This document shows, piece after piece, positions 1 to 64,000 of a stretch of DNA of 64,000 nucleotides (its first letter is position 1; each line of letters starts with the position of its first letter). The DNA comes from Mycolicibacterium rufum. GTDB lineage: Bacteria; Actinomycetota; Actinomycetes; Mycobacteriales; Mycobacteriaceae. Location of the stretch: the NCBI RefSeq assembly GCF_022374875.2, contig NZ_CP103313.1:1-64000 (forward strand), given 5' to 3'. Under the pieces are notes generated by a model, which saw nothing but the letters and a program-made list of their open reading frames with translations, was not told where the DNA came from and did no database searches. The position numbers and the translations under genes are program-made.

Positions 1-109
1 ACCCCGCTGACATGACGAAGGCCTCGCCGTAGCGAGGCCCTGTCGAGGTTTTGAAGCGAGTTAGCAGCTCGGTTCTGGGTCCGCACCCATCTCCCCGAAG
101 GGACTGTCT

Positions 110-855
110 TTGCCGGACAGCTCTCACGGTAGCGCACGCCTCGAAGCTGCACCAGATTCGCCGCGCGATCGGTGCGCAAACCGTGACCTCTCCATTGCCC
201 GATCACGTCGGGCGAGCCGTGCGTGGCCCACGTCGCTCGGCGCATCTGTAGCTCCTACCGCTCCCAGCCCGCACGTAGTGCGCGCACTGGCCAACGAGCG
301 ACGCCGCGAATGGGTGCAGCGCGCCGGGGCGTGCGCACCGCGTGCACCGATGTGGACTAGTCGCGCCGGTTGGCTTGACGGTCTGCGCAACTGGGCGCAC
401 TCAGCGGCCTTGGGCCAGCTGTGCGCCGAGGAACGGGTGTCGATCACCGCGGCCACGCTGTTGTCGATCGCTGCGGTGATGGCCGAGCACGCCGATCACG
501 CTACTGGCCGCCACGTCGCCGTCACACGGGCGACGATCGCGTCCCGGGTGGGTTGTGACGTACGCACGGTGACTGCTGCCTGGCGCGTCCTACGGGTGTC
601 CCAGTGGGCCGTGGAGGCGCAACGTGGCCACGGCTCACCAGGCACCCCCAGCATCGGCCGGCGACCCTCGGTGTACCACCTGGTGCCGCGCCGCGATCCC
701 CGTCCTGTCACGCGCCCAGTTGTGCATGATTTCCACCTACCGCCGTCAGGCGGCGTTGGTTCTTTTTCTCCCGTAGGGAGTTACTCACCAAGCGGGCGCG
801 CAAGCGCACCCGCCCACAGAATTTCCGACAACACACACCGGCAAGCCCGGCCGTG
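110..855 (+). pseudogene. Truncated plasmid replication initiator-like protein (Rep1)
   Basis: The reading frame from 110 encodes a basic protein whose central part, near residues 125-165, reads as a winged helix-turn-helix (start of the helix: VTRATIASRVGCDVRTVTAA). It has the same layout as the larger Rep-like protein at 6901-8277 on the other strand, and both are preceded by the same 18-bp motif. The native C-terminus is missing: at about 838-856 the sequence passes into an IS1380 fragment and the frame then runs through IS sequence to a stop at 943. Family knowledge: actinobacterial theta plasmids often carry such HTH Rep proteins. I infer a former replication initiator that is now inactive. 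The true start is uncertain; a later start than 110 is possible because the shared motif lies inside the first codons. Confidence 0.5.
121..138 (+). promoter_or_regulatory. 18-bp motif shared upstream of both Rep-like genes (copy 1)
   Basis: CTCTCACGGTAGCGCACG occurs here and, reverse-complemented, at 8249-8266, in each case at the very 5' end of a Rep-like reading frame. Conservation of DNA rather than of the surrounding protein suggests a promoter or Rep-binding element. The function is inferred. Confidence 0.4.
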
Positions 856-1766
856 GCATGATCGCTCAAGCGGCCGCTACCGCCCGTGCTGCCGGGGTCA
901 CCGGGCAGATCCTGGTGCGTGGCGATTCGGCCTACGGCAATAGCACCGTGGTCACCGCCTGCCACCGAGCAGGTGTCCGGTTCTCGCTGGTGCTACCAAG
1001 ACCGCAGCAGTTGCCGCCGCCATTGACGCAATTCCCGAGACCGCGTGGACCCCGGTGAACTATCCCGGTGCTGTGCGTGACCCCGACACCGGCGCCTGGA
1101 TCTCCGATGCCGAAGTCGCCGAAACCACCTACACAGCCTTCGGTTCCACCAAGACTCCGGTGACCGCCCGGTTGGTCGTGCGCCGGGTCAAAGACGCGCG
1201 GTTCCTCGATGCGCTGTTTCCGGTGTGGCGGTACCACCCGTTCTTCACCAATTCCGACGAACCCGTCGACGCCGCTGACATCACTCATCGCCGCCACGCC
1301 ATCATCGAAACCGTGTTCGCCGACCTCATCGACGGACCTTTGGCGCACATGCCCTCGGGGCGGTTCGGCGCGAACTCGGCCTGGATCCTGTGCGCCGCGA
1401 TCGCCCACAACCTGCTGCGCGCCGTCGGCGTCCTGGCCGGAGGTGCCCACGCGGTCGCCCGCGGGGCGACACTGCGCCGCAAGATAATCACTATCCCGGC
1501 CCGCCTGGCCCGTCCGCAACGCCAACCTATCCTGCACCTACCAGCGCACTGGCCCTGGACAGAGCACTGGCTCACGTTGTGGCGCAACACCATCGGCTAC
1601 AGCCCACCAGAAATCGCCACCACCTGACCATATGCCGAAAGGCCCGACCGGAGCGCACAGGAACAGCTGGACAGACCAGCAGATACCCCCTGCCCGCGAC
1701 CAGGACCAGCCCTCAACAGCCCAGCGAGGCACACCTACCCCAATTCATCAGTGGATCGAGGCTAAA
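856..1766 (+). mobile_element. IS1380-family fragment (3' part, right end retained)
   Basis: This is an internal-to-right-end piece of an IS1380 element. It matches the element at 10010-11666 base for base as far as I can read, from about 856 (10761 in the other copy) to the terminal sequence GGATCGAGG. The transposase remnant (858-1627, two frames) carries the same single-base deletion after the codons for FSLVL as the other copy, so it is a dead allele. The left end and first half are absent. The left junction cuts off Rep1; ambiguous similarity (ccggcaag, then 11 diverged bases) begins at 838. The right flank starts ctaaacca, the same eight bases that flank the other copy. Confidence 0.88.
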
Positions 1767-1769
1767 CCA

Positions 1770-2310
1770 CTCCGCACAGCACTCCCCCACACCCCTACCT
1801 TCATGGCCCGACCTGGAGGACCTCGAACCAGGCATCCGCACTGTCGGCGGCCCGCCACCCCACGAGGGCCTAGAACACCGCATTGAGCACGCCTTGGCGC
1901 AACTGAGCGCGGTCGCCAGGATTGCGGCAAGGCGGACCCTCCCCCGGCCACAGTTCCAAGCATTTCCCGCAGTCGATGCCCCCGGCGCCGCCTATACCCT
2001 CGACGCGGAGAACTCTCTCCACTATCGGTGCATGGATGTACTGACCGGTCAGCCAGGCACGCGTCAAACTGTCGACGCCGACGAGCTGGTGTACTGGATC
2101 GTCGACGACGCGGCTCGCGCGGTCGCCTGGAGTTTTGCCTACCGCTCCCCCGCCGCGCGCGGCACCGGCGCCGACACGCTCAAAGCGACCGTGGCCCTGC
2201 CATTGTGGGCCGCCTTCGTCAGTGCGCTCGACCCGCGATGGGGCTCGAAGACGCAGGCCACGATTGACGCTCTCCTGCACAACTCCAAACCCACCCGACG
2301 CGCGAGCTAA
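1770..2310 (+). CDS. Imm63-like immunity-type protein, 5' end possibly lost to the IS
   Basis: An open frame runs out of the IS1380 fragment and ends at 2310; the non-IS part is about 180 residues. Its second half has the spacing of Imm63-family immunity proteins: a Tyr-rich strand (LHYRCMDV), then DADELVYWIVDDAARAVAWSF, an Arg-containing loop, and a helix ending ALDPRW. Imm63 proteins are known from polymorphic toxin loci. No toxin gene is visible here. There is no clear ATG or GTG in this frame near the IS border, so the original start was probably removed by the insertion or deletion. The family call rests on pattern recognition and is tentative. A plasmid protein of unknown function is the alternative. 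Confidence 0.4.
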
Positions 2311-2415
2311 CCACTAAATGCGCAGGTGAGGGCCGCGACGACTCAATCGCTGCACTGTCGTTTTCTAGGGTTCCCTCAGCACGAAAGTCGTGCATCAGAG
2401 GGAAGGAAACCCGAC

Positions 2416-2724
2416 GTGACCATGAAGATTCGCAGCCCGAAGATTCTCGTTTTTGATGTCGCCCCCAGCCGCTTGATGGAGATGAGCGTCGACTACTACC
2501 GCGAGTGCCAGATCGCGGGAGCCGGCAGTGTCGAGGTCGACGTGGCCGACGATGACACCACCATCGTCTCAGCGACCCGCTACCTGCCCGCCGACGCCGA
2601 CGTCGCCGCGGTCGTCCGCGACGGGGTTCTCCAAGTGCTCTGCACGCGCGCCGGCCGCGACCCGATCATCATGTGCGAGTTCCCTGCGTGGACGAACTAC
2701 ACCGTGCACCGCTCGCGCCGGTGA
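2416..2724 (+). CDS. Small plasmid protein of unknown function
   Basis: The frame is about 102 codons long. The GTG at 2416 follows a good ribosome binding site (GGAAGGAAA, 2400-2409) at normal spacing; the ATG at 2422 is the alternative. The product is acidic, with no membrane segment or signal peptide, and reads like a small alpha/beta domain: KILVFDVAPSRL near the N-terminus, then a hydrophobic strand and a YLPADADVAAVV helix. I do not recognise a family. It stands alone between the Imm63-like gene and the long non-coding region before parA, and may belong to the plasmid maintenance block. Confidence 0.5.
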   Translation: MTMKIRSPKILVFDVAPSRLMEMSVDYYRECQIAGAGSVEVDVADDDTTIVSATRYLPADADVAAVVRDGVLQVLCTRAGRDPIIMCEFPAWTNYTVHRSRR

Positions 2725-3542
2725 GCCGTGCACGCTGACTCGTTGTGGCGGCGCCCGGTCCTGTTCAGCGCTTCGGAACTTCGCGGCCATCCATAGCGAT
2801 GAAGGCACACTCCGAGGTGGCCGGCGGGTCGTAGACCGTCCTGTCGCAAGTTCCTACACGTATACGAGCGGTGCGGGCCCATCCCCCGGTTGGCGCACGT
2901 TGAGCACTGCTGCGTCCCTACAAGCACCAGCTGCGGCCCACGGAGCGGATGCCCCCCAGGACAATGCTGCGGCGGGCCGGGTTCCGCATACCCGCGCCGG
3001 GTCCGCCGTAGCCTCGTCACAGCTCCACATTCTAGGTGCGTGCTCGAACATATGTGCGCATGCTTGGGTCTGCATCACGTGGTTCGCCGGCCCCTTCGGA
3101 GCCCCCCGGCCTCGGGCGGTGGGGGTTGAAGATCACCTGGGAAAACGCCGCGTAGGGCCCGCTGACGCGCTTTCGACACGTCCGCCATATGCCTGGCGCT
3201 GCGAGCGGCTACCGTTGGTCAGCAGCGACTACAGGCCGCAGTTTGTAATGTTGCACCTCCGAGCAGGGCTAATGTCACCTGCAACATTGCGCACAACACT
3301 GCCGACAACATCACGTCCAATATCAAGGATTACATTGCACGCGGCACGGTCTTGCGCTATTGGCTGTGATAGTGGCTCTGGTACATGCTGACACGCAGGC
3401 AGGTAATAGTCAGGGTGCTATCGGCTGTGCGGCGCGCCGCGATACAAGTTGTGCACGCACACACAGCGTGGTCGACTAATATCGAACGCAGCACATATGC
3501 ACCTTGTCAGCGGTGCACACACGCACAGAAGGGGTGCGCGAT
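2725..3542. other. Non-coding region upstream of parA
   Basis: About 800 bp without a convincing gene; the open frames here have no ribosome binding site or recognisable product. The last 300 bp are less GC-rich than the surroundings and contain short repeats of the type (A)CAACA(C/T) and an inverted repeat (separate entry). The position directly before parA fits a centromere and possibly an origin. Confidence 0.5.
3247..3288. repeat. Inverted repeat before parA, candidate parS/centromere
   Basis: AATGTTGCA (3247-3255) and TGCAACATT (3280-3288) are perfect 9-bp inverted arms around 24 bases. They are followed by related direct elements (GCACAACACTGC, CGACAACATCAC) and by ATTACATTGCACG near 3350. 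Type Ib and III partition loci usually have such arrays directly before parA. The role is inferred from position. Confidence 0.4.
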
Positions 3543-4415
3543 ATGCCAGACAGCACTGCAGGTGTTGCGACACGCAATGTCAGCGGCAAGCGGCGGGCAG
3601 GCGGCGCTGAGGCGCAGCAGCCCGGCATCGCGCTAGAGCGGCTCGGTGTCGCCTCGTCGCCGGCGCTGATGGAACTCCTGCCCCGCCTAATCGTCACGGT
3701 TGCGGCGTGGAAGGGGGGAGTGGGCAAGACCGAACTCGCCAAGGAGTTGGCGTTCCTGCTCGGCGGAGTCCTCGTCGACTTGGACTGGGACGAGGGAGGG
3801 GCCACCCGCGCGTGGGGGTACCGCCATGAGACAAGAGCCACCGCACCTCTTCTTGACGCGCTGGAGGCTGGCCGCGTGCCACGCCCTCTCTCGGGCGGGG
3901 GAGTGCGCGCTGACCTCATTCCGTCGCATCCCGACTTCGCCATCCACCAGCCACCGGCTGACCAGATGGCCTCGACACTGGAGAAGTGGTCGCAGTCGCT
4001 AGGCCGACCGCTGGTGGTCGACACACACCCGGGCGGAGTGAGCTCCACGATGGGGGCGGTCGCGGCCGCACACGTCATCGTGGTCCCGGTCAACCTTGAG
4101 ACCCGGGCTCTGAAGGCGACCGAGAGCATGGCCAAGGAATTGCAGGGAGGCTATCCACTGCTGTTTGTCATCAACCGCGTGGAAGCAGCCCCAGAAGCCG
4201 AACTTCGCCAGCTGGAGAAGCTGAGCGACACCTTCGACATCCCGGTTGGCCCCGTGGTTTCCAGCCACACCTTCCTCAAGCGGCGCAAGCTCACGATGGC
4301 GGTATGCGCCCCTGGTCGTTCCGGCGAAATACCCGCTCGGGCAGCTGGTTTCGTTGAAGAAATGCACGAGGTGGCGCGCAGCGTCCTTGACCTCGCGCTC
4401 AAGGCTCAACAGTAA
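3543..4415 (+). CDS. parA: ParA-type partition ATPase
   Basis: A deviant Walker ATPase of about 290 residues that drives plasmid segregation. The deviant Walker A motif is KGGVGKTE at residues 57-64. The A-prime Asp region (VLVDLDWDEGGATRA) is near 76-90 and the Walker B strand (PLVVDTHPGG) at about 156-165. The ATG at 3543 is chosen because AGAAGGGG lies just before it; an in-frame ATG at 3504 would add 13 residues without a ribosome binding site. An N-terminal extension of about 47 residues precedes the ATPase fold. The gene is 18 bp from the next ORF, which is the likely ParB-type partner, and it lies just downstream of the inverted repeat at 3247. Confidence 0.88.
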   Translation: MPDSTAGVATRNVSGKRRAGGAEAQQPGIALERLGVASSPALMELLPRLIVTVAAWKGGVGKTELAKELAFLLGGVLVDLDWDEGGATRAWGYRHETRATAPLLDALEAGRVPRPLSGGGVRADLIPSHPDFAIHQPPADQMASTLEKWSQSLGRPLVVDTHPGGVSSTMGAVAAAHVIVVPVNLETRALKATESMAKELQGGYPLLFVINRVEAAPEAELRQLEKLSDTFDIPVGPVVSSHTFLKRRKLTMAVCAPGRSGEIPARAAGFVEEMHEVARSVLDLALKAQQ

Positions 4416-4433
4416 CGGGGGAGAGGAACACCC

Positions 4434-5153
4434 ATGTCCGACGGAATCGCATCCCTGCGCAACCGCAAAGCAGAGCGGGCAGGGCGCCAAGCGCCCCCTC
4501 CCCGTCACCCGAAGCCGGCCGCCCCGGTCAGTGCTGATGCGGGCCCAGCAGATGACAGGCTCCCCAGCTCGTCGACCGCTGCTCCGGCCCCCGCCGAGGA
4601 GCCGGCAGTAACTGTCAGCGCGACGCCGCCGCGGGCTGCGCCGGCGCCTGCGCCCGCCGTCACCGAGACCGAGGTGACAGCCGACGTGGATCACTCGCCC
4701 TCCCGGCGGGATCTGCCCGCGCTGGAGATTGATTGGACCGACCCGCTAATGCATGTCGCCTCACCGACGCGGGTCAGCGTCGCCAACTCCGTGGCAGCGC
4801 GATTCAAGGCCGTCGCCGACCAGCCAGGGTCGGCACCACAGACCGAGCTCATCATGGAAGCAGTGAGCAGCCACCTCGCGGATCTCCCCGAACTCGTGCT
4901 TGCCCGCCGACCCGAAGAGAACGCCACGCAGCCCCCTGGCTTTTTCGTCAGGCGCGCACCTGTCCAGAAGGCGGAACCTGTTGTGCCGGTGTACATGCGG
5001 CCCATTGCGGGTGAGGTTGAAGCGCTGCGCCGCATTGTGGACTGGGTGAACAGCATCATCTTGGCGGGCCACCCCGGGCGGCCAAAGTCGACGCGTTCGG
5101 AAATCGTCACTGCCGCCCTAGACGCCAGCTATCCGAGCACGCGCAGCCGCTAG
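4434..5153 (+). CDS. Probable ParB-like centromere-binding partner of ParA
   Basis: This 239-residue protein starts 18 bp after parA with a ribosome binding site (GGGGGAGAGG). Residues about 15-85 are Pro/Ala/Glu-rich and probably disordered. The C-terminal third (about residues 150-239) is ordered-looking, with a terminal segment GRPKSTRSEIVTAALDA that resembles the short helix pair of ribbon-helix-helix DNA-binding proteins. There is no ParB/Spo0J nuclease-type domain. Position and layout fit the small DNA-binding adaptor of a par operon. The assignment comes from gene order rather than from a clear motif. Confidence 0.6.
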   Translation: MSDGIASLRNRKAERAGRQAPPPRHPKPAAPVSADAGPADDRLPSSSTAAPAPAEEPAVTVSATPPRAAPAPAPAVTETEVTADVDHSPSRRDLPALEIDWTDPLMHVASPTRVSVANSVAARFKAVADQPGSAPQTELIMEAVSSHLADLPELVLARRPEENATQPPGFFVRRAPVQKAEPVVPVYMRPIAGEVEALRRIVDWVNSIILAGHPGRPKSTRSEIVTAALDASYPSTRSR

Positions 5154-5202
5154 CGCAACCCCACGCGCAACATCACCCCTGACAGAGGTAGTGATATTAC
5201 CT

Positions 5203-5729
5203 ATGACACCACCCCAGTGGCCACCCTACTATCCGACTGCCAAGCCGTCGCGGCGCTGGCTTCCGGTCGCCATCATCGTCGCGGCCATCATCATCGCCAC
5301 CTCGGTAATCGCAGCTGTCCTACTGAGCCGCGGCTCCGACACCGCAGCACCCGCTAGCCCCGCTCCGACAGCTGCCCAGAATGCCCCAGCACAGGGCAAC
5401 GCCACCGAGACCAGCTCGACGTGCGAGGCGTGGCCTTCCACTAAGGCCGCCCTGACGGCTATCCCTCAGCTGCCTCCGGGCTGGGATTGGTCGACGCCGA
5501 ATATCGACACCTACATCGGGAATCGGACCGCTGCGATCGCCAAGGCCTTGACCTGTTTGAGCCGCAGATTTCAGCCGAGCCAGCCACTACTGCATCCGTC
5601 GCGCGGCAGTATGTCGCGGAGCGGCGTACTGAAATCGAGTTGCTGCGCAATCGCACGTACACGCAGGCCGATGGTGTGGCAGCTACGGCCGCGTCCGCAC
5701 GGCTCGATGAGCTGTGTGGTGCCAGCTAA
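5203..5729 (+). pseudogene. Membrane-anchored plasmid protein, frameshifted
   Basis: The frame from the ATG at 5203 (GTG at 5191 possible) encodes a Pro-rich cytoplasmic start, one transmembrane helix (WLPVAIIVAAIIIATSVIAAVLL), a Ser/Pro/Ala linker and an extracellular domain (CEAWPSTKAALTAIPQLPPGW). Near 5555 the coherent sequence shifts frame: AKAL continues as DLFEPQISAEPATTASVAR in the frame that ends at 5729, with a plausible conserved end (TAASARLDELC). The unshifted frame runs to 5736 as low-complexity sequence. I read this as one gene with a single indel, either a real mutation or a sequencing error. It is similar in layout to single-pass proteins on mycobacterial plasmids; the function is unknown. 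Confidence 0.55.
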
Positions 5730-5778
5730 GCGATAAATTGTGCACGAGGCGCATCGGCGGCGCCCATAGGCTCGATGC

Positions 5779-6884
5779 ATGAGTCTCCAGGACCAATACG
5801 CGCCTGAGCGGCCTCCGGTTGGCGGTGCCCCAGCAGAAGGCGACCGTCGCCGCGCCGGCACCTTCTTCATGGGGTGGTTGATTCTTGCGGCCTCGATGTC
5901 GTTGGCCGGCAATGTTGGACACGCGCTGCTCATCGCCCCGTCCGAAACACGATGGCTGGCCGCACTTGCAGCTTTGGTACCGCCGATAGTTCTTCTGGCA
6001 GCGACTCATTCGGCAACTTGGCTGGTGCGAGCCCGTTCCGTCGGCTGGGTGTATTGGGTAGCGCTCGCGCTCACGGCAGCATTGGCACTGGGCTCGTTTG
6101 CGCTCTCGTTCGACGCTTTGCGCTCTCGTTCGACGCTTTGCGCTCCTTCGCAGTGATGCTGGGTATTCGCGAGTCCATGTCGTGGATCTGGCCGGCGGTG
6201 ATCGACGTCGCTATCGCGCACGCGACTCTGTGCCTGCTGTCACTCACTAGACCCAAGCGGCCCAACGCATTTGCCCACGGCCGCGAGCAATTGGCTACGG
6301 CGTCGGCCACGACGACGACCGCGGCCGTGAAGGCCGGCCCCCGGCAGGCCCAGCCGGTTACGGCGGGCGAGGACCGGGCGCAGCAGGTGCCGCCACGGCC
6401 TTCGGTGCCATCGCCCAGTTCGGTGCCACAGCCCATTGAGAGCCTCACCGAGCACGCATCCGACAGCCCTGCGCGCGTCAGGAATGCGGTCCCGGACACA
6501 TCGCATTTAGAGGGGCCGCCGGAAAGCGCGGCGCTGGCCACCGACGGCGCGGCAGGGGCCCCGCGGCGGCCGGAGCGCGCGTTGAGCGTGGTTCCAGCTA
6601 GGGATTCTGTGCCGCAGCTGGATACCTCGTCGCGGCCTGCGGAACCGGACTCAGACACCGAATGCGCTGTGTCTGTTGAGCGTTGGCAACCGGTCGCCGA
6701 GTCGCTGGTTCGCGACGGCATCACGACCAAAGATCCCGACCTGATTGCCAAGATTCTGGCCGACAGCGCGGCAGGCACCCCGCCGAGCACCATCGGTCGC
6801 CGTCACGAGGTCCACCACACCACTGTCAACTGGATTCTTTCGGCCGCCGAGCAGCTCACCGAGGCCAGCACCGCAGCAGGGTAA
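5779..6884 (+). pseudogene. DUF2637 membrane protein broken by a 20-bp tandem duplication
   Basis: DUF2637 (SpdB-like) proteins are typical of actinobacterial plasmids and mobile elements. The first frame (5779-6156) gives three transmembrane helices: GWLILAASMSLAGNVGHALL, then AALAALVPPIVLLAATHSATW, then VYWVALALTAALALGSFALSF. The continuation, with the fourth helix (WIWPAVIDVAIAHATLCLLSL), a long Pro/Ala-rich linker and a C-terminal helix-turn-helix-like end (TPPSTIGRRHEVHHTTVNWIL), lies in another frame that stops at 6884. The break is explained exactly by a perfect 20-bp tandem repeat at 6101-6140: removing one unit restores a single 361-residue frame from 5779 to 6884. Confidence 0.8.
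6101..6140. repeat. Perfect 20-bp tandem duplication in the DUF2637 gene
   Basis: CGCTCTCGTTCGACGCTTTG is present twice with no spacer (6101-6120 and 6121-6140). Twenty is not a multiple of three, so the duplication shifts the frame at the end of the third transmembrane helix. It could be a recent slippage event, a reversible switch or an assembly error. Confidence 0.95.
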
Positions 6885-6900
6885 GCGCCCGACGAGCCGA

Positions 6901-8277
6901 TCACTCCGGCTCCGCGGGTAGGCCTCGCGCGGCGCGGACGGCGGCCTCGCGCCGGGCCGCGTCCTCGGCTGCTGCCGCTGCGCGGCGGTCGGCACTGCGC
7001 CGCCGGACGCGAGCGAGCTCGGCGAAGGCTTGCGTGTGCCCCGGACCTCCGCGGGCGCGCCGGCCAGCCTCTCGGGCCCGCCGGCTTTCGGCGAGTTCGG
7101 CCTGCATCGCCGCTCGTTGCTGGGCGCGCTGCTGGCGCTCGGCGTCGATACGCGCGGTTTCCGCGGCCGCCGGGCGATCGTCAAGACTGTTGTGGGCCAG
7201 GTGCCAGCTGATGATCGAGCGTACGAGTCCGATGGGTTTGTGGGGGTGGGCGGGAAGCCAGTGTCCACCGGCGCCCTGCCAGTCGGTGAGCAGCTGGTTG
7301 ATGTCGTCACCGGTCCACCGGTGAGCTGCCAGCGCCGCCAGGGCGGGTGCCCAGCCGCGCGGTGAGTGCCGACGTGCCCAGCGCGGCGTTCGGCTGTCAC
7401 GTAGCCACGCACAGGCCAGTAAGTACGCTTCCCGTGGCGGTGCCGCGCCCGGCGAACGGCCCCGCCGGGCTCGTCTGGTCGATGCTGGGCGCGAAGCGCC
7501 GCTTTTGGTGTGGGCCGAATGGCCCCCGGCCCCGCCGGATATAACTTTTCTACTCGAAAAGGGGAGAAGAGAATCTAAAAGAGACCCCTTATGGGGGTGG
7601 GGTGACAGCAAGGTAATCCGCACGTCGTGCAGTGCCCAGACCGATGCCCAGCCGCGGTGGCGATCCCCGACGCGCCAGGAGGCGAACCGTTCGGTGCGGG
7701 TGCGCTGCCGGCCCCGGAGAACCTCGGTGGCCAGTCCGAGCAGTCGCAGCGCTGTGTCGGCACGTTGGACGGTGCGTACGGAGTAACCGGTGTCAGCGGC
7801 GAGGCGTTCGTTGGTGGGTCGACTGTTGCGTCCTGTTCCCCAGTCGGCGTAGCGGGCGCGGGCCTCGGCAACGCGCACGAGGGCGCGCAGCGAGATCGGG
7901 TTGCCCGGCATCACCGGGCGCACCTTCGTGTCGTAGTGGCTGTAGTAGGCCACCGGAACCGCGACCCGCGCCCAGCGCTGCTCGCCGGCAAGCCAGCAGG
8001 CGACTCCGGCGTAGGCGTCGTCACCGAGGTCGAGGTGAATGGCCGCGGGAGCTCGTCCGTTGGCTTCGTCGACGAGCTGGCGCAGCAGGTGTGCCGGCGC
8101 GACCGGCGTGGTGAGTCGACGGCGTGATCTGGTGCGGGCGGTGCCGCGGCGCGGCCGGGTGACCGTGCATCCTCGGTAGGCGCGGGGTGCGCGGCCTGGG
8201 CCAGAAAAATTGTGAACACGGGGCGCAACGATTGGTGCTACAAGTGGACGTGCGCTACCGTGAGAGGTGTCTTCCAC
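6901..8277 (-). CDS. Plasmid replication initiator-like protein (Rep2)
   Basis: This 458-residue basic protein is read leftward. The N-terminal half has a helicase-loader/winged-helix layout common in actinobacterial plasmid Reps: NPISLRALVRVAEARARYADWG, then a helix-turn-helix (TNERLAADTGYSVRTVQRADTALRLLGL split over two helices) near residues 155-182. The C-terminal third is Arg/Ala-rich coiled-coil (residues about 375-450). The middle contains SLLDSLLPFSSRK, then a variable linker and a second conserved block (REAYLLACAWL to WHLAHNSL). The start is uncertain because the 18-bp motif shared with Rep1 lies within the first 10 codons. This is the only complete Rep candidate in the window. A Rep is more likely than a transcriptional regulator given the size and neighbours. 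Confidence 0.6.
   Translation of the reverse strand: MEDTSHGSARPLVAPIVAPRVHNFSGPGRAPRAYRGCTVTRPRRGTARTRSRRRLTTPVAPAHLLRQLVDEANGRAPAAIHLDLGDDAYAGVACWLAGEQRWARVAVPVAYYSHYDTKVRPVMPGNPISLRALVRVAEARARYADWGTGRNSRPTNERLAADTGYSVRTVQRADTALRLLGLATEVLRGRQRTRTERFASWRVGDRHRGWASVWALHDVRITLLSPHPHKGSLLDSLLPFSSRKVISGGAGGHSAHTKSGASRPASTRRARRGRSPGAAPPREAYLLACAWLRDSRTPRWARRHSPRGWAPALAALAAHRWTGDDINQLLTDWQGAGGHWLPAHPHKPIGLVRSIISWHLAHNSLDDRPAAAETARIDAERQQRAQQRAAMQAELAESRRAREAGRRARGGPGHTQAFAELARVRRRSADRRAAAAAEDAARREAAVRAARGLPAEPE
8249..8266 (-). promoter_or_regulatory. 18-bp motif shared upstream of both Rep-like genes (copy 2)
   Basis: On the minus strand this reads CTCTCACGGTAGCGCACG, identical to 121-138. It lies at the 5' end of the Rep2 frame. 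It may be a promoter element, a Rep autoregulatory site or part of an origin. Confidence 0.4.
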
Positions 8278-8460
8278 GACAGCTCCCTAGTTAAGAGCGG
8301 CAGCAGTACCCGGAGTGGTTCCCGGACAACTTCAGATGGCGTTCACCCTCGGACTGGTACTCCGGGGGTTTCGCCGTTTCTGGGGGCTGCCGCGCGTTAT
8401 TCAGATGTCAATAGGGCGGAAGCTGAGTCGGGGTGGTTAGTCCCTCGTCGGCATCGCGTC

Positions 8461-8865
8461 CTATGCGCTGGTCTGCAGCGGCAGCACCTCCTGGCGATCG
8501 AGTTCGCGGACGTGTTCGGGCAGGCCGACGTGCAGGGCTAGGAAGTCGGCAAGGTACTGCGAGATCGACGTGACGCCGCTGTCTTGCTGTAGTCGCCGAA
8601 GTCGTTCGGAGACTTGGGAATGCGGGCGCACCATGAGTCGCTCGTAGCGGCGTGCCACGACCCGCGGCTCGGTGGCTACCAGAGTCTGGCGGTTGAGTTC
8701 GCGGACGTGTTCGGGGAGGCCGACGTGGAGGGCGAGCACGTCGGCGACGTATTGCGAGACGGACGAGACTGCGGACTTGGCGACCAGCTCGTCGAGCTTG
8801 CGAGAGACTTCGGGGCGCGGGAGACACATGTGCGCGCCGCGGGGACCTTTGCTTGGCCGTGCCAT
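8461..8865 (-). CDS. Internally duplicated small DNA-binding-like protein
   Basis: From the ATG at 8865 the product is 134 residues of two tandem copies of one unit of about 55 residues. Each unit has a short basic strand, a helix with VS-(R/E)-(K/R)-L, then S(V/I)SQY(V/L)AD(V/F)LALHVGLPEHVREL(N/D)RQ. A short strand followed by two helices is the ribbon-helix-helix pattern of antitoxins and plasmid regulators, so this looks like a single-chain dimer. The first unit begins with MARPSKGPRGAHMCLPRP. No toxin gene lies next to it. An earlier in-frame start at 9123 would add 86 low-complexity residues and is rejected. The function is inferred as a plasmid-encoded repressor or orphan antitoxin. Confidence 0.6.
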   Translation of the reverse strand: MARPSKGPRGAHMCLPRPEVSRKLDELVAKSAVSSVSQYVADVLALHVGLPEHVRELNRQTLVATEPRVVARRYERLMVRPHSQVSERLRRLQQDSGVTSISQYLADFLALHVGLPEHVRELDRQEVLPLQTSA

Positions 8866-8981
8866 GCGTCGCACTCTGCCAGGATGCGTCGTTACAGTAA
8901 CCTCGACACGCCGAAGCTTTGTGATACTTCTGTGACTGGTGTGCAAGCAGGCAGTGATCGGACGCGCGTCCCGCCGCCGTG

Positions 8982-9335
8982 TCATTGCGGGCGACTCTGG
9001 ACGCCGGCGAGGGCGGCGATGTCGAACAGGGGTCGGTGTGCGGCGCGCAGCGTAGCGGCCTGAGACACCATCGCGCGGGTGATGTCGGCGATGGCGGTTT
9101 CTACGGCCTCGATCTGCTCGCAATTCAGCGCGTGATAGTTGAGCTGGATGCGCAGTGTGGCGCCGTAGCCGTCGTGGGTAATGACGGCGCGGCAGCGATC
9201 GATGCCCACCCGGCCGTAGGTCAGGATTGTCGACCCTGGCGTGGATTTTCGGACGGTGATGGTGTCCGGCATGGTTGTCGCGGGTGGTCCGGAGGGCTTG
9301 TTCTCGCGGGCCGTGCTGATTGCTGAGGTGTCCAT
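8982..9335 (-). CDS. Hypothetical protein, 117 aa
   Basis: A soluble small protein with a coherent core: TITVRKSTPGSTILTYGRVGI, then HDGYGATLRIQLNYHALNCEQIEAVETAIADITRAMV. The pattern is beta strands followed by a long helix. I recognise no family. It is read in the same direction as its neighbours at 8461 and 9355 and is probably part of the plasmid backbone. Confidence 0.45.
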   Translation of the reverse strand: MDTSAISTARENKPSGPPATTMPDTITVRKSTPGSTILTYGRVGIDRCRAVITHDGYGATLRIQLNYHALNCEQIEAVETAIADITRAMVSQAATLRAAHRPLFDIAALAGVQSRPQ

Positions 9336-9354
9336 CGCGTCCAGTGATCCCCCG

Positions 9355-9693
9355 TTAAGATGCCGGGCGGTTCATTCGCCCGGCGGTGGTGGGCGCCGCT
9401 GACGTGTTGTCGCGGTGCTGTTGGCGGACAATGGTTTTGGCTGCGGGCAGTGCCCAGAGAACATGTCTTCCTGCTGTTGATTCCCGGACAACATCGCCGG
9501 TTCGTTCCAGGCCGACGAGCTGCCGGTAGACGTGTTCGTGGACTGCGGGGTAGCGGCGGTCACCTCCCCCGGCCAAGGGCAGGTCGGGAAGTGCTCGGCA
9601 GAGCTGCGCCGTCGTTTGCGGGACGTTAGCTTGCCCGAGTGCGCTGATGATGGCTGCCCGCAATGGATTTCGCCGACGCCGGCGGTTGCCCAT
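9355..9693 (-). CDS. Small winged-helix-like protein, start next to the IS1380 border
   Basis: From the ATG at 9693 this encodes 112 residues: a basic start (MGNRRRRRNPLRAAIISALG), a helix-turn-helix-like stretch (PQTTAQLCRALPDL), then a helix and wing pattern (AVHEHVYRQLVGLERTGDVVRE). This resembles small PadR/MarR-like winged helices, but I cannot name a family. The IS1380 left end lies only 18 bp upstream of the start, so the native promoter, or part of the gene, has been displaced. Confidence 0.45.
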   Translation of the reverse strand: MGNRRRRRNPLRAAIISALGQANVPQTTAQLCRALPDLPLAGGGDRRYPAVHEHVYRQLVGLERTGDVVRESTAGRHVLWALPAAKTIVRQQHRDNTSAAPTTAGRMNRPAS

Positions 9694-10009
9694 CTGTGCT
9701 GACGACGCTGCTAAGCCTTGATCCACCGATGAATGGGCTGGTTGTTGGGGTGTCGGAATGAGGAAAGTGCCCTCTGAGCTGGAAAGATTGGTGTTCTCTA
9801 CGCAACAATCCGACCAGCACAAGAAAGGCACTTCCAGTGCGAGTGTCCCACACGTTCGGTCCCGACTCCGCGGTGTTCGACGAGGACAACCTCGTGTCGT
9901 GCGCCGGGCTGGTCCCGGTGATGGCCCTGGCCGAGCAAGCTGGCCTGACACGGTTGTTGGACAACACAATTCACATCAGGTCGTCTCGGGTCAAGTCCGG
10001 GGCGGCTAA

Positions 10010-11666
10010 CCCTCGATCCACCGATGAATCGCCTGTTCGGAGGGTGTTGATGTAAGGAAAGTGCCCTTTGAGCTGGGATGATTGGAGTTACCACACTTCG
10101 ATCAGCCCACGTTCAGAAAGGCGCTTCCGGTGCAAGTGTCCCATAGGTTCGCCGTGTCGTCGGCGGTCTTCGATGATGCACATCTCGTGTCGTGCGCCGG
10201 GCTGGTGCCGGTGATGACCCTGGCCGACCAGACCGGTCTGTCGCAGCTATTGGCCGACAAGATCCGGTTCACCTGTGAGCGGATCCGTTCGGCCGCGGCC
10301 CATCCGTCACCGAAGCTGACCACGCTGATCGCCGGGATGTGCGCCGGCGCGGACAGCATTGATGACCTAGACGTTGTGCGCTCGGGTGGGATGAAGACCC
10401 TCTTCGGTGGTGTGTACGCCCCGTCGACGATCGGAACCTTATTGCGGGAGTTCACCTTCGGGCATGCCCGCCAGCTCGAATCTGTCCTGCGCGAACACCT
10501 GGCCGCGCTGTGCGGGCGTGTCGATCTGTTGCCCGGCGCCGACGGACGGGCGTTCATCGACATCGACTCACTACTACGCCCGGTCTACGGGCACGCCAAG
10601 CAGGGCGCCAGCTACGGACACACCAAGATCGCCGGCAGGCAGATCCTGCGCAAAGGCCTCTCACCGTTGATCACCACGATCAGCACCGACCACGGTGCGC
10701 CGGTGATCGCCGGGGCGAGGTTGCGGGCGGGCAAGGCCAACTCCGGCAAGGGCGCAGCCCGCATGATCGCTCAAGCGGCCGCTACCGCCCGTGCTGCCGG
10801 GGTCACCGGGCAGATCCTGGTGCGTGGCGATTCGGCCTACGGCAATAGCACCGTGGTCACCGCCTGCCACCGAGCAGGTGTCCGGTTCTCGCTGGTGCTA
10901 CCAAGACCGCAGCAGTTGCCGCCGCCATTGACGCAATTCCCGAGACCGCGTGGACCCCGGTGAACTATCCCGGTGCTGTGCGTGACCCCGACACCGGCGC
11001 CTGGATCTCCGATGCCGAAGTCGCCGAAACCACCTACACAGCCTTCGGTTCCACCAAGACTCCGGTGACCGCCCGGTTGGTCGTGCGCCGGGTCAAAGAC
11101 GCGCGGTTCCTCGATGCGCTGTTTCCGGTGTGGCGGTACCACCCGTTCTTCACCAATTCCGACGAACCCGTCGACGCCGCTGACATCACTCATCGCCGCC
11201 ACGCCATCATCGAAACCGTGTTCGCCGACCTCATCGACGGACCTTTGGCGCACATGCCCTCGGGGCGGTTCGGCGCGAACTCGGCCTGGATCCTGTGCGC
11301 CGCGATCGCCCACAACCTGCTGCGCGCCGTCGGCGTCCTGGCCGGAGGTGCCCACGCGGTCGCCCGCGGGGCGACACTGCGCCGCAAGATAATCACTATC
11401 CCGGCCCGCCTGGCCCGTCCGCAACGCCAACCTATCCTGCACCTACCAGCGCACTGGCCCTGGACAGAGCACTGGCTCACGTTGTGGCGCAACACCATCG
11501 GCTACAGCCCACCAGAAATCGCCACCACCTGACCATATGCCGAAAGGCCCGACCGGAGCGCACAGGAACAGCTGGACAGACCAGCAGATACCCCCTGCCC
11601 GCGACCAGGACCAGCCCTCAACAGCCCAGCGAGGCACACCTACCCCAATTCATCAGTGGATCGAGG
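10010..11666 (+). mobile_element. IS1380-family element B inserted in element A
   Basis: The left end is CCCTCGATCCACCGATGAAT and the right end ATTCATCAGTGGATCGAGG. It is flanked by a direct repeat CTAA (10006-10009 and 11667-11670), the expected short target duplication. Length 1657 bp. Its 3' part (10761-11666) is duplicated at 856-1766. Confidence 0.9.
10130..11532 (+). pseudogene. IS1380-family transposase B, frameshifted
   Basis: The GTG at 10130 opens a frame matching family transposases (QVSHRFAVSSAVFDDAHLVSC onward) that ends out of frame at 10963. The coherent sequence continues from 10904 or so in the next frame (TKTAAVAAAIDAIPETAW) and from 10960 (NYPGAVRDPDTGAW) to 11532. Comparison with copies A and C shows that one base is missing in the codon after GTG CT, at about 10900. 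The product is therefore split after about 260 residues. The same deletion is in the fragment at 856-1766. Confidence 0.85.
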
Positions 11667-13046
11667 CTAAACCAGCACCGAAACTGGCCACTCTGATCGC
11701 GAGCATGTGCGCCGGCGCGGACTACATCGACGATGTCGACGTGGTCCGAGCCGGCGGCATGAAAACCCTCTTCAACCGGGTGTATGCCCCCTCCACCGTG
11801 GGAACCCTGTTGCGCGAGTTCACCTTCGGTCACGCCCGCCAACTCGACTCGGTACTGGCCGAGCATCTGGCCGGTCTGTGCGAGCGAGTGGACCTGCTGC
11901 CCGGAGCCGATGTGCGTGCCTACCTCGACATCGACTCCCTGCTGCGCCCGGTGCACGGACATGCCAAGCAGGGCGCCTCCTACGGACACACCAAGATCGC
12001 TGGCAAGCAGGTTCTGCGCAAAGGGCTGTCCCCGCTGGTCACCACCTTGAGCACCGACACCGCCGCACCGGTGATCACCGGCATCCGACTGCGTGCGGGC
12101 AAGGCCAACTCCGGTAAAGGGGCCGCCCGCATGCTCGCCCAAGCCCTGCAGACTGCGCGTGCGGCCGGCGTCACCGGGCAGATCATCGTGCGCGGTGACA
12201 GCGCCTATGGATCGCGGGCGGTGATCCGGGTATGCCGCCGCTACGGGGCGGTGTTCTCGCTGGTGCTGACCCGCAACGCCGCGGTGCAACGCGCCATCGA
12301 CAGCATTCCCGAGAACGCCTGGACCCCGGTGAAATACCCGGGTGCGGTGCTCGATCGCGAGACCGGGGCCTGGATCTCTGATGCCGAAGTCGCTGAAGCC
12401 GTCTACACCATGGCCAAAACCGGCACCTATGAGGCGGTCACCGCCCGGCTGATCGTGCGCCGGGTCAAAGACGCCAACCAACCCCAAGACGGGCTGTTCC
12501 CGATCTGGCGGTATCACCCGTTTTTCACCAACACCACCGAGTCGGCCACCGACGCCGACATCACCCACCGCCGCCACGCCATCATCGAAACCACCTTCGC
12601 CGACCTCATCGACGGCCCCTTGGCCCACATTCCCTCCGGGCGCTTCGGCGCCAACAGTGCCTGGGCCGTCTGCGCCGCGATCGCCCACAATCTGCTGCGC
12701 GCCACCGCGACCCTGGCCGGGACCCGTCACCGCACCGCGCGCGGGGCGACCCTGCGCCGTCACCTGGTCAATATCCCGGCTCGTCTGGCCCGACCCCAAC
12801 GACGACCGATCCTGCACCTACCCCGGCACTGGCCCGCCGAACCAGCATGGATGACCCTGTGGCACAACACCATCGGCCACCGATCCAGCGCCTGAACCAC
12901 CGACCACCCGACCCGACAACCAGGAACCCGACAGGAAAAGCTGGACAGACCAGCGGCCTCGTCATGCCCACCACCAGCCCGGATCAAGACCATCAGCTCA
13001 ACCGGCCACCACACCGTCGGTCGGTGGAATCAGGCTTAGTGAGAGG

Positions 13047-14528
13047 AATGATCAGAACCTGTGGATGAGCCTCGGCGTGGGGGCGTGAAAATGAGCGCAC
13101 CTTCCCGAGGATGATCATCACGGAATCAGGTATTCGATCAAGACCGGCGTTGGCGCGCTGGTTGGGAAGGTACGCCCATGCTCACCGTAGTTCACGACGG
13201 CGCGGAGGCCAACGACAACACCGACAGTGGTGCTGGTCGGTCGTTGTTGGATGAGATTGTCCGTGATGGCGCTCGGCAGATGCTGGCCGCGGCGTTGCAG
13301 GCCGAGGTCGCCGCCTACGTGGCGCAGTTCGCTGACCAGCGCGATGACAACGGCCACCGATTGGTGGTCCGCAACGGCTATCACCAGCCGCGCGAGGTGC
13401 TGACCGCAGCCGGTGCGGTGCAGGTGAGGGCCCCGCGGGTCAACGACAAACGTGTCGATCCCGACACTGGTGAACGCAAGCGGTTCTCCTCGGCGATCCT
13501 GCCGGCCTGGGCGCGCAAGTCCCCGCAGATGTCCGAGGTGTTGCCGCTGTTGTACCTGCACGGGTTGTCGAGCAGCGATTTCACCCCGGCCCTGGAGCAG
13601 TTCCTCGGCTCCGGTGCCGGGTTGTCGGCATCGACGATCACCCGGCTCACGTCGCAGTGGCAAGATGAGGCCGCCGCGTTCGGTCGTCGCGATCTGTCGG
13701 GCAGCGACTATGTCTACCTGTGGGTCGACGGCATCCCCCTCAAGGTCCGCCTGGACCAGGAAAAGCTGTGTCTGCTGGTGATGCTCGGTGTGCGCGCTGA
13801 CGGCCGCAAGGAGCTGGTGGCGATCAGCGACGGCTACCGTGAATCGGCCGAGTCGTGGGCCGATCTGCTGCGCGACTGCAAACGGCGCGGCATGACCGCC
13901 CCCGTGCTCGCCGTCGGTGACGGTGCACTCGGGTTCTGGAAAGCGGTCCGTGAGGTGTTCCCGGCCACCAAAGAGCAGCGCTGCTGGTTCCACAAGCAAG
14001 CCAATGTTCTTGCCGCACTGCCGAAATCAGCACACCCGTCGGCCCTGGCGGCACTCAAGGAGATCTACAACGCCGAGGATATCGACAAGGCCCAGCTCGC
14101 GGTCAAGGCCTTCGAGGTCGATTTCGGCGCCAAGTACCCCAAGGCGGTCGCCAAGATCACCGACGACCTCGATGTGCTGCTGGAGTTCTTCAAGTACCCG
14201 GCCGAACATTGGATCCACCTGCGCACGACGAACCCGATCGAAAGCACCTTCGCCACAGTGCGACTTCGGACCAAGGTGACAAAAGGCCCGGGATCGCGAA
14301 CGGCCGGACTAGCGATGGCCTACAAGCTGATCGACGCCGCCTCGGCCCGCTGGCGCGCCGTCAACGCCCCGCACCTGGTCGCCCTGGTCCGCGCCGGCGC
14401 GGTCTTCCACAAAGGCAAACTGCTCGAACGCCCCACCGACATCACCCCACCAACACCGCCCTCAGACGACGATCAGGACGCCGGAACGGAGGTCGCCTGA
14501 AACACCCCGATCCACAGGTATTGACAAT
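13047..14528 (+). mobile_element. IS256-family element A
   Basis: The ends are defined by comparison of four copies: left AATGATCAGAACCTGTGG, right CCACAGGTATTGACAAT, giving imperfect inverted repeats around ACCTGTGGAT. It lies 7 bp after IS1380-A. Length 1482 bp. It is the same isoform as the copy at 63059. Confidence 0.88.
13178..14500 (+). CDS. IS256-family transposase A
   Basis: A 440-residue Mutator/IS256-type DDE transposase: an N-terminal domain (SLLDEIVRDGARQMLAAALQ), the first catalytic Asp in YLWVDGIPLKVR, the second in VLAVGDGALGFWKA, and the C-terminal Glu in the helix TTNPIESTFATVRLRTKVTKG. The CWFHK motif between them is typical. The ATG at 13178 follows GGGAAGG. It appears intact and so could act in trans on the other copies. 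Confidence 0.93.
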   Translation: MLTVVHDGAEANDNTDSGAGRSLLDEIVRDGARQMLAAALQAEVAAYVAQFADQRDDNGHRLVVRNGYHQPREVLTAAGAVQVRAPRVNDKRVDPDTGERKRFSSAILPAWARKSPQMSEVLPLLYLHGLSSSDFTPALEQFLGSGAGLSASTITRLTSQWQDEAAAFGRRDLSGSDYVYLWVDGIPLKVRLDQEKLCLLVMLGVRADGRKELVAISDGYRESAESWADLLRDCKRRGMTAPVLAVGDGALGFWKAVREVFPATKEQRCWFHKQANVLAALPKSAHPSALAALKEIYNAEDIDKAQLAVKAFEVDFGAKYPKAVAKITDDLDVLLEFFKYPAEHWIHLRTTNPIESTFATVRLRTKVTKGPGSRTAGLAMAYKLIDAASARWRAVNAPHLVALVRAGAVFHKGKLLERPTDITPPTPPSDDDQDAGTEVA

Positions 14529-14790
14529 TCCTCAAGTGACGATTCGCGAGGTGAGAGTGCGAGGTGGGCAGGATGGATTCCGCCGCTGATCGTTGAACGG
14601 CGGACCCTTTGCTGATGCTTTCTCAGCTTCAACTGGGGGATCGGTCGCGTCTATCCCTCCACCGCGGCGCGGACTCCGATTCGCGCCAGATGTCATGGCA
14701 GTCACCACTTTTTCGACGGCTAGCGACGGTGTCGCGTTTTGTCAGAAGCCGCCCGACAGCACAGCGATCGCTGCTGCGGCGGCCCGTGGG
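14529..14790. other. Intergenic region between IS256-A and the pca block
   Basis: No supported gene. It contains a 6-bp stem (CCGCCG at 14580, CGGCGG at 14598) that may weakly terminate transcription from the IS. Confidence 0.4.
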
Positions 14791-15540
14791 TCACAGCAGC
14801 CGGACGATGCCGCGGGCAGCCACCTGCAGGGCGCCGAGCAGTCGCTGGCGACCTCGCTTCAAGGACGGAACTACGACGGCGATCGCGGCCACCACAGCGT
14901 CGTCGGACTGCCGGACGATCGGCACGGCCAGTGAACAGGCGCCTAGCGACATCTCTTCCACGGTGGTAGCCAACCCCTCGCGCCGCACCCCCTCCAACTG
15001 TCGGGACAGCACCGCAGGCTGGGTGATTGTGTAGGGAGTAATCGGAGTCAGATTGGCAAACACCTGATCCTGGACTTCGCGTGGCGCGTGCGCCAACAGC
15101 ACCTTGCCGACGCCGGTGCAGTGCATCGGCAACCTGCTGCCGACGGTGCTAACGATCGGCACGGATGCCCTACCCATCATCCGCTCGAGGTACAATACTT
15201 CGTTGCCGTCGCGTACCGCGAGGTGCACGGTGGCGAGCGTTGCCGCGTAGACATCGTGCAAGAACGGCTCTGCGACCTGCCGTAATCCGCCTCCGACCGG
15301 GGCGAGCAGCCCAGCGCTCCACATCAGTCGGCCGACCTCGAAACGACCGTCCATGCGGCGCTGCAACGCCCCGCCCGCAACCAGTTCGGCAGCCAGCCGG
15401 TGGGCCGTGGCCATCGGCAGGCTGGCCCTACCCGCCAGTTCGGACAGCGTCAGTGTCCGGTGCCACTCATCGAAGGCGGCGACCATGCGCAGCAAACGAG
15501 AAGCGACGCTGGTGCCGGGCGTTGAGGTATTTCCCGCCAC
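14791..15540 (-). CDS. IclR-family regulator of the pca genes
   Basis: A 249-residue IclR-type regulator, transcribed away from pcaH with a 70-bp shared intergenic region. The N-terminal winged helix is at about residues 30-70 (LTLSELAGRASLPMATAHRL is the helix-turn-helix). The C-terminal effector domain carries the family pattern GSRLPMHCTGVGKVLLAH (about 128-145) and the terminal CSLAVPIV. PcaR/PcaU-type IclR proteins control beta-ketoadipate genes in many bacteria and respond to protocatechuate or beta-ketoadipate. The divergent position makes this the likely local activator or repressor. The effector is inferred. Confidence 0.85.
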   Translation of the reverse strand: MAGNTSTPGTSVASRLLRMVAAFDEWHRTLTLSELAGRASLPMATAHRLAAELVAGGALQRRMDGRFEVGRLMWSAGLLAPVGGGLRQVAEPFLHDVYAATLATVHLAVRDGNEVLYLERMMGRASVPIVSTVGSRLPMHCTGVGKVLLAHAPREVQDQVFANLTPITPYTITQPAVLSRQLEGVRREGLATTVEEMSLGACSLAVPIVRQSDDAVVAAIAVVVPSLKRGRQRLLGALQVAARGIVRLL

Positions 15541-15610
15541 TCACGGATCCTTTCCGCTCAGTGGTAATCTAGCGTAGGTCAGTCGCCGAGGAGCCAATAG
15601 TGTCAAGGCT
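15541..15610. promoter_or_regulatory. Divergent promoter region of the IclR gene and pcaH
   Basis: This 70-bp gap must hold both promoters. It contains CGGATCCTTTCCG (15544-15556), an inverted repeat CGGA-N5-TCCG that could be part of an IclR operator. No clear -35/-10 pair is visible. Confidence 0.35.
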
Positions 15611-16408
15611 ATGACAGCAGTGATCGACCCCGATCCCGACGGCGGGTTGCCGAGGCAGCAGGCGATCAGCGCGGAGATCGAGGCGATCGAGTCCGAGTAT
15701 CAGCGCGCTGGCATCGAGGAGACGCAGCCGCGGCTCGGCTACGCGCCCTACCGCAGCAGCCTGCTGCGTCATCCCACGAAGGACCTACACCACGCTGACC
15801 CGGAGGGCGTCGAGCTGTGGACGCCCTGCTTTTCCGAACGCGACGTGCATCCGCTTGAATCGGACCTCACCATCCAGCACTCAGGCGAACCCATCGGCGA
15901 ACGGATAGTGGTGACCGGCCGGGTGGTCGACGGCGACGGACGGCCGGTGCGACGTCAACTCGTCGAGATCTGGCAGGCCAACGCCGGCGGTCGCTACATC
16001 CACAAGCGTGATCAGCACCCGTCCGCGATCGACCCCAACTTCACCGGCGTCGGCCGCTGCCTGACCGATGACGACGGAAGCTACCGCTTCACCACGATCA
16101 AGCCAGGGCCGTATCCGTGGAGGAACCACCGCAACGCTTGGCGCCCAGCCCACATCCACTTCTCGGTGTTCGGAACGGAATTCACGCAACGGCTGATCAC
16201 CCAGATGTACTTCCCCGGCGACCCGTTGTTCGCGCTGGACCCGATCTATCAGTCGATCACCGACCGAAAGGCCCGAGACCGACTGATTGCCAACTACGAC
16301 CACGACGTCACCACCCACGAATGGGCCACCGGATACCGGTGGGACATCATCCTCACCGGCGCGACGCGCACTCCGACCGAGGATCCCCACCGCGGAAGCG
16401 AACACTGA
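15611..16408 (+). CDS. pcaH: Protocatechuate 3,4-dioxygenase beta subunit
   Basis: The iron-bearing subunit of the intradiol dioxygenase that opens protocatechuate to 3-carboxy-cis,cis-muconate. All four Fe(III) ligands can be seen in their family contexts: Tyr129 (GGRYIHKRDQ), Tyr168 (GPYPWRN), His181 and His183 (AHIHF). The 265 residues are slightly longer than usual because of an N-terminal extension. The stop overlaps the pcaG start (ATGA), which fits a co-translated heterodimer. It is the first gene of an operon that runs without gaps to pcaJ. Confidence 0.95.
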   Translation: MTAVIDPDPDGGLPRQQAISAEIEAIESEYQRAGIEETQPRLGYAPYRSSLLRHPTKDLHHADPEGVELWTPCFSERDVHPLESDLTIQHSGEPIGERIVVTGRVVDGDGRPVRRQLVEIWQANAGGRYIHKRDQHPSAIDPNFTGVGRCLTDDDGSYRFTTIKPGPYPWRNHRNAWRPAHIHFSVFGTEFTQRLITQMYFPGDPLFALDPIYQSITDRKARDRLIANYDHDVTTHEWATGYRWDIILTGATRTPTEDPHRGSEH

Positions 16409-16977
16409 TGAATACCCTGCTCACCGCCACCCCGGGGCAGACCGTCGGACCCTTTTTCGGTTACGCACTCCCGTTCGACCGGTGCGACCAGCTGGTTCCG
16501 GCCGGCTCACCGGGTGCCGTCCAGCTTTCCGGCTTGGTCCTCGATGGTGACGGCCAGCCTGTTCCCGACGCCCTACTTGAGATCTGGCAGGCAAACGCCG
16601 ACGGCACCATCCCCACGTCCACCGGCTCGCTACACCGGGACGGCTGGACCTTCACTGGGTGGGGCCGCGCCGGCACCGACGATGGCGGACGGTACAACTT
16701 TTCCACCGTCATCCCAGGTCCCTGCGATCCCGGTGCGGCACCGTTCTTTCTGATCACCGTGTTCGCCCGCGGGCTGCTCAACCGGCTGTTCACCCGCGCC
16801 TACGTGCCCGGGGGGCAGCTGGCCGGCGATCCACTGCTGGCGTCCCTGCCGCCCGAGCGTCGCGACACGCTCATCGCCACCCGCGAGGGCGCCGGACTAC
16901 GCTTCGACATCCAATTGCAGGACGCGCCAGGCAAACCCGAGACGGTCTTCCTGCGCTACGCGGGACACCAGCGATGA
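16408..16977 (+). CDS. pcaG: Protocatechuate 3,4-dioxygenase alpha subunit
   Basis: A 189-residue partner of PcaH. It starts with the conserved TPGQTVGPFFGYAL and keeps the intradiol fold signature (VPDALLEIWQANADG, then GWGRAGTDDGGRYNFSTV). As normal for the alpha subunit, the Tyr/His iron ligands are not conserved (GPCDPGAAPFFLITVFARG in place of the ligand motif). The ATG at 16408 is chosen for its 1-bp overlap with the pcaH stop. The stop overlaps the pcaB start. A second, orphan protein of this type is at 27458. Confidence 0.95.
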   Translation: MNTLLTATPGQTVGPFFGYALPFDRCDQLVPAGSPGAVQLSGLVLDGDGQPVPDALLEIWQANADGTIPTSTGSLHRDGWTFTGWGRAGTDDGGRYNFSTVIPGPCDPGAAPFFLITVFARGLLNRLFTRAYVPGGQLAGDPLLASLPPERRDTLIATREGAGLRFDIQLQDAPGKPETVFLRYAGHQR

Positions 16978-18179
16978 CTGACCTCTTCTGGCCGGGCGAC
17001 GACCTCGCAGGCGACCTGATGAGCGGCCCCGCATTCCTCGAGGCCATGGTGGCCGTGGAACGGGCGTGGCTGGACAGCCTCGTCGACGCCGGTATCGCAC
17101 CGCAAGAGGCGCGTGCCAGCTTGGCAGACCTCATCGCCGACGCCGACACCGAGTCGATCGCCCGCCGCGCCGCCACCGACGGCAGCCCCGTCAGCGCTCT
17201 GGTCACGTTGTTGCGTGAGCGCTCAACGGCGGCGACAGCCCGCTGGTTACACCGCGGGCTAACCAGTCAGGACGTCGTCGACACAGCGCTCGTCATCTGC
17301 GCCCGTGATGTCCTCATGCGCATCGGCGACGAGTTCACCGTCCAAGTCCGGGCGCTGTCCGAGCTCGCTGAGAGGCACCGGAGCACACCAACACTCGCGC
17401 GTACCCTGACCCAGGCCGCCCTACCAAGCACCTTCGGCGCCAAGATGGCACGTTGGCTTACCGGCATACTGGACGCCGCCGAACCGCTGACCGGGCTGCT
17501 GCCCTCGCTGCCGGTGCAGGTCGGTGGCGCGGTGGGAACGCTGGCGGCGGCTACCGAATTGACCGGTTCGGTGGACGGCGCCATCGCGTTGAGCGACGCG
17601 CTCGCCGGCGCACTGCGGCTGGCGCCGGCTCCGCCCTGGCACACCACCCGCTCGGCGATCACCCGCATCGGGGATGCGTTGGTGAGCTGCTGCGACGCCT
17701 GGGGGCACATCGCCGCCGACATCGCGACCGGTAGCCGGCCCGAGGTCGGCGAGCTGGCCGAGGGGACTGGTGGCGGCTCATCGACGATGCCGCACAAGAA
17801 CAATCCCGTCCGCTCTGTGTTGATCCGGCGCACCGCGCTCACCGCGGGCACCTTGGGCGCCACCCTGCACCTGGCCGCAGGAGCGAGTGTCGACGAGCGC
17901 TCCGACGGCGCGTGGCACGCCGAATGGGCCACACTGCGCACGCTCGCCCGCCACACCGTCGTGGCGGCCATCCAGGCCTCCGAACTGCTCTCCGGGTTGC
18001 AGGTGGACACGGCGCGGGCGGCCGCGAACCTGGCCGACGCGGGCGGGCTGCTCACCGAACAACGTGCAATGACCGAGTTGACCGGTAGCCCAGCACGGCC
18101 CGACTACACCGGTGCCGCCGATCGGCTGATCGATTCGACCTTGAGTCGGGCCCGCCGCTTCATCAAGTCTGCGTCATGA
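16974..18179 (+). CDS. pcaB: 3-carboxy-cis,cis-muconate cycloisomerase
   Basis: A member of the fumarase/aspartase superfamily that lactonises carboxymuconate to 4-carboxymuconolactone. The superfamily signature GSSTMPHKNNP is at residues 268-278 and carries the flexible catalytic-Ser loop. TSQDVVDTA near 97-105 is the conserved C1 region. The product is 401 residues, close to the shorter actinobacterial PcaB proteins. It is translationally coupled to its neighbours on both sides (ATGA overlaps). Confidence 0.93.
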   Translation: MTDLFWPGDDLAGDLMSGPAFLEAMVAVERAWLDSLVDAGIAPQEARASLADLIADADTESIARRAATDGSPVSALVTLLRERSTAATARWLHRGLTSQDVVDTALVICARDVLMRIGDEFTVQVRALSELAERHRSTPTLARTLTQAALPSTFGAKMARWLTGILDAAEPLTGLLPSLPVQVGGAVGTLAAATELTGSVDGAIALSDALAGALRLAPAPPWHTTRSAITRIGDALVSCCDAWGHIAADIATGSRPEVGELAEGTGGGSSTMPHKNNPVRSVLIRRTALTAGTLGATLHLAAGASVDERSDGAWHAEWATLRTLARHTVVAAIQASELLSGLQVDTARAAANLADAGGLLTEQRAMTELTGSPARPDYTGAADRLIDSTLSRARRFIKSAS

Positions 18180-19357
18180 CCATTCCGGCCTTGGCCACAA
18201 TCGACTTCGGCGGACCCGACGGTGCGCCTGTCCTCGTGCTGGGGCCTTCACTGGGTACCTCGGCAGCCACGCTGTGGAGCGCTGCGGCTGGATGGCTGAG
18301 TGCGCACGCCCGCGTCGTCGGGTGGGACCTACCCGGTCACGGTCGAGGCGGTCCTGGCGAGCCCTTCACGATCGCCGAACTCGCGGTCGCCGTGCTGGCA
18401 CTCGCCGACGACATGCACGCCGAGACCTTCCACTACGCCGGTGATTCGCTCGGTGGCTGTGTCGGTCTGCAGCTGATGCTCGACGCGCCGCAACGGGTGG
18501 ACTCGGCGACCCTACTGGGCACCGGTGCGTTGATCGGCACCCCAGCTGGCTGGCTCGAGCGCGCCGCCACCGTCCGCGCCGAGGGCGTCGAAACCTTACT
18601 CTCGGGCGCGGCCCAGCGGTGGTTCGCGCCGGGCTTCGTCGACCGGCAACCAGGTGTCGGCGCGGCGCTGCTGGACACCCTCAGCCACACCGATCCGGAG
18701 TCCTATGCGCAGGCCTGCGAGGCCCTCGCGGCATTCGACGTCTCCGACCGATTGCGCGAGATCGTCACTCCCGTCCTGGCCGTGGCAGGCAGCGCCGACG
18801 TGCCCACACCGCCGGAGTCATTGCGGCGCATCGCCTCCGGTGTCCAGGACGGTGACCTCGTAGTGCTCGACGGTGTCGGCCACCTGGCACCCGCCGAAGC
18901 CCCGGACCGGGTCGCCGGCCTCATCGCAGAGCAGGTGGGTATTCCGCAGCCTGCGACTAGGACCGTCGAGGATGTGTGTCGCGCGGGAATGGCGATACGG
19001 CGCCAGGTGCTCGGCAACGGGCACGTCGACCGGGCAATCGCCGGTACCACCGACATGACCGCCGATTTCCAGCACCTGATCACCCAGTACGCCTGGGGAA
19101 CCATCTGGACCCGCCCAGGTCTAGACCTCCGCAGCCGCTCGATGATCACCCTGACGGCGCTGGTCGCGCGCGGTCACCGCGAGGAACTGGCGATGCATCT
19201 GCGAGCGGCCCGCCGGAACGGTTTGAGCAACGACGAGATCAAGGAGCTGCTGATGCAGACTGCCATCTACTGCGGCGTCCCCGACGCAAACTCCGCGTTT
19301 CGCATCGCCGCCGAGGTATTGTCCGAGTTCGACGAGCACGATCGGGCGTCGTCATGA
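18176..19357 (+). CDS. pcaL: Fused 3-oxoadipate enol-lactonase / 4-carboxymuconolactone decarboxylase
   Basis: A two-domain protein of 393 residues. The N-terminal alpha/beta hydrolase (about 5-260) has the nucleophile Ser91 in GDSLGG and a terminal His in VGHLAPAEAP. The C-terminal carboxymuconolactone decarboxylase/AhpD-like domain (about 270-385) has the conserved RSRSMITLTALVARG and HLRAARRNGLS. It does the decarboxylation and the lactone hydrolysis that give beta-ketoadipate. This fusion is the usual arrangement in Rhodococcus, Streptomyces and mycobacteria and supports an actinobacterial origin. Confidence 0.94.
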   Translation: MTIPALATIDFGGPDGAPVLVLGPSLGTSAATLWSAAAGWLSAHARVVGWDLPGHGRGGPGEPFTIAELAVAVLALADDMHAETFHYAGDSLGGCVGLQLMLDAPQRVDSATLLGTGALIGTPAGWLERAATVRAEGVETLLSGAAQRWFAPGFVDRQPGVGAALLDTLSHTDPESYAQACEALAAFDVSDRLREIVTPVLAVAGSADVPTPPESLRRIASGVQDGDLVVLDGVGHLAPAEAPDRVAGLIAEQVGIPQPATRTVEDVCRAGMAIRRQVLGNGHVDRAIAGTTDMTADFQHLITQYAWGTIWTRPGLDLRSRSMITLTALVARGHREELAMHLRAARRNGLSNDEIKELLMQTAIYCGVPDANSAFRIAAEVLSEFDEHDRASS

Positions 19358-20052
19358 GCCGGACCGCCGTCTGCGCCGCCGCCCACGAAGCCGTCGCCGG
19401 AATCGCCGACGGCGCCACAATTCTCGTCGGCGGGTTCGGCATGGCGGGCATGCCCACCACGCTCATCGATGCGATCATCGAACAGGGCGCCGCCGAGCTC
19501 ACCATCGTCAGCAACAACGCGGGCAACGGCGACACCGGCCTGGCCGCGCTGCTGGCTGCCGGTCGGGTCGCGAAGGTCATCTGTTCCTTCCCCCGACAGG
19601 CCGATTCGTACGTGTTCGACAGGCTCTACCGGGACGGCATGGTCGACCTCGAAGTGGTCCCGCAGGGCAACCTGGCCGAGCGGATCAGAGCGGCAGGCGC
19701 GGGCATCGGCGCGTTCTTCTGCCCGACCGGTGTCGGCACCCCGCTCGCCGCGGGCAAGGAGATCCGCACGATCGACGGCCGCGACTACGTGCTGGAGTAT
19801 CCGATCCGCGGCGACGTCGCACTCATCGCAGCACACCTCGCCGACCGGGCCGGAAACCTCTTGTACCGCAAGACCGCTCGCAACTTCGGGCCGGTGATGG
19901 CGACCGCCGCCACGCTGACCGTCGTTGAGGTCTCCCGCGTCGTCGAGACCGGAGGCATCGACCCCGAGACAGTCGTGACGCCGGGTATCTTCGTCGACCG
20001 CATCCTCGACCTGTCGTCAATTCCCGCCGCCCGCACCGAGGCCGCCTCGTGA
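19354..20052 (+). CDS. pcaI: 3-oxoadipate CoA-transferase subunit A
   Basis: A 232-residue family I CoA-transferase alpha subunit. The ATG at 19354 overlaps the pcaL stop. The motif GATILVGGFGMAGMPTTLI near the N-terminus and the later VICSFPRQADSYVFDRLY are typical of PcaI/ScoA. With PcaJ it moves CoA from succinyl-CoA to beta-ketoadipate. No pcaF-type thiolase, the next enzyme, is present in the window, so the last step must be supplied elsewhere. Confidence 0.92.
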   Translation: MSRTAVCAAAHEAVAGIADGATILVGGFGMAGMPTTLIDAIIEQGAAELTIVSNNAGNGDTGLAALLAAGRVAKVICSFPRQADSYVFDRLYRDGMVDLEVVPQGNLAERIRAAGAGIGAFFCPTGVGTPLAAGKEIRTIDGRDYVLEYPIRGDVALIAAHLADRAGNLLYRKTARNFGPVMATAATLTVVEVSRVVETGGIDPETVVTPGIFVDRILDLSSIPAARTEAAS

Positions 20053-20738
20053 CGGGAACGCTCGATGCAAGAACACGGCGTCGTGTCGAGCATCTCAACC
20101 GTGGCCCGTTGGACCGCCGGGAGATCGCCGCGATGATCGCCCGCGACATCGCACCTGGGTCGTACGTCAATCTCGGCATCGGCCAGCCCACGATGGTCGC
20201 CGACTACCTCGACCCCGCCGCCGAGGTGGTGCTGCACACCGAGAACGGCATGCTCGGCATGGGCGGCGCCGCGACAGGAGACGCCATTGACCCGGATCTA
20301 ACCAACGCAGGCAAGGTTCCGGTCACCGAAACCCCTGGGGCGTCCTACTTCCACCACGCCGACTCCTTCGCCATGATGCGCGGCGGCCATCTCGACGTGT
20401 GTGTGCTCGGGGCGTTTCAGGTCAGCGAGCATGGCGACCTCGCAAACTGGCACACCGGAGCACCGGACGCCATTCCCGCCGTCGGGGGCGCGATGGATCT
20501 CGCCATCGGCGCCAAGCGCGTATTCGTGATGATGACGCTGTTCGGCAAGGACAGGACCGCGAAGTTGGTTCCGGAGTGCAGTTACCCGCTGACCGGGCTT
20601 CGGTGCGTCAGCCGGCTGTACACCGAGTACGCAATCTTCGACATCGACAACGCCGGAGACGGACGCGTGCACGCACTCGAGACCTTCGCCATCAGTATCG
20701 CCGCGCTCGAGAAGCGCTTGCACATAGCTCTGTCGTGA
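20049..20738 (+). CDS. pcaJ: 3-oxoadipate CoA-transferase subunit B
   Basis: A 229-residue beta subunit starting with GTG at 20049 (overlap with the pcaI stop). The catalytic Glu65 lies in HTENGMLGMG, the S-E/T-E-N-G signature that forms the glutamyl-CoA intermediate. GIGQPTMVADYL precedes it. It is the last gene of the coupled pca operon; the following cupin gene is separated by 71 bp. Confidence 0.92.
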   Translation: MTGTLDARTRRRVEHLNRGPLDRREIAAMIARDIAPGSYVNLGIGQPTMVADYLDPAAEVVLHTENGMLGMGGAATGDAIDPDLTNAGKVPVTETPGASYFHHADSFAMMRGGHLDVCVLGAFQVSEHGDLANWHTGAPDAIPAVGGAMDLAIGAKRVFVMMTLFGKDRTAKLVPECSYPLTGLRCVSRLYTEYAIFDIDNAGDGRVHALETFAISIAALEKRLHIALS

Positions 20739-20809
20739 CCCTCGCGCTTCGGTCGCCGAAAAGTGACTCCATGCTCGCTCAGCGACGAAATTCCCAGAGG
20801 AGGGGACCG

Positions 20810-21298
20810 ATGACCCTATCCCGTGACGAGCTAGCCGATTTCGCCGAAAGTATGGCCCGCGCCGGAGATCGCGACCACCAGCACGTGACCGAGGAGCACC
20901 TCGTCGTGAACTCCACCGAGGCGCACTGGATCCAGACCGGAAGCCCATCAGAAATCGGATTGCTTCTGCGGATACCCGCCCGCTCCATTGAGTTCTTCCT
21001 GCAGAAGATCCCCGCCGGTGCGGGCAGTGACCTTCACCGACACGTACACGAGTCAGTTCACTTCGTGCGACACGGCTCGGGCTGGTCAGAGATCGGCGAT
21101 CAACGCGTAACGTGGAGCGCAGGCGACTTCGTGTATACGCCGCCGTGGGTGTGGCATCGGCACTATGCCGACGACCAACTGGACGTCGAGATGATCGTCA
21201 TCGAGAACTCCCGCCTCCTGGCTGCGGTGGACGCAACTCAGAGGGAAAGCAGGGGCAACGTTAGCTTCGCCGAGGCTTTTGGCGTCGGCGACACGTAA
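20810..21298 (+). CDS. Cupin-domain protein
   Basis: A 162-residue single-domain cupin with a strong ribosome binding site (GAGGAGGGG). The metal-binding motif 1 is recognisable (GSDLHRHVHESVHFVRHGSG) and motif 2 lies around DFVYTPPWVWHRHY, giving His, His, Glu-like and His ligands. Cupins of this sort in aromatic clusters include gentisate-type and quercetin-type oxygenases, isomerases and non-catalytic binding proteins. It may be co-transcribed with pca. A substrate cannot be assigned. A second, different cupin lies at 41961. Confidence 0.7.
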   Translation: MTLSRDELADFAESMARAGDRDHQHVTEEHLVVNSTEAHWIQTGSPSEIGLLLRIPARSIEFFLQKIPAGAGSDLHRHVHESVHFVRHGSGWSEIGDQRVTWSAGDFVYTPPWVWHRHYADDQLDVEMIVIENSRLLAAVDATQRESRGNVSFAEAFGVGDT

Positions 21299-21464
21299 GC
21301 AGTGGAGAAATTGGCAAGAGAATCGCTTCGAAGGGCACTTGACGACGGCGGTCAAACGCTCGGCGGCCGGTCCACACATTCGTCTTCCCCAGTGAAGCAG
21401 GCCACCTGATCTGTACCGTGTTGTGAGAGTTAAGCGCAAAGTGATCATCAGGAGGTCACATGCG
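21299..21464. other. Convergent intergenic region
   Basis: It lies between the convergent cupin and NTF2-like genes. I see no gene and no clear terminator. Confidence 0.4.
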
Positions 21465-21935
21465 TTATTCGTCGAACCCTTCATCTGGGATAGCAAACGC
21501 CGCCCTGGCGTTGTCGTTGAGATTTGCAAATCCATCGATAATCACCCGGGCCACGCGGATCTCATTGTCAGCAATGCGGATCAGCCACGTGTGAAAGGCC
21601 GAACCAGTGAATTCTTCGCTGACCGGCGAAGGAGCTCTCCAACGACGGAAGAAGAACTCAACTCGGGTCGTCAGCTCGATGACATCCTCCTGCACCGGAA
21701 CGTAGGAAAGTACTTGACGCAGTTCTAAGCGTTCGTCGAAAATCCCGTCCCGCTGCGTGAGGTACACCCGCAGACCGTTGAGTCCTTTCCATTGGTGGCC
21801 GCCGCGAAAACCGATTTCGAAGTCGTCTGTGAGGACGGTCGCGAACATTTGCTCGGCCGGCGAGTGGCGCTGTTCTAAGCGCAGGTAGTCATCGATCGTG
21901 GAAACGAAGACCGGCAGGTCGGGGGTACTCGGCAT
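21465..21935 (-). CDS. NTF2-fold (SnoaL-like) protein
   Basis: A 156-residue protein with the cone-shaped NTF2 pattern: an N-terminal helix (IDDYLRLEQRHSPAEQMFATVL), DDFEIGFRGGHQWKGLNGLRVYL, then strands ELTTRVEFFFRRWR and AFHTWLIRIADNEIRVARVII. This fold covers small-molecule isomerases/dehydratases and the beta subunits of Rieske dioxygenases. It is shorter than the three beta subunits in this window and has no alpha subunit beside it, so a SnoaL-type enzyme is more likely. It is 33 bp downstream of the IclR gene and read in the same direction. Confidence 0.65.
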   Translation of the reverse strand: MPSTPDLPVFVSTIDDYLRLEQRHSPAEQMFATVLTDDFEIGFRGGHQWKGLNGLRVYLTQRDGIFDERLELRQVLSYVPVQEDVIELTTRVEFFFRRWRAPSPVSEEFTGSAFHTWLIRIADNEIRVARVIIDGFANLNDNARAAFAIPDEGFDE

Positions 21936-21968
21936 TCAACATCTCCCTATGCGGCCGTGTTAACGTAG

Positions 21969-22772
21969 TTAGATCAGCTTAGTAGCAAGCTCTGCGGCAG
22001 CTTCTTTGACGATGACAGCTACCTTGCGGACATGTGATGGCCGTAACCGGTAGCTCGGCGCTGATGCATTCAGTGCCAGCCTCAGGTCGGGACCTCTTGC
22101 AGGAATGGCCACAGCAACGGATGCGACACCTTCTTCGCTTTCCTCTCTACTGGTCGCGAAACCGCTCTTTCTCACCTCGACCAACTCAGCGCGCAATTGA
22201 GTGAGGGTGCGCACGGACTGCGGGGTGAGTTGCTCCAAATTTGGGTCAGGGTACAGTTTGTGAAGCTCTTCGTCGGAGAAGTTGGCAAGCATGGCTTTAC
22301 CGGTGGACGTGCAGTGTGCGGGCATGGTTCTACCCAGACGCGATACCACCCGCACGGCGGAAGGGCTCTCGAGCGCCGCGATGAAGCGGACCGTTCTGCC
22401 ATCCAGCATCCCGATGTGCACTGTTTCCTGCAGCGCGTCGCTGAGCTGGCGCAGAATCGGAGCTGCGATGCGCGGTATATCCATTCTGGCGAAAACAGCG
22501 AACGCCACCCCGGTCAAGGCAGGTCCGGGCAGATAAGCCTTGCTGATCGGATCCTGGCGGACGAAACCGCGATACTGAAGCATCGATAACAGCCGATGCG
22601 CAGTCGATGATGCCACCTCTAGATAGACGCTTGCCTCCGTTAGGCGGACCTCTGATCGCTCACCCAGGAGTAGAAGTAGGCGAAGAGCGTTGTCGACAGA
22701 CTCGATCGGATACTGAGGCGGTTTAGCGGTACCGAGTTCATCCATTTGTCGCGATTGCGTGGGTCTCTGCAT
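21969..22772 (-). CDS. IclR-family transcriptional regulator
   Basis: From the ATG at 22772 the protein is about 267 residues (ATG at 22745 is the alternative; an upstream start at 22829 has no support). The winged helix is near residues 30-85 (VRLTEASVYLEVASSTAHRLLSM, helix 3 of the HTH). The effector domain carries GRTMPAHCTSTGKAMLANF and the terminal GVASVAVAIPARGP. It is the first gene of a two-gene unit with the NTF2-like gene. Its operator is unknown; the CTCTG-N5-CAGAG sites elsewhere in the window are one candidate target. Confidence 0.87.
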   Translation of the reverse strand: MQRPTQSRQMDELGTAKPPQYPIESVDNALRLLLLLGERSEVRLTEASVYLEVASSTAHRLLSMLQYRGFVRQDPISKAYLPGPALTGVAFAVFARMDIPRIAAPILRQLSDALQETVHIGMLDGRTVRFIAALESPSAVRVVSRLGRTMPAHCTSTGKAMLANFSDEELHKLYPDPNLEQLTPQSVRTLTQLRAELVEVRKSGFATSREESEEGVASVAVAIPARGPDLRLALNASAPSYRLRPSHVRKVAVIVKEAAAELATKLI

Positions 22773-23033
22773 GACAGAAAGGGTATCCCAGGAGGAACGA
22801 GTAAGGCCTGCCGCGAATTGGCGAGTCATGCGCGATCGGAAGCCCGGGTACCGGCTGTCAAATATCGTCAGCGTCGCCCAACATCGTTCCGCTCAGCCTC
22901 GGGTGCATTCGTGTTCGGCGAAGGCTACGTGGCCACCCAGTTGCCCAGGATGCCTCCCCTTGATAGCGAGCTCGCGGGCGGTTTGGGTTATCGGCTTACG
23001 ATCTCGCTCATGCGAACCGCGCTCGTTGAACTC

Positions 23034-23164
23034 CGCGTCGAGCAGCGCGAGTTCTTCGGTATGCTCTCGCATGAGTGTCGCCAAAGCTCGCAGCATGGTG
23101 CCGCGCTGCCGCGGCGTCCGGAGTGCCCAGTCACGTTGGGCAGCATGCGCAGTCGCCACCGAGC
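23034..23164 (-). pseudogene. Duplicated fragment of the aldehyde dehydrogenase 5' end
   Basis: These 131 bp are the exact reverse complement of 29838-29968, the first part of the aldehyde dehydrogenase next to IS256-C. They encode [19 protein letters not shown] and the following 24 residues, then fuse in frame after LLDA to unrelated codons (EFNERGSHERD) that end at 22893. Together with IS256-B they form one arm of a large inverted repeat. Confidence 0.92.
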
Positions 23165-24703
23165 AATGATCAGAACCTGTGGATGAGCCTCGGCGAGGTG
23201 GCGTGAAAGTGGGCGCACCTTCCCGAGGATGATCATCACGGAAACAGGATCTCGATCAAGACCGGCGTTGGCGCGCTGGTTGGGAAGGTACGCCCATGCT
23301 CACGGTAGTTCACGACGCGGAATCAGCCAACGAGAACGGCAGCGGTGCTGGTCGGTCGCTGTTGGATGAGATCGTCCGCGACGGTGCGCGGCAGATGTTG
23401 GCGGCGGCACTGCAGGCTGAAGTAGCCGCCTACGTCGACGCCCATGCCGGTGAGGTCGACGACAACGGTCGGCGTCTGGTGGTCCGCAACGGCTATCACC
23501 ACGAACGTGACATCCTCACCGCCGCGGGTGCGGTCACGGTGACCGCCCCGCGGGTCAACGACAAGCGCATCGACGCCGTTACCGGTGAGCGGCAACGGTT
23601 TTCCTCGGCGATCCTGCCGGCGTGGGCACGCAAGTCCCCGCAGATGACCGAGGTGCTGCCACTGCTGTACCTGCACGGGCTCTCGACGAGTGACTTCGGT
23701 CCGGCGCTGGAGCAGTTTCTCGGCTCGAGTGCCGGACTGTCGGCCACGACGATCACCCGGCTCACCAGCCAATGGCAGGACGAGGCGAAGACTTTCGGCG
23801 AGCGTGACCTCTCGGGCACCGATTTCACCCGGCTCACCAGCCAATGGCAGGACGAGGCGAAGACTTTCGGCGAGCGTGACCTCTCGGGCACCGATTACGT
23901 CTACCTGTGGGTCGACGGCATCCACCTCAAGGTCCGCCTCGAGCAGGAGAAGCTCTGCCTGTTGGTGATGATCGGCGTGCGCTCCGATGGCCGCAAGGAA
24001 CTCGTCGCCCTGGCCGACGGATACCGGGAGTCGACCGAGTCGTGGGCGGATCTGCTGCGGGGCTGCCGTCGTCGTGGGATGACCGCGCCGGTGCTGGCCG
24101 TCGGTGACGGCGCGTTGGGGTTCTGGAAGGCCATCCGGGAGGTGTTCCCGGCCACCCGGGAGCAACGCTGCTGGTTCCACAAACAGGCCAATGTCCTTTC
24201 CTGCCTGCCTAAATCGGCGCACCCGGCAGCATCAGCGGCGATCAAAGAGATCTACAACGCCGAGGACATCGACCACGCGCAGGTCGCCATCAAGGCCTTC
24301 GAGATCGACTACGGCGCCAAGTACCCCAAAGCGGTCGCCAAGATCGTCGACGACGCCGACGTGCTGCTGGAATTCTACAAATACCCAGCCGAACACTGGA
24401 TCCATTTGAGAACCACGAACCCGATCGAATCAACGTTTGCCACCGTCCGCTTGCGGACCAAGGTCACCAAGGGCCCGGGATCCCGGGCGGCCGGAATTGC
24501 CATGGCCTACAAGCTCATCGACGCCGCGCAAGCCCGCTGGCGGGCAGTCAACGCACCCCACCTGGTCGCCCTCGTCCGTGCCGGCGCCGTCTTCCACAAA
24601 GGCAAGCTACTCGAACGCCCCGCCGACATCACACCGCCCGAGCCGGGCGAAACAACCGAAACCGAGGTCGCCTGAAACACCCCGATCCACAGGTATTGAC
24701 AAT
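23165..24703 (+). mobile_element. IS256-family element B
   Basis: Ends as in element A. It is the same isoform as element C (28371-29837), which lies inverted 3.7 kb away, but 72 bp longer because of an internal tandem duplication (1539 versus 1467 bp). The sequence identity with C continues 131 bp beyond the left end and 6 bp beyond the right end. Confidence 0.9.
23296..24675 (+). CDS. IS256-family transposase B with a 24-residue internal duplication
   Basis: A 459-residue Mutator/IS256-type transposase. Compared with copy C (435 residues), the segment TRLTSQWQDEAKTFGERDLS plus four residues is present twice in tandem, immediately before the first catalytic Asp (YLWVDGIHLKVR). The duplication keeps the frame. 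The second Asp (VLAVGDGALGFWKA), CWFHK and the Glu helix (NPIESTFATVRLR) are all intact. Extra length just before an active-site strand may impair folding, but activity cannot be judged from sequence. Confidence 0.92.
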   Translation: MLTVVHDAESANENGSGAGRSLLDEIVRDGARQMLAAALQAEVAAYVDAHAGEVDDNGRRLVVRNGYHHERDILTAAGAVTVTAPRVNDKRIDAVTGERQRFSSAILPAWARKSPQMTEVLPLLYLHGLSTSDFGPALEQFLGSSAGLSATTITRLTSQWQDEAKTFGERDLSGTDFTRLTSQWQDEAKTFGERDLSGTDYVYLWVDGIHLKVRLEQEKLCLLVMIGVRSDGRKELVALADGYRESTESWADLLRGCRRRGMTAPVLAVGDGALGFWKAIREVFPATREQRCWFHKQANVLSCLPKSAHPAASAAIKEIYNAEDIDHAQVAIKAFEIDYGAKYPKAVAKIVDDADVLLEFYKYPAEHWIHLRTTNPIESTFATVRLRTKVTKGPGSRAAGIAMAYKLIDAAQARWRAVNAPHLVALVRAGAVFHKGKLLERPADITPPEPGETTETEVA

Positions 24704-24740
24704 ATCTCCCCTTGAGGGTTGACTGAACTGCGCAAGAACC

Positions 24741-24770
24741 CCATAATCTCTGCTGTACAGAGTTGACTTC
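24741..24770 (+). promoter_or_regulatory. Operator-like palindrome (site i), upstream of the ferredoxin unit
   Basis: CCATAATCTCTG, four bases, ACAGAGTTGACTTC: a perfect CTCTG-N5-CAGAG palindrome. It agrees at 25 of 30 positions with 45271-45300 read on the other strand; four of the five differences fall in the spacer. A related site lies at 26854-26894. It probably binds a dimeric regulator; which one is unknown. Confidence 0.6.
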
Positions 24771-24839
24771 CACCTATCAGTGAAGGCCCGTGGTTCGGTC
24801 GGGTCGGGTCTCCCCGCCGAACGACGGGAGTAGGCGTTG

Positions 24840-24914
24840 ATGGATCACAGTGAGGTCTTGGCGGATGTGCGCCGGGGCATGATTCGTGCGTACGTGTTGG
24901 TCGTGACCGGATAG
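24840..24914 (+). pseudogene. Possible N-terminal stub of a deleted Rieske oxygenase alpha subunit
   Basis: A 24-codon ORF with a GGGAG ribosome binding site reads MDHSEVLADVRRGMIRAYVL and stops after four more residues. The part VLADVRRGMI resembles the first residues of many Rieske oxygenase alpha subunits, which go on to the Rieske domain. That domain is missing. I infer that a dioxygenase gene once stood between the operator and the ferredoxin and was deleted. A leader peptide or chance ORF is the alternative. Confidence 0.3.
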
Positions 24915-25090
24915 AGCCACGCCCAGCGGTGTGCGCGCGGCGAGATCACGGGCCCGGTTCGGTCCCGCCTCCAGACGGCCGCTCCCGCGGAATTACTGGC
25001 GAGACAATCCATCCCGATGGCGGTTTCGGCCTCGGAACCACCCAGCCGACCAGCGCCTAAATCCCTGCGAACACAAGAGAAGAGGAACAG

Positions 25091-25291
25091 ATGGGCGGAG
25101 TCATCAAGGCTGACCGAACGGCATGCCAGGGATACGCGAACTGTGTCATCGCCGCCGAGGACTACTTCGACATCGACGATCGAGGACTCGTCGTGGCGCG
25201 AAAGACGGTGGTCCCCACGGAGGACAGGATCCGGGTCGAGGAGGCAGCACGCAGCTGTCCTGTCGCCGCCCTGAAAGTCACTGACGAATGA
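25091..25291 (+). CDS. Small ferredoxin, probably [3Fe-4S] type
   Basis: A 66-residue ferredoxin with Cys12 and Cys18 in CQGYANC and Cys55 before Pro. The position of a fourth ligand is Tyr15, as in the CxxYxxC ferredoxins of mycobacteria that usually carry a [3Fe-4S] cluster and serve P450s or Rieske oxygenases. The stop overlaps the start of the reductase gene (ATGA), so the pair forms a two-gene electron-transfer unit. A close relative is encoded at 39446. Confidence 0.9.
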   Translation: MGGVIKADRTACQGYANCVIAAEDYFDIDDRGLVVARKTVVPTEDRIRVEEAARSCPVAALKVTDE

Positions 25292-26526
25292 CCTCACGGG
25301 TTGTCATCGTCGGCAGTTCTGTTGGCGGAGTCCGCACGGCCCAGTCGCTGCGCTCGGAAGGATACGACGGCGACATCGTTCTCGTAGGCGAAGAGACAGC
25401 GCTGCCCTACGACAAGCCGCCCTTGTCCAAGGCGTTGCTCGCTGGCAACAGCGACGCTGCCGCCGTGACGCTACTGACCGAGGAAGATGCCGGTTGCAAC
25501 CACATCCAACTTCGGCTCGGCCACCGTGCGATCCGAGTGGACTTGGCAGCCGGGCAGGTGGAACTCGCCGACCATGAGCCGCTGCATTTCGACCAGCTTG
25601 TGGTCGCTACCGGCGCCAGCGCGCGGCCGTCCCCGTGGGGTCAGGGACCGGGCATCCATGTGCTTCGCACCTTAGAGGACTGTCTGCGGTTACGAGAGGA
25701 TCTCCTCGCCGGTGGCCATCTCGTCGTCATCGGTGGCGGGTTCATCGGGGCCGAGGTCACGTCGACCGCGCGGTCGCTCGGTCTGGAAGTCACGGTCGTC
25801 GACCCGCTGCCGGTGCCGATGAGCCGGGTGCTAAACACCGAGATCGGTGGATGGTTCGTGGACCTGCACCGACGCCACGGAGTGCGCACGCGGTTCGGCG
25901 CGGGCGTCGAAGCCGTCGACGGCGAGTCCGGAGATCTTCGTGTGAGCCTCACCGACGGCACGGTCCTGGAAGCCTCCACGGTGGTGGTGGGAATCGGGGC
26001 CGTACCAAATGACGGCTGGCTGAAGTCGTCCGGACTCGTCATCGATGACGGCCTAGTCTGCGACGAATACTGTCGTGCCGTCACATCTGAAAACGTTTAC
26101 GCAGTCGGCGACGTGTCGCGGTGGTTTCACCGGGGCCGGGGCGGGGACGTGCGCATGGAACACTGGACCAACGCGGTTGACCAGGCCGCCTGCGTCGCGC
26201 ACAACATCACGCATTCCCACGATCTGCGCTCCTACGAGCCGGTCGAGTACGTCTGGAGCGACCAGTACGACTGGAAGATTCAGGTCGCCGGCCGAACGAC
26301 TGGTCTCGGAGACCATGTCATTGTCGGAGACCCGTTAAAGGACAACCGTTTTGCAGCGCTCTACACCGAAGGCGAGCAACAGCTGAGTGGCGCGGCGATC
26401 GTCAACTGGCCTCGCGCACTGATCGAGTGCAGGCGCGCGCTGCTGGCCGGGAGCAATCTCGAGAGCTTGCAGAAAAAGCTCGAGGCCTTAACGAACCCAC
26501 CGAATATCGTAGGCACCCCGCCATGA
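25288..26526 (+). CDS. FAD-dependent ferredoxin reductase
   Basis: A 412-residue class of BphA4/CamA-like reductase that passes electrons from NAD(P)H to a ferredoxin. The N-terminal FAD-binding fold begins VVIVGSSVGGVRTAQSL (residues 5-21). The NAD-binding fold follows at about 145-165 (LVVIGGGFIGAEVTSTARSLG), then the second FAD motif VYAVGDVSRW near 270 and the C-terminal interface domain. It is the only ferredoxin reductase in the window and may serve all three Rieske oxygenases. It lies inside the segment between inverted IS256 copies. Confidence 0.92.
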   Translation: MTSRVVIVGSSVGGVRTAQSLRSEGYDGDIVLVGEETALPYDKPPLSKALLAGNSDAAAVTLLTEEDAGCNHIQLRLGHRAIRVDLAAGQVELADHEPLHFDQLVVATGASARPSPWGQGPGIHVLRTLEDCLRLREDLLAGGHLVVIGGGFIGAEVTSTARSLGLEVTVVDPLPVPMSRVLNTEIGGWFVDLHRRHGVRTRFGAGVEAVDGESGDLRVSLTDGTVLEASTVVVGIGAVPNDGWLKSSGLVIDDGLVCDEYCRAVTSENVYAVGDVSRWFHRGRGGDVRMEHWTNAVDQAACVAHNITHSHDLRSYEPVEYVWSDQYDWKIQVAGRTTGLGDHVIVGDPLKDNRFAALYTEGEQQLSGAAIVNWPRALIECRRALLAGSNLESLQKKLEALTNPPNIVGTPP

Positions 26527-26906
26527 TGAGGAGCCTCGTTGGGAAAGGGACTGGACTGACGCGAAAATCGACGGTGGGCGCCCGGGGTTCCCGGATGCCG
26601 GAATCTCCGCCAAACTAGATGACCTCTCTGCTTTGTGGCACAGGGGCCGCTACCGCGGGGTCTCCACTGCGCCCCGCCGGTTCACGCGCCCAGCCTGCGG
26701 CGGCATTTTCGTGGGGGAGGCGTGGTCCGAGGCACGGTGAAGGTCGGGAATCCTCTGCATCGTTCTCGCACCGGTACGCCCGGAATTGAGTCGCTGCAGG
26801 GACAGCGCCCTCGCGCACCGGTACAGCGCTATTGACGAGACCCGTTCGTTGCCGTTAGTCTCTTTTTAACAGAGTGCAGTTCTGGATAACAGAGAAGGTG
26901 TAGCGC
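26527..26906 (+). other. Intergenic region with the promoter of the SCP2-like gene
   Basis: There is no supported gene in the first 320 bp. The last part is AT-richer and holds operator-like site iii. Confidence 0.5.
26854..26894 (+). promoter_or_regulatory. Tandem operator-like sites (site iii)
   Basis: TCTCTTTTTAACAGAGT (26860-26876) matches site ii at 15 of 17 positions. A second half-type copy, CTGGATAACAGAG (26882-26894), follows with the AACAGAG blocks exactly 20 bp apart, about two helical turns. A ribosome binding site (GAAGG) and the ATG at 26907 come directly after, so bound protein would sit over the promoter or transcript start. Confidence 0.55.
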
Positions 26907-27239
26907 ATGTCGACCGCCGGCATTTCAACGCTTCAAGAGTTCGACGTCGAGCTCGAGGCGGTCAATCTTCGGGGGCAATGGGTCTATGACGAGATGCTGG
27001 AAAGCGTCGTCGGCGGCCCCAACCGCCCGATAGAGGGGCACAAGCCCGACTTCGTCTTGACCGCGACAGCTGCCGTGTGGCGCCGGGTCTCGGAAGGCGA
27101 GGTTGGCGTAGCCAGCGCCATCGCGACCCGAAAGATCAAGTTCGTCGGCCCTATCAAAGTTGCCATGGCGCACATGGCCGTGCTGAGCGCCGGACTTAGC
27201 CTCGTAGGACAGGTCGACGGACTCGTCTGGGGGGACTGA
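26907..27239 (+). CDS. SCP2 (sterol carrier)-like domain protein
   Basis: A 110-residue protein whose core matches the SCP2 pattern: PDFVLTATAAVWRRVSEGEVGVASAIATRKIKF, split by me into strand, W-RR helix and G-x-hydrophobic strand, then VAMAHMAVLSAGLSLV, the hydrophobic lining helix. SCP2 domains bind acyl chains, sterols or acyl-CoA. It is a stand-alone domain with a short N-terminal extension. Its promoter has the tandem operator-like sites. Given CoA-dependent genes downstream at 35471-39415, it could carry an acyl-CoA substrate; this is inference. Confidence 0.6.
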   Translation: MSTAGISTLQEFDVELEAVNLRGQWVYDEMLESVVGGPNRPIEGHKPDFVLTATAAVWRRVSEGEVGVASAIATRKIKFVGPIKVAMAHMAVLSAGLSLVGQVDGLVWGD

Positions 27240-27457
27240 GCTGTGGCTCCTGCGGTCGCGATGTGGTCCTCGGTTCGATTCTGGTCAGATGCCTTCGGTC
27301 GGTTCGTGATTCAGACCCGTGTACAGCACCGCCCGACATCCTACCCAATTCTGCGCCAGCGCCTACCTGGCACATTCGGGGGCCGGTTTGGCGACGTCGA
27401 CGCCAGACGTGAACGATCCGGCGAAACACAGCAGACCCCGGTTGACAGGGGGCGCGG

Positions 27458-28030
27458 ATGAGCACCAAGCTGGCCGCCACCCCTGGCCAACCCAGCGGAC
27501 CGAATGGTGGCTGCGCACCGTCGTTCGAACGTAGGGCCGACCCCGTACAGCCCGGTTCGTCCCCGGCCATCCAGTTTCACGGGGTGGTCACCGGTGGGGA
27601 CGGCCGCGGAGTTCCCGATGCGCTCGTGGAGATCTGGCACGCTCACGCCAACGGCATTGCGCCGGCGAAGAGTGGCTCGCTGCTGCGGTACATCGGCTGG
27701 CCTGGCACCGGCGACGGTCGTGCAATCACGGACGAACAGGGTTGTTTCAGCATCAGCATGGCGCCCCCCCAGCCGTCTACACCCGGTGCCGCGCCGTTTG
27801 TCCTTGTGACGATTTTGGCCCCAGCGCGTCTCAACAGGCTGATCACCCGTGCCTACCATCCGGGCTGTCACCTCGCCAAAGACCCCCTGCTGCGCAGCCT
27901 GCCTGCCGAACGGCGGCAAACCCTGATCGCAACCCGCGACCGGCTTGGCCTTCGATTCGATATCGGGCTGCGGAGCAACAACGAGACGGCCGAAACCGTA
28001 TTCCTGGCGCCATCCGAGGCTTCGAGGTGA
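27458..28030 (+). CDS. Orphan intradiol dioxygenase alpha-subunit-like protein
   Basis: A 190-residue relative of PcaG: the start KLAATPGQPSGPNGG parallels TATPGQTVGPFFG in pcaG, and VPDALVEIWHAHANG and LRFDIGLR are conserved family blocks. No iron-ligand Tyr/His set is visible, as expected of alpha subunits. There is no matching beta subunit next to it. It could pair with PcaH (15611) to change specificity, or be a leftover of a second pcaHG pair lost in the IS rearrangement. Conserved aromatic residues near the N-terminus (FFGYAL in PcaG) are replaced, so function is doubtful. Confidence 0.75.
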   Translation: MSTKLAATPGQPSGPNGGCAPSFERRADPVQPGSSPAIQFHGVVTGGDGRGVPDALVEIWHAHANGIAPAKSGSLLRYIGWPGTGDGRAITDEQGCFSISMAPPQPSTPGAAPFVLVTILAPARLNRLITRAYHPGCHLAKDPLLRSLPAERRQTLIATRDRLGLRFDIGLRSNNETAETVFLAPSEASR

Positions 28031-28370
28031 CCGGAAGTCAGCGCGCCGGGAAGGTGACGAGTACCTCACCGTACGAGGCGCCGCCTTCGACAGAAGGTGG
28101 TCCGCGCTCGTCGGACTGGCGTGGTGTCAGCGACGGTTCCGCCGATCGCGGTGGCGTGGAGTAACGGCGCTGGTCGACATCTCCACCGAGTACGCACGCA
28201 GTTCCCGGGGTGGCAGCGCACTGAACGACCTCAGCCGCAACATGCGTCTCGTGCAGATCAGAAGGCATTGATATTCGGATGAAACACTTTTCGCTCCGTT
28301 TCAAGAGCAACGAACTGCCGGCAGTGCTGCGGGGGAACACCACGGCGCTGAAACCACTCGGCGTGGAGAT
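28031..28370. other. Intergenic region before IS256-C
   Basis: Only short frames without good ribosome binding sites. I see no gene or regulatory element here. Confidence 0.4.
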
Positions 28371-29837
28371 ATTGTCAAGACCTGTGGATGAGGTTGTTTC
28401 AGGCGACCTCGGTTTCGGTTGTTTCGCCCGGCTCGGGCGGTGTGATGTCGGCGGGGCGTTCGAGTAGCTTGCCTTTGTGGAAGACGGCGCCGGCACGGAC
28501 GAGGGCGACCAGGTGGGGTGCGTTGACTGCCCGCCAGCGGGCTTGCGCGGCGTCGATGAGCTTGTAGGCCATGGCAATTCCGGCCGCCCGGGATCCCGGG
28601 CCCTTGGTGACCTTGGTCCGCAAGCGGACGGTGGCAAACGTTGATTCGATCGGGTTCGTGGTTCTCAAATGGATCCAGTGTTCGGCTGGGTATTTGTAGA
28701 ATTCCAGCAGCACGTCGGCGTCGTCGACGATCTTGGCGACCGCTTTGGGGTACTTGGCGCCGTAGTCGATCTCGAAGGCCTTGATGGCGACCTGCGCGTG
28801 GTCGATGTCCTCGGCGTTGTAGATCTCTTTGATCGCCGCTGATGCTGCCGGGTGCGCCGATTTAGGCAGGCAGGAAAGGACATTGGCCTGTTTGTGGAAC
28901 CAGCAGCGTTGCTCGCGGGTGGCCGGGAACACCTCCCGGATGGCCTTCCAGAACCCCAACGCGCCGTCGCCGACGGCCAGCACCGGCGCGGTCATCCCGC
29001 GGCGGCGACACGACCGCAGCAGATCGGCCCACGACTCGGTCGATTCTCGGTATCCGTCGGCCAGGGCGACGAGTTCCTTGCGGCCATCGGAGCGGACCCC
29101 GATCATCACCAGCAGGCAGAGCTTCTCCTGCTCGAGGCGGACCTTGAGGTGGATGCCGTCGACCCACAGGTAGACGTAATCGGTGCCCGAGAGGTCACGC
29201 TCGCCGAAAGTCTTCGCCTCGTCCTGCCATTGGCTGGTGAGCCGGGTGATCGTCGTGGCCGACAGTCCGGCACTCGAGCCGAGAAACTGCTCCAGCGCCG
29301 GACCGAAGTCACTCGTCGAGAGCCCGTGCAGGTACAGCAGTGGCAGCACCTCGGTCATCTGCGGGGACTTGCGTGCCCACGCCGGCAGGATCGCCGAGGA
29401 AAACCGTTGCCGCTCACCGGTAACGGCGTCGATGCGCTTGTCGTTGACCCGCGGGGCGGTCACCGTGACCGCACCCGCGGCGGTGAGGATGTCACGTTCG
29501 TGGTGATAGCCGTTGCGGACCACCAGACGCCGACCGTTGTCGTCGACCTCACCGGCATGGGCGTCGACGTAGGCGGCTACTTCAGCCTGCAGTGCCGCCG
29601 CCAACATCTGCCGCGCACCGTCGCGGACGATCTCATCCAACAGCGACCGACCAGCACCGCTGCCGTTCTCGTTGGCTGATTCCGCGTCGTGAACTACCGT
29701 GAGCATGGGCGTACCTTCCCAACCAGCGCGCCAACGCCGGTCTTGATCGAGATCCTGTTTCCGTGATGATCATCCTCGGGAAGGTGCGCCCACTTTCACG
29801 CCACCTCGCCGAGGCTCATCCACAGGTTCTGATCATT
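28371..29837 (-). mobile_element. IS256-family element C
   Basis: The inverted partner of element B, 1467 bp. Its transposase reads leftward. Its left (transposase 5') end abuts the truncated aldehyde dehydrogenase gene. Confidence 0.92.
28399..29706 (-). CDS. IS256-family transposase C
   Basis: A 435-residue, apparently intact Mutator/IS256-type transposase, nearly identical to copy B apart from the 24-residue duplication and a few substitutions (for example LLRSC instead of LLRGC). Catalytic blocks YLWVDGIHLK, VLAVGDGALGFW and NPIESTFATVR are present. Confidence 0.93.
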   Translation of the reverse strand: MLTVVHDAESANENGSGAGRSLLDEIVRDGARQMLAAALQAEVAAYVDAHAGEVDDNGRRLVVRNGYHHERDILTAAGAVTVTAPRVNDKRIDAVTGERQRFSSAILPAWARKSPQMTEVLPLLYLHGLSTSDFGPALEQFLGSSAGLSATTITRLTSQWQDEAKTFGERDLSGTDYVYLWVDGIHLKVRLEQEKLCLLVMIGVRSDGRKELVALADGYRESTESWADLLRSCRRRGMTAPVLAVGDGALGFWKAIREVFPATREQRCWFHKQANVLSCLPKSAHPAASAAIKEIYNAEDIDHAQVAIKAFEIDYGAKYPKAVAKIVDDADVLLEFYKYPAEHWIHLRTTNPIESTFATVRLRTKVTKGPGSRAAGIAMAYKLIDAAQARWRAVNAPHLVALVRAGAVFHKGKLLERPADITPPEPGETTETEVA

Positions 29838-29842
29838 GCTCG

Positions 29843-31144
29843 GTGGCGACTGCGCATGCTGCCCAACGTGACTGGGCACTCCGGACGCCGCGGCAGCGCG
29901 GCACCATGCTGCGAGCTTTGGCGACACTCATGCGAGAGCATACCGAAGAACTCGCGCTGCTCGACGCGATTGACGGTGGCTTTCCACTGCCTGCGATGCG
30001 CGACGATGTGAACTGGGCGGCCGAAGTGCTCGAGCTGATGGCAGACGCCGCATTTGATATCGGCGGACGTACTATTCCACTCTCGGCGAACCTCCACTAC
30101 ACGCTGCAGCAGCCCTATGGCGTGGTCGCCCGAATCGTACCCTTCAATCATCCTGTCCTGTTCGCAGGATCTAAGATCGCTGCTCCACTCATGGCGGGAA
30201 ACGCCGTGGTTTTGAAAGCTCCCGATCAAACACCGCTCTCGGCCATCCGCCTCGCCCAGTTGGCGAGGGAAGTTTTGCCAGAGGGCCTGTTTGGGGTCGT
30301 AACTGGGCATGGCGCAACTGCGGGCGCCGCGCTGGTCGCTCATCCATTGGTCCGGCGAATCGGCTTCATCGGCTCCCCTGGCACGGGTAGGCATATCCAG
30401 CGGTTGGCTGCAGAGCACGGCGTCAAATACGTCACACTCGAACTCGGCGGCAAGAACCCGATGATCGTCATGCCGGACGCCGATCTGGAGGCGGCGGCGA
30501 AAAGCGCCGTCGCAGGGATGAACTTCACCACCACCGCGGGCCAATCTTGTGGATCAACAAGCAGACTGCTGCTGCACGAAGCGATCGCTGACGAGGTGAT
30601 TGATCTGGTCGTCGATCAGGTCGCTGCCATCAAGGTAGGCGACCCGCTCGTTGACGGCACGGACATGGGACCCGTCATCGACCAAGCGCAATACTCAAAG
30701 TCGTTGCGGGCCATCGAGTCAGGACGGGCGGGCGGCGCCAGCGTGCTTACCGGTGGAGGACGCGCGCAGGGTGTTGGTAGCAAAGGCTGGTATGTCGCCC
30801 CGACCGTATTGGCTGGAGTGGCACCACAAACCGATGTCGCCCGCGACGAGATCTTCGGGCCCGTTCTTTCGGTGCTGACCGTCCGTGACGAAGCCGAGGC
30901 TGTCGAAGTTGCCAACAGCGTCGAGTTCGGGTTGACCGCCGCGGTGTGGACCAACGACGTAAGCCAAGCCCACCGCATGGCTGCGGGACTTGATGCTGGC
31001 TACGTCTGGATAAACGGCAGTGCACGCCACTACTGGGGGTTGCCCTTCGGCGGTCGGAAATCGTCAGGTGTTGGATCCGAAGAGTCCACGGAGGAACTGC
31101 TGTCCTACACCCAAGTCAAGGCAGTAACCGTCACCTTGGACTGA
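29843..31144 (+). CDS. Aldehyde dehydrogenase, N-terminus cut off by IS256-C
   Basis: 433 residues of an NAD(P)-dependent aldehyde dehydrogenase. The catalytic Glu region ([13 protein letters not shown], about 200-212) and Cys ([12 protein letters not shown], near 236) are intact, as is the C-terminal [23 protein letters not shown]. Compared with usual 475-500-residue enzymes, about 45 N-terminal residues are missing: the sequence enters the family alignment at AAHAAQRDW, right beside the IS end at 29837. The GTG at 29843 is the first start. The loss removes the first strands of the NAD domain, so the enzyme may be non-functional. Confidence 0.88.
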
Positions 31145-31459
31145 ACTGCGTCGATGCGCTGGAAGGCGCCTACAGCGGACGGTGACCCTTTTCGCAGTCG
31201 AAATCCTCTGGGAGAACTGCTATTTGACGTAGGGCGTCAGTCGGCCGTGCATCGGCGCCTCAGACGATAAGCGACCGATTAGAAAATCGACTCGGGACAC
31301 GGCATCGCTCCGTTGCGGGTATGTGACACGCGGCTGTGCCCCCGGAACCCCTCCGATGCCCGCGGCGGCGGCTATGTCCGGCGTCGGGTCGGGCAGCACG
31401 CAATCGACTGGTACCCGCCGACTTGCGCTAGCATCAGTTTGTAGTTTCAAAATAGTTGT
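31145..31459. other. Intergenic region
   Basis: No supported gene. TTGTAGTTTCAAAATAGTTGT (31439-31459), directly before the MFS remnant, resembles 32292-32312 before the first oxygenase gene (15 of 21 positions). Confidence 0.4.
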
Positions 31460-31707
31460 GTGAATGAAACTGTTGTCGAACAACTGAGCCGCCGGCACAA
31501 GGCCTTCGTCCTGGCGTCCTGCTGCCTGAGCGTGCTCATTGTGTCGATCGACGTGACCATCGCCAACGTTGCAATCCCGAGCATCCGCGCCGACCTTTCG
31601 GCGTCGCCTTCGCAAATGCAGTGGGTCATTGACATCTACACCTTGATGGTGGCCTCGCTATTGCTGCTCTCGGGTGCCATGGCCGACCGATTCGGTCGGC
31701 GGCGTAT
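31460..31707 (+). pseudogene. MFS drug-transporter N-terminal remnant
   Basis: The GTG at 31460 opens a frame with the first two transmembrane helices of a DHA2/EmrB-type transporter: VLASCCLSVLIVSIDVTIANVAIPSI, then QMQWVIDIYTLMVASLLLLSG and the loop-2 motif GAMADRFGRRR. Coherence ends after GRRRI at about 31707 and the frame stops at 31789. Around 380 residues are missing. The break joins it to a MarR remnant. Confidence 0.85.
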
Positions 31708-31715
31708 TGGAGGCG

Positions 31716-32064
31716 AGCGACCGTCGACCAGACGGGCCTACCTTTCAGTCGCATCCGGATCCTGCTCCGGCTGTCCCGCGGTTCGATGACCGTCAAAGAG
31801 GTCGCGCACGCCGTGACAATCGATCCCCCGGCGGCCACGGTGTCCGTCAACGATCTGGAGGACCGCGGCCTAGTCATGCGTCAGACTATTCCCACCAACC
31901 GGCGGTACAAAGTGGTATCACTGACCGACGCCGGCTGGTCGATGGTGGCCACCATCAATGCGGTCGACGACCCGGCTCCCGAAGCGCTTGCGGCACTTGA
32001 GGGTAATGAACTGAGGGCGCTGCGCGATGCGATAGCAAGAGTCAGCGCCGCCGCCAAACACTGA
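31716..32064 (+). pseudogene. MarR-family regulator C-terminal remnant
   Basis: In the frame of 31786, sequence from about 31716 encodes the second half of a MarR winged helix: FSRIRILLRLSRGSMTVKEV, then HTH helix PAATVSVNDLEDRGLVMRQTI, the wing TNRRYKVVSLTDAGW and the C-terminal dimer helix. The N-terminal half is gone. The ATG at 31786 could in principle start a 92-residue stub. It is joined to the MFS remnant by what looks like a single deletion. Confidence 0.8.
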
Positions 32065-32397
32065 ATGAAAGCCGCGGCCGGATCGCTCAACGAACGACTC
32101 TCAGTCCGGCCTAGCGAACGGCAACATGCCAGGGTCGCTGTGGGGTCTGCAGAAGTCGGGTCAGATGGCGGGATTGGTGGACCAAGGGCCGCGAGTGTCG
32201 AGAAGAACCCTGTTCGGTTGGAGTCCTGGGTGGCAGACGTCGGTCTGCGAGGGGATGCCGGCTGATACCGCCGTTACCGCGGTGGCCTAAATAATAGCTT
32301 GCAAACAGTTATCATCCTATGTAAGCTTCCGTGTGGTGTAGCCCACATGAGTGCTCGCGACGGGCACAAATCACAAATCGATAGGAAGGTGCGTCCG
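32065..32397 (+). promoter_or_regulatory. Promoter region of the first Rieske oxygenase operon
   Basis: There is no gene with support in 333 bp. The stretch 32286-32340 is AT-rich compared with its surroundings. It contains TAATAGCTTGCAAACAGTTAT (32292-32312), similar to the sequence before the MFS/MarR remnant, which may be a MarR-type operator. AGGAAGG at 32383 is the ribosome binding site of the next gene. Confidence 0.45.
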
Positions 32398-33741
32398 GTG
32401 GATTCGATGGCGCCTGATGCGACGACAATGCGAACATTAGAGAATGCGCGCGGCTCCATCCTAAAGGGTCGCCTCCCTGCATCTCTCATCGCTAATGCAG
32501 CGCTTTACGAGCTTGAATTGAAGCGAGTATTTGGTAGGACCTGGCAGTTTCTCTGCCACGAAGACGAGATCCCCAATGCGGGTGACTATGTAGTGCGCTA
32601 CATCGCTGATAACTCAATTATTGTCGCGCGGCAGCAGGATATGACGATTCGGGCGATGTCGAACTCGTGTCGGCACCGCGGCACGCTGCTTTGCCGAACC
32701 GAGTCTGGGAATGAGTCGGCGTTCCAGTGTCCGTACCACGGTTGGACCTATCGAAACAACGGTGATCTCATCGCGATACCTGCGCAGCAGGCAGTGTACG
32801 GTGCTGCGTTCGACAAGAGTCGGCTAGGGTTGCGCGCTCTGCCGATGCTGGACTCGTACGCGGGCCTTGTCTTCGGGTGTGTGTCGGATGAGGCGCCGGG
32901 ACTGGATGAGTACCTCGGGGACATGCGCTGGTATCTCGACTTGATGATGAAGAAGAGCCCGGCCGGCCTTGAGGCGTGGGGTGCCCCGCAGCGTTGGGTG
33001 ATTGACGCGAACTGGAAGACCGGCGCCGATAACTTTGTTGGGGACGGCTATCACACGGTCATGACGCACCGTTCGATGTGCGAGCTGGGGTTGTTACCGC
33101 CCGATAATGTGGCCGTTTCGCCGGCCCACGTCAGCCTATCGGGCGGGCACGGGGCGGGCGTTCTAGGCGCACCACCCGGCATACCCGCACCGCCGTACAT
33201 GGGCTATCCCGAGGAAGTCGTCTCCGGTCTCAGCGAGGGTTACGGCGATGACGTCCATGGCGAGTTGCTGAAACGGACGATGTTCATTCATGGCAATGTG
33301 TTCCCGAACTTGTCCTTCTTGAACGCCTTCATCGCCAAGGACGGGCAGTCTATGCCGATGCCCATTCTGACCTTGCGGCAATGGCGTCCCTTGGACGCAG
33401 CTCGTATGGAGGTGTGGTCGTGGTTCTTCGTGGAGCGCAACGCGCCCGAAGAGTTCAAGCAGCAGTCGTTTGAGACTTATGTTCGGACGTTCGGGGTCGG
33501 GGGTGTCTTCGAGCAGGATGACGCCGAGATATTCCAGGCTATTACCAAGGGAACACGCGGCGAGTTGGCTGGTGGTGTGGAGCTGAACCTGGAGATGGGA
33601 CTGGACAATCTGGCTCCTGATCCAACGTGGCTGGGCCCGGGACGACCGTTGGCCAGTGGCTACGCCGAACAGAATCAGCGCGAGTACTGGAAGCAGTACT
33701 TCGACTATCTGACCACACCGAGAAGGGATGAGAACGTATGA
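32398..33741 (+). CDS. Rieske ring-hydroxylating oxygenase alpha subunit 1
   Basis: The GTG at 32398 sits six bases after AGGAAGGTG and gives 447 residues. The Rieske [2Fe-2S] ligands are Cys91/His93 (CRHRG) and Cys111/His114 (CPYHGW). Two His ligands of the mononuclear iron are His219 and His224, with the bridging Asp216 in GDGYHTVMTH. It catalyses dioxygenation of an aromatic substrate with electrons from a ferredoxin. Its stop overlaps the beta subunit start (ATGA). The downstream CoA-transferase, thiolase-fold, DUF35 and MaoC genes suggest that the substrate may be an aryl-acyl-CoA; this is inferred from context only. Confidence 0.93.
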   Translation: MDSMAPDATTMRTLENARGSILKGRLPASLIANAALYELELKRVFGRTWQFLCHEDEIPNAGDYVVRYIADNSIIVARQQDMTIRAMSNSCRHRGTLLCRTESGNESAFQCPYHGWTYRNNGDLIAIPAQQAVYGAAFDKSRLGLRALPMLDSYAGLVFGCVSDEAPGLDEYLGDMRWYLDLMMKKSPAGLEAWGAPQRWVIDANWKTGADNFVGDGYHTVMTHRSMCELGLLPPDNVAVSPAHVSLSGGHGAGVLGAPPGIPAPPYMGYPEEVVSGLSEGYGDDVHGELLKRTMFIHGNVFPNLSFLNAFIAKDGQSMPMPILTLRQWRPLDAARMEVWSWFFVERNAPEEFKQQSFETYVRTFGVGGVFEQDDAEIFQAITKGTRGELAGGVELNLEMGLDNLAPDPTWLGPGRPLASGYAEQNQREYWKQYFDYLTTPRRDENV

Positions 33742-34280
33742 CGACAACGGTGCCGCAGGATCCACCTCAGGCTGCGAGGGTTTCGCGCGACGTGCGCGAG
33801 GAAATCGAAGACTTCCTTTTCGACGAGGCCGATCTGTTGGATCGCGATGAGTTCGAAGAGTGGCTGGAATTGCTGGCACCGGATGTGCACTATTTCGCGC
33901 GCGTCCGTCAGACGCTTCGCAGAGCAGGTGGCCCGGGGTTCTCTGAGCGCTCTATGCACCTGAGTGATAACTACACGAGTCTGAAGATGCGTATTCAGCG
34001 GCACCGAACGTCGTCGGATTGGGCTGAGGATCCTCCGTCGCGGATCCGGCACTTCATCACCAATGTCAGGGTCAGGTCTGGTGAGGACGGCGATGAGTAC
34101 CGTGTGACGTCGAATGCGTTGCTGGTGCGCACACGCGGGGACGAAGCCAAGGCGGAGACAGTTTCTGCCGAGCGCCGAGACATTATTCGTCGCGACGAGA
34201 CGGGTTTGAAACTGGTCCAGCGCGAGATCCTGCTGGATCACACCACGTTGCCCACGCACAACCTGTCATTCTGGATCTAA
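33738..34280 (+). CDS. Rieske oxygenase beta subunit 1
   Basis: A 180-residue NTF2-fold small subunit. It has the family pattern: helix VREEIEDFLFDEADLLDRDEFEEWLELLAPDVHYFARV, SMHLSDNYTSLKMRIQR, then PPSRIRHFITNVRVR and the C-terminal EILLDHTTLPTHNLSFWI. It has no catalytic iron and stabilises the alpha3beta3 hexamer. It is translationally coupled to alpha 1. Confidence 0.92.
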   Translation: MTTTVPQDPPQAARVSRDVREEIEDFLFDEADLLDRDEFEEWLELLAPDVHYFARVRQTLRRAGGPGFSERSMHLSDNYTSLKMRIQRHRTSSDWAEDPPSRIRHFITNVRVRSGEDGDEYRVTSNALLVRTRGDEAKAETVSAERRDIIRRDETGLKLVQREILLDHTTLPTHNLSFWI

Positions 34281-34386
34281 GGTGCCGGTGAGCTTGACAT
34301 CATTACGGCGGCGCCTCCGCCGAAACTCCGGCCCACGAACGTTGTGGCCGAGCGAATTTGGGTCTGTCCTTAAGGTAGGCCGGTAG

Positions 34387-35418
34387 GTGCGCGCAGCTAT
34401 TTATCACGGTCGCGAAGACGTGCGGATTGAAGAGCTTCCCGACCCGAGTCCACGTGCGGGCGAAGTGGTCATCGAGGTGGCCCGAGCGGGGATCTGCGGC
34501 ACAGACCTGCATGAGTACATCGCCGGTCCGATGCATGCTGCGCCAGGGGTCGTCATTGGACACGAATATTCCGGGACGGTGGTCGGCGTCGGGTCCGGCG
34601 TGCGCGAGTTCACCGAAGGTGACCGAGTCTGCGGCGTCGGCGTTTTCGGCTGCGGTGAATGCGGCTTCTGCAAACAGGGCGCTGAAGCACTCTGCGGAGC
34701 AGTCGGTTTCATCGGCTTCGCTGTCAACGGAGCGCTTGCCCGCTACGCGTCGTTGCCGACGAAGGCGTTGTTTCGCATCCCGGATGAGATCAGTCTCGCC
34801 GAGGCTGCCGTCGTTGAACCGATCGCGTCGGCGTACCACGCTGTCCGCCGTAGCGGGTTGGCAGCGGGTGGGACCGTCTTCATCGCCGGCGCTGGCCCGA
34901 TCGGCCTCGCCCTGGTGCAGTTCTCACTTGCCCAAGGTGCGACTCAGGTCATCGTCAATGAGGTTTCGGCGACGCGCCGCGTTGCCGCTCACCGGGTCGG
35001 GGCTACGCGCGTAATCGATCCTCTGGCGGAGGATGCAGTTGAGGTGGTTCGGACGTTGACGAACGGAAACGGCGTCGACATCTCCTTCGACGCTGCGGGC
35101 GTACAACCCGCGCTTGATGCGGCGCTGGGCGTTCTGCGCCCCCGCGGTCGATTGATGGTCGTGGCGATTTGGGAGGCCCCGGCCGGTATCGACATCAATC
35201 GAAGCGTCATGCGCGAAGCAGATATTGGCTTCTCATTTTGTTACGAAGCGCAAAGGCAGGTCCCGGCGATTCTTGACTTACTAGCTACGGGGGCGATCAA
35301 CCTCGGTGAACTGATCACCGACGAGATCCCGTTGGATGCCGTGGTCAGTCAGGGTCTCGAGGAACTGCGCGTCAACCGCGATGCACACGTAAAAATTCTG
35401 ATCGACCCATCGGCATAG
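34387..35418 (+). CDS. Zinc-dependent medium-chain alcohol dehydrogenase
   Basis: A 343-residue MDR family dehydrogenase starting at GTG 34387. The catalytic zinc Cys is in GICGTDLHEY, His/Glu in GHEYSG. The structural zinc site is complete, with four Cys in GCGECGFCKQGAEALC. The nucleotide-binding fold follows (VFIAGAGPIGLALVQF). The overall pattern is close to 2,3-butanediol/sorbitol dehydrogenases. It could oxidise a hydroxyl formed on the substrate side chain, or a cis-dihydrodiol-derived alcohol. It is 106 bp after the beta subunit and 52 bp before the CoA-transferase gene. Confidence 0.88.
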   Translation: MRAAIYHGREDVRIEELPDPSPRAGEVVIEVARAGICGTDLHEYIAGPMHAAPGVVIGHEYSGTVVGVGSGVREFTEGDRVCGVGVFGCGECGFCKQGAEALCGAVGFIGFAVNGALARYASLPTKALFRIPDEISLAEAAVVEPIASAYHAVRRSGLAAGGTVFIAGAGPIGLALVQFSLAQGATQVIVNEVSATRRVAAHRVGATRVIDPLAEDAVEVVRTLTNGNGVDISFDAAGVQPALDAALGVLRPRGRLMVVAIWEAPAGIDINRSVMREADIGFSFCYEAQRQVPAILDLLATGAINLGELITDEIPLDAVVSQGLEELRVNRDAHVKILIDPSA

Positions 35419-35470
35419 CACGACCGGTATCGCGCCGTCGATTGTCACGCCGCCCCACCAAAGGAGTTAA

Positions 35471-36724
35471 GTGTCCGCGAATATGGAGAGTCTGTTCGAC
35501 GGTCTGACGATCCTCGAGCTGGGGCACGTGATCGCGGCGCCTTTCGCTGCCTCGCTGATCGGCGACTTCGGAGCACAGGTCATCAAGATCGAAGACCCCG
35601 GCTCGGGGGACATGTTGCGTAGGTCCGGTCCTCGTAAAGACGGAGTGCCCCTCTGGTGGAAGTCCGCGGCCCGGAACAAGTCAAGCGTCGCTGTCGATCT
35701 GCGGCTCGCCGAAGGGCAAGCGCTCGTGCGCAAAATGGTCGAACGCGCAGACGTGGTGATCGAAAACTTCCGCCCGGGAACGCTTGAGCGCTGGGGACTG
35801 GGATGGGAGGAGCTGCACGCAGCGAACCCGCGGCTGATCATGTTGCGGATTTCCGGGTACGGCCAGATCGGCCCGGAGAGCGCAAAGCCGGGATATGGAC
35901 GCGTCGGCGAGGCCATGAGCGGAGCGGTACACATCACCGGGCATCCTGACCGGCCACCGACGCATTTCGGTTTCTCCCTCGGCGATGTCACGACAGGAAT
36001 CATGGGTGCATTCGCTGTTGCCGGAGCACTGTTCAAACGCGAAGCGATCGGGGATCGCTTCGATGGGGAATGTATCGACCTGGCTCTCTACGAATCACTG
36101 TTCCGTGGTATCGACTGGCAGGTCATCCTTTATGACCAGTTGAACTTTGTTGCCGAGCGTCAGGGCAATCAGTTCCAGGTCAGCCCGTCACCGGTGTCAG
36201 ACACGTATCTCAGTGGCGATGGGGTGTGGTACACCGTGGCGACCGGCACCGTTCGGTCAGTGCAGAGCCTGCTCGAACTGCTGGGCGGCACGACTCTGCG
36301 TAACGATCCGAAGTACGCGACTCAGGAACTGCAGATGTTGCACCGCGAGGAGCTCGGCGAGATGGTTCGCCAGTGGTTCGCCGAAAACAACTCCGATATC
36401 GTCGAAAAGGCCTGCGCGAGCTCCGGTGTCGTGGCTGCGCGGATCTTCACGCCGGCAGAGATGTTCTCCAGTCCCACGTTCGCGGCTCGCCAGAGCCTGG
36501 TCGAGGTCGCCGACCAGGAATTGGGTCCGGTCCGTGTCACCGGGGTGGTACCAAGGCTGACGAACTTTCCCGGATCCGTGCGCAGCACTGGGCCCGGTCT
36601 CGGGATCCACGGCCAAGAGGTGCTGACCGAGTGGCTCGGCATGGCCGACTCGGAGTACGAGGCGCTGGTATCGAGTGGCGTTGTCGGGGCGGTCGACGTT
36701 GACGGAGAGGTTCCCGGGCATTGA
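35471..36724 (+). CDS. CaiB/BaiF-type (family III) CoA-transferase
   Basis: 417 residues, GTG start at 35471 after AAAGGAG. The N-terminal block GLTILELGHVIAAPFAASLIGDFGAQVIKIE is typical, and the catalytic Asp172 lies in FSLGDVTTG. The enzyme moves CoA between carboxylates through an aspartyl-CoA anhydride. In this cluster it most likely activates an aromatic or arylalkanoic acid at the expense of succinyl-CoA or a product CoA ester, in place of an ATP-dependent ligase. The stop overlaps the TTG start of the next gene, so the two are made together. Confidence 0.9.
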   Translation: MSANMESLFDGLTILELGHVIAAPFAASLIGDFGAQVIKIEDPGSGDMLRRSGPRKDGVPLWWKSAARNKSSVAVDLRLAEGQALVRKMVERADVVIENFRPGTLERWGLGWEELHAANPRLIMLRISGYGQIGPESAKPGYGRVGEAMSGAVHITGHPDRPPTHFGFSLGDVTTGIMGAFAVAGALFKREAIGDRFDGECIDLALYESLFRGIDWQVILYDQLNFVAERQGNQFQVSPSPVSDTYLSGDGVWYTVATGTVRSVQSLLELLGGTTLRNDPKYATQELQMLHREELGEMVRQWFAENNSDIVEKACASSGVVAARIFTPAEMFSSPTFAARQSLVEVADQELGPVRVTGVVPRLTNFPGSVRSTGPGLGIHGQEVLTEWLGMADSEYEALVSSGVVGAVDVDGEVPGH

Positions 36725-37887
36725 GTTCGCTGCGCGACAAGGCCTGCATCGTCGGCGTTGGTCATACGGCCTACCGTCGTGATGGCACTGAGTCGGCAAC
36801 GGACCTTGGCCTGCAACTCGAAGCGGCCCATGCCGCGATCGTGGATGCCGGGCTGTCGGCTGGCGAGATCGATGGGCTCATCTGCCCGATCAACGGTGGC
36901 ATGGCCGAAGATTTCATCGCGAATCTCGGCCTGACGCATGTTCGTTACGCGGTGACTTCCCATACCGGAGGCGCGGCAAGTGTGGCGGCCCTGGCAACTG
37001 CGGCGATGGCGGTTTGGTCGGGCGTCGCGCGGCATGTCCTCATTCCCGCGGGCTGGTGTGGGTACTCAGGTCCGCGTGCCCGCGGGATGGCATCGAGCGC
37101 GGACATGGCGATAGGCAAGGTTGTCCGGGACTATTACGCGCCACAGGGCGCGGTGTCGGCCGTGCACCAGTATGCGCTCGTGGCCGACCGCTACGTCCGC
37201 AAGTATGACGTGCCGCCTGAAGCGATGGGGGCGGTGGCAGTCGCGTTTCGTGCTAACGCGCAGCTCAACTCGAATGCGGTGATGTGCGGCCGTGAGCTGA
37301 CGATGCAGGACTACCTCGACGCTCCACCGATCAGTACGCCGTTTCGTTTGTTCGATTGCAGTCTGGAGACCGACGGCGCAGCGGCGGTGGTGGTATCAGC
37401 GGCCGATCGTGCGGCTGACAGCCCGCACCGGCCGGTGTTTGTGATGAGTGTGGCCGAAAGTCGCCCATTTCCCGTCGATGAGTTCGCCAACAGGGCCGAC
37501 CCATTGGAGATTGGGCTTGCCGAGGCGGCGCCGCGCGCATTTGCCGACGCTGGTGTCACCCCGTCTGACATCGATCTGCTCGAGGTTTACGACAGTTTCA
37601 CTGTCAACGTGTTGCGGCAGATCGAATCGGCCGGATTCTGCAAGCCGGGCGAAGCAGCGGATTTCGTTCTCGACGGATGTATCGCCGCTGACGGTTCGTT
37701 GCCCACGAATCTCAACGGCGGTTTGTTATCCGAAGCCCACGTGCAAGGCATGAACAATCTGGTCGAGGCGGTGCGGCAGCTGCGCGGTGGTTTACCGCAG
37801 CGGCAGGTCCACAATGCGGAGTTGGCGGTAGTGACCGGTATGGGCGGCGGATGGGGTTCAGGTGCTCTCGCGATATTGCGTCGGTGA
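36721..37887 (+). CDS. Thiolase-fold protein (SCP-x/Ltp2-like), probable retro-aldolase
   Basis: A 388-residue thiolase-superfamily protein with a TTG start overlapping the previous stop. Fold blocks are clear: ACIVGVGHTAY, EAAHAAIVDAGLSAGEIDGLI, and DIDLLEVYDSFTVNVLRQIE. The nucleophile region reads SHTGGAASVAAL, without the thiolase Cys, and the usual C-terminal CxG region reads TGMGGGWGSGALA, also without Cys; the His of the GGLLSEAHVQG motif is kept. Loss of both cysteines with a kept Tyr (EVYDSFT) is the Ltp2 pattern, in which the fold catalyses retro-aldol cleavage of a beta-hydroxyacyl-CoA. The next gene encodes the DUF35 partner such enzymes need. Confidence 0.87.
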   Translation: MSSLRDKACIVGVGHTAYRRDGTESATDLGLQLEAAHAAIVDAGLSAGEIDGLICPINGGMAEDFIANLGLTHVRYAVTSHTGGAASVAALATAAMAVWSGVARHVLIPAGWCGYSGPRARGMASSADMAIGKVVRDYYAPQGAVSAVHQYALVADRYVRKYDVPPEAMGAVAVAFRANAQLNSNAVMCGRELTMQDYLDAPPISTPFRLFDCSLETDGAAAVVVSAADRAADSPHRPVFVMSVAESRPFPVDEFANRADPLEIGLAEAAPRAFADAGVTPSDIDLLEVYDSFTVNVLRQIESAGFCKPGEAADFVLDGCIAADGSLPTNLNGGLLSEAHVQGMNNLVEAVRQLRGGLPQRQVHNAELAVVTGMGGGWGSGALAILRR

Positions 37888-37923
37888 CAGCGTTGTGACT
37901 GGCCGGTTCACAAGGGGACCGAT

Positions 37924-38382
37924 GTGAGGCGAACGGGACCGGATGTCGCAGCACCGCCGTTGCCATCTCTGGAAGGTCTCACGGCCCAGTTCTATGAGCA
38001 TTGCCGACGTGAAGAGCTGTCGTTTCAGCGGTGTTCAAGGTGCGGCCGTTGGCGTCACGTTCCTCGCCTGACGTGTGCTGGCTGCGGCAGTAACTCCTGG
38101 TCTTGGCAGAGGTCGTCGGGCAGGGGAGTGGTATTCAGCCACACGGTTATTCACCGCGCGCTGCATCCCGGGTTCGACGAGGCCGTCCCGTTCGTGTGCG
38201 CCGTTGTCGAAATGGATGAGGGTGTGCGGATGGTGGCACGGATAGTGGACCTAGTTGCCGACCGGACGGCGATGCTGGTTGATGCGGCCGTCGAGGTTGT
38301 CTATGTGCACGCCGCCGATGATGTTGTGCTGCCGGCATTTCGGCTGCCCGCTGCGGAAGTGCGGGGCAATGGCCGCCGCTGA
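37924..38382 (+). CDS. DUF35 zinc-ribbon/OB-fold protein, partner of the thiolase-fold protein
   Basis: 152 residues starting at GTG 37924. A rubredoxin-like zinc ribbon is intact (FQRCSRCGRWRHVPRLTCAGCGSNSW, two CxxC pairs), followed by an OB fold (GRGVVFSHTVIHRAL, FVCAVVEMDEGVRMVARIVD). DUF35 proteins form complexes with thiolase-fold enzymes, as in the Ltp2/ChsH2 steroid side-chain aldolase and IpfD/IpfE of ibuprofen catabolism. The coding end overlaps the MaoC gene by 14 bp. Confidence 0.88.
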   Translation: MRRTGPDVAAPPLPSLEGLTAQFYEHCRREELSFQRCSRCGRWRHVPRLTCAGCGSNSWSWQRSSGRGVVFSHTVIHRALHPGFDEAVPFVCAVVEMDEGVRMVARIVDLVADRTAMLVDAAVEVVYVHAADDVVLPAFRLPAAEVRGNGRR

Positions 38383-39415
38383 CGAGTTGCGCGATCGTGT
38401 CGGTGAGAAGATCCACTTTCGAGGCGCCGACTCGGTGACGCAGAACGACATCCGCCGCAAACTGGAGGTTTTCACCTTTTCCTGTCCGCTGCATGACGAC
38501 GAGGCGGCAGCGAAGGCGCACGGCTACCTCGGCGTTGTGGCCCCGGTGACGATGACCCCGCTGTGGGGGCTGCCGCCGTATTGGGCACCCGGACAGCCCA
38601 GTCCCTATCTGGTCGACGGGCAGGAGATGACGGGCAACATCACCGACACGCTGGCTCTGCCGTTCAGCCGATCGGTCAACGTCAGCAGCGAGTGGCAGTA
38701 CCACACACCGCTGTACTTGGGGGACAGGTTGCAGGGGACTACGACGATCATCTCGGTAGAGCAGAAGCGCACCCGGGTGGGTACCGGAGTCTTCCTGCAA
38801 TACGAGTCGGAGTACGTGAAGGTTTCGGGAGAACTGGTGGCGCTCAACCGAAATACCGTCTTCAACTACGACCCAGACGACGCCTCCAGGCCTGAGCCCG
38901 GCACTTCGGCCCGCGCCCAGCAGGGCGACCGAGGTCCCCGCACGCGCTCAGTGGACGATGCCGATACCAGTGTCGACTGGAACACGCCACTTCAGTTCGA
39001 CGACGTTACGGTCGGTGCGCAAGTGCGCGGACCGGCTCTGGCCCTGACTTACCAGCGCATGGTGATGAACATTGCCGCGGATCGCATGTTTTCCGGGATA
39101 CACCACAGCGCCGCGGCCGCTCATGCCGCGGGGCTTGCCGACATCATCTTCAATACTCGTGGCCTGGAAACTCTTTTCGAGACCGGGCTTCGTCGATGGA
39201 TGGGCCTTCGCGGCAGGTTGGTGCAGCTGGGTCCGTTTAAGATGAGTGCCTCAGTTCACCCGGGCGACGTGGTGCAGGCGCGATGGACGGTGACCGGCAA
39301 GCATGCGCAGGCAGGCGCAGACGTCGTAGATCTCGAATTCGGTGTCTTCGCCGGGGATCGGCAAGCGGCGCAAGGGGTTGCCGCCATTCATCTCAACGGC
39401 AAAAAGCAATGCTGA
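38369..39415 (+). CDS. Double hot-dog MaoC-family hydratase/dehydratase
   Basis: 348 residues from ATG 38369. The N-terminal half is a MaoC_dehydrat_N-type hot-dog (LEVFTFSCPLHDDEAAAKAHGYLGVVAPVTM, then SRSVNVSSEWQYHTPLYLGDRL). The C-terminal half carries the hydratase-like block MVMNIAADRMFSGIHHS, with Asp and His in roughly the catalytic spacing, and the strand MSASVHPGDVVQARWTVTG. It would add water to an enoyl-CoA, giving the beta-hydroxyacyl-CoA that the retro-aldolase splits, or act in reverse. It is equivalent in position to the MaoC partner of ChsH2. Confidence 0.78.
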   Translation: MAAADELRDRVGEKIHFRGADSVTQNDIRRKLEVFTFSCPLHDDEAAAKAHGYLGVVAPVTMTPLWGLPPYWAPGQPSPYLVDGQEMTGNITDTLALPFSRSVNVSSEWQYHTPLYLGDRLQGTTTIISVEQKRTRVGTGVFLQYESEYVKVSGELVALNRNTVFNYDPDDASRPEPGTSARAQQGDRGPRTRSVDDADTSVDWNTPLQFDDVTVGAQVRGPALALTYQRMVMNIAADRMFSGIHHSAAAAHAAGLADIIFNTRGLETLFETGLRRWMGLRGRLVQLGPFKMSASVHPGDVVQARWTVTGKHAQAGADVVDLEFGVFAGDRQAAQGVAAIHLNGKKQC

Positions 39416-39445
39416 TCAGAGTTCTGTAGGAGAAGGAGGGTTCCG

Positions 39446-39643
39446 ATGAGTGTTATCAAGGCGGACGTGGAGGTCTGCCAGGGCTACGCGAACTGTGTCG
39501 TTGCAGCGGCCGACGTCTTCGACATCGGTGATGCGGGAACTGTTGTCATTCTTGATGACACGGTAGCCGAGAGCGATGAGGCGCGGATTGTCACGGCGAT
39601 TCGCAGTTGCCCCGTCTCGGCTCTACGCCTCGAAACGGCCTGA
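39446..39643 (+). CDS. Small ferredoxin, probably [3Fe-4S] type (second copy)
   Basis: 65 residues with Cys11 and Cys17 in CQGYANC and Cys54 before Pro; Tyr14 replaces a fourth ligand. AGGAGAAGGAGG precedes the ATG. It is clearly related to the ferredoxin at 25091. No reductase gene lies beside it, so it probably uses the reductase at 25288 or a host enzyme. It stands between the side-chain genes and oxygenase 2 and may serve both oxygenases 1 and 2. Confidence 0.9.
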   Translation: MSVIKADVEVCQGYANCVVAAADVFDIGDAGTVVILDDTVAESDEARIVTAIRSCPVSALRLETA

Positions 39644-39890
39644 GTGAGACGGCCGTGAACGGCGCAAGTATCAGGGGGTCGGATGCATGGTGGAGACGAG
39701 TCGGATCGTCGAATGTCCTTGAGTCTCAACCGACATGAGTTCTCGTGTATTGCATCCTCAATCAGGATCTGGCTCCACTTCCACTTCGACGCGTGAGATC
39801 GGTGCCCGGCAGACGCGGTGACGGTTTGTGGTGATTTGAGTTACGGCTGTCTCGGGGTGATTCGGGCATTACAGCAAGGGAAAGGTACCG

Positions 39891-41306
39891 ATGACGTTAA
39901 AAATGAGTACTTCAGGCGGTTCGGACACGACCGCTCGTAGTCTCGTCGATGTCGATCGCGGGGAGATCAGTCGCGAAATCTTCACCGATGCTTCGATTTT
40001 CAACCGTGAGTTGGAGTATTTGTTTCCGCGGAGCTGGTTGTTTGTGGGTCATGCCTCGCAGGTCTCTGCGCCGGGTCAGTTCTTCTCGTCGAGGATGGGC
40101 TCGGATCCGGTGTTGTTGACCCGTGACGCTCAGGGTGGTGTGAATGTCTTGCTCAATTCGTGCCGACATCGGGGTATGGCGGTGTGTCGCTACGACGAGG
40201 GTCGCGCGCTCCAGTTCACCTGTCCCTATCATGGCTGGTCGTACTCGATGGACGGTTCGCTGGTGTCCACCCCGGGGGATTTGCACGGTGTGCCGCAGCA
40301 GGGCATGGCCTACGGCAACGGCCTTGACAAAGCGGCCTGGGGACTTGTCAGGGCTGCCAAGGTGCACAATTACAAGGGCCTGGTATTCGCGTGCTGGGAT
40401 CCATCAGCCCCGGAGTTCGATGAATACGTTGGGGACTTTCATCATTGGCTGGATAACCTGTCTGATGCTTTTGATGGTACGGAAGGTGGTACCGAGGTGT
40501 TCCGTGGGGTGCAGAAGTGGCGCATCAAATCAAATTGGAAATTCGTCTCAGAGAATTTCTTGGGCGATACCTATCACGGGGCGACGACCCATGCCTCGGT
40601 TGAACAGGTGGGCATCGGGCCGGGTGGCAGAAATTCACGACGTCACGGTGAACGACAGGATCAGGGTGGTTTTTCGAAGGGCCGTGTGAAGACGTCGTTT
40701 CGGATGGGCCATGGCGCGTCGGACAATCTGGCGTATGAGATTCCCTATCCTGAGTTCGCCGAAGAACCGGCCTTGAGTGAGTACTTCTCCCAGGCGTGGG
40801 CGGTCCGCAAGGAGCGACTGCAGGCGCAGGGCAGACTGCTCGGTGGTCGTGGCCCGGCGACGATGTTCCCCAATATGTCGTTTTCGGCCGGTTTTCCGCG
40901 GACGATCCTGGTGTCACATCCGATCAGCCCGACCGAAACCGAGGTGTGGCGCTGGTATCTCGTCGACAAGAACGCACCCGATGATGTGCGTGACTGGTTG
41001 CGCCGCTATTACATGCGCTACTCGGGTCCTGGAGGGATGACGGAGCAAGACGATATGGAGAACTGGAATTACGCGACGCAGGCCAGCCAGGGCGTGATAG
41101 CCCGGCGCTACCCCTACAACTATCAGCAGGGTCTCGGCAAGGAAACTCCCAGTGAGCTCGACCAGGCGGTGCATTCTCACCAGCCCATCGCTGGCGAGGT
41201 GAATGCACGCGCCTTTTACCGGCGATGGGCCGAGTTCACCGACAACCTCTCGTGGCCCCTACTCATCGAACTCGCCAAATCCGACGAGAGAGCCGCACGG
41301 TCGTGA
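39891..41306 (+). CDS. Rieske ring-hydroxylating oxygenase alpha subunit 2
   Basis: 471 residues, ATG after AAGGGAAAGG. Rieske ligands Cys91/His93 (SCRHRGMAVC) and Cys111/His114 (CPYHGW). Mononuclear iron site: Asp226, His229 and His234 in GDTYHGATTH. It differs clearly from alpha 1 in the substrate domain (for example the segment GPGGRNSRRHGERQDQGGFS), so a different substrate is expected. The stop overlaps the beta 2 start (GTGA). A 247-bp gap upstream may carry its own promoter. Confidence 0.93.
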   Translation: MTLKMSTSGGSDTTARSLVDVDRGEISREIFTDASIFNRELEYLFPRSWLFVGHASQVSAPGQFFSSRMGSDPVLLTRDAQGGVNVLLNSCRHRGMAVCRYDEGRALQFTCPYHGWSYSMDGSLVSTPGDLHGVPQQGMAYGNGLDKAAWGLVRAAKVHNYKGLVFACWDPSAPEFDEYVGDFHHWLDNLSDAFDGTEGGTEVFRGVQKWRIKSNWKFVSENFLGDTYHGATTHASVEQVGIGPGGRNSRRHGERQDQGGFSKGRVKTSFRMGHGASDNLAYEIPYPEFAEEPALSEYFSQAWAVRKERLQAQGRLLGGRGPATMFPNMSFSAGFPRTILVSHPISPTETEVWRWYLVDKNAPDDVRDWLRRYYMRYSGPGGMTEQDDMENWNYATQASQGVIARRYPYNYQQGLGKETPSELDQAVHSHQPIAGEVNARAFYRRWAEFTDNLSWPLLIELAKSDERAARS

Positions 41307-41860
41307 GTGCAACGGGCGACGAAATTTCCACGAGGCAGGACGCGGTAGAAAAGTTGCTGCTACAGGCCGAAATCGCCGACTTTCTTTATCGGGAAGCCGA
41401 CCTGCTCGACGAACGACGTTACTCCGAATGGCTCGGTCTGCTCACCGAGGACTACGAGTACTCCGTTCCACTGCGGACGAACGTGGCGTACGACGACCTC
41501 GCGCAGCTGGAACAGACTCAGCAAGGTAGCGACATCTGCTGGTTCGACGAGGGGAAGGAGACGGTCGCTTTGCGGGTGGAGCAGCTGATGACGGGACTGC
41601 ACTGGGCGGAAGAACCCGTCTCGCGAGTGTCACACCTCGTCACCAACGTGCGTATCGAGGCGGTAGAAGACGCGGAAGTCGAGGTGAGCTGCCGCTTCCT
41701 GGTGTACCGGAATCGGGTCACCGATGAAACGGATTTTCTGGTCGGCCGCCGCAGGGACCGATTGCGGCGCAGTGTGGCTGGCGATTGGCAACTGTGTCGT
41801 CGCCGGCTACTCCTGGACCAGGCGGTGCTGCTTGCCAAGAACCTCTCGATCATCCTGTGA
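41303..41860 (+). CDS. Rieske oxygenase beta subunit 2
   Basis: 185 residues from GTG 41303, overlapping the alpha 2 stop. NTF2-fold small subunit: EIADFLYREADLLDERRYSEWLGLLTEDYEYSVPL, PVSRVSHLVTNVRIE, and the C-terminal LLLDQAVLLAKNLSIIL. Structural partner of alpha 2. Confidence 0.92.
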   Translation: MSATGDEISTRQDAVEKLLLQAEIADFLYREADLLDERRYSEWLGLLTEDYEYSVPLRTNVAYDDLAQLEQTQQGSDICWFDEGKETVALRVEQLMTGLHWAEEPVSRVSHLVTNVRIEAVEDAEVEVSCRFLVYRNRVTDETDFLVGRRRDRLRRSVAGDWQLCRRRLLLDQAVLLAKNLSIIL

Positions 41861-41960
41861 AAATGCCTCCCAATCTTTGACCCTTGACCATCAGGGGTTA
41901 AGAATATAGCGTTCCCTAAATATCCTTTCGCGCCGGACGACCAAGAAGGGGGCCTCTGGA
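41861..41960 (+). promoter_or_regulatory. Short intergenic region with an imperfect palindrome
   Basis: CCCTTGACCATCAGGGG (about 41881-41897) has 7-bp arms around CCA with one mismatch. It lies 20 bp after the beta 2 stop and before the cupin gene. It could be an operator or a weak terminator; there is no T-tract. Confidence 0.3.
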
Positions 41961-42404
41961 ATGTCTACGTTCCTCGAACCACAGCGATGTGCCGACGATG
42001 TGACCGCCCTGAAAGTGATGACAGAGGAAATGCGCCCGCTTCTGATCGGCGACGGCTACCAGATGTTCGAGGTGCGCGCACCTGAATCATCTGGACCGCC
42101 TCCGCACCAGCATCCCTGGGATGAAAGCTACGTGGTGCTCGAGGGCGTGCTGTGGGTAAGCCGCGGCGGCGAAGAAGCGACCCTGCAGGTGGGTGAGGCG
42201 ATTCGGGTGCCGGCCGGCGTCGTGCACGCCTATCGCGTTCTCTCTGACGGCGCCCGGTGGATCACGACCTCGTCTACCCCGGGCGGCGCGCTGGATTTCT
42301 TCTCCGATGTGGATGCCGCGTCCAACGGCCCCGGCGACGTGAGAGCCCTCATCGAGGCCGCGAAGCGAAACAGGGTCGAATTCGCCGATCCGGCATTGCA
42401 ATAG
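41961..42404 (+). CDS. Cupin-domain protein
   Basis: 147 residues, ribosome binding site AAGGGGG. Cupin motif 1 is PPPHQHPWDESYVVLEGVLWV and motif 2 is VPAGVVHAYRV, giving a probable His/His/Glu/His metal site. Unlike the cupin at 20810 it has an extended C-terminal helix. Cupins of this size in catabolic clusters are often isomerases, decarboxylases or substrate-binding accessories. The specific role is unknown. Confidence 0.75.
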   Translation: MSTFLEPQRCADDVTALKVMTEEMRPLLIGDGYQMFEVRAPESSGPPPHQHPWDESYVVLEGVLWVSRGGEEATLQVGEAIRVPAGVVHAYRVLSDGARWITTSSTPGGALDFFSDVDAASNGPGDVRALIEAAKRNRVEFADPALQ

Positions 42405-42444
42405 CCGTCATTTTGATTTCTCAGCACGCACACGGCGCCGTGGT

Positions 42445-43377
42445 ATGCCAAAAGTGTTGACAGCCGGCGCAGAAGGTGGCGTTGGGCCGGCTGCTGTCAT
42501 GAGGCGGGTCGGCGTGATCGGTCTGGGCGCCATGGGTTCCGCGCTGGCGGCGTCGCTTCTCGCGACGGACCATTCGGTGGTTTGTTTCGACATTCGGCCC
42601 GACGTGTTACGCCCACTTGTGGAGCTAGGCGCCGAGGCTGCTGCGGACGCGCGTGAGTTGGCCGGCGCATGTGATGTCGTTTTGACGTTCCTCCCGGGGC
42701 CGAGTCAGGTGCTGGAGGTGGCGCTCGGGTCGGAGCGAGGTGTCCTGGCCGGCCTTGCCGACGGGGCCGCCCTGCTGGATATGTCGACCTGTAATCCCGA
42801 GGTTGCAGCGATCATCGGTCAGGCCTACGACGCGGCTGGGAGGCGTTTTGTCGATTGCCCCGTCAGCCGAAAGGCGCCGAACATGACCGTTCTGATCGGA
42901 GGGCCGCCGGGGGTACTGGGCCCTGATGCCGATGTCCTCGCCGCCGTCTCGCGCACCTTGGTGTACTGCGGCCATCGAGGCGCGGGATATGCCACCAAGC
43001 TTCTCAACCAGCACGTCAAGTACAGCTGGTATCTCGCTTCGGCGGAAGCCCTCTTAATCGCTGAGGCGATGGGATTGAATGCCGGCGAGGTAGCCGACGC
43101 GATCGCGGAGTGCAGCGGGGGGGACTCGGGTCTCACTACGGCGGCGGCGTACTTCCGCCACGACACCGAGTCAGTTAGGAACCGCGCCCCCGCTAGCACC
43201 ATTACGAAAGACTCCGCGCTGGCGGAAAGTATGGCGACGAACGCCGGTATCCGCAGCAGGACGCTTGAGCCCGTCGTGGACTTCTTCCAAAGTGTTGCGG
43301 CCTCGGAGTTTCGCGACCGTGCCTACCCCGAAAGCACAGAACTTCTTCAGCGAATCCGGTCGATGCCTCCGAAGTGA
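42445..43377 (+). CDS. 3-hydroxyisobutyrate dehydrogenase-family (beta-hydroxyacid) dehydrogenase
   Basis: Up to 310 residues; the ATG at 42499 (MRRVGVIGLGAMGSALA) would start directly at the Rossmann motif and may be the real start. The GLGAMG motif, the strand VVCFDIRP, and CDVVLTFLPGPSQVLEV are typical. The substrate Lys is seen in the C-terminal domain (GYATKLLNQHVKYSWYL). Such enzymes reversibly oxidise beta-hydroxy acids or tartronate semialdehyde. It may process a short hydroxyacid or aldehyde released from the substrate side chain; this is inference. Confidence 0.82.
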   Translation: MPKVLTAGAEGGVGPAAVMRRVGVIGLGAMGSALAASLLATDHSVVCFDIRPDVLRPLVELGAEAAADARELAGACDVVLTFLPGPSQVLEVALGSERGVLAGLADGAALLDMSTCNPEVAAIIGQAYDAAGRRFVDCPVSRKAPNMTVLIGGPPGVLGPDADVLAAVSRTLVYCGHRGAGYATKLLNQHVKYSWYLASAEALLIAEAMGLNAGEVADAIAECSGGDSGLTTAAAYFRHDTESVRNRAPASTITKDSALAESMATNAGIRSRTLEPVVDFFQSVAASEFRDRAYPESTELLQRIRSMPPK

Positions 43378-43416
43378 ACCCCTACGTCTTGAGTGCGACC
43401 CCCGTCACGCTGTATA

Positions 43417-43434
43417 GCTAACTGAATTGTTAAC
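43417..43434. promoter_or_regulatory. Candidate MarR operator
   Basis: GCTAAC, six bases, GTTAAC: inverted arms with 5 of 6 positions matching, about 110 bp before the MarR ATG at 43544. Typical size and symmetry for a MarR autoregulatory site. Confidence 0.4.
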
Positions 43435-43543
43435 GGGTCGAATATCGGTGAGCGGAAAGAAAGACCACCAGCCATTTGCCGGTATGATCGGCACCCGGGT
43501 GGAGATGTCTGCCGAACCGCTGATCAACGTTGCAAGGGACTTC

Positions 43544-44107
43544 ATGAGTACCGAGAAGTTGACGATGGCCGAACAGGTCGCGGCCAAGACCCGCGAAGCC
43601 GGACCCGATCACGACCCCTCTTCGTTGGCGCTCCCGCTTGCGCTCTACCGTGCTGTGACCGCCTTCGGTCGGGTCGCCGCCGAGGAGTTGGCCCCGGTCG
43701 ACCTTTCGATGAGCCAGTTCAACGTCCTCACCGTCCTCAAGCGGGCCGAGAGGCCGATCACGATGGGCGCACTAGCGGACTCTATTTCCGTACGCCAAGC
43801 CAGCCTGACGAGTGTCGTCGACAGCCTGACCAAGGCAGGCTTTGTCACACGCAAGGTGAATCCCCGCGATCGCCGTTCGGTTGTGGTCGCGATATCGAAG
43901 AAGGGCGATCAGTTCATGACCGAGTTTCTGCCCGGTCACTACGACTTCCTGCAGACAGTATTTGCCGGTATCAAACCGCGGCACAGACAGCAGTTGCTTG
44001 CACGACTGGATGAACTCATCGATTGTTTGGAGGCATATCCGACCGACACGCAAAAGGCGATCCGCAGCTCGTTATCGCAGGCCGCCGCAGGCCAGACCAG
44101 GCCATAG
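43544..44107 (+). CDS. MarR-family transcriptional regulator
   Basis: From the ATG at 43544 the protein is 187 residues; in-frame starts at 43427 and 43505 would lengthen it. MarR pattern: the N-terminal dimer helix ALPLALYRAVTAFGRVAAEEL, the HTH (ITMGALADSISVRQASLTSVVDSL), the wing with the conserved Asp-Arg-Arg (RKVNPRDRRSVVVAI) and the C-terminal helices. MarR proteins of aromatic clusters are commonly repressors released by the aromatic acid or its CoA ester. It is the only complete MarR gene here and could control the oxygenase 1 and 2 units. Confidence 0.87.
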   Translation: MSTEKLTMAEQVAAKTREAGPDHDPSSLALPLALYRAVTAFGRVAAEELAPVDLSMSQFNVLTVLKRAERPITMGALADSISVRQASLTSVVDSLTKAGFVTRKVNPRDRRSVVVAISKKGDQFMTEFLPGHYDFLQTVFAGIKPRHRQQLLARLDELIDCLEAYPTDTQKAIRSSLSQAAAGQTRP

Positions 44108-44211
44108 CCGAGTTGCCTGACTCCTTACCGTCGCACCGCGATATCGGCACCAGCGTTACCTCCGCCATCAGCTCGGCCAGCATGGCCGCGCCAGTTGTCC
44201 CGCAGAACTCT

Positions 44212-44961
44212 CTAGGACCGATGGTTTTCCAGGCGCCCCAGCTCATGACGCCATGCGATGGTGTCGTTTAGTGCGTTACCGAGATCTGGAAGCTCTGCAG
44301 CGTCATCGTCTGTCAGTTCAGCCAGAGCGCCACCCGCAGAAGCGATCTGAAGCGACAAACGCGAGATGGTGTCGACGCTGATCGCCTGTATCACCGCCCG
44401 CTCGACAGTTTCGGCAACGCTAGTGAGCCCGTGCGCGCGGAGAATAACCACCGGTCGATCGCCCATGGCAGCAACCATTTCCTGGGCGAGTTGCCGATTC
44501 CGCAACAACACTCCCCGCGGATACACGGGCACGCCACCCGCGGCAAGCCGAAAACCAGGGATGTCGAACGCTCCGACGATCGGTCGGACAGCCAGACCGG
44601 CGAGATCGGCGGCAACTACCGCTGCGGGATGCGCATGCACCACAGCATTGACATCGCCTCGGGCGCGAAGCACCTCGGTGTGCAGCGGCAACTCGTTCGG
44701 GGGCTGGTAACCGTCATCGAATTCTCCCGCGGCACCCTCGGTGCCGTCCAACGTGACCAAACGGATGTCCTCTGCGGTGGTGAACGCTAGCCCGCGCTCC
44801 CGGGGACCGCGGCATCGGATCAGCAGCCGATCCCCGTCGACGCGCAGGCTGATGTGGCCGAGGATGCCTGGCGCCAAGTCGCGCGCCGCGAGGACGCGGC
44901 AAGCAAGCGCGATCGCCTGTCGTTCAGGGTCGAAACCCGTCCCCGAAGTGGTGGAGCTCAT
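44212..44961 (-). CDS. Class II aldolase/adducin-family enzyme
   Basis: From the ATG at 44961 this is 249 residues. The zinc-binding His pair is seen in AVVHAHPAAVVA, and a further His in RAHGLTSVAETV; Glu in PPNELPLHTEV is the likely catalytic acid. The family includes sugar-phosphate aldolases and aromatic decarboxylases such as 3,4-dihydroxyphthalate decarboxylase (PhtC type). Context favours an aromatic decarboxylase or an aldolase acting on a ring-cleavage product. Operator site ii lies 310 bp upstream, so the gene may have its own promoter; it is also the last gene in line with the minus-strand operon. Confidence 0.75.
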   Translation of the reverse strand: MSSTTSGTGFDPERQAIALACRVLAARDLAPGILGHISLRVDGDRLLIRCRGPRERGLAFTTAEDIRLVTLDGTEGAAGEFDDGYQPPNELPLHTEVLRARGDVNAVVHAHPAAVVAADLAGLAVRPIVGAFDIPGFRLAAGGVPVYPRGVLLRNRQLAQEMVAAMGDRPVVILRAHGLTSVAETVERAVIQAISVDTISRLSLQIASAGGALAELTDDDAAELPDLGNALNDTIAWRHELGRLENHRS

Positions 44962-45316
44962 CGGCAGCTCAGGGTTTCGGTATCGGCGCACTCCGTGGAG
45001 GCGATAACGACGTCCGCAGATGCTCCGCGCAAAGCGCGATGAGCGCTGCCGGGCACGATTATTACCATCGGTCTCACTTCCGTCTCGTCCGTCTCCGTTG
45101 GGCGGCGGTTGCCGGGGGGCAACGAAGCTGAAGCGGCGCCAGGATGAACCTGGTGGCGACGCCAGTGCAGGAATCATCGGCGCTCATTACCCAACACCGC
45201 ACTACGAAGCGATCACCGGCTGCACAGCGATCCAGTGCCGGGACTCAAGCGCCCGGGCATCTTTTTGGTAGAAATCAACTCTGTTATACAGAGATTATGG
45301 TTCATGTGCCGTCGAG
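44962..45316 (-). other. Gap between the aldolase-family gene and the 73-aa ORF
   Basis: About 350 bp holding operator site ii. The long in-frame extension of the aldolase gene across it (to 45177) is Arg/Pro-rich and not convincing as protein. Confidence 0.5.
45271..45300 (-). promoter_or_regulatory. Operator-like palindrome (site ii), upstream of the class II aldolase gene
   Basis: On the minus strand: CCATAATCTCTG, four bases, ACAGAGTTGATTTC. The same 30-bp layout as site i (24741-24770), with perfect CTCTG-N5-CAGAG symmetry. It faces the gene at 44961. Confidence 0.6.
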
Positions 45317-45538
45317 TCAACGGGTAAGATCGTCGGCGACTTGCCGATAAGCCGCCAGCAACATCGTGTGGGTGCCAATGTCGGTGTGGGTCGTCTCCTG
45401 AAGGCCATTCTGGCTTCTGGTTTCGTCGATGAATCGATCGCCATAGGCAGCGACGCGCCACCTGAACAAGCGTCCGCCGAGCGATCGGGCGGCGGATGAG
45501 TGACCCCGCCATGTCAGCACATCTGCGCCCCGCTTCAA
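45317..45538 (-). CDS. Small protein coupled to the extradiol dioxygenase gene
   Basis: A 73-residue frame starting with TTG at 45538, which overlaps the stop of the LigB-type gene (AATTGA). The sequence is coherent and non-repetitive (FRWRVAAYGDRFIDETRSQN, then THTMLLAAYRQVADDL). I recognise no family. Class III extradiol enzymes often have a small LigA-like subunit, so an accessory or small-subunit role is possible, but I see no specific similarity. Confidence 0.4.
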   Translation of the reverse strand: MKRGADVLTWRGHSSAARSLGGRLFRWRVAAYGDRFIDETRSQNGLQETTHTDIGTHTMLLAAYRQVADDLTR

Positions 45539-46530
45539 TTCGCCGTGGGGAGTGCGTGTTTCACACCCTGAGAGGATACATCGTCCGGGTCACTATTAGT
45601 CCAGGCGACGGCCATTCCCATCAGGGCGCGGGGGATGGGCTCGTAGACGCTGGCCCATGGCGTGTTGCCGCCGACGGCGCCGACGGCACATATCCATGAT
45701 CTCAGCTCGATGTTGCCACTGTTGAGCAGGTCTTCGCTGGTCAGTTTGCTCAGCTCGTAGCCGTTTCCGGTAGCAAGGCACTTCAGGGTGCGGCGATCGA
45801 ACTCGTCGTCGATTGAACCGTGAACGCGCGGCCCATGGTAGGCAGCCCATGGATAGCCGGCAGTGAAGTGTGAGAGCCCACCGGAGGCGTAGAGACCTAT
45901 CCGCTCGCCTGCGGGGCGGCGTGACCGCACGGCGTCGGCGATTGCGCGGCCGAGCGCGAAGCACCGTTTGGGCGATAACGACGGCGTGTGCACGGCATTG
46001 AGGAATACCAACACCACTGGGATTGGGTGGTCTCCAAGGATATTGGCCACAATCTCGCCATGGGCGTGTGAGTGCAAGGTGGTCTCACGAAAATCGGTGA
46101 CTGCGGTGACGTCGAATCCGGCCTCGACAGTGTGCTCACTCAAGTCCTTACTGAGCTCGGGCGAACTTTTCCAAAACCGCGCGTCTGGCAAGAAGCGGTC
46201 AGACACTGTGAACCCCTCTCCGGTGTGGATGGCTATCTGGGGCAGTGCCGATCCGTCGAAGTTTTCGTTTTGGTCGTCACCGATGATGATCAGGCAATCC
46301 AGTCGGTCTTGTCTGATGCTGTCACGCAGCCTTTGAAGCCCGTTCTCGATGTGCGCGTAACGCGCCGCAGCGTCGTCGAATGGTTCTTCGTCTTTCCTCA
46401 GGCGAGGTGGGGTCTTACCGCGTCGCAATGTGTAGCTTTGCCTGTTCTTTATGCGGAAGCCTTCCCACCTGGGAGGCGGGATGAAAGTGAAGGCATGGGA
46501 CGACGCGTAACCGGCTACAATCTCACCCAC
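45535..46530 (-). CDS. LigB-type (class III) extradiol ring-cleavage dioxygenase
   Basis: 331 residues, GTG start after GAGGAG. The class III fold has an early His (GYASSHAFTF), the strand DCLIIIGDDQNENFD with its metal-binding acidic residues, HSHAHGEIVANIL, and GLYASGGLSHF with the active-site His. It cleaves a catecholic ring next to the hydroxyls using Fe(II). The size and the start resemble gallate/protocatechuate 4,5-dioxygenase large subunits and related plasmid-borne enzymes. The nearby hydrolase and the hydratase-aldolase set fit processing of its meta-cleavage product. Confidence 0.83.
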   Translation of the reverse strand: MGEIVAGYASSHAFTFIPPPRWEGFRIKNRQSYTLRRGKTPPRLRKDEEPFDDAAARYAHIENGLQRLRDSIRQDRLDCLIIIGDDQNENFDGSALPQIAIHTGEGFTVSDRFLPDARFWKSSPELSKDLSEHTVEAGFDVTAVTDFRETTLHSHAHGEIVANILGDHPIPVVLVFLNAVHTPSLSPKRCFALGRAIADAVRSRRPAGERIGLYASGGLSHFTAGYPWAAYHGPRVHGSIDDEFDRRTLKCLATGNGYELSKLTSEDLLNSGNIELRSWICAVGAVGGNTPWASVYEPIPRALMGMAVAWTNSDPDDVSSQGVKHALPTAN

Positions 46531-46549
46531 GATTTCTCCTCATCTGAAG

Positions 46550-47779
46550 TCACAGCGATACCTGGTGGGAGAGAACGACTTCGCGTGCTTCGTGGGCTGA
46601 CTGCAGGATAGCGAAACATACTTCTAGCGTCGCGCGCCCCCAGCGACCGTCGTGCTGAACAGGGCGGTCCTCAGTGATCGCCCGATGTAGTTCAGCCAAC
46701 TCTGCGGCCCTGCCCCGCATGGTGCGCGCGACCGGTATTTCCTGCAATCCGTTCTGCCCGTACACCACCAGCCCGTCGGGCGACTGCCTGATCGCGCCGC
46801 GTTCGCAGGAAACCACGGTCAGGCCGAAGTAGGGGTGGTGCACAATCTCTCCGGGGGCGGAGTAACCCCAGAGCTCCTGTGACTCTTCGGTTGCCGTCGC
46901 AGCGCCGTAGCGGCCCTGCTCCTTCTGGGCTTCCAGCGCCGATTCGAGTTGGTCAGGGTTCTGACTGAGCGCAGCGAAGTTGCTGGCTACTCGCTGGTTG
47001 GCTTGGGGGCTGCGGCGGCCGCCGTCCTCTGCCACCCAGGAATGCAACTCCGCGACATCGAAAAACGCCCTCGCGTCATAGACGAGGGTGGCCGACACCC
47101 CGGATTGGAATTCGAGGTGGCAGGTGTATCCGCCTACGCATTCCCGGACGTCGTCCCAAAGTGTCGACGCACGCACGGTGCGGACCATACCGCCGGCTAT
47201 CTGCCGTACAACATCGACCTGGTGGGGTCCTTGGTTGAGAACTGGCCCGCTGGTCGAGCGCAACTCCGAGGTCGGCCACGGTCGCCGATTGAAGTCATTG
47301 AAGTTCCAGGTGTTCACCATGAGCAACTCGCCGAGATCGCCACTGCGTACAAGTTCGGCCATCGCTCGCACCGGCGCGTCGAAGCTGTGTGTGTGGCCGG
47401 CCATCAGCTGCACGCCCGCTGCCTGGGCCGCCTCGACCATTGCAGTGCAATCGTCGATCGACATGGCCAACGGCTTTTCGACGATCATGTGTTTTCTGTA
47501 ATGTGCGGCCATCAGGGCATGCTCCCGATGCAGCTCGGGAGGGGTGGCGATGTAGACGACGTCCACGCTTGGATCGGCACACAGTTGCTCTGCGTCGGTA
47601 TAGGTGTGGCCTGCGAACTCGGTGGCGAAGCGGGCGAGCGAGTGTGATCGGGTATCCGCAGCCGCCACAACCCGATACGGCAGCGTCGACATGTCCGGGT
47701 ACTGCTGGAAGATTCTGGCGACTGCCTGACCGATTCCGAGAAATCCCAGGCCTAGTTCGCGTGAAGCGACATCTGTCAT
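46550..47779 (-). CDS. Gfo/Idh/MocA-family oxidoreductase, probable cis-dihydrodiol dehydrogenase
   Basis: 409 residues. The N-terminal Rossmann motif is GLGFLGIGQAVARIF, with the family block VVYIATPPELH and the signature EKPLAMSIDDC; HTHSFDAPVRAM and QGPHQVDVVRQI follow. The length and architecture match the 4,5-dihydro-4,5-dihydroxyphthalate dehydrogenases (Pht4/OphB type), which are Gfo/Idh/MocA enzymes beside Rieske oxygenases. Being placed directly after oxygenase 3, it most likely rearomatises the dihydrodiol made by that oxygenase. Confidence 0.85.
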   Translation of the reverse strand: MTDVASRELGLGFLGIGQAVARIFQQYPDMSTLPYRVVAAADTRSHSLARFATEFAGHTYTDAEQLCADPSVDVVYIATPPELHREHALMAAHYRKHMIVEKPLAMSIDDCTAMVEAAQAAGVQLMAGHTHSFDAPVRAMAELVRSGDLGELLMVNTWNFNDFNRRPWPTSELRSTSGPVLNQGPHQVDVVRQIAGGMVRTVRASTLWDDVRECVGGYTCHLEFQSGVSATLVYDARAFFDVAELHSWVAEDGGRRSPQANQRVASNFAALSQNPDQLESALEAQKEQGRYGAATATEESQELWGYSAPGEIVHHPYFGLTVVSCERGAIRQSPDGLVVYGQNGLQEIPVARTMRGRAAELAELHRAITEDRPVQHDGRWGRATLEVCFAILQSAHEAREVVLSHQVSL

Positions 47780-47817
47780 GTGTGCGACCTAACTGAGGGC
47801 TATTGGACGATTGGGCA

Positions 47818-48330
47818 TTAGAAGAAGATCGAAATCGCTCGTGGCAGAACGCTATGAGCCAGGGTGATGACCCGGGCGGCCAGCAGCAGGCCCGAGTGCT
47901 TGTCTCGGCGTAGAACGTCTTGTCGTTTGCCGATAAAGAAGCTTTCGTGGCGTTCATGGCGTACGAGAAACACCATGACGCTGGATCGGACGCTCAGCTC
48001 TTGATCGGACACATCGGTGACCAGGATGTCGCTGACAATGCGCTGAGTGATCGTGCGTGGAGTTTCCCCGGGAGCGAGCCCAGTAGCCAGCCGGGCAATT
48101 CTCAGCTTCAGCGATTCGTAGTCGTCGTTGAACAACAGAAACGGCGGTAGGCCGTCATCATCGTCGACCGGATGCGTGCTGGACTCTGGGAATGGCATCG
48201 TGTATCTGACATCCGGCGCCAATAAGCCCAGCCACTCGTCCAGCCGCCCATCATCGAGAAGCATGGTCTCCCGCGCATAGAATTCGTTTATTCGCAGCCG
48301 CAGTTCCACGTCCAACTGGCTGGTCTCCAT
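47818..48330 (-). CDS. Rieske oxygenase beta subunit 3
   Basis: 170 residues, NTF2 fold: LRLRINEFYARETMLLDDGRLDEWLGLLAPDVRYTMPF, TPRTITQRIVSDILVTDV, and C-terminal ITLAHSVLPRAISIFF. It follows the alpha 3 gene with 2 bp between stop and start. Confidence 0.92.
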   Translation of the reverse strand: METSQLDVELRLRINEFYARETMLLDDGRLDEWLGLLAPDVRYTMPFPESSTHPVDDDDGLPPFLLFNDDYESLKLRIARLATGLAPGETPRTITQRIVSDILVTDVSDQELSVRSSVMVFLVRHERHESFFIGKRQDVLRRDKHSGLLLAARVITLAHSVLPRAISIFF

Positions 48331-48332
48331 GG

Positions 48333-49649
48333 CTAGGCCGGCTCCGTCATAGTTCGGTGCCAGTGCCGATAGAACTCGCGCTGATAGGCTTCGCTGATCT
48401 GCGGCCTGACATTGCCGGGTAACTCCGCAACCAGCGACTCCATTGGTTCGACGTCCTCGCCGAGTGAGTAGTTGAACGGCACATCCCGGGCGACTCCGGT
48501 GTCAAGGGCGTCAGACAATCGTTCGAAGTTTTCGTGATCATCGGGCGTCACGAGACCGGCCGCCGATTGCCGCTGACTCAAGACGAAGACCATACGTTCC
48601 TTGACAGCACGGGGCGCGGAGCTTTCCACCAAACACCACTCCCAAACCTCGGTCAACCGCGGTCCCCGAGGCTGCCACATGATGAATCCCCGACCGTAAA
48701 AAGCCGTGCCCATGCCAATCATGCTGAAGTTTGGGAAGATATTGGCTACGTGAAAGCTGTAGGGCTGCACGGGGGATGTCGCCAACCGCTCGTCTTGCAG
48801 GCGCTGCCGCTCGGTTAGCCAGTCGACTGCTTCGGTACCCAGCGTTTCGGCTTGGGCGAGATCGTCCTGATAGAAATTCTTACCGACTGCCAGTTGCAGC
48901 AACCCATGGGGCGCGCAGCCGTCGAGAACCACGCTGTAGTGCTGCCCCTCGTCTATCGAAAAGTTGATGCGGGCAGTCTGCCCAGCTTTCGACAGTGCGG
49001 AAACCGATCCGTGAGTGGCAGCGAAGTGATACTGGTCGCCGCCGAAGTTCTCGGCCAACAACTTCCAGTTGACGGGCATGAGGTAGCGGTGCAGGCCGGG
49101 AACGACCTGCAGGCCGTTGGGGTCACAGTCGAGTAGAAAGTTGTCGAGGTACCACAGCAGGCCCTCCCCCAGATATTCTTCCAGCGGCGGCGCCGACTGA
49201 TCCCAGCAAGCAAAGATAAGTCCTTTGTAGGTAGCTACCCGGGGGGAGACGAGGCCCATGCTGGCCTTATCAAACTGCGGCCCGTAGGCGCTCTCGGCTA
49301 GCGGAACACTGCGCAGCCGTCCGGCAGTGTCGTAACTCCAGCCGTGATAGCCGCAGTGAAAGATGTTCGCGTTGCCCATGTCGAACTGACAGACTTTATT
49401 GCCCCGGTGCCGACATTTGTTCAGCAGCACACGAACACGAGATTCCTTGTCCCGGCATACGATCACGGCGTCGTCGGCCATATAGGTTGTGCGGAAGTCA
49501 CCGGGCTTGGGGATCATGGACTCGTGGCCGACGAAAAGCCACGACCGCTTGAAGATGGAGTCGAGTTCCCGCTGGTACACCGCCTCGTCGTAGAAGGCCG
49601 AGGAGTCTATCGGCAGCGCCGGGCCGGTTTTGGAACCGATTGTCTCCAT
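48333..49649 (-). CDS. Rieske ring-hydroxylating oxygenase alpha subunit 3
   Basis: 438 residues from the ATG at 49649, which overlaps the hydrolase stop by one base (TTG at 49652 is also possible). Rieske ligands Cys79/His81 (CRHRG) and Cys99/His102 (CGYHGW; Gly replaces the more usual Pro). Mononuclear site: Asp205, His208 and His213 in GGDQYHFAATH. It is a third oxygenase type, distinct from alpha 1 and 2. Together with beta 3 and the Gfo/Idh/MocA enzyme it forms a complete dihydroxylation and rearomatisation set. No reductase is nearby. Confidence 0.93.
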   Translation of the reverse strand: METIGSKTGPALPIDSSAFYDEAVYQRELDSIFKRSWLFVGHESMIPKPGDFRTTYMADDAVIVCRDKESRVRVLLNKCRHRGNKVCQFDMGNANIFHCGYHGWSYDTAGRLRSVPLAESAYGPQFDKASMGLVSPRVATYKGLIFACWDQSAPPLEEYLGEGLLWYLDNFLLDCDPNGLQVVPGLHRYLMPVNWKLLAENFGGDQYHFAATHGSVSALSKAGQTARINFSIDEGQHYSVVLDGCAPHGLLQLAVGKNFYQDDLAQAETLGTEAVDWLTERQRLQDERLATSPVQPYSFHVANIFPNFSMIGMGTAFYGRGFIMWQPRGPRLTEVWEWCLVESSAPRAVKERMVFVLSQRQSAAGLVTPDDHENFERLSDALDTGVARDVPFNYSLGEDVEPMESLVAELPGNVRPQISEAYQREFYRHWHRTMTEPA

Positions 49650-50599
49650 CAACGTTGCCCTCGGGACTCGCGATCACCTTGAAGATAGTTGGTGAGGATT
49701 TGGTTGAACTCTTCCGGCCGTTCCCACTGCGGCCAATGGCCACAATCCTCCATCAATGCGAATTCAGCGCCGGGAATTAGCTCGGCTGCCCGCCGTCCGA
49801 ATTCCACCGTCGACGAGGGATTGTGACTCGTCCACAGCACGAGCGTGGGCCTGGTCAAGCTGGTCAATCGCTCAGCCGTGAGATTGTCCTCAGCAGTCGC
49901 CGCTGAGGGCGGCGCCGTCGCGTTCGTCAGTGCCGACCGCGATTCTTCGCTCTGGTAAAGCGCCCACCGCAGCGCCACCAGTTCATCGGTCAGGTCGCGG
50001 TCAGGGTGGTGGAAAAGCCACGCCATCCTCTCCCGCACATTCGCCGGACTCGGGTCAGCCAGGAATTGCCGGGTGACCCGGGCAAGCTCTGCGCGCCCGG
50101 CAGCGGTGCGAGCCTCGGCATCGGCGCCGACCTCTAGCGTCAACCGCGCGCCGCACAGGTAGATCAACCGGTCGACACGGTCGGGATGTTCCAACGCAGT
50201 CCACGCCGCGATCCAACCTCCTAACGACTCGCCGACCAGGTGGGCTCGGTCGATGCCTTCCTGGTCCATGTATCCGAGTAGGTGACTGACATAGTCCTTA
50301 CGGTTCGGGGCGACCTCACAACCACGGGTGAGACCGTGACCCAACAGGTCCAGCGCATGCACTCGGAAATGACGCGACAGCGCCGTCACATTGCGGGCGA
50401 AGGCTTCGGCGTGACCGCCTCCCCCGTGCAGGAGAATGAGGTCCGGACCTTCCCCTGCCTGAATTGTCCTGGTACGGACGCCGTCGACATCTACGAAGCG
50501 TGTTTCCGCTCCAAGCAAGCTCACCCAGATTGAATCATGTTGGAGCAATTTCGAGCTTCCTCTCGGCGAGCGGACAATATAGCCATGTGTATCATACAT
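49649..50599 (-). CDS. Alpha/beta hydrolase, probable meta-cleavage product hydrolase
   Basis: From the ATG at 50599 this gives 316 residues; the frame is open further upstream (ATG at 50650), but that part looks non-coding. The oxyanion block LILLHGGGGHAEAF, nucleophile Ser125 in GESLGG, and terminal His in MEDCGHWPQWERPEEF are in MhpC/BphD order. These enzymes split C-C bonds in 2-hydroxy-6-oxo-dienoates from extradiol cleavage. It is the first gene of the minus-strand operon that ends with the LigB-type dioxygenase, which supports this role. Confidence 0.85.
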   Translation of the reverse strand: MYDTHGYIVRSPRGSSKLLQHDSIWVSLLGAETRFVDVDGVRTRTIQAGEGPDLILLHGGGGHAEAFARNVTALSRHFRVHALDLLGHGLTRGCEVAPNRKDYVSHLLGYMDQEGIDRAHLVGESLGGWIAAWTALEHPDRVDRLIYLCGARLTLEVGADAEARTAAGRAELARVTRQFLADPSPANVRERMAWLFHHPDRDLTDELVALRWALYQSEESRSALTNATAPPSAATAEDNLTAERLTSLTRPTLVLWTSHNPSSTVEFGRRAAELIPGAEFALMEDCGHWPQWERPEEFNQILTNYLQGDRESRGQR

Positions 50600-51293
50600 T
50601 CCTAGAATGTCCAAAGATGGAAATTTAGGGTTCTGTGTAAATGGACTCATCCCATCGACGGAACCGTGCACACGTCGACCCGCCCCAGGCCAACTCCACG
50701 CGGGGTGTAAGTGGTCGCTCGATCGCGCCCGAGGCTGCCTGGTCGGACTGGAAAATGACCTGTGAGCCTGCGGGGGGCCGAGGAGTACTACGGAGGGGAT
50801 GTCGGTACGGCACTGTGCGTTTCGGGTCAGACGGCGGCTTCGAGGGGACCCGGATGCCGTAGCGGCGGGTTGGGCGATGGGATTGCGTCGCTTGCGTTCC
50901 CTGTGTTGCACATGCAGGGAATTCTCGTCCCCGCCGCCGCCGGCGGCGTCGGCCTGGTTATCTCTGCCTACGAACAGCGAACGCACCTAGGACAATTACG
51001 TCTGACCCGCAGCGAAGACCTGACACCCGCGCTCTACACTCAATGTCGGTGCAGCTAGCCGCGGCGGCGCGCACGCCTCTCGTGTTCACACACACCGGGC
51101 CGTCAGATCATGATGAGAAGCACACGCATGCCTCGCGGCCTTACTCACACGCGACTCGGAGACACATCCTCTGTGCCCGGTCCGCCAAGCGTCGTAATCG
51201 GCTCGACGGATGTGACTGACATCTGATTCACGAAGTCTGCTGCGCAGCAGCCTCTTCGGCAAAGGAGATGCCTCGCGCCCAAATCACGACATG
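50600..51293. other. Intergenic region
   Basis: Nearly 700 bp with no supported gene. The 50560-50640 part is AT-richer and probably holds the promoter of the hydrolase operon. The rest looks like worn-out sequence without recognisable coding remains. Confidence 0.45.
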
Positions 51294-52343
51294 CTATCGG
51301 CGTAAGTTCTGTTGTAGATCGAGCGCGATGTCGGGGATGAGGTCTTCCTGTCCTCCGACTAGTCCGCGTTCGCCGACCGCGAGCAGGATCGCACGAGTGT
51401 CGAGGCCGTACTGTTTCGCGGCGGCTTCGGCATGACGCAGGAAGCTCGAGTACACGCCTGCGTATCCCAGGGTGAGGGTCTCCCGGTCGACTTGGACCGG
51501 CCGATCCTGCAGCGGTCGGACGATGTCGTCGGCGGCGTCCTGCAGCCCGAAGAGATCACAGTTGTGCTTCCAGCCATGGAGATCGGCCACGGCGATGAAC
51601 GGCTCGATCGGGCAATTGCCCGCCCCGGCGCCGTGACCGGCCAGCGAGGCGTCAACCCGGGTGACACCTTCCTCAACGGCCACCACGGTATTGGCCACCG
51701 ACAACGACAGATTTTGGTGCGCGTGAATGCCGATCTGCGTACCGGCATCGAGCACGTCGCGATACGCACGCACCCGGTCCCGGACACTGCCCATCGTCAA
51801 CCGCCCACCGGAATCGGTGACATAAACGCAATGCGCGCCATAGGATTCCATCAGCTTGGCCTGGGCAGCCAGATGTGAGGGTTCGGCGAGGTGCGACATC
51901 ATCAGAAACCCGGAAACATCCATGCCCAGTTCGCGGGCCGTTCCGATGTGCTGTGCCGAGACATCGGCCTCGGTGCAGTGCGTTGCGACCCGGACCGAGG
52001 TCACCCCCAGTTTGTAGGCGTGCTCGAGTTCGCGGACCGTCCCGACCCCAGGCAACAGCAGAGTCGTGAGTTTGGCGCGGTGTACGACGTCTGCGGCCGC
52101 TTCGATCCATTCCCAGTCGGTGTTGCTCCCGGGACCGTAGGTCAGGCTGTGCCCGGCCAGGCCGTCACCGTGGGTGACTTCGATGGCGTCGACTCCGGCA
52201 GTGTCGAGTGCGCCTGCGATCGCCGCGACCTTCTCCGGACTGATCCGGTGGCGCATGGCATGCATACCATCGCGCAGTGTGACGTCCTGAATGTAGAGCG
52301 CCGCACCCTCAGTCGCATGGGGCCGGCTAACCGTCTCAGTCAT
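51294..52343 (-). CDS. 4-hydroxy-2-oxovalerate aldolase
   Basis: 349 residues from ATG 52343. DRE-TIM/HMGL-like aldolase: the catalytic Arg-Asp is in [16 protein letters not shown] (Arg24, Asp25) and the Mn ligands are in [12 protein letters not shown]. The C-terminal communication domain is present ([13 protein letters not shown] to [19 protein letters not shown]). It splits 4-hydroxy-2-oxovalerate to pyruvate and acetaldehyde and channels the latter to the dehydrogenase encoded just upstream (ATGA overlap). It is of the BphI/HsaF/MhpE type. Confidence 0.94.
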
Positions 52344-53287
52344 CGCGTGGCCTCCTGCACAGTGTTCGCCGCGATCCGCTCGGCCACCTGTAGTGCCGCC
52401 GAGGTCATGATGTCGAGATTGCCGGCGTAGGCCGGCAAGTAGTGCGCGGCACCCTCGACTTCTAGGAAGACCGCCACCTTCCACAGCCCGGGCCCCTTGT
52501 CGACTCCTCCGGTCAGGGTCGCGACGGACTCGGCGTCGTCGAGCTGGGTGAACTGCACTTCCTGTTTGAGTCGGTAGCCCGGCACGTAGGCCGACACCTT
52601 CTCCACCATGTCTATAACCGACTGCCTGATGCGGTTCTGATCGGGATCCGTCACGAGAGCCAAGACGGTATCGCGCATGATCAACGGTGGCTCCGCGGGA
52701 TTGAGAACGATGATCGCCTTGCCGTGTGCTGCTCCGCCTACCTTTTCGATTGCCGCTGAGGTGGTTTGGGTGAATTCATCGATATTCGACCGTGTTCCCG
52801 GACCCGCCGATTTCGACGCGATCGAGGCGACGATCTCGGCGTAGTGCACCGCCGTGACCGATGAGATCGCCGCGACGATAGGGATCGTCGCCTGACCGCC
52901 GCAGGTGACCATGTTGACGTTCGGCGCACCCAAGTGGTCGTCGAGATTCACGGCAGGCACGACGTAGGGACCGACTGCAGCGGGAGTCAGGTCGATCAGC
53001 CGCTTGCCAAAGGTACGCAACGCTTCCTCGTTGACGAGATGCGCTTTCGCCGACGTGGAATCGAAGATGATGTCGATCTCATCGAATTCGGCGTGCTCGA
53101 TCAAACCCTGCACACCGGTGTCGACTGTGCCGATACCCATCCGGCGGGCACGAGCCAGACCATCCGACGACGGGTCGATGCCGACCAACACAGCGATCTC
53201 GACGTTGGTCGCCAACTTCTTCAATTTGACGACTAGGTCGGTACCGATGTTGCCCGAACCGATGACTGCGACCTTGGAGTGACTCAT
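52340..53287 (-). CDS. Acylating acetaldehyde dehydrogenase
   Basis: 315 residues of the BphJ/HsaG/MhpF type. NAD fold start [17 protein letters not shown], catalytic Cys129 in [12 protein letters not shown]. It converts acetaldehyde (or propanal) with CoA and NAD+ to the acyl-CoA. It overlaps both neighbours by 4 bp, as expected for the aldolase-dehydrogenase complex. Confidence 0.95.
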
Positions 53288-54108
53288 GGCTTACCGGCCT
53301 CGCTCGAAATGGTCGTGAATCTGGCAGTGACACTGCCGATTCCGGATATCGTTGCCGTATACGTCGATCCGGCAGTGACAGGAACCATCGGTCCGAGCGC
53401 ACCGGAGAGGATCACGTCGCCTGACCGCAACGGCGCCCCATACTCCAAGCTGGTCGCCGCCAGCCACGCCAATGCTTCCCACGGACTACCCAGGCAGTCC
53501 GCCCCCTTGCCTCGCGAGACCTCTGCTCCGTCTGCGCTAACGGTCATCGTGACCTCGGCGAGGTCGGGAGCATCGACTCGGTCCACTCGCTCCCCCAGCA
53601 CGTAGAGTCCCGCCGACGCATTGTCAGCGACGGTGTCTGCGAGGCTGATGTCCCAGTTCGCCACTCTGCTGTCGACGATCTCGAATGCCGCGAAGACCCC
53701 GTCCACGAACTCCGGCGCCTGCTCAGCAGTGATCCGCTCGGCAATGTCGGCTCGAAGAACGAAGGCGATCTCGGCCTCGATCTTGGGTTGCAGCAAACGC
53801 GTGATGTCCACCGCGGTGTCGTTCGTACAATCCATGTCGTCGAGCAGCACCCCAAAGTCGGGCTGATCGACCCCGAGTTGGTGCTGCACCGCCGGCGACG
53901 TTAACCCAATCTTGCGTCCGATGATGCGCCTTCCCGACGCCAGCAGTACCTCAATGTTGCGAGACTGCACCCGATACGCGGCGTCGATGTCCTCCCGTCC
54001 GATCAGATCACGAATTGGCGCACACGTTTCGCCCGTCTTCGATGCCTGAGCGAGCCGATCGGCCGCTTCGCTGATCGCCTGGGAACACACCGATGTCATG
54101 ACAACCAC
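53284..54108 (-). CDS. 2-hydroxypenta-2,4-dienoate hydratase
   Basis: 274 residues (GTG 54108; ATG at 54099 is equally good). FAH-like/MhpD family: [38 protein letters not shown] with the metal-binding Glu pair, and [24 protein letters not shown]. It hydrates the dienoate from the hydrolase step to 4-hydroxy-2-oxovalerate. It is the first gene of the three-gene lower pathway. The 20-bp gap to the divergent IclR gene is very short. Confidence 0.94.
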
Positions 54109-54128
54109 GCTATGGACGCCTCGCGACC

Positions 54129-54896
54129 GTGGCTAGGATAAATCCCATGTCACGGGATGGGTTGTTGTCGCAGCTGGAGAAGTCCGCGCTGGTGCTCGAC
54201 GCATTCCCTGGCGGATCCGCGCTGACATTGGCCCAAGTGTGCACCAGGACCGGACTTGCTCGCTCGACAGTCCACCGCCTCCTCGTTGACCTGGCCACGC
54301 TTGGATGGATCGGCCGCTCCGGCAACACCTTCGAACTCGGAATCGGCCTGTTCGAACTCGGCGAACGCGTCGCCGTGAAGCACCGTCTGCGCACGGCGGC
54401 GATGCCGTTCATGCAAGACCTGTACGCCGTGACCGGCCAAACGGTGCACCTGGCCGTGCGCAATCGATTCGATGCGGTGTATATCGAGAAGCTGTCCGGC
54501 CACATTCCGCTACCGCTGCCCTCACAGATCGGCGGACGGCTCCCCCTTACCTGCACTGCGGTGGGCAAGGCGTTACTCGCATCCGAGACCGCGGAGTTGC
54601 GCATCGAGGTCCTCGCCCAACCCTTGCGTCGTTACACCGTGAACTCCATCACCGACCCCAAGAAACTTGCCCGCGAACTCGACGACATTTGCCGTACCGG
54701 AGTTGCGGTCGAACGCGAGGAATCTGCACTCGGCGGATGCTGTGTCGCCGTCCCAGTTCTGCTGGACGGCCAGCCAATCGCGGCCCTATCGGTGTCCGTT
54801 CCGACCGAACAGTTCAGACCTGAACTCCTCGCCCCAGCCGTGCGCACGGGAGCATTGGCCTTAGGGCGCGTTCTCGCCAGAGCCGCAGCACCATGA
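54129..54896 (+). CDS. IclR-family regulator of the lower meta pathway
   Basis: 255 residues from GTG 54129 (ATG 54147 possible). Winged helix at about residues 15-75 (LTLAQVCTRTGLARSTVHRLL), effector domain with GGRLPLTCTAVGKALLAS and the terminal CCVAVPVLLDGQPIAALSVSVP. It is divergent from the hydratase gene and very probably controls it, as MhpR does in E. coli. No operator can be defined in the short gap. Confidence 0.87.
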   Translation: MARINPMSRDGLLSQLEKSALVLDAFPGGSALTLAQVCTRTGLARSTVHRLLVDLATLGWIGRSGNTFELGIGLFELGERVAVKHRLRTAAMPFMQDLYAVTGQTVHLAVRNRFDAVYIEKLSGHIPLPLPSQIGGRLPLTCTAVGKALLASETAELRIEVLAQPLRRYTVNSITDPKKLARELDDICRTGVAVEREESALGGCCVAVPVLLDGQPIAALSVSVPTEQFRPELLAPAVRTGALALGRVLARAAAP

Positions 54897-55098
54897 CCCC
54901 CTGGACAACGCATTGGCCGAGACCACCGTCGGATCGTTCAGAACGAAATCGTCCGCCGACAGGGCCCGTGGCGTGAACCAGGCCGAGCTGGCGACCGCGG
55001 AATGGGTCGTGTGCTTCAACACCGAACGCCCGCACAAGTATCTCGACGACTTCACCCCGAAGCCGTCGAGAAGCTCTACTACGATCACAGACGCACCT
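54897..55098 (+). pseudogene. IS3-family OrfB C-terminal remnant
   Basis: The codons read DNALAETTVGSFRT, then, across frameshifts, RAELATAEWV-CFNTERPHKYLDDFTP and a KLYYDHR end. This is the end of an IS3-family (OrfB) integrase with the final catalytic Glu region. At least two indels break the frame. No terminal repeat is visible. Confidence 0.75.
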
Positions 55099-55104
55099 CA
55101 CCAA

Positions 55105-55272
55105 AGGCGGGGACAACGAGAACAGTCTCCTGAAACGCCGGGACGGGTCAATCAGCAAAAGCACCGTGAAGTTCCACATCGCCAAATACTGCGCAAGCTC
55201 GGTGTGAACTCGCGTGCTGAAGCCGCAGCAGCGGTGCTCGAGATCAGAGGTCCGACGCAGCGTCCCAAATAA
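55105..55272 (+). pseudogene. LuxR-type helix-turn-helix remnant
   Basis: Across a frameshift, the sequence reads SKSTVKFHIA and then LRKLGVNSRAEAAAAVLEIRG, the recognition helix and last helix of a GerE/LuxR-type DNA-binding domain. The rest of the gene is absent. It is a remnant fused behind the IS3 scrap. Confidence 0.65.
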
Positions 55273-55533
55273 GCAGCTACACAACGGCCAACACGACTAT
55301 CTCATTCGCCGCGGCTATTAGGACTAGTCGGCGGCGATGGTGCGCATACCGACGCCGATACTTTGTCGTCGGCTTGGAAAAGCAGGTGAAGTCACGCTGG
55401 CCGCTACGGCGACGATGTGGAGGCGTACCTCCGATAAGTCTGTGCTACTTGAACGCGTTGGCTTTGCCTTTGCGGCAAGTTCTGGCACAAGAGAACCGCC
55501 GCCAGCCAACACCTGATTGTGCCTGTACCACGC
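55273..55533. other. Intergenic debris before IS1380-C
   Basis: No supported gene or regulatory site. Confidence 0.4.
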
Positions 55534-57200
55534 CTAATCCTCAATCCGTGGACTGACTTGAGTGGTGTGGTTCGACGGTGATTCTGACGGCGGTTTGTGG
55601 GGTGGGCAGGATGTAGCCGCTGGTCTGCCCAGCTTTTCCTGTGTGCTTCGGTGGGGCCTGTTCGGCGACGGTTAGACGGTTGCGGTAGCGGGTGGGCTGT
55701 AGCCGATGGTGTTGCGCCACAGGGTGAGCCAGTGCTCGGTCCAGGGCCAGTGGCTGGGTAGGTGCAGGATGGGTCGGCGTTGCGGTCGGGCCAGCCGTGC
55801 CGGGACGGTGATGATCGTGCGTCGCAAGGTGGCGCCCCGGGCCACTGCGTGCGCTCCACCGGCAAGCACACCGGCGGCGCGCAGCAGATTGTGGGCGATG
55901 GCCCCGCAGAGCACCCACGCGGAGTTGGCGCCGAATTGCCCGGAGGGCATGTGGGCCAAGGGGCCGGCGATCAGGTCGGCGAAGACAGTTTCGATGATCG
56001 CGTGTTGACGGTGGGTGATGTCGGCGTCGGCGGTTGGTAGGTCGGTGTTGGTGAAGAACGGGTGATACCGCCAGACCGGGAACAGGGCGTCGCGGAAGCG
56101 CGCATCTTTGACCCGACGTACCACCAGTCGGGCGGTGAAGCGGTCTGTGGTGGCCGCGAATGCGGTGTAGCTGATTTCGGCGACTTCGGCATCAGAGATC
56201 CACTCTCCGGTGTCGGGATCACGCACCGCGCCCGGGTATTTCACCGGTGTCCACGCCGCGTCGTCGATGGCGTTGATGGCCCGGTTGATCGCGCTGTTGC
56301 GGCCCATGACCACCGAGAATTGCGCACCATGGCGTCGGCAGGCGCCGACGACGGCGCGGGTGCCGTAGGACGAATCGCCGCGGACCAGGATCTGGCCGGT
56401 GACCCCGGCCGCTCGGGCCGTGGTGATGGCCTGGGCGACCATTCGACCGGCTCCTTTACCGGAGCCGGTCTTGCCGGCCCGCAGCCGCATCCCGGCGATC
56501 ACCGGCGCCGCACCGGGGGTGCTGATCGTGGTCGCCAACGGCGAGAGTCCTTTGCGCAGGACCTGCTTGCCAGCGATTTTGGTGTGTCCGTAGGAGGCGC
56601 CTTGTTTGGCATGGCCGTAGACCGGTCGTAGCAGGGAGTCGATGTCGATGAACACACCGCTGTCGGATCCGGGTAGCAACTCAACGCGCCGGCAGAGGGC
56701 GGCCAAGTGTTCGCGCAGGACTGATTCGAGTTGGCGTGCGTGTCCGAAGGTGAACTCCCGCAACAGGGTTCCGATGGTTGATGGTGCGTACACATCGCCG
56801 AAGAGTGTTTTCATGCCCCCGGCCCGGACGATGTTGAGGTCATCAATGCTGTCGGCGCCGGCGCACATCCCGGCGATCACCGTGGCCAGCTTCGGTGCCG
56901 GATTCGCTGACCCGGATTTGATCTTCGGCGCGGGGATGAAGATCTTGTCAGCCAACAGATTCGGCAGGCCGGTCTGCTCAGCCAGTGTCATCACCGGCAC
57001 CAGTCCGGCGCACGACACGAGATGATCCTCATCGAAGACCGCCGACGACGCAGCGAACCCGTGGGACACTTGCACTGGAAGTGCCTTTCTTAACTGGCCT
57101 GATTGATGCGTAGAGAACACCAATCCTCCCAGCTCAAGGGGCACTTTCCTTATATCGACACCCACCTACACAGGCAATTCATCGGTGGATCGAGGATTAG
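55534..57200 (-). mobile_element. IS1380-family element C (intact)
   Basis: Ends CTAATCCTCAATCC (55534-55547) and GGATCGAGGATTAG (57187-57200) are inverted with one mismatch. 1667 bp. I see no direct repeat in the flanks, so the neighbouring DNA has probably rearranged after insertion. It interrupts an integrase gene on its right. Confidence 0.88.
55672..57075 (-). CDS. IS1380-family transposase C (intact)
   Basis: From the GTG at 57075 the product is 467 residues; the frame is open to 57165, but the shared start of copies A and B supports 57075. DDE transposase blocks are complete: FIDIDSLLRPVYGHAKQGASYGHTKIAG (in parts), GQILVRGDSSYGTRAVVGAC, and the late HAIIETVFADLIAGPLAHMPSG. It is the only copy here without a frameshift or interruption and could supply transposase to copies A and B. 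Confidence 0.93.
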   Translation of the reverse strand: MQVSHGFAASSAVFDEDHLVSCAGLVPVMTLAEQTGLPNLLADKIFIPAPKIKSGSANPAPKLATVIAGMCAGADSIDDLNIVRAGGMKTLFGDVYAPSTIGTLLREFTFGHARQLESVLREHLAALCRRVELLPGSDSGVFIDIDSLLRPVYGHAKQGASYGHTKIAGKQVLRKGLSPLATTISTPGAAPVIAGMRLRAGKTGSGKGAGRMVAQAITTARAAGVTGQILVRGDSSYGTRAVVGACRRHGAQFSVVMGRNSAINRAINAIDDAAWTPVKYPGAVRDPDTGEWISDAEVAEISYTAFAATTDRFTARLVVRRVKDARFRDALFPVWRYHPFFTNTDLPTADADITHRQHAIIETVFADLIAGPLAHMPSGQFGANSAWVLCGAIAHNLLRAAGVLAGGAHAVARGATLRRTIITVPARLARPQRRPILHLPSHWPWTEHWLTLWRNTIGYSPPATATV

Positions 57201-57819
57201 CGTGCTCGAACGGATGCAGCCTGCCGCGACGGAACTCTTGTTCGCCTACCATCCGTTGATTCAGTCTGAGTCCTCGCGCGGCGGCCAGATCAGGGCAACG
57301 ACCTCAAGTTGGGCGGTGACCAATCTCAACGCATTCATCACCTGGGTCAACGATTACTGCGGTGAGCGCGGCCGCAACGACGGTATCCCTAACGTCAACG
57401 GGCGGGCGTGGTGGCTCACGACACCACAGTTTCGCCGCACGCTGGCCTGGTTCATCGCTCGCCGCCCCGACGGCTCCATCGCCGGAGCAATCGCCTACCG
57501 TCACTTAAGCATTTAAATGTTCGAAGGCTACGCAGGCACCTCGGACTCCGGGTTTCGCGGCGAGGTCGAGTCCGAGCAGGCCATCGCCCGCAGCGAAACC
57601 CTCCTCGCGATGATCGACCAACACGAACACACCAACCTCGCCGGGCCCGCTACGGCCGAAGCGCAGCGACGCCTGACAGAGTTCGGTCAGCACGCCCGGT
57701 ACTCCGGCACGGTGATCACCGATGAGCGCCGGCTCCGCAAGCTGATGGCCAGTAGCGACGACCCAGCGATTTACCCAGACAAGTACGTGACCTGCGTACA
57801 CAACCACGCCACAGCGCTA
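57201..57819 (+). pseudogene. Tyrosine-recombinase-type integrase fragment
   Basis: The frame enters from IS1380-C and reads RMQPAATELLFAYHPLIQSE, then WWLTTPQFRRTLAWFIARRP, SIAGAIAYRHLSI and a TAA at 57514-57516; it continues in the same frame as MFEGYAGTSDSGFRGEVE to NHATAL. This resembles the central part of large actinobacterial site-specific integrases. It is broken three times: the N-terminus by IS1380-C, a point nonsense codon (a CAA or CAG to TAA-type change) after HLSI, and an IS3 end at 57820 that supplies the final stop. Confidence 0.6.
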
Positions 57820-57938
57820 TGAATCGCCCTGGAAATGTTGGAGGCTCCTGACCTTGGAAACGAGGATGCAGGTATGCCGAAGGAACAGTCAGCTGGGAAG
57901 CCCACGACGCGTCGTTATAGCGCGGAGGAGAAGGCGCG
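57820..57938 (+). mobile_element. IS3-family left-end fragment
   Basis: TGAATCGCCCTGG at 57820 is typical of the left end of IS3-family elements of the IS1601 kind. The ATG at 57874 starts the OrfA beginning MPKEQSAGKPTTRRYSAEEK. Only 22 codons remain before the junction with the oxidoreductase gene at about 57936. Confidence 0.7.
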
Positions 57939-59987
57939 GACAGCGCCGTCACCGGACTGACCCAGATGGGCGCCGAGGGCAGTCAGTGGATCGGCCAGGC
58001 ACCGTTCACCGATGTGCCGCACCTGTTCCAGAACATCGGCGACGGGACTTTCTTCCACTCCGGTCAACTCGCGGTGCAGGCCTGTGTCGCCGCCGGGGTC
58101 AACATCACCTACAAGCTGCTGTGGAACGAAGTTGTGGCGATGACGGGCGCCCAGCACGCAGAGGGCGCGGTCACCGTCGCGCAGTTGACGCGCAAACTGA
58201 CCGCCGAAGGCGTGCGGCAGATCATCATCTGCGCCGACGAACCCGAGCGCCACCACAGGCGCGCACTGGCCAAAGGCACGCTCGTCTGGCACCGCGACCG
58301 CCTCGACGAAGCCCAGAAGCGCTTGCGCGACATCGAGGGCGTCACCGTCCTCATTTACGACCAGCATTGCGCTGCCGACGCGCGCAGGCAACGCAAGCGC
58401 GGCACCCTGCCCGCTCGCACCACCCGGGTGCTGATCAACGAAGCGGTCTGCGAAGGGTGCGGAGACTGCGGCGTGAAATCGAATTGTCTGTCCGTCCAAC
58501 CGGTGGACACCGAGTACGGCCGCAAGACCCGGATCGACCAGACCTCGTGCAACACCGACTACAGCTGCCTCGACGGGGACTGCCCCTCGTTCGTCACCGT
58601 CGAGGTGCGGCCCGACGCGATGCGTCGTCATCGCACCACCCCGACACCGCCCGCATTGCCCGACGTCGATACCGGGGCCGTAACAGATACGCACAACGTC
58701 TTTTTCGCCGGAATCGGCGGCACCGGCATCGTCACGGTCAACCAGGTGCTCGCCACCGCGGCGTTGCGCGCCGGCTATGACGTGGAAAGCCTGGACCAGA
58801 TCGGGCTCAGCCAGAAGGCGGGCCCCGTCGTGTCGCACCTGCGGTTCGCGGCAGGCAAACTCGACCCGGCCAACCGGCTGACTCCCGGCAGCGCGGACTG
58901 CATCATAGCCTTTGATCTCCTCGTCGCCGCCGATTCCAAGAACCTCGGTTACGGTGATCTGGCGAAGACCATCTCTGTCGCGTCGACCAGCAAGACGTCC
59001 ACCGGCGACATGGTGTACGACAAGACGATCGCCTACCCTGAGACGCCGTACCTGCTCCACCGTCTCGATCAGGTATCGCATCGCGTGCACGGCTTCGATG
59101 CGCTGGAGGCGGCCCGCACGTTGTTCGGCGACACCGCCACCGCGAACTTCCTGCTGGTCGGCGCCGCCTGTCAGACGGGTGCGCTGGGAATCCCGGCCGC
59201 CGCGATCGAGGAGGCCATCGAGATCAACGGCGTGGCAGTCGAGACCAATGTCGCTGCGTTCCGGTGGGGCCGCGCTGCCATCGCTGACCCCATCCGCTTT
59301 CACGACGTCGTCTCACCGGTCCCCGACCGCCATCCCACGCCCCTGCCGGCCCGCGTCCTCGACGGCGCGACGTTCTCCGGGCACGTCGGGGATCTCATCA
59401 CTCGACGCGCCGCCGACCTCGTCGCGTTCCAGAGCGAAAAGGTCGCCCGCCGTTACGTCGAACTGCTCCAGTCGATCTGGACCGCCGAGCGTGCCGTCGG
59501 TGACCGCACCGGGTTCAGTGAGGCGGTCGCGAAAGGGCTCTACAAGTTCACCGCGTACAAGGACGAGTACGAGGTGGCGCGGCTTCTCACCGACCCACAG
59601 TTCCTCGCCACCGTGAAGGCCGAGGTCCCGCAGGGGGAGAAGCTGACCTACAAGCTCCATCCGCCGACGCTGCGGGCGATGGGGCGCACGAAGAAGATCG
59701 GTCTCGGCCCACGGAGCCATGTGGCGCTACGTGTCCTCGCCAAGGGGAAACGGCTGCGCGGCACCAAGTTCGACCCGTTCGGCTACGCCCATGTCCGCAA
59801 GGTCGAGCGGCAACTGCTCGCCGAGTACATCGACATCGTGAACCGTCTCGCCGCGGAGCTGGACCAGGACAACTACGAGTGCGCCGTCGACATCGCGGGT
59901 CTACCCGACATGGTGCGCGGTTACGAGAACATCAAGCTCGCCAGTGTGGAGGCCTACCGCGCCCGGCTTCGCGAGTTGGGTATCTAA
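57936..59987 (+). CDS. Indolepyruvate ferredoxin oxidoreductase-family protein, N-terminus lost
   Basis: 673 residues from ATG 57966 (coherent from about 57936: VTGLTQMG). It is the C-terminal part of the fused IorA/IorB-type 2-oxoacid:ferredoxin oxidoreductase (about 1150 residues when whole). It has the end of the thiamine-diphosphate domain (TDVPHLFQNIGDGTFFHSG, NITYKLLWNEVVAMTG), a ferredoxin-like Cys cluster (CEGCGDCGVKSNCLS and CNTDYSCLDGDCPSF), and the gamma domain (NVFFAGIGGTGIVTVNQVLA). The missing N-terminal third was replaced by the IS3 end, so activity is unlikely. This is a chromosome-type gene rather than a plasmid one. Confidence 0.88.
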   Translation, partial: ADSAVTGLTQMGAEGSQWIGQAPFTDVPHLFQNIGDGTFFHSGQLAVQACVAAGVNITYKLLWNEVVAMTGAQHAEGAVTVAQLTRKLTAEGVRQIIICADEPERHHRRALAKGTLVWHRDRLDEAQKRLRDIEGVTVLIYDQHCAADARRQRKRGTLPARTTRVLINEAVCEGCGDCGVKSNCLSVQPVDTEYGRKTRIDQTSCNTDYSCLDGDCPSFVTVEVRPDAMRRHRTTPTPPALPDVDTGAVTDTHNVFFAGIGGTGIVTVNQVLATAALRAGYDVESLDQIGLSQKAGPVVSHLRFAAGKLDPANRLTPGSADCIIAFDLLVAADSKNLGYGDLAKTISVASTSKTSTGDMVYDKTIAYPETPYLLHRLDQVSHRVHGFDALEAARTLFGDTATANFLLVGAACQTGALGIPAAAIEEAIEINGVAVETNVAAFRWGRAAIADPIRFHDVVSPVPDRHPTPLPARVLDGATFSGHVGDLITRRAADLVAFQSEKVARRYVELLQSIWTAERAVGDRTGFSEAVAKGLYKFTAYKDEYEVARLLTDPQFLATVKAEVPQGEKLTYKLHPPTLRAMGRTKKIGLGPRSHVALRVLAKGKRLRGTKFDPFGYAHVRKVERQLLAEYIDIVNRLAAELDQDNYECAVDIAGLPDMVRGYENIKLASVEAYRARLRELGI

Positions 59988-59994
59988 ATCATGT

Positions 59995-60672
59995 CTAAAC
60001 CCGCTGCTGTACACGCTTGGTGATCCACTGGGCGGCGAGCTTGACCAGCCCTGACTGCGGATAACGCACATGGGCGTCGAAGTCGTCCCCGCGCGAACAG
60101 ATCGGATCACCTGCATTGCACAGGTCAGCGGTGCGCGCCCCGAAGTCGGGGCTCAGCAGCGTCAGTGGCCTGCCGATCCGCGCCGACGGGTTGCCGAAGA
60201 CCGCGATCGCGGCGACATGCGGGACCACTGCCAGCGGCAGCGGGGCGGTGTAGCCGAACCCCGCGATCGGAGCGGTGGTGACGACGTCGACGACCGCCGC
60301 GCCCTGGGAGTAGCCGCCCAGCACGATCTCGCTGTCCGGGCAGGCCGTGGCCAGGTACTGGACGCGCTTGCTGGCGTCGTTGGCACCGGCGGCCACCTGG
60401 GCGAAATCCCAGGACGCCGGATACCTCACCGCGTAGGTGCCGATCGTCTTGTCCTTGACCATGGGACGCAGCGTTTCGACCAGAGATTTGCCCACCACAC
60501 CGAGGCCGGCAGGCTCGTCGGTGCCACGGGCGAACACCACCTCGATGTCGTGACACTTCGGTGTCGCGGAGGCGGACGGCGCGCAGGGTTGACCCAGCAC
60601 GGCACACGCCGCGAACACCGATGCCGCGGCGACGGTCCGGCGCATGCGCCGAGTGATGCTACCGAGCGCCAC
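59995..60672 (-). CDS. Secreted cutinase-family esterase
   Basis: 225 residues. Signal peptide at residues 1-36 (RRTVAAASVFAACAVLG, cleavage after ASA). Cutinase catalytic triad: Ser122 in GGYSQGA, Asp in NAGDPIC, His in FDAHVRY; two disulphide pairs are likely (Cys40/Cys111 and the pair around DLCNAGDPIC). Mycobacteria have several such cutinase-like lipases. It converges on the oxidoreductase gene with 7 bp between stops. Confidence 0.92.
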   Translation of the reverse strand: MALGSITRRMRRTVAAASVFAACAVLGQPCAPSASATPKCHDIEVVFARGTDEPAGLGVVGKSLVETLRPMVKDKTIGTYAVRYPASWDFAQVAAGANDASKRVQYLATACPDSEIVLGGYSQGAAVVDVVTTAPIAGFGYTAPLPLAVVPHVAAIAVFGNPSARIGRPLTLLSPDFGARTADLCNAGDPICSRGDDFDAHVRYPQSGLVKLAAQWITKRVQQRV

Positions 60673-60760
60673 GTGTCTCTCCTCGCTTCCCGGTCTGAAC
60701 GAGCGATATCAAGCCACGTTGTACCCATCTGTCACAACATTCACTCCAACAACAGCACGA

Positions 60761-61102
60761 TCAGGGGCGAAGCAGGGAGAAGAACCCGTATGACGGGTCG
60801 TCGGCAGCCATGCTGCCGGTCGGGGTGTTCCTGGTGATGGGGTGGCTGAGATCGGTGATCGACGGGTCGTTCACGTGCGCCCAGTCGGTGACGATGGCGC
60901 GTTCGACGAACTTCCAGGTGGCTTCGCGTTTGGCGTACTTGTCGAGGTACCGCCCGCCGACGACGACGTCGACGTCATGGTCCCGGACCGCGAACGTGTG
61001 AGTGGCGATCGTGTAAACCTCGCCTTCGGCGACGTCGCCGTCGATGGCGAAGTTGACCGTGGTGGTGTGGTGTTGCATCGAGCGCAGGTATGGGCGGGCG
61101 GC
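60761..61102 (-). pseudogene. NTF2-fold (SnoaL-like) protein truncated by IS30
   Basis: The minus-strand frame from the IS30 border gives about 113 residues: RPYLRSMQHHTTTVNFAIDG, AEGEVYTIATHTFAVRDHDVDVVVGGRYLDKYAK and WKFVERAIVTDWAHV. This is the second half of a SnoaL_4-type protein. The N-terminal 60 or so residues were replaced by the IS30 left end at 61103. The frame stays open into the IS to 61336, but that part is not native. Confidence 0.75.
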
Positions 61103-62575
61103 GGATTCAACTGGTCGTCGCAACACCTTGATCACGGAGGTGTGGTGTGGCCAAGCGTAAGGACGCGGAATCGGTTGGTAGGCGACGGCAGTGGGCGGCT
61201 GACCGTGCGTTGCGGCCTGCGATGCGCTCACCAGGGCGCCCGGACCCGTCGCGGTCGGTGCAGCGTCAGTTTTGGCGGCTGATCGCCCAGGGTGTCTCCA
61301 CCGACGACGCAGCCGCAGAGGTCGGCGTGTCGACACCGGTGGCGACCAGGTGGTTCCACCACGCTGGCGGCATGACGCCGATCAGTCTGGATGAGCCCAC
61401 GGGCCGGTATCTGTCGTTCGCCGAGCGGGAGGAGATCGCACTGCTACGCGCCCAGGGCGCCGGGGTGCGTGAGATCGCCCGCGAGATCAAGCGTGACCCC
61501 TCGACAGTTTCGCGGGAACTGCGGCGCAACGCAGCCACCCGCAGCGGCACGCAGGTGTACCGCGCAGGGGTGGCGCAGTGGAAGGCCCAGCAAGCAGCAA
61601 AGCGCCCGAAACCCGCGAAACTGGCAGTCAACCCGCAGCTGCGTGAGTACGTGCAGCAGCGGCTCGATGGCAGTGTCCGCGGACCCGACGGCACCGCCGT
61701 CGCAGGTCCGCAGACCAAGGCCTGGAACGGCCGCAACAAGCCGCACCGACAAGACCGACGGTGGTCGACAGCATGGAGCCCGGAACAGATTGCCCACCGC
61801 TTACCGCTGGATTTCCCCGATGATGAGTCCATGCGCATCAGCCATGAGGCGATCTATCAGTCCTTGTTCATCGAGGGGCGTGGGGCGCTCAAACGGGAAT
61901 TGGTCGCGTGCCTGCGGACCGGTCGTGCGCTGCGGGTCCCGCGGGCCAGGACACAGAACAAACCGCAGGGACATGTCACCGCGGACGTCGTGATCAGCAA
62001 ACGCCCTGCCGAAGCCGCCGATCGCGCAGTTCCTGGGCATTGGGAGGGTGATTTGATCATCGGTGCGGGCCGGTCGGCGATTGCCACCGTGGTGGAACGC
62101 AAGAGCCGCTCGGTGATGCTGGTTCACCTTCCCCGCCTCGAGGGGTGGGGTCTGGCGCCGCCGGTGAAGAACGGGCCGGCGCTCAGCGGCTACGGCGCCG
62201 AGGCGATGAACGCTGCCCTGATCGCCTCACTGGCACAGCTACCCAAGCAGCTGCGTCAGACGTTGACATGGGACCGCGGCAAAGAGTTGGCCGCGCACGC
62301 CCAGTTCACCTTCGACACCGGAACGAAGGTGTTTTTCGCCGACCCGCACTCGCCATGGCAGCGGCCTACCAACGAGAACACCAATGGCGTTCTGCGTCAG
62401 TACTTTCCGAAAGGCACCGACTTATCTCGATGGTCGGCTCAAGACCTCGAAGCGGTCGCACTGACGCTCAACAACCGACCCCGAAAGGTCCTCGGCTGGA
62501 AGACTCCCGCCGAAGTCTTTGCCCAACAGCTACACTCACTCCAACAACCCGGTGTTGCAACGACCGATTGAACCC
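61103..62575 (+). mobile_element. IS30-family element
   Basis: The left end GGATTCAACTGGTCGTCGCA with ACACC and the right end (reverse complement GGGTTCAATCGGTCGTTGCA with ACACC) are inverted repeats over 25 bp with few mismatches. It is inserted between an NTF2-like gene and an IS3-family OrfB fragment. Confidence 0.9.
61147..62571 (+). CDS. IS30-family transposase
   Basis: 474 residues, GTG start. The N-terminal HTH is YLSFAEREEIALLRAQGAGVREIAREIKRDPSTVSREL in two pieces, typical of IS30. The DDE residues are in GHWEGDLIIG, LTWDRGKELAAH and RPTNENTNGVLRQYFPKG. The C-terminus NNRPRKVLGWKTPAEVF is the usual family ending. It appears intact. Confidence 0.95.
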   Translation: MAKRKDAESVGRRRQWAADRALRPAMRSPGRPDPSRSVQRQFWRLIAQGVSTDDAAAEVGVSTPVATRWFHHAGGMTPISLDEPTGRYLSFAEREEIALLRAQGAGVREIAREIKRDPSTVSRELRRNAATRSGTQVYRAGVAQWKAQQAAKRPKPAKLAVNPQLREYVQQRLDGSVRGPDGTAVAGPQTKAWNGRNKPHRQDRRWSTAWSPEQIAHRLPLDFPDDESMRISHEAIYQSLFIEGRGALKRELVACLRTGRALRVPRARTQNKPQGHVTADVVISKRPAEAADRAVPGHWEGDLIIGAGRSAIATVVERKSRSVMLVHLPRLEGWGLAPPVKNGPALSGYGAEAMNAALIASLAQLPKQLRQTLTWDRGKELAAHAQFTFDTGTKVFFADPHSPWQRPTNENTNGVLRQYFPKGTDLSRWSAQDLEAVALTLNNRPRKVLGWKTPAEVFAQQLHSLQQPGVATTD

Positions 62576-62863
62576 GCCCAGTACACCTCTCACGACATGG
62601 CAGCGGCGTGTTCGCGGCACGGGCTGCGCCGCTCGATGGGCGCTACGGGTATCTGCTGGGACAATGCCGGCGCCGAATCGCTGTGGTCGACGTTCAAACA
62701 CGAGTACTACTACCGGCACGTCTTCGGGACAAAGATGGAATTGATTGCAGCAGTTGACAATTGGATGCGATTCTACAATCATCAACGTAGGCATTCATCA
62801 ATCGGAATGCGCTCACCCATCACCTACGAGCGCACCCTGAATGTCACCCTGGAAGCAAGCTAA
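62576..62863 (+). pseudogene. IS3-family OrfB C-terminal fragment
   Basis: QYTSHDMAAACSRHGLRRSMG, ICWDNAGAESLWSTFKHEYYY and YNHQRRHSSIGMRSPITYE are the last third of an IS3-family integrase, with the second Asp and the final Glu. The upstream part was removed at the IS30 insertion. A likely right terminus (TCCACTTTTTCTGGGGAA) follows at about 62869. Confidence 0.85.
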
Positions 62864-62884
62864 CTGCGTCCACTTTTTCTGGGG

Positions 62885-63058
62885 AACCCCACTCTGGGGT
62901 CAGGCCCCGAACGGCATCCGGTAACCATCATCACTGGAAACTTCTGACCCCGAACCGCAAGCGCAGCGCCGTCACAGCGCTGCGTGAACGGTTCGGGGTG
63001 TCTGAACGCCGCGCCTGCTCGGTGGTCGGCTTGCACCGCTCCACGATGCGGCTGGAGG
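62885..63058 (+). pseudogene. Second IS3-family OrfB N-terminal scrap
   Basis: LTPNRKRSAVTALRERFGVS and ERRACSVVGLHRSTMRLEE are the start of an IS3-family OrfB of a different type from the fragment just upstream. It is cut by IS256-D at 63059. Confidence 0.75.
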
Positions 63059-64000
63059 AATGATCAGAACCTGTGGATGAGCCTCGGCGTGGGGGCGTGA
63101 AAATGAGCGCACCTTCCCGAGGATGATCATCACGGAATCAGGTATTCGATCAAGACCGGCGTTGGCGCGCTGGTTGGGAAGGTACGCCCATGCTCACCGT
63201 AGTTCACGACGGCGCGGAGGCCAACGACAACACCGACAGTGGTGCTGGTCGGTCGTTGTTGGATGAGATTGTCCGTGATGGCGCTCGGCAGATGCTGGCC
63301 GCGGCGTTGCAGGCCGAGGTCGCCGCCTACGTGGCGCAGTTCGCTGACCAGCGCGATGACAACGGCCACCGATTGGTGGTCCGCAACGGCTACCACCAGC
63401 CGCGCGAGGTGCTGACCGCAGCCGGTGCGGTGCAGGTGAGGGCCCCGCGGGTCAACGACAAACGTGTCGATCCCGACACTGGTGAACGCAAGCGGTTCTC
63501 CTCGGCGATCCTGCCGGCCTGGGCGCGCAAGTCCCCGCAGATGTCCGAGGTGTTGCCGCTGTTGTACCTGCACGGGTTGTCGAGCAGCGATTTCACCCCG
63601 GCCCTGGAGCAGTTCCTCGGCTCCGGTGCCGGGTTGTCGGCATCGACGATCACCCGGCTCACGTCGCAGTGGCAAGATGAGGCCGCCGCGTTCGGTCGTC
63701 GCGATCTGTCGGGCAGCGACTATGTCTACCTGTGGGTCGACGGCATCCCCCTCAAGGTCCGCCTGGACCAGGAAAAGCTGTGTCTGCTGGTGATGCTCGG
63801 TGTGCGCGCTGACGGCCGCAAGGAGCTGGTGGCGATCAGCGACGGCTACCGTGAATCGGCCGAGTCGTGGGCCGATCTGCTGCGCGACTGCAAACGGCGC
63901 GGCATGACCGCCCCCGTGCTCGCCGTCGGTGACGGTGCACTCGGGTTCTGGAAAGCGGTCCGTGAGGTGTTCCCGGCCACCAAAGAGCAGCGCTGCTGGT
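63059..64000 (+). mobile_element. IS256-family element D, cut by the window edge
   Basis: The same isoform as element A; over the visible 940 bp I noticed a single base difference (TAC instead of TAT near 63392). The transposase starts at ATG 63190 and is open to the window end (through the CW of the CWFHK motif). Confidence 0.9.

Follow-up and report, generated by a model that had tools for sequence, protein, structure and literature searches.

A putative CoA-dependent retro-aldol module in a probable NidA3B3-type PAH locus of Mycolicibacterium rufum

The locus lies in a 64,000-nucleotide stretch of M. rufum DNA (the window) and consists of eight closely packed genes, all on the plus strand (Table 1). 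A sequence-only reading had described them as a row in one direction and mostly coupled; all eight are present, and the second description is right because the gaps from RHDa1 to the ferredoxin gene are so small (-4, 106, 52, -4, 36, -14, and 30 bases). The start of the MaoC gene was taken as the ATG at 38369, where the mechanical ORF call had a TTG at 38255. The ferredoxin has three cysteines (C-x5-C...CP), an arrangement we take to be a [3Fe-4S] pattern. The plasmid setting assumed by the same reading corresponds in M. rufum to a contig of 92,928 bases that carries ParA-type genes, but in M. frederiksbergense LB501T the homologous block is chromosomal.

The truncated PhdK-like gene upstream adjoins an IS element shared with the second locus copy of LB501T. 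The Sphe3 homologue of RHDa2 adjoins genes for a TTT transporter, a class II aldolase, and an oxidoreductase. The clusters nearest to RHDa3, on pCAR3 and pDF02, are presumably of the fluorene/dibenzofuran type, and we take the three genes from 51294 to 54108 to be a 2-hydroxypentadienoate branch. Three pcaG-like and two pcaH-like genes are found in this M. rufum genome. The published account of M. rufum JS14 has it degrading fluoranthene but none of pyrene, phenanthrene, and fluorene; it is listed there with three pcaG and two pcaH genes, without nidA, phdE, and phdK, and with phtC (EU78_28715) and an extradiol dioxygenase gene (EU78_28720) under adjacent tags.

Table 1. Genes and features of the locus and its surroundings in the window.
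Feature	Coordinates	Strand	Evidence
Type V ferredoxin and reductase, PhtAc/PhtAd-like	25091..26526	+	68% and 61% to pDF02 phthalate-type operon genes
Intradiol-like ORF, orphan PcaG homologue	27458-28030
Transposase, IS256-type element	28399-29706
PhdK-like aldehyde dehydrogenase, 5' end lost	29843..31144	+	PF00171 from profile position 36; position as TJFP1 phdK
RHDa1, Rieske ring-hydroxylating dioxygenase (RHD) alpha	32347 (or 32398)..33741	+	Pfam Rieske + Ring_hydroxyl_A
RHDb1, RHD beta subunit	33738..34280	+	PF00866; 543 bases
Zinc MDR dehydrogenase (ADH)	34387..35418	+	PF08240+PF00107
CaiB/BaiF family III CoA-transferase	35471..36724	+	PF02515, 350 bits
Thiolase-fold protein, proposed retro-aldolase	36721..37887	+	Ltp2 6ok1 best solved relative
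DUF35/ChsH2-type zinc ribbon + OB fold partner	37924..38382	+	PF12172+PF01796
Two-domain MaoC/FAS1_DH hydratase	38369..39415	+	PF13452
Ferredoxin, proposed partner of the dioxygenases	39446..39643	+	PF13459
RHDa2, second Rieske alpha, aromatic-acid type by neighbourhood	39891..41306	+	75% to Arthrobacter FB24 and Sphe3 plasmid alphas
Second RHD beta, true start probably internal	41225..41860	+	PF00866
Small cupin	41961..42404	+	PF07883
3-Hydroxyisobutyrate-dehydrogenase-like oxidoreductase	42445..43377	+	PF03446; 44% to Sphe3 gene near RHDa2 homologue
MarR regulator	43427..44107	+	PF01047
PhtC, 3,4-dihydroxyphthalate decarboxylase	44212..45177	-	NF053537, 389 bits (cut-off 200)
LigB-family extradiol dioxygenase	45535..46530	-	PF02900
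Gfo/Idh/MocA dehydrogenase	46550..47779	-	PF01408; 1230 bases, as TJFP1 pht4
Third RHD beta	47818..48330	-	PF00866
RHDa3, third Rieske alpha	48333..49652	-	41% to pCAR3, 38.6% to pDF02 alpha
4-Hydroxy-2-oxovalerate aldolase, acetaldehyde dehydrogenase, FAA-family hydratase	51294..54108	-	PF00682+PF07836, PF09290, PF01557

RHDa1 keeps both the Rieske (CxHx15-18CxxH) and the Fe-ligand motifs and is 98.7% identical to the alpha subunit of Mycolicibacterium P0121; its best solved relative is the Rhodococcus naphthalene dioxygenase (2b1x). In the tree it falls inside the actinobacterial PAH dioxygenase clade with the SNP11, M. pallens, and NarAa-type alphas, within supported sets of 4 (99/98), 5 (99/92), and 13 (97/98) rows. 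The gene lengths, 4-base overlap, and order of RHDa1 and RHDb1 agree with nidA/nidB of TJFP1 (864270-866200). The gene list of PYR-1 region A comprises nidB2, nidB, nidA, nidA3, and nidB3; NidA3B3 is listed as a fluoranthene/pyrene oxygenase, and nidA3 is paired with fadA1. The locus resembles NidA3B3 of this region in clade, in order relative to phdK/nidA/phdF, in length, and in alpha/beta overlap, but the branch here has no close NidA and no SNP11-type alpha beside it, as neither was found in this M. rufum genome. RHDa1 is thus very likely NidA3, the alpha subunit of the mycobacterial fluoranthene/pyrene dioxygenase, a name that rests on clade, position, and length, and RHDb1 is very likely NidB3. 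The best NCBIfam matches of the zinc ADH, all below cut-off, are scyllo-inosose 3-dehydrogenase and threonine dehydrogenase; we propose that it acts as a cis-dihydrodiol dehydrogenase.

Among 297 Mycolicibacterium genomes, RHDa1 (at least 93% identity), the thiolase-fold gene (at least 87%), and the downstream LigB dioxygenase gene (at least 86%, with only partial pieces in genome G035) were found in the same 14, and the starts of RHDa1 and the thiolase-fold gene are about 4.3-4.4 kb apart in each. The core gene order is kept in all 12 close loci, and the gene row is therefore beyond chance; in every one of them the CoA genes lie between RHDb1 and the ferredoxin gene, and 11 of them have an upstream gene for a PhdK-like aldehyde dehydrogenase. 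In 12 of the 14 carriers RHDa1 is accompanied by the other two PAH-type alphas, while in this M. rufum genome and in the 80-contig draft of M. hodleri (G035) the RHDa1 type is the one PAH-type alpha seen. The LigB gene has an in-frame stop at three places (in G136, in G035, and in the second copy of G096). LB501T, described as an anthracene degrader, has two copies of the locus, one with a broken RHDa1, and these fall in two regions reported as PAH catabolic, where nidA3B3 is named. Only four of the 12 close loci come from species named as PAH degraders in the literature consulted.

The sequence-only reading had likened the CoA genes to the Ltp2/ChsH2 hydration and retro-aldol system, and the solved structures agree, with Ltp2-ChsH2(DUF35) chains as the best relatives. 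For the thiolase-fold protein, Ltp2 (6ok1) ranks first in the sequence comparison, closely followed by 4u4e, which is named as a thiolase; the top three Foldseek rows (two chains of 6ok1 and 9myr) are all aldolases. Its active site has a Y290DSF motif, with the base tyrosine of YDxF present, and His340. The third position of YDxF is Cys in 102 of the 120 listed relatives and Ser in the 11 closest to this protein. There is no Cys in residues 56-112, presumably the place of a thiolase nucleophile. The second catalytic residues of Ltp2 and Sal are Tyr344 and Cys304, respectively, and Sal C304S is inactive (PMC12329534); here these positions are taken by His340 and Ser292. The protein is therefore classed as putatively Ltp2/Sal-like in action but as neither Ltp2 nor Sal, because the second catalytic residue is unmatched. 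The DUF35 protein, whose gene adjoins the thiolase-fold gene, has a C-x2-C-x10-C-x2-C zinc ribbon and ChsH2(DUF35) (6ok1_B) as its best solved relative.

The cholesterol C3 side-chain system (Ltp2-ChsH2(DUF35) with ChsH1-ChsH2) thus shares with the present locus a thiolase fold, a DUF35 protein with a four-cysteine zinc ribbon, a linked MaoC hydratase, and the YDxF base tyrosine. It differs in that Ltp2 has YDHF and Tyr344 in place of YDSF and His340, whereas here DUF35 is a separate protein, CaiB is in the operon, and the setting is aromatic. The MaoC protein foreseen by the sequence-only reading is present; it is not a ChsH1-like single domain but one two-domain protein of the FAS1_DH type. 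The bile-acid aldolase/hydratase Sal-Shy is alike in fold, DUF35 partnership, and YDxF tyrosine, but Sal needs Cys304 where the clade here has Ser, and the DUF35 protein here is separate with four cysteines, not C3H1.

In MaoC, D238 and H245, candidates for the Asp/His dyad of an enoyl-CoA hydratase 2, occur in 119 of the 120 listed homologues, with a gap in the remaining one; their spacing is 7, in a low-confidence region of the model. The model is of medium quality (rmsd of 7-12 Å for the top ten fold matches), and its fold neighbours are MaoC dehydratases, MeaC, Chloroflexus 4e3e, and itaconyl-CoA hydratase. MeaC, 4e3e, and itaconyl-CoA hydratase are 12-17% identical to it in the fold alignments, and MeaC and itaconyl-CoA hydratase rank highest among those neighbours whose reaction is named. 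Of the 120 listed homologues, 23 are called 3-methylfumaryl-CoA hydratase by JGI. The substrates of MeaC and itaconyl-CoA hydratase are branched dicarboxylyl-CoAs. Unlike these mesaconyl-CoA, 3-methylfumaryl-CoA, and itaconyl-CoA hydratases, MaoC here is paired with a thiolase-fold aldolase. For CaiB, the NCBIfam matches are succinate-glutarate, CoA:oxalate, and succinyl-CoA:mesaconate CoA-transferases, all below cut-off, and we propose that it puts CoA on a ring-cleavage acid. From these family resemblances, CaiB, MaoC, the thiolase-fold protein, and DUF35 look like a set that removes a side chain by hydration and retro-aldol cleavage of a CoA ester.

Metabolites reported from fluoranthene include 9-carboxymethylene-fluorene-1-carboxylate (the ylidene acid), the 1,9a-diol, and benzene-1,2,3-tricarboxylate. 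For another bacterium it has been proposed that the ylidene acid is converted to 9-fluorenone-1-carboxylate. No enzyme is assigned to this conversion in the literature searched. For mycobacterial PAH side chains, one paper describes an alpha-keto chain that releases pyruvate; the aldehydes left behind are then oxidised and decarboxylated. In a review, meta cleavage of the 1,2-diol is the source of the 9-fluorenone-1-carboxylate in JS14; such a route requires no CoA and speaks against a CoA-dependent reading.

We slightly favour the view that the locus forms the NidA3B3 branch of a mycobacterial PAH island and serves mainly fluoranthene breakdown, with a CoA-dependent retro-aldol step. NidA3B3 would dihydroxylate fluoranthene, the zinc ADH would probably make the diol, and a separate ring-opening enzyme would then act on it. 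No enzyme opening the 2,3-diol was found, the intradiol-like ORF being an orphan PcaG homologue. CaiB would attach CoA to the exposed side-chain carboxylate of the ring-opened acid, MaoC would add water across the exocyclic C=C, and the tertiary beta-hydroxyacyl-CoA so formed would be split by retro-aldol in the thiolase-fold/DUF35 complex, removing a two-carbon stub. On the C-2,3 route the most likely substrate would be the ylidene acid, giving 9-fluorenone-1-carboxylate and acetyl-CoA. On chemical grounds an aldolase would be needed here, since a tertiary beta-alcohol does not allow the oxidation that thiolysis requires. The steps that could follow are angular dioxygenation, meta cleavage, and the C5 branch, which RHDa3 with its beta subunit, the Gfo dehydrogenase, LigB, and the genes of the HMGL/acetaldehyde-dehydrogenase/FAA group would suit; the window proteins that were scanned include no meta-cleavage hydrolase. 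The CoA genes most likely come into play once the ring is open rather than ahead of oxygenation. Other acids may also be substrates, since LB501T, with two copies, is described as an anthracene degrader and pyrene is likewise attributed to NidA3B3.

The same module and retro-aldol chemistry might instead serve carboxyvinyl-arenecarboxylates formed by ortho cleavage of other PAH diols, the resulting aldehyde being oxidised by a PhdK-type dehydrogenase; for anthracene, an example is 3-(2-carboxyvinyl)naphthalene-2-carboxylate. The PhdK-like gene in 11 of 12 close loci, the two copies in LB501T, and the other PAH-type alphas in 12 of 14 carriers point this way. We nevertheless consider it unlikely: PhdK is 5'-truncated here beside the IS element, M. 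rufum is reported, in passages that do not mention anthracene, as lacking phdK and degradation of phenanthrene, fluorene, and pyrene, and this genome and M. hodleri show the RHDa1-type alpha alone. Were the thiolase-fold protein a true thiolase, the operon would formally hold a beta-oxidation set for a ring-cleavage acid, with MaoC and with the ADH as 3-hydroxyacyl-CoA dehydrogenase; the YDSF motif, with Ser in the 11 closest proteins where most listed relatives have Cys, the lack of Cys in residues 56-112, and the aldolases as top three fold matches make this improbable.

That the CoA genes are passengers in a PAH island, serving an unrelated acid, would suit the plasmid relatives of the thiolase-fold gene (43-50%, three loci), which have acyl-CoA, hydrolase, and P450 or transporter neighbours, the annotation of the stretch viewed containing no Rieske gene. 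It is very improbable given that the thiolase-fold gene accompanies RHDa1 at a fixed distance in all 14 carriers, and given the position of the CoA genes in all 12 close loci. The sequence-only reading had favoured activation of an arylalkanoyl acid, dihydroxylation of the aryl-CoA by the Rieske enzyme, and chain removal to a catechol, as in ipfABDEF of pIBU218, which likewise combines an RHD, a thiolase fold, DUF35, and CoA activation. We now give this very little credence. RHDa1 belongs to the supported PAH-type clade and is 28% identical to IpfA, which lies outside that clade on another alpha branch, its own place being unsure because it is a long branch. The ipf cluster uses the acyl-CoA ligase IpfF in place of CaiB and has no MaoC annotated beside it, and IpfD has YDAF and Tyr versus YDSF and His here. 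A catechol product is not supported either: RHDa1 is very likely NidA3, and its genes lie in mycobacterial PAH islands. A grouping of the alpha subunit with enzymes for free acids, named in advance as contrary evidence, was nearly found: the relatives act on non-CoA substrates, but these are free hydrocarbons.

Returning to the NidA3B3 fluoranthene branch, we suggest tentatively, a little short of an even judgement, that four-ring PAH breakdown in mycobacteria has a dedicated CoA hydration and retro-aldol set (CaiB/MaoC/thiolase-DUF35) and, jointly, that its aldolase, with a third catalytic pair, Tyr290-His340, plus Ser292, fills the fluorenone-acid step. If so, the CoA retro-aldol branch would account for the release of acetyl-CoA and for the fluorenone acids that fluoranthene cultures are reported to yield, and RHDa1, the thiolase-fold gene, and LigB together would be a genetic marker for fluoranthene use. 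A strain reported as using fluoranthene but none of three other PAHs would offer a clean genetic test system, and Ltp2/DUF35 aldolases would extend from steroids to pollutants.

All eight proteins that the sequence-only reading had placed in a one-direction, mostly coupled row are present on the + strand of the window, and the gaps from the alpha to the ferredoxin gene are tight (−4, 106, 52, −4, 36, −14, and 30 bases). The window comprises bases 1-64000 of the 92,928-base contig C3, in a genome of three contigs and 6.1 Mb. In a near-identity plasmid search that matched 42 records, the IS256-type element was the best place in each of the 20 listed. The Rfam matches to Ms_IGR-7 and Ms_AS-8 coincide with, or fall close to, transposase genes or IS-like stretches, a pattern suggesting that part of these sRNA families is IS sequence.

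Features of the window and their positions
Feature	Position	Strand	Remarks
Rfam Ms_IGR-7 and Ms_AS-8 matches	9717-9836, 10012-10129, 57076-57194 and 13068, 23186, 29742, 63080		
Mutator/IS256-type transposases	13178, 23296, 28399		
Upstream of row: 5'-truncated PhdK-like aldehyde dehydrogenase, orphan PcaG homologue, type V ferredoxin and reductase, pca genes			
Orphan PcaG-like gene	27458-28030		56% to pcaG at 16408; no pcaH adjoining
IS256-type element abutting 5'-truncated phdK	28366-31706		
MFS transporter and MarR regulator fragments	31460-32064		around missing 1.27 kb
Site of missing ~1.27 kb	between 31706 and 31707		present in L030, L031, L038
Row: Rieske alpha, beta, zinc alcohol dehydrogenase, CaiB/BaiF CoA-transferase, thiolase-fold, DUF35, MaoC/FAS1_DH, small ferredoxin	32347-39643	+	
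MaoC start codon	38369	+	ATG
Second Rieske pair (RHDa2/b2), HIBDH-like oxidoreductase, class II aldolase	39891-45177		recur together in L067 (Sphe3 pASPHE302)
Downstream of row: second Rieske pair, cupin, 3-hydroxyisobutyrate-dehydrogenase-like protein, MarR regulator			
Then: PhtC, LigB dioxygenase, Gfo/Idh/MocA dehydrogenase, third Rieske pair		-	PhtC: NF053537 above cut-off
Beyond third Rieske pair: aldolase, acetaldehyde dehydrogenase, FAA-family hydratase			

Phylogenetic analysis of 26 chosen alpha subunits placed that of the row, RHDa1, in supported sets with the alphas of M. sp. SNP11, M. pallens, and the NarAa type. At 52-53% identity, its best plasmid relatives are of the NarAa type, with dihydrodiol dehydrogenase and aldolase-family genes next to them; one source name supports the nar names. 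The closest solved structure is that of Rhodococcus naphthalene dioxygenase. IpfA, the alpha subunit of the Sphingomonas ibuprofen cluster, is 28% identical to RHDa1 and falls outside its sets on a long branch, its own place being unsure. We therefore rejected the earlier proposal that the Rieske enzyme oxygenates an aryl-CoA as in ipf. Both the TJFP1 gene table and the PYR-1 gene order place RHDa1 at nidA3, and judging from clade, position, and gene length it is very probably NidA3. The LB501T paper describes two catabolic regions whose genes include nidAB, nidA3B3, and pdoA2B2; the LB501T loci L028 and L030 fall in these regions, L030 beginning 221 bases before its own. The alphas of SNP11 (P0130) and M. 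pallens (P0140) had no close orthologue in the M. rufum or M. hodleri DSM 44183 genomes; the best match was RHDa1 itself (62% and 53%, respectively).

The same 14 of 297 Mycolicibacterium genomes carry the thiolase-fold protein (at least 87%), RHDa1 (at least 93%), and LigB (at least 86%; partial pieces only in M. hodleri), the next-best matches being at 53% for the thiolase-fold protein and 64% for the alpha. A Fisher test on two of the three genes gave 3e-24, although a single inherited block does not count as 14 independent events. Twelve of the 14 carry two further alphas, one matching at about 64% and the other at about 53%. Among 39 loci in named records, 12 were close (87-99%) and 27 were not (30-39%); RHDa1 was absent from the examined stretch of the latter. 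The core order from RHDa1 to RHDa2 is kept in all 12 close loci, and the third Rieske pair or the phtC/LigB/Gfo part in 10, the remaining two ending at contig edges. RHDa1 is broken in L028, and LigB contains a stop in genomes G096 (second copy), G136, and G035 (M. hodleri). The close loci include one MAG and one uncultured isolate, and four come from species with PAH-degrader reports (LB501T twice, M. hodleri, and M. pyrenivorans); PAH degradation is reportedly described for species of the others. For M. hodleri and M. pyrenivorans, such reports appear among the reference titles of PMC4969647.

Across window 28366-55537, identity to the LB501T chromosome (3866420-3894850) is 97-98%, apart from 1,274 missing bases. 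The plasmid setting proposed from sequence alone is contig C3, which also has ParA-type genes, but the same block is chromosomal in LB501T, so it occurs in both plasmid-size and chromosomal settings. Since the junction between the IS256-type element and phdK is common to the second, 33-kb region of LB501T (L030, 97%), the two blocks are of common ancestry.

The thiolase-fold protein is closest to Ltp2 (31% in a fold alignment), followed by Sal. PMC12329534 gives Tyr294 (in YDHF) and Tyr344 as the catalytic residues of Ltp2, and Tyr302 and Cys304 as those of Sal. The window protein instead has Y290DSF, with His340 at the position of Tyr344. Among 120 listed relatives in the alignment, the motif is YDCF in 102, YDSF in 11 (the closest), and YDPF in 7, and His340 is present in all. 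In a tree of 18 chosen rows, seven YDSF proteins, including that of the window, form one supported set (96/99). The YDCF and YDPF proteins (P0012-P0120) make up a wide family, some members of which come from Binatia, Deltaproteobacteria, and Dehalococcoidia MAGs. Besides ipf, pIBU218 carries a second set (L066 10939-14557) of an Ltp2-like protein with YDHF (read by eye), an OB-fold protein, a crotonase, and CaiB. Active-site motif and fold matches disfavour a canonical thiolase. The DUF35 protein shares the cysteine pattern C-x2-C-x10-C-x2-C with ChsH2.

The MaoC model comprises two hotdog halves; in steroid hydratases of actinobacteria, too, a catalytic MaoC half is joined by an inert one. 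Asp238 and His245 are found in 119 of 120 listed homologues, with a gap in the other, and both lie in a low-confidence part of the model. A PDB sequence search gave no match. The fold neighbours were 5i7n, MSMEG_6754, MeaC, 4e3e, and itaconyl-CoA hydratase; because the mean pLDDT is 77 and falls below 50 at residues 238-248, this predicted kinship is suggestive only.

Itaconyl-/3-methylfumaryl-CoA hydratase forms citramalyl-CoA, a tertiary beta-hydroxyacyl-CoA whose cleavage yields acetyl-CoA and a ketone. The fluoranthene ylidene acid 9-carboxymethylene-fluorene-1-carboxylate poses the same problem, so hydration followed by retro-aldol cleavage would be its natural solution, and we propose that it may be processed in this way. 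PMC4969647 describes M. rufum JS14 as using fluoranthene but showing no ability to degrade pyrene, phenanthrene, or fluorene, and as having three pcaG and two pcaH and no nidA, phtAa, phdE, or phdK; the genome analyzed here has three PcaG-like and two PcaH-like places. Among the fluoranthene metabolites given in a review are the ylidene acid, 9-fluorenone-1-carboxylate, the 1,9a-diol, and benzene-1,2,3-tricarboxylate. Against a CoA route, however, a JS14 pathway to 9-fluorenone-1-carboxylate has been published that proceeds by CoA-free meta cleavage. Contrary, too, is that the literature credits NidA3B3 with pyrene activity as well.

Among the window proteins scanned, we found neither a ring-cleavage enzyme for the diol nor a meta-cleavage hydrolase. 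The intradiol enzyme upstream of the row was rejected as the ring-opening step, being a PcaG homologue without a PcaH partner beside it. For the third Rieske pair, the nearest alphas are those of pCAR3 and pDF02, which adjoin hydrolase and extradiol genes; its grouping with pCAR3 (92/97, 26-row tree) was not marked as supported. By its relatives, the pair would fit a role in attacking a fluorenone at the angular position. The Sphe3 copies of the RHDa2-type set adjoin a tripartite tricarboxylate transporter, which suggests an aromatic polycarboxylate pathway.

The PAH island and NidA3B3 are already known. Searches of an open-licence library brought up no paper that links these CoA genes to a step of PAH degradation, although the PYR-1 papers may have annotated them earlier. 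Nor did the listings show PAH breakdown using CoA-dependent hydration and retro-aldol cleavage, or the YDSF/His340 variant, either of which closed papers could contain. The CoA module resembles the DUF35-linked hydratase/aldolase systems, of which it would be a variant.
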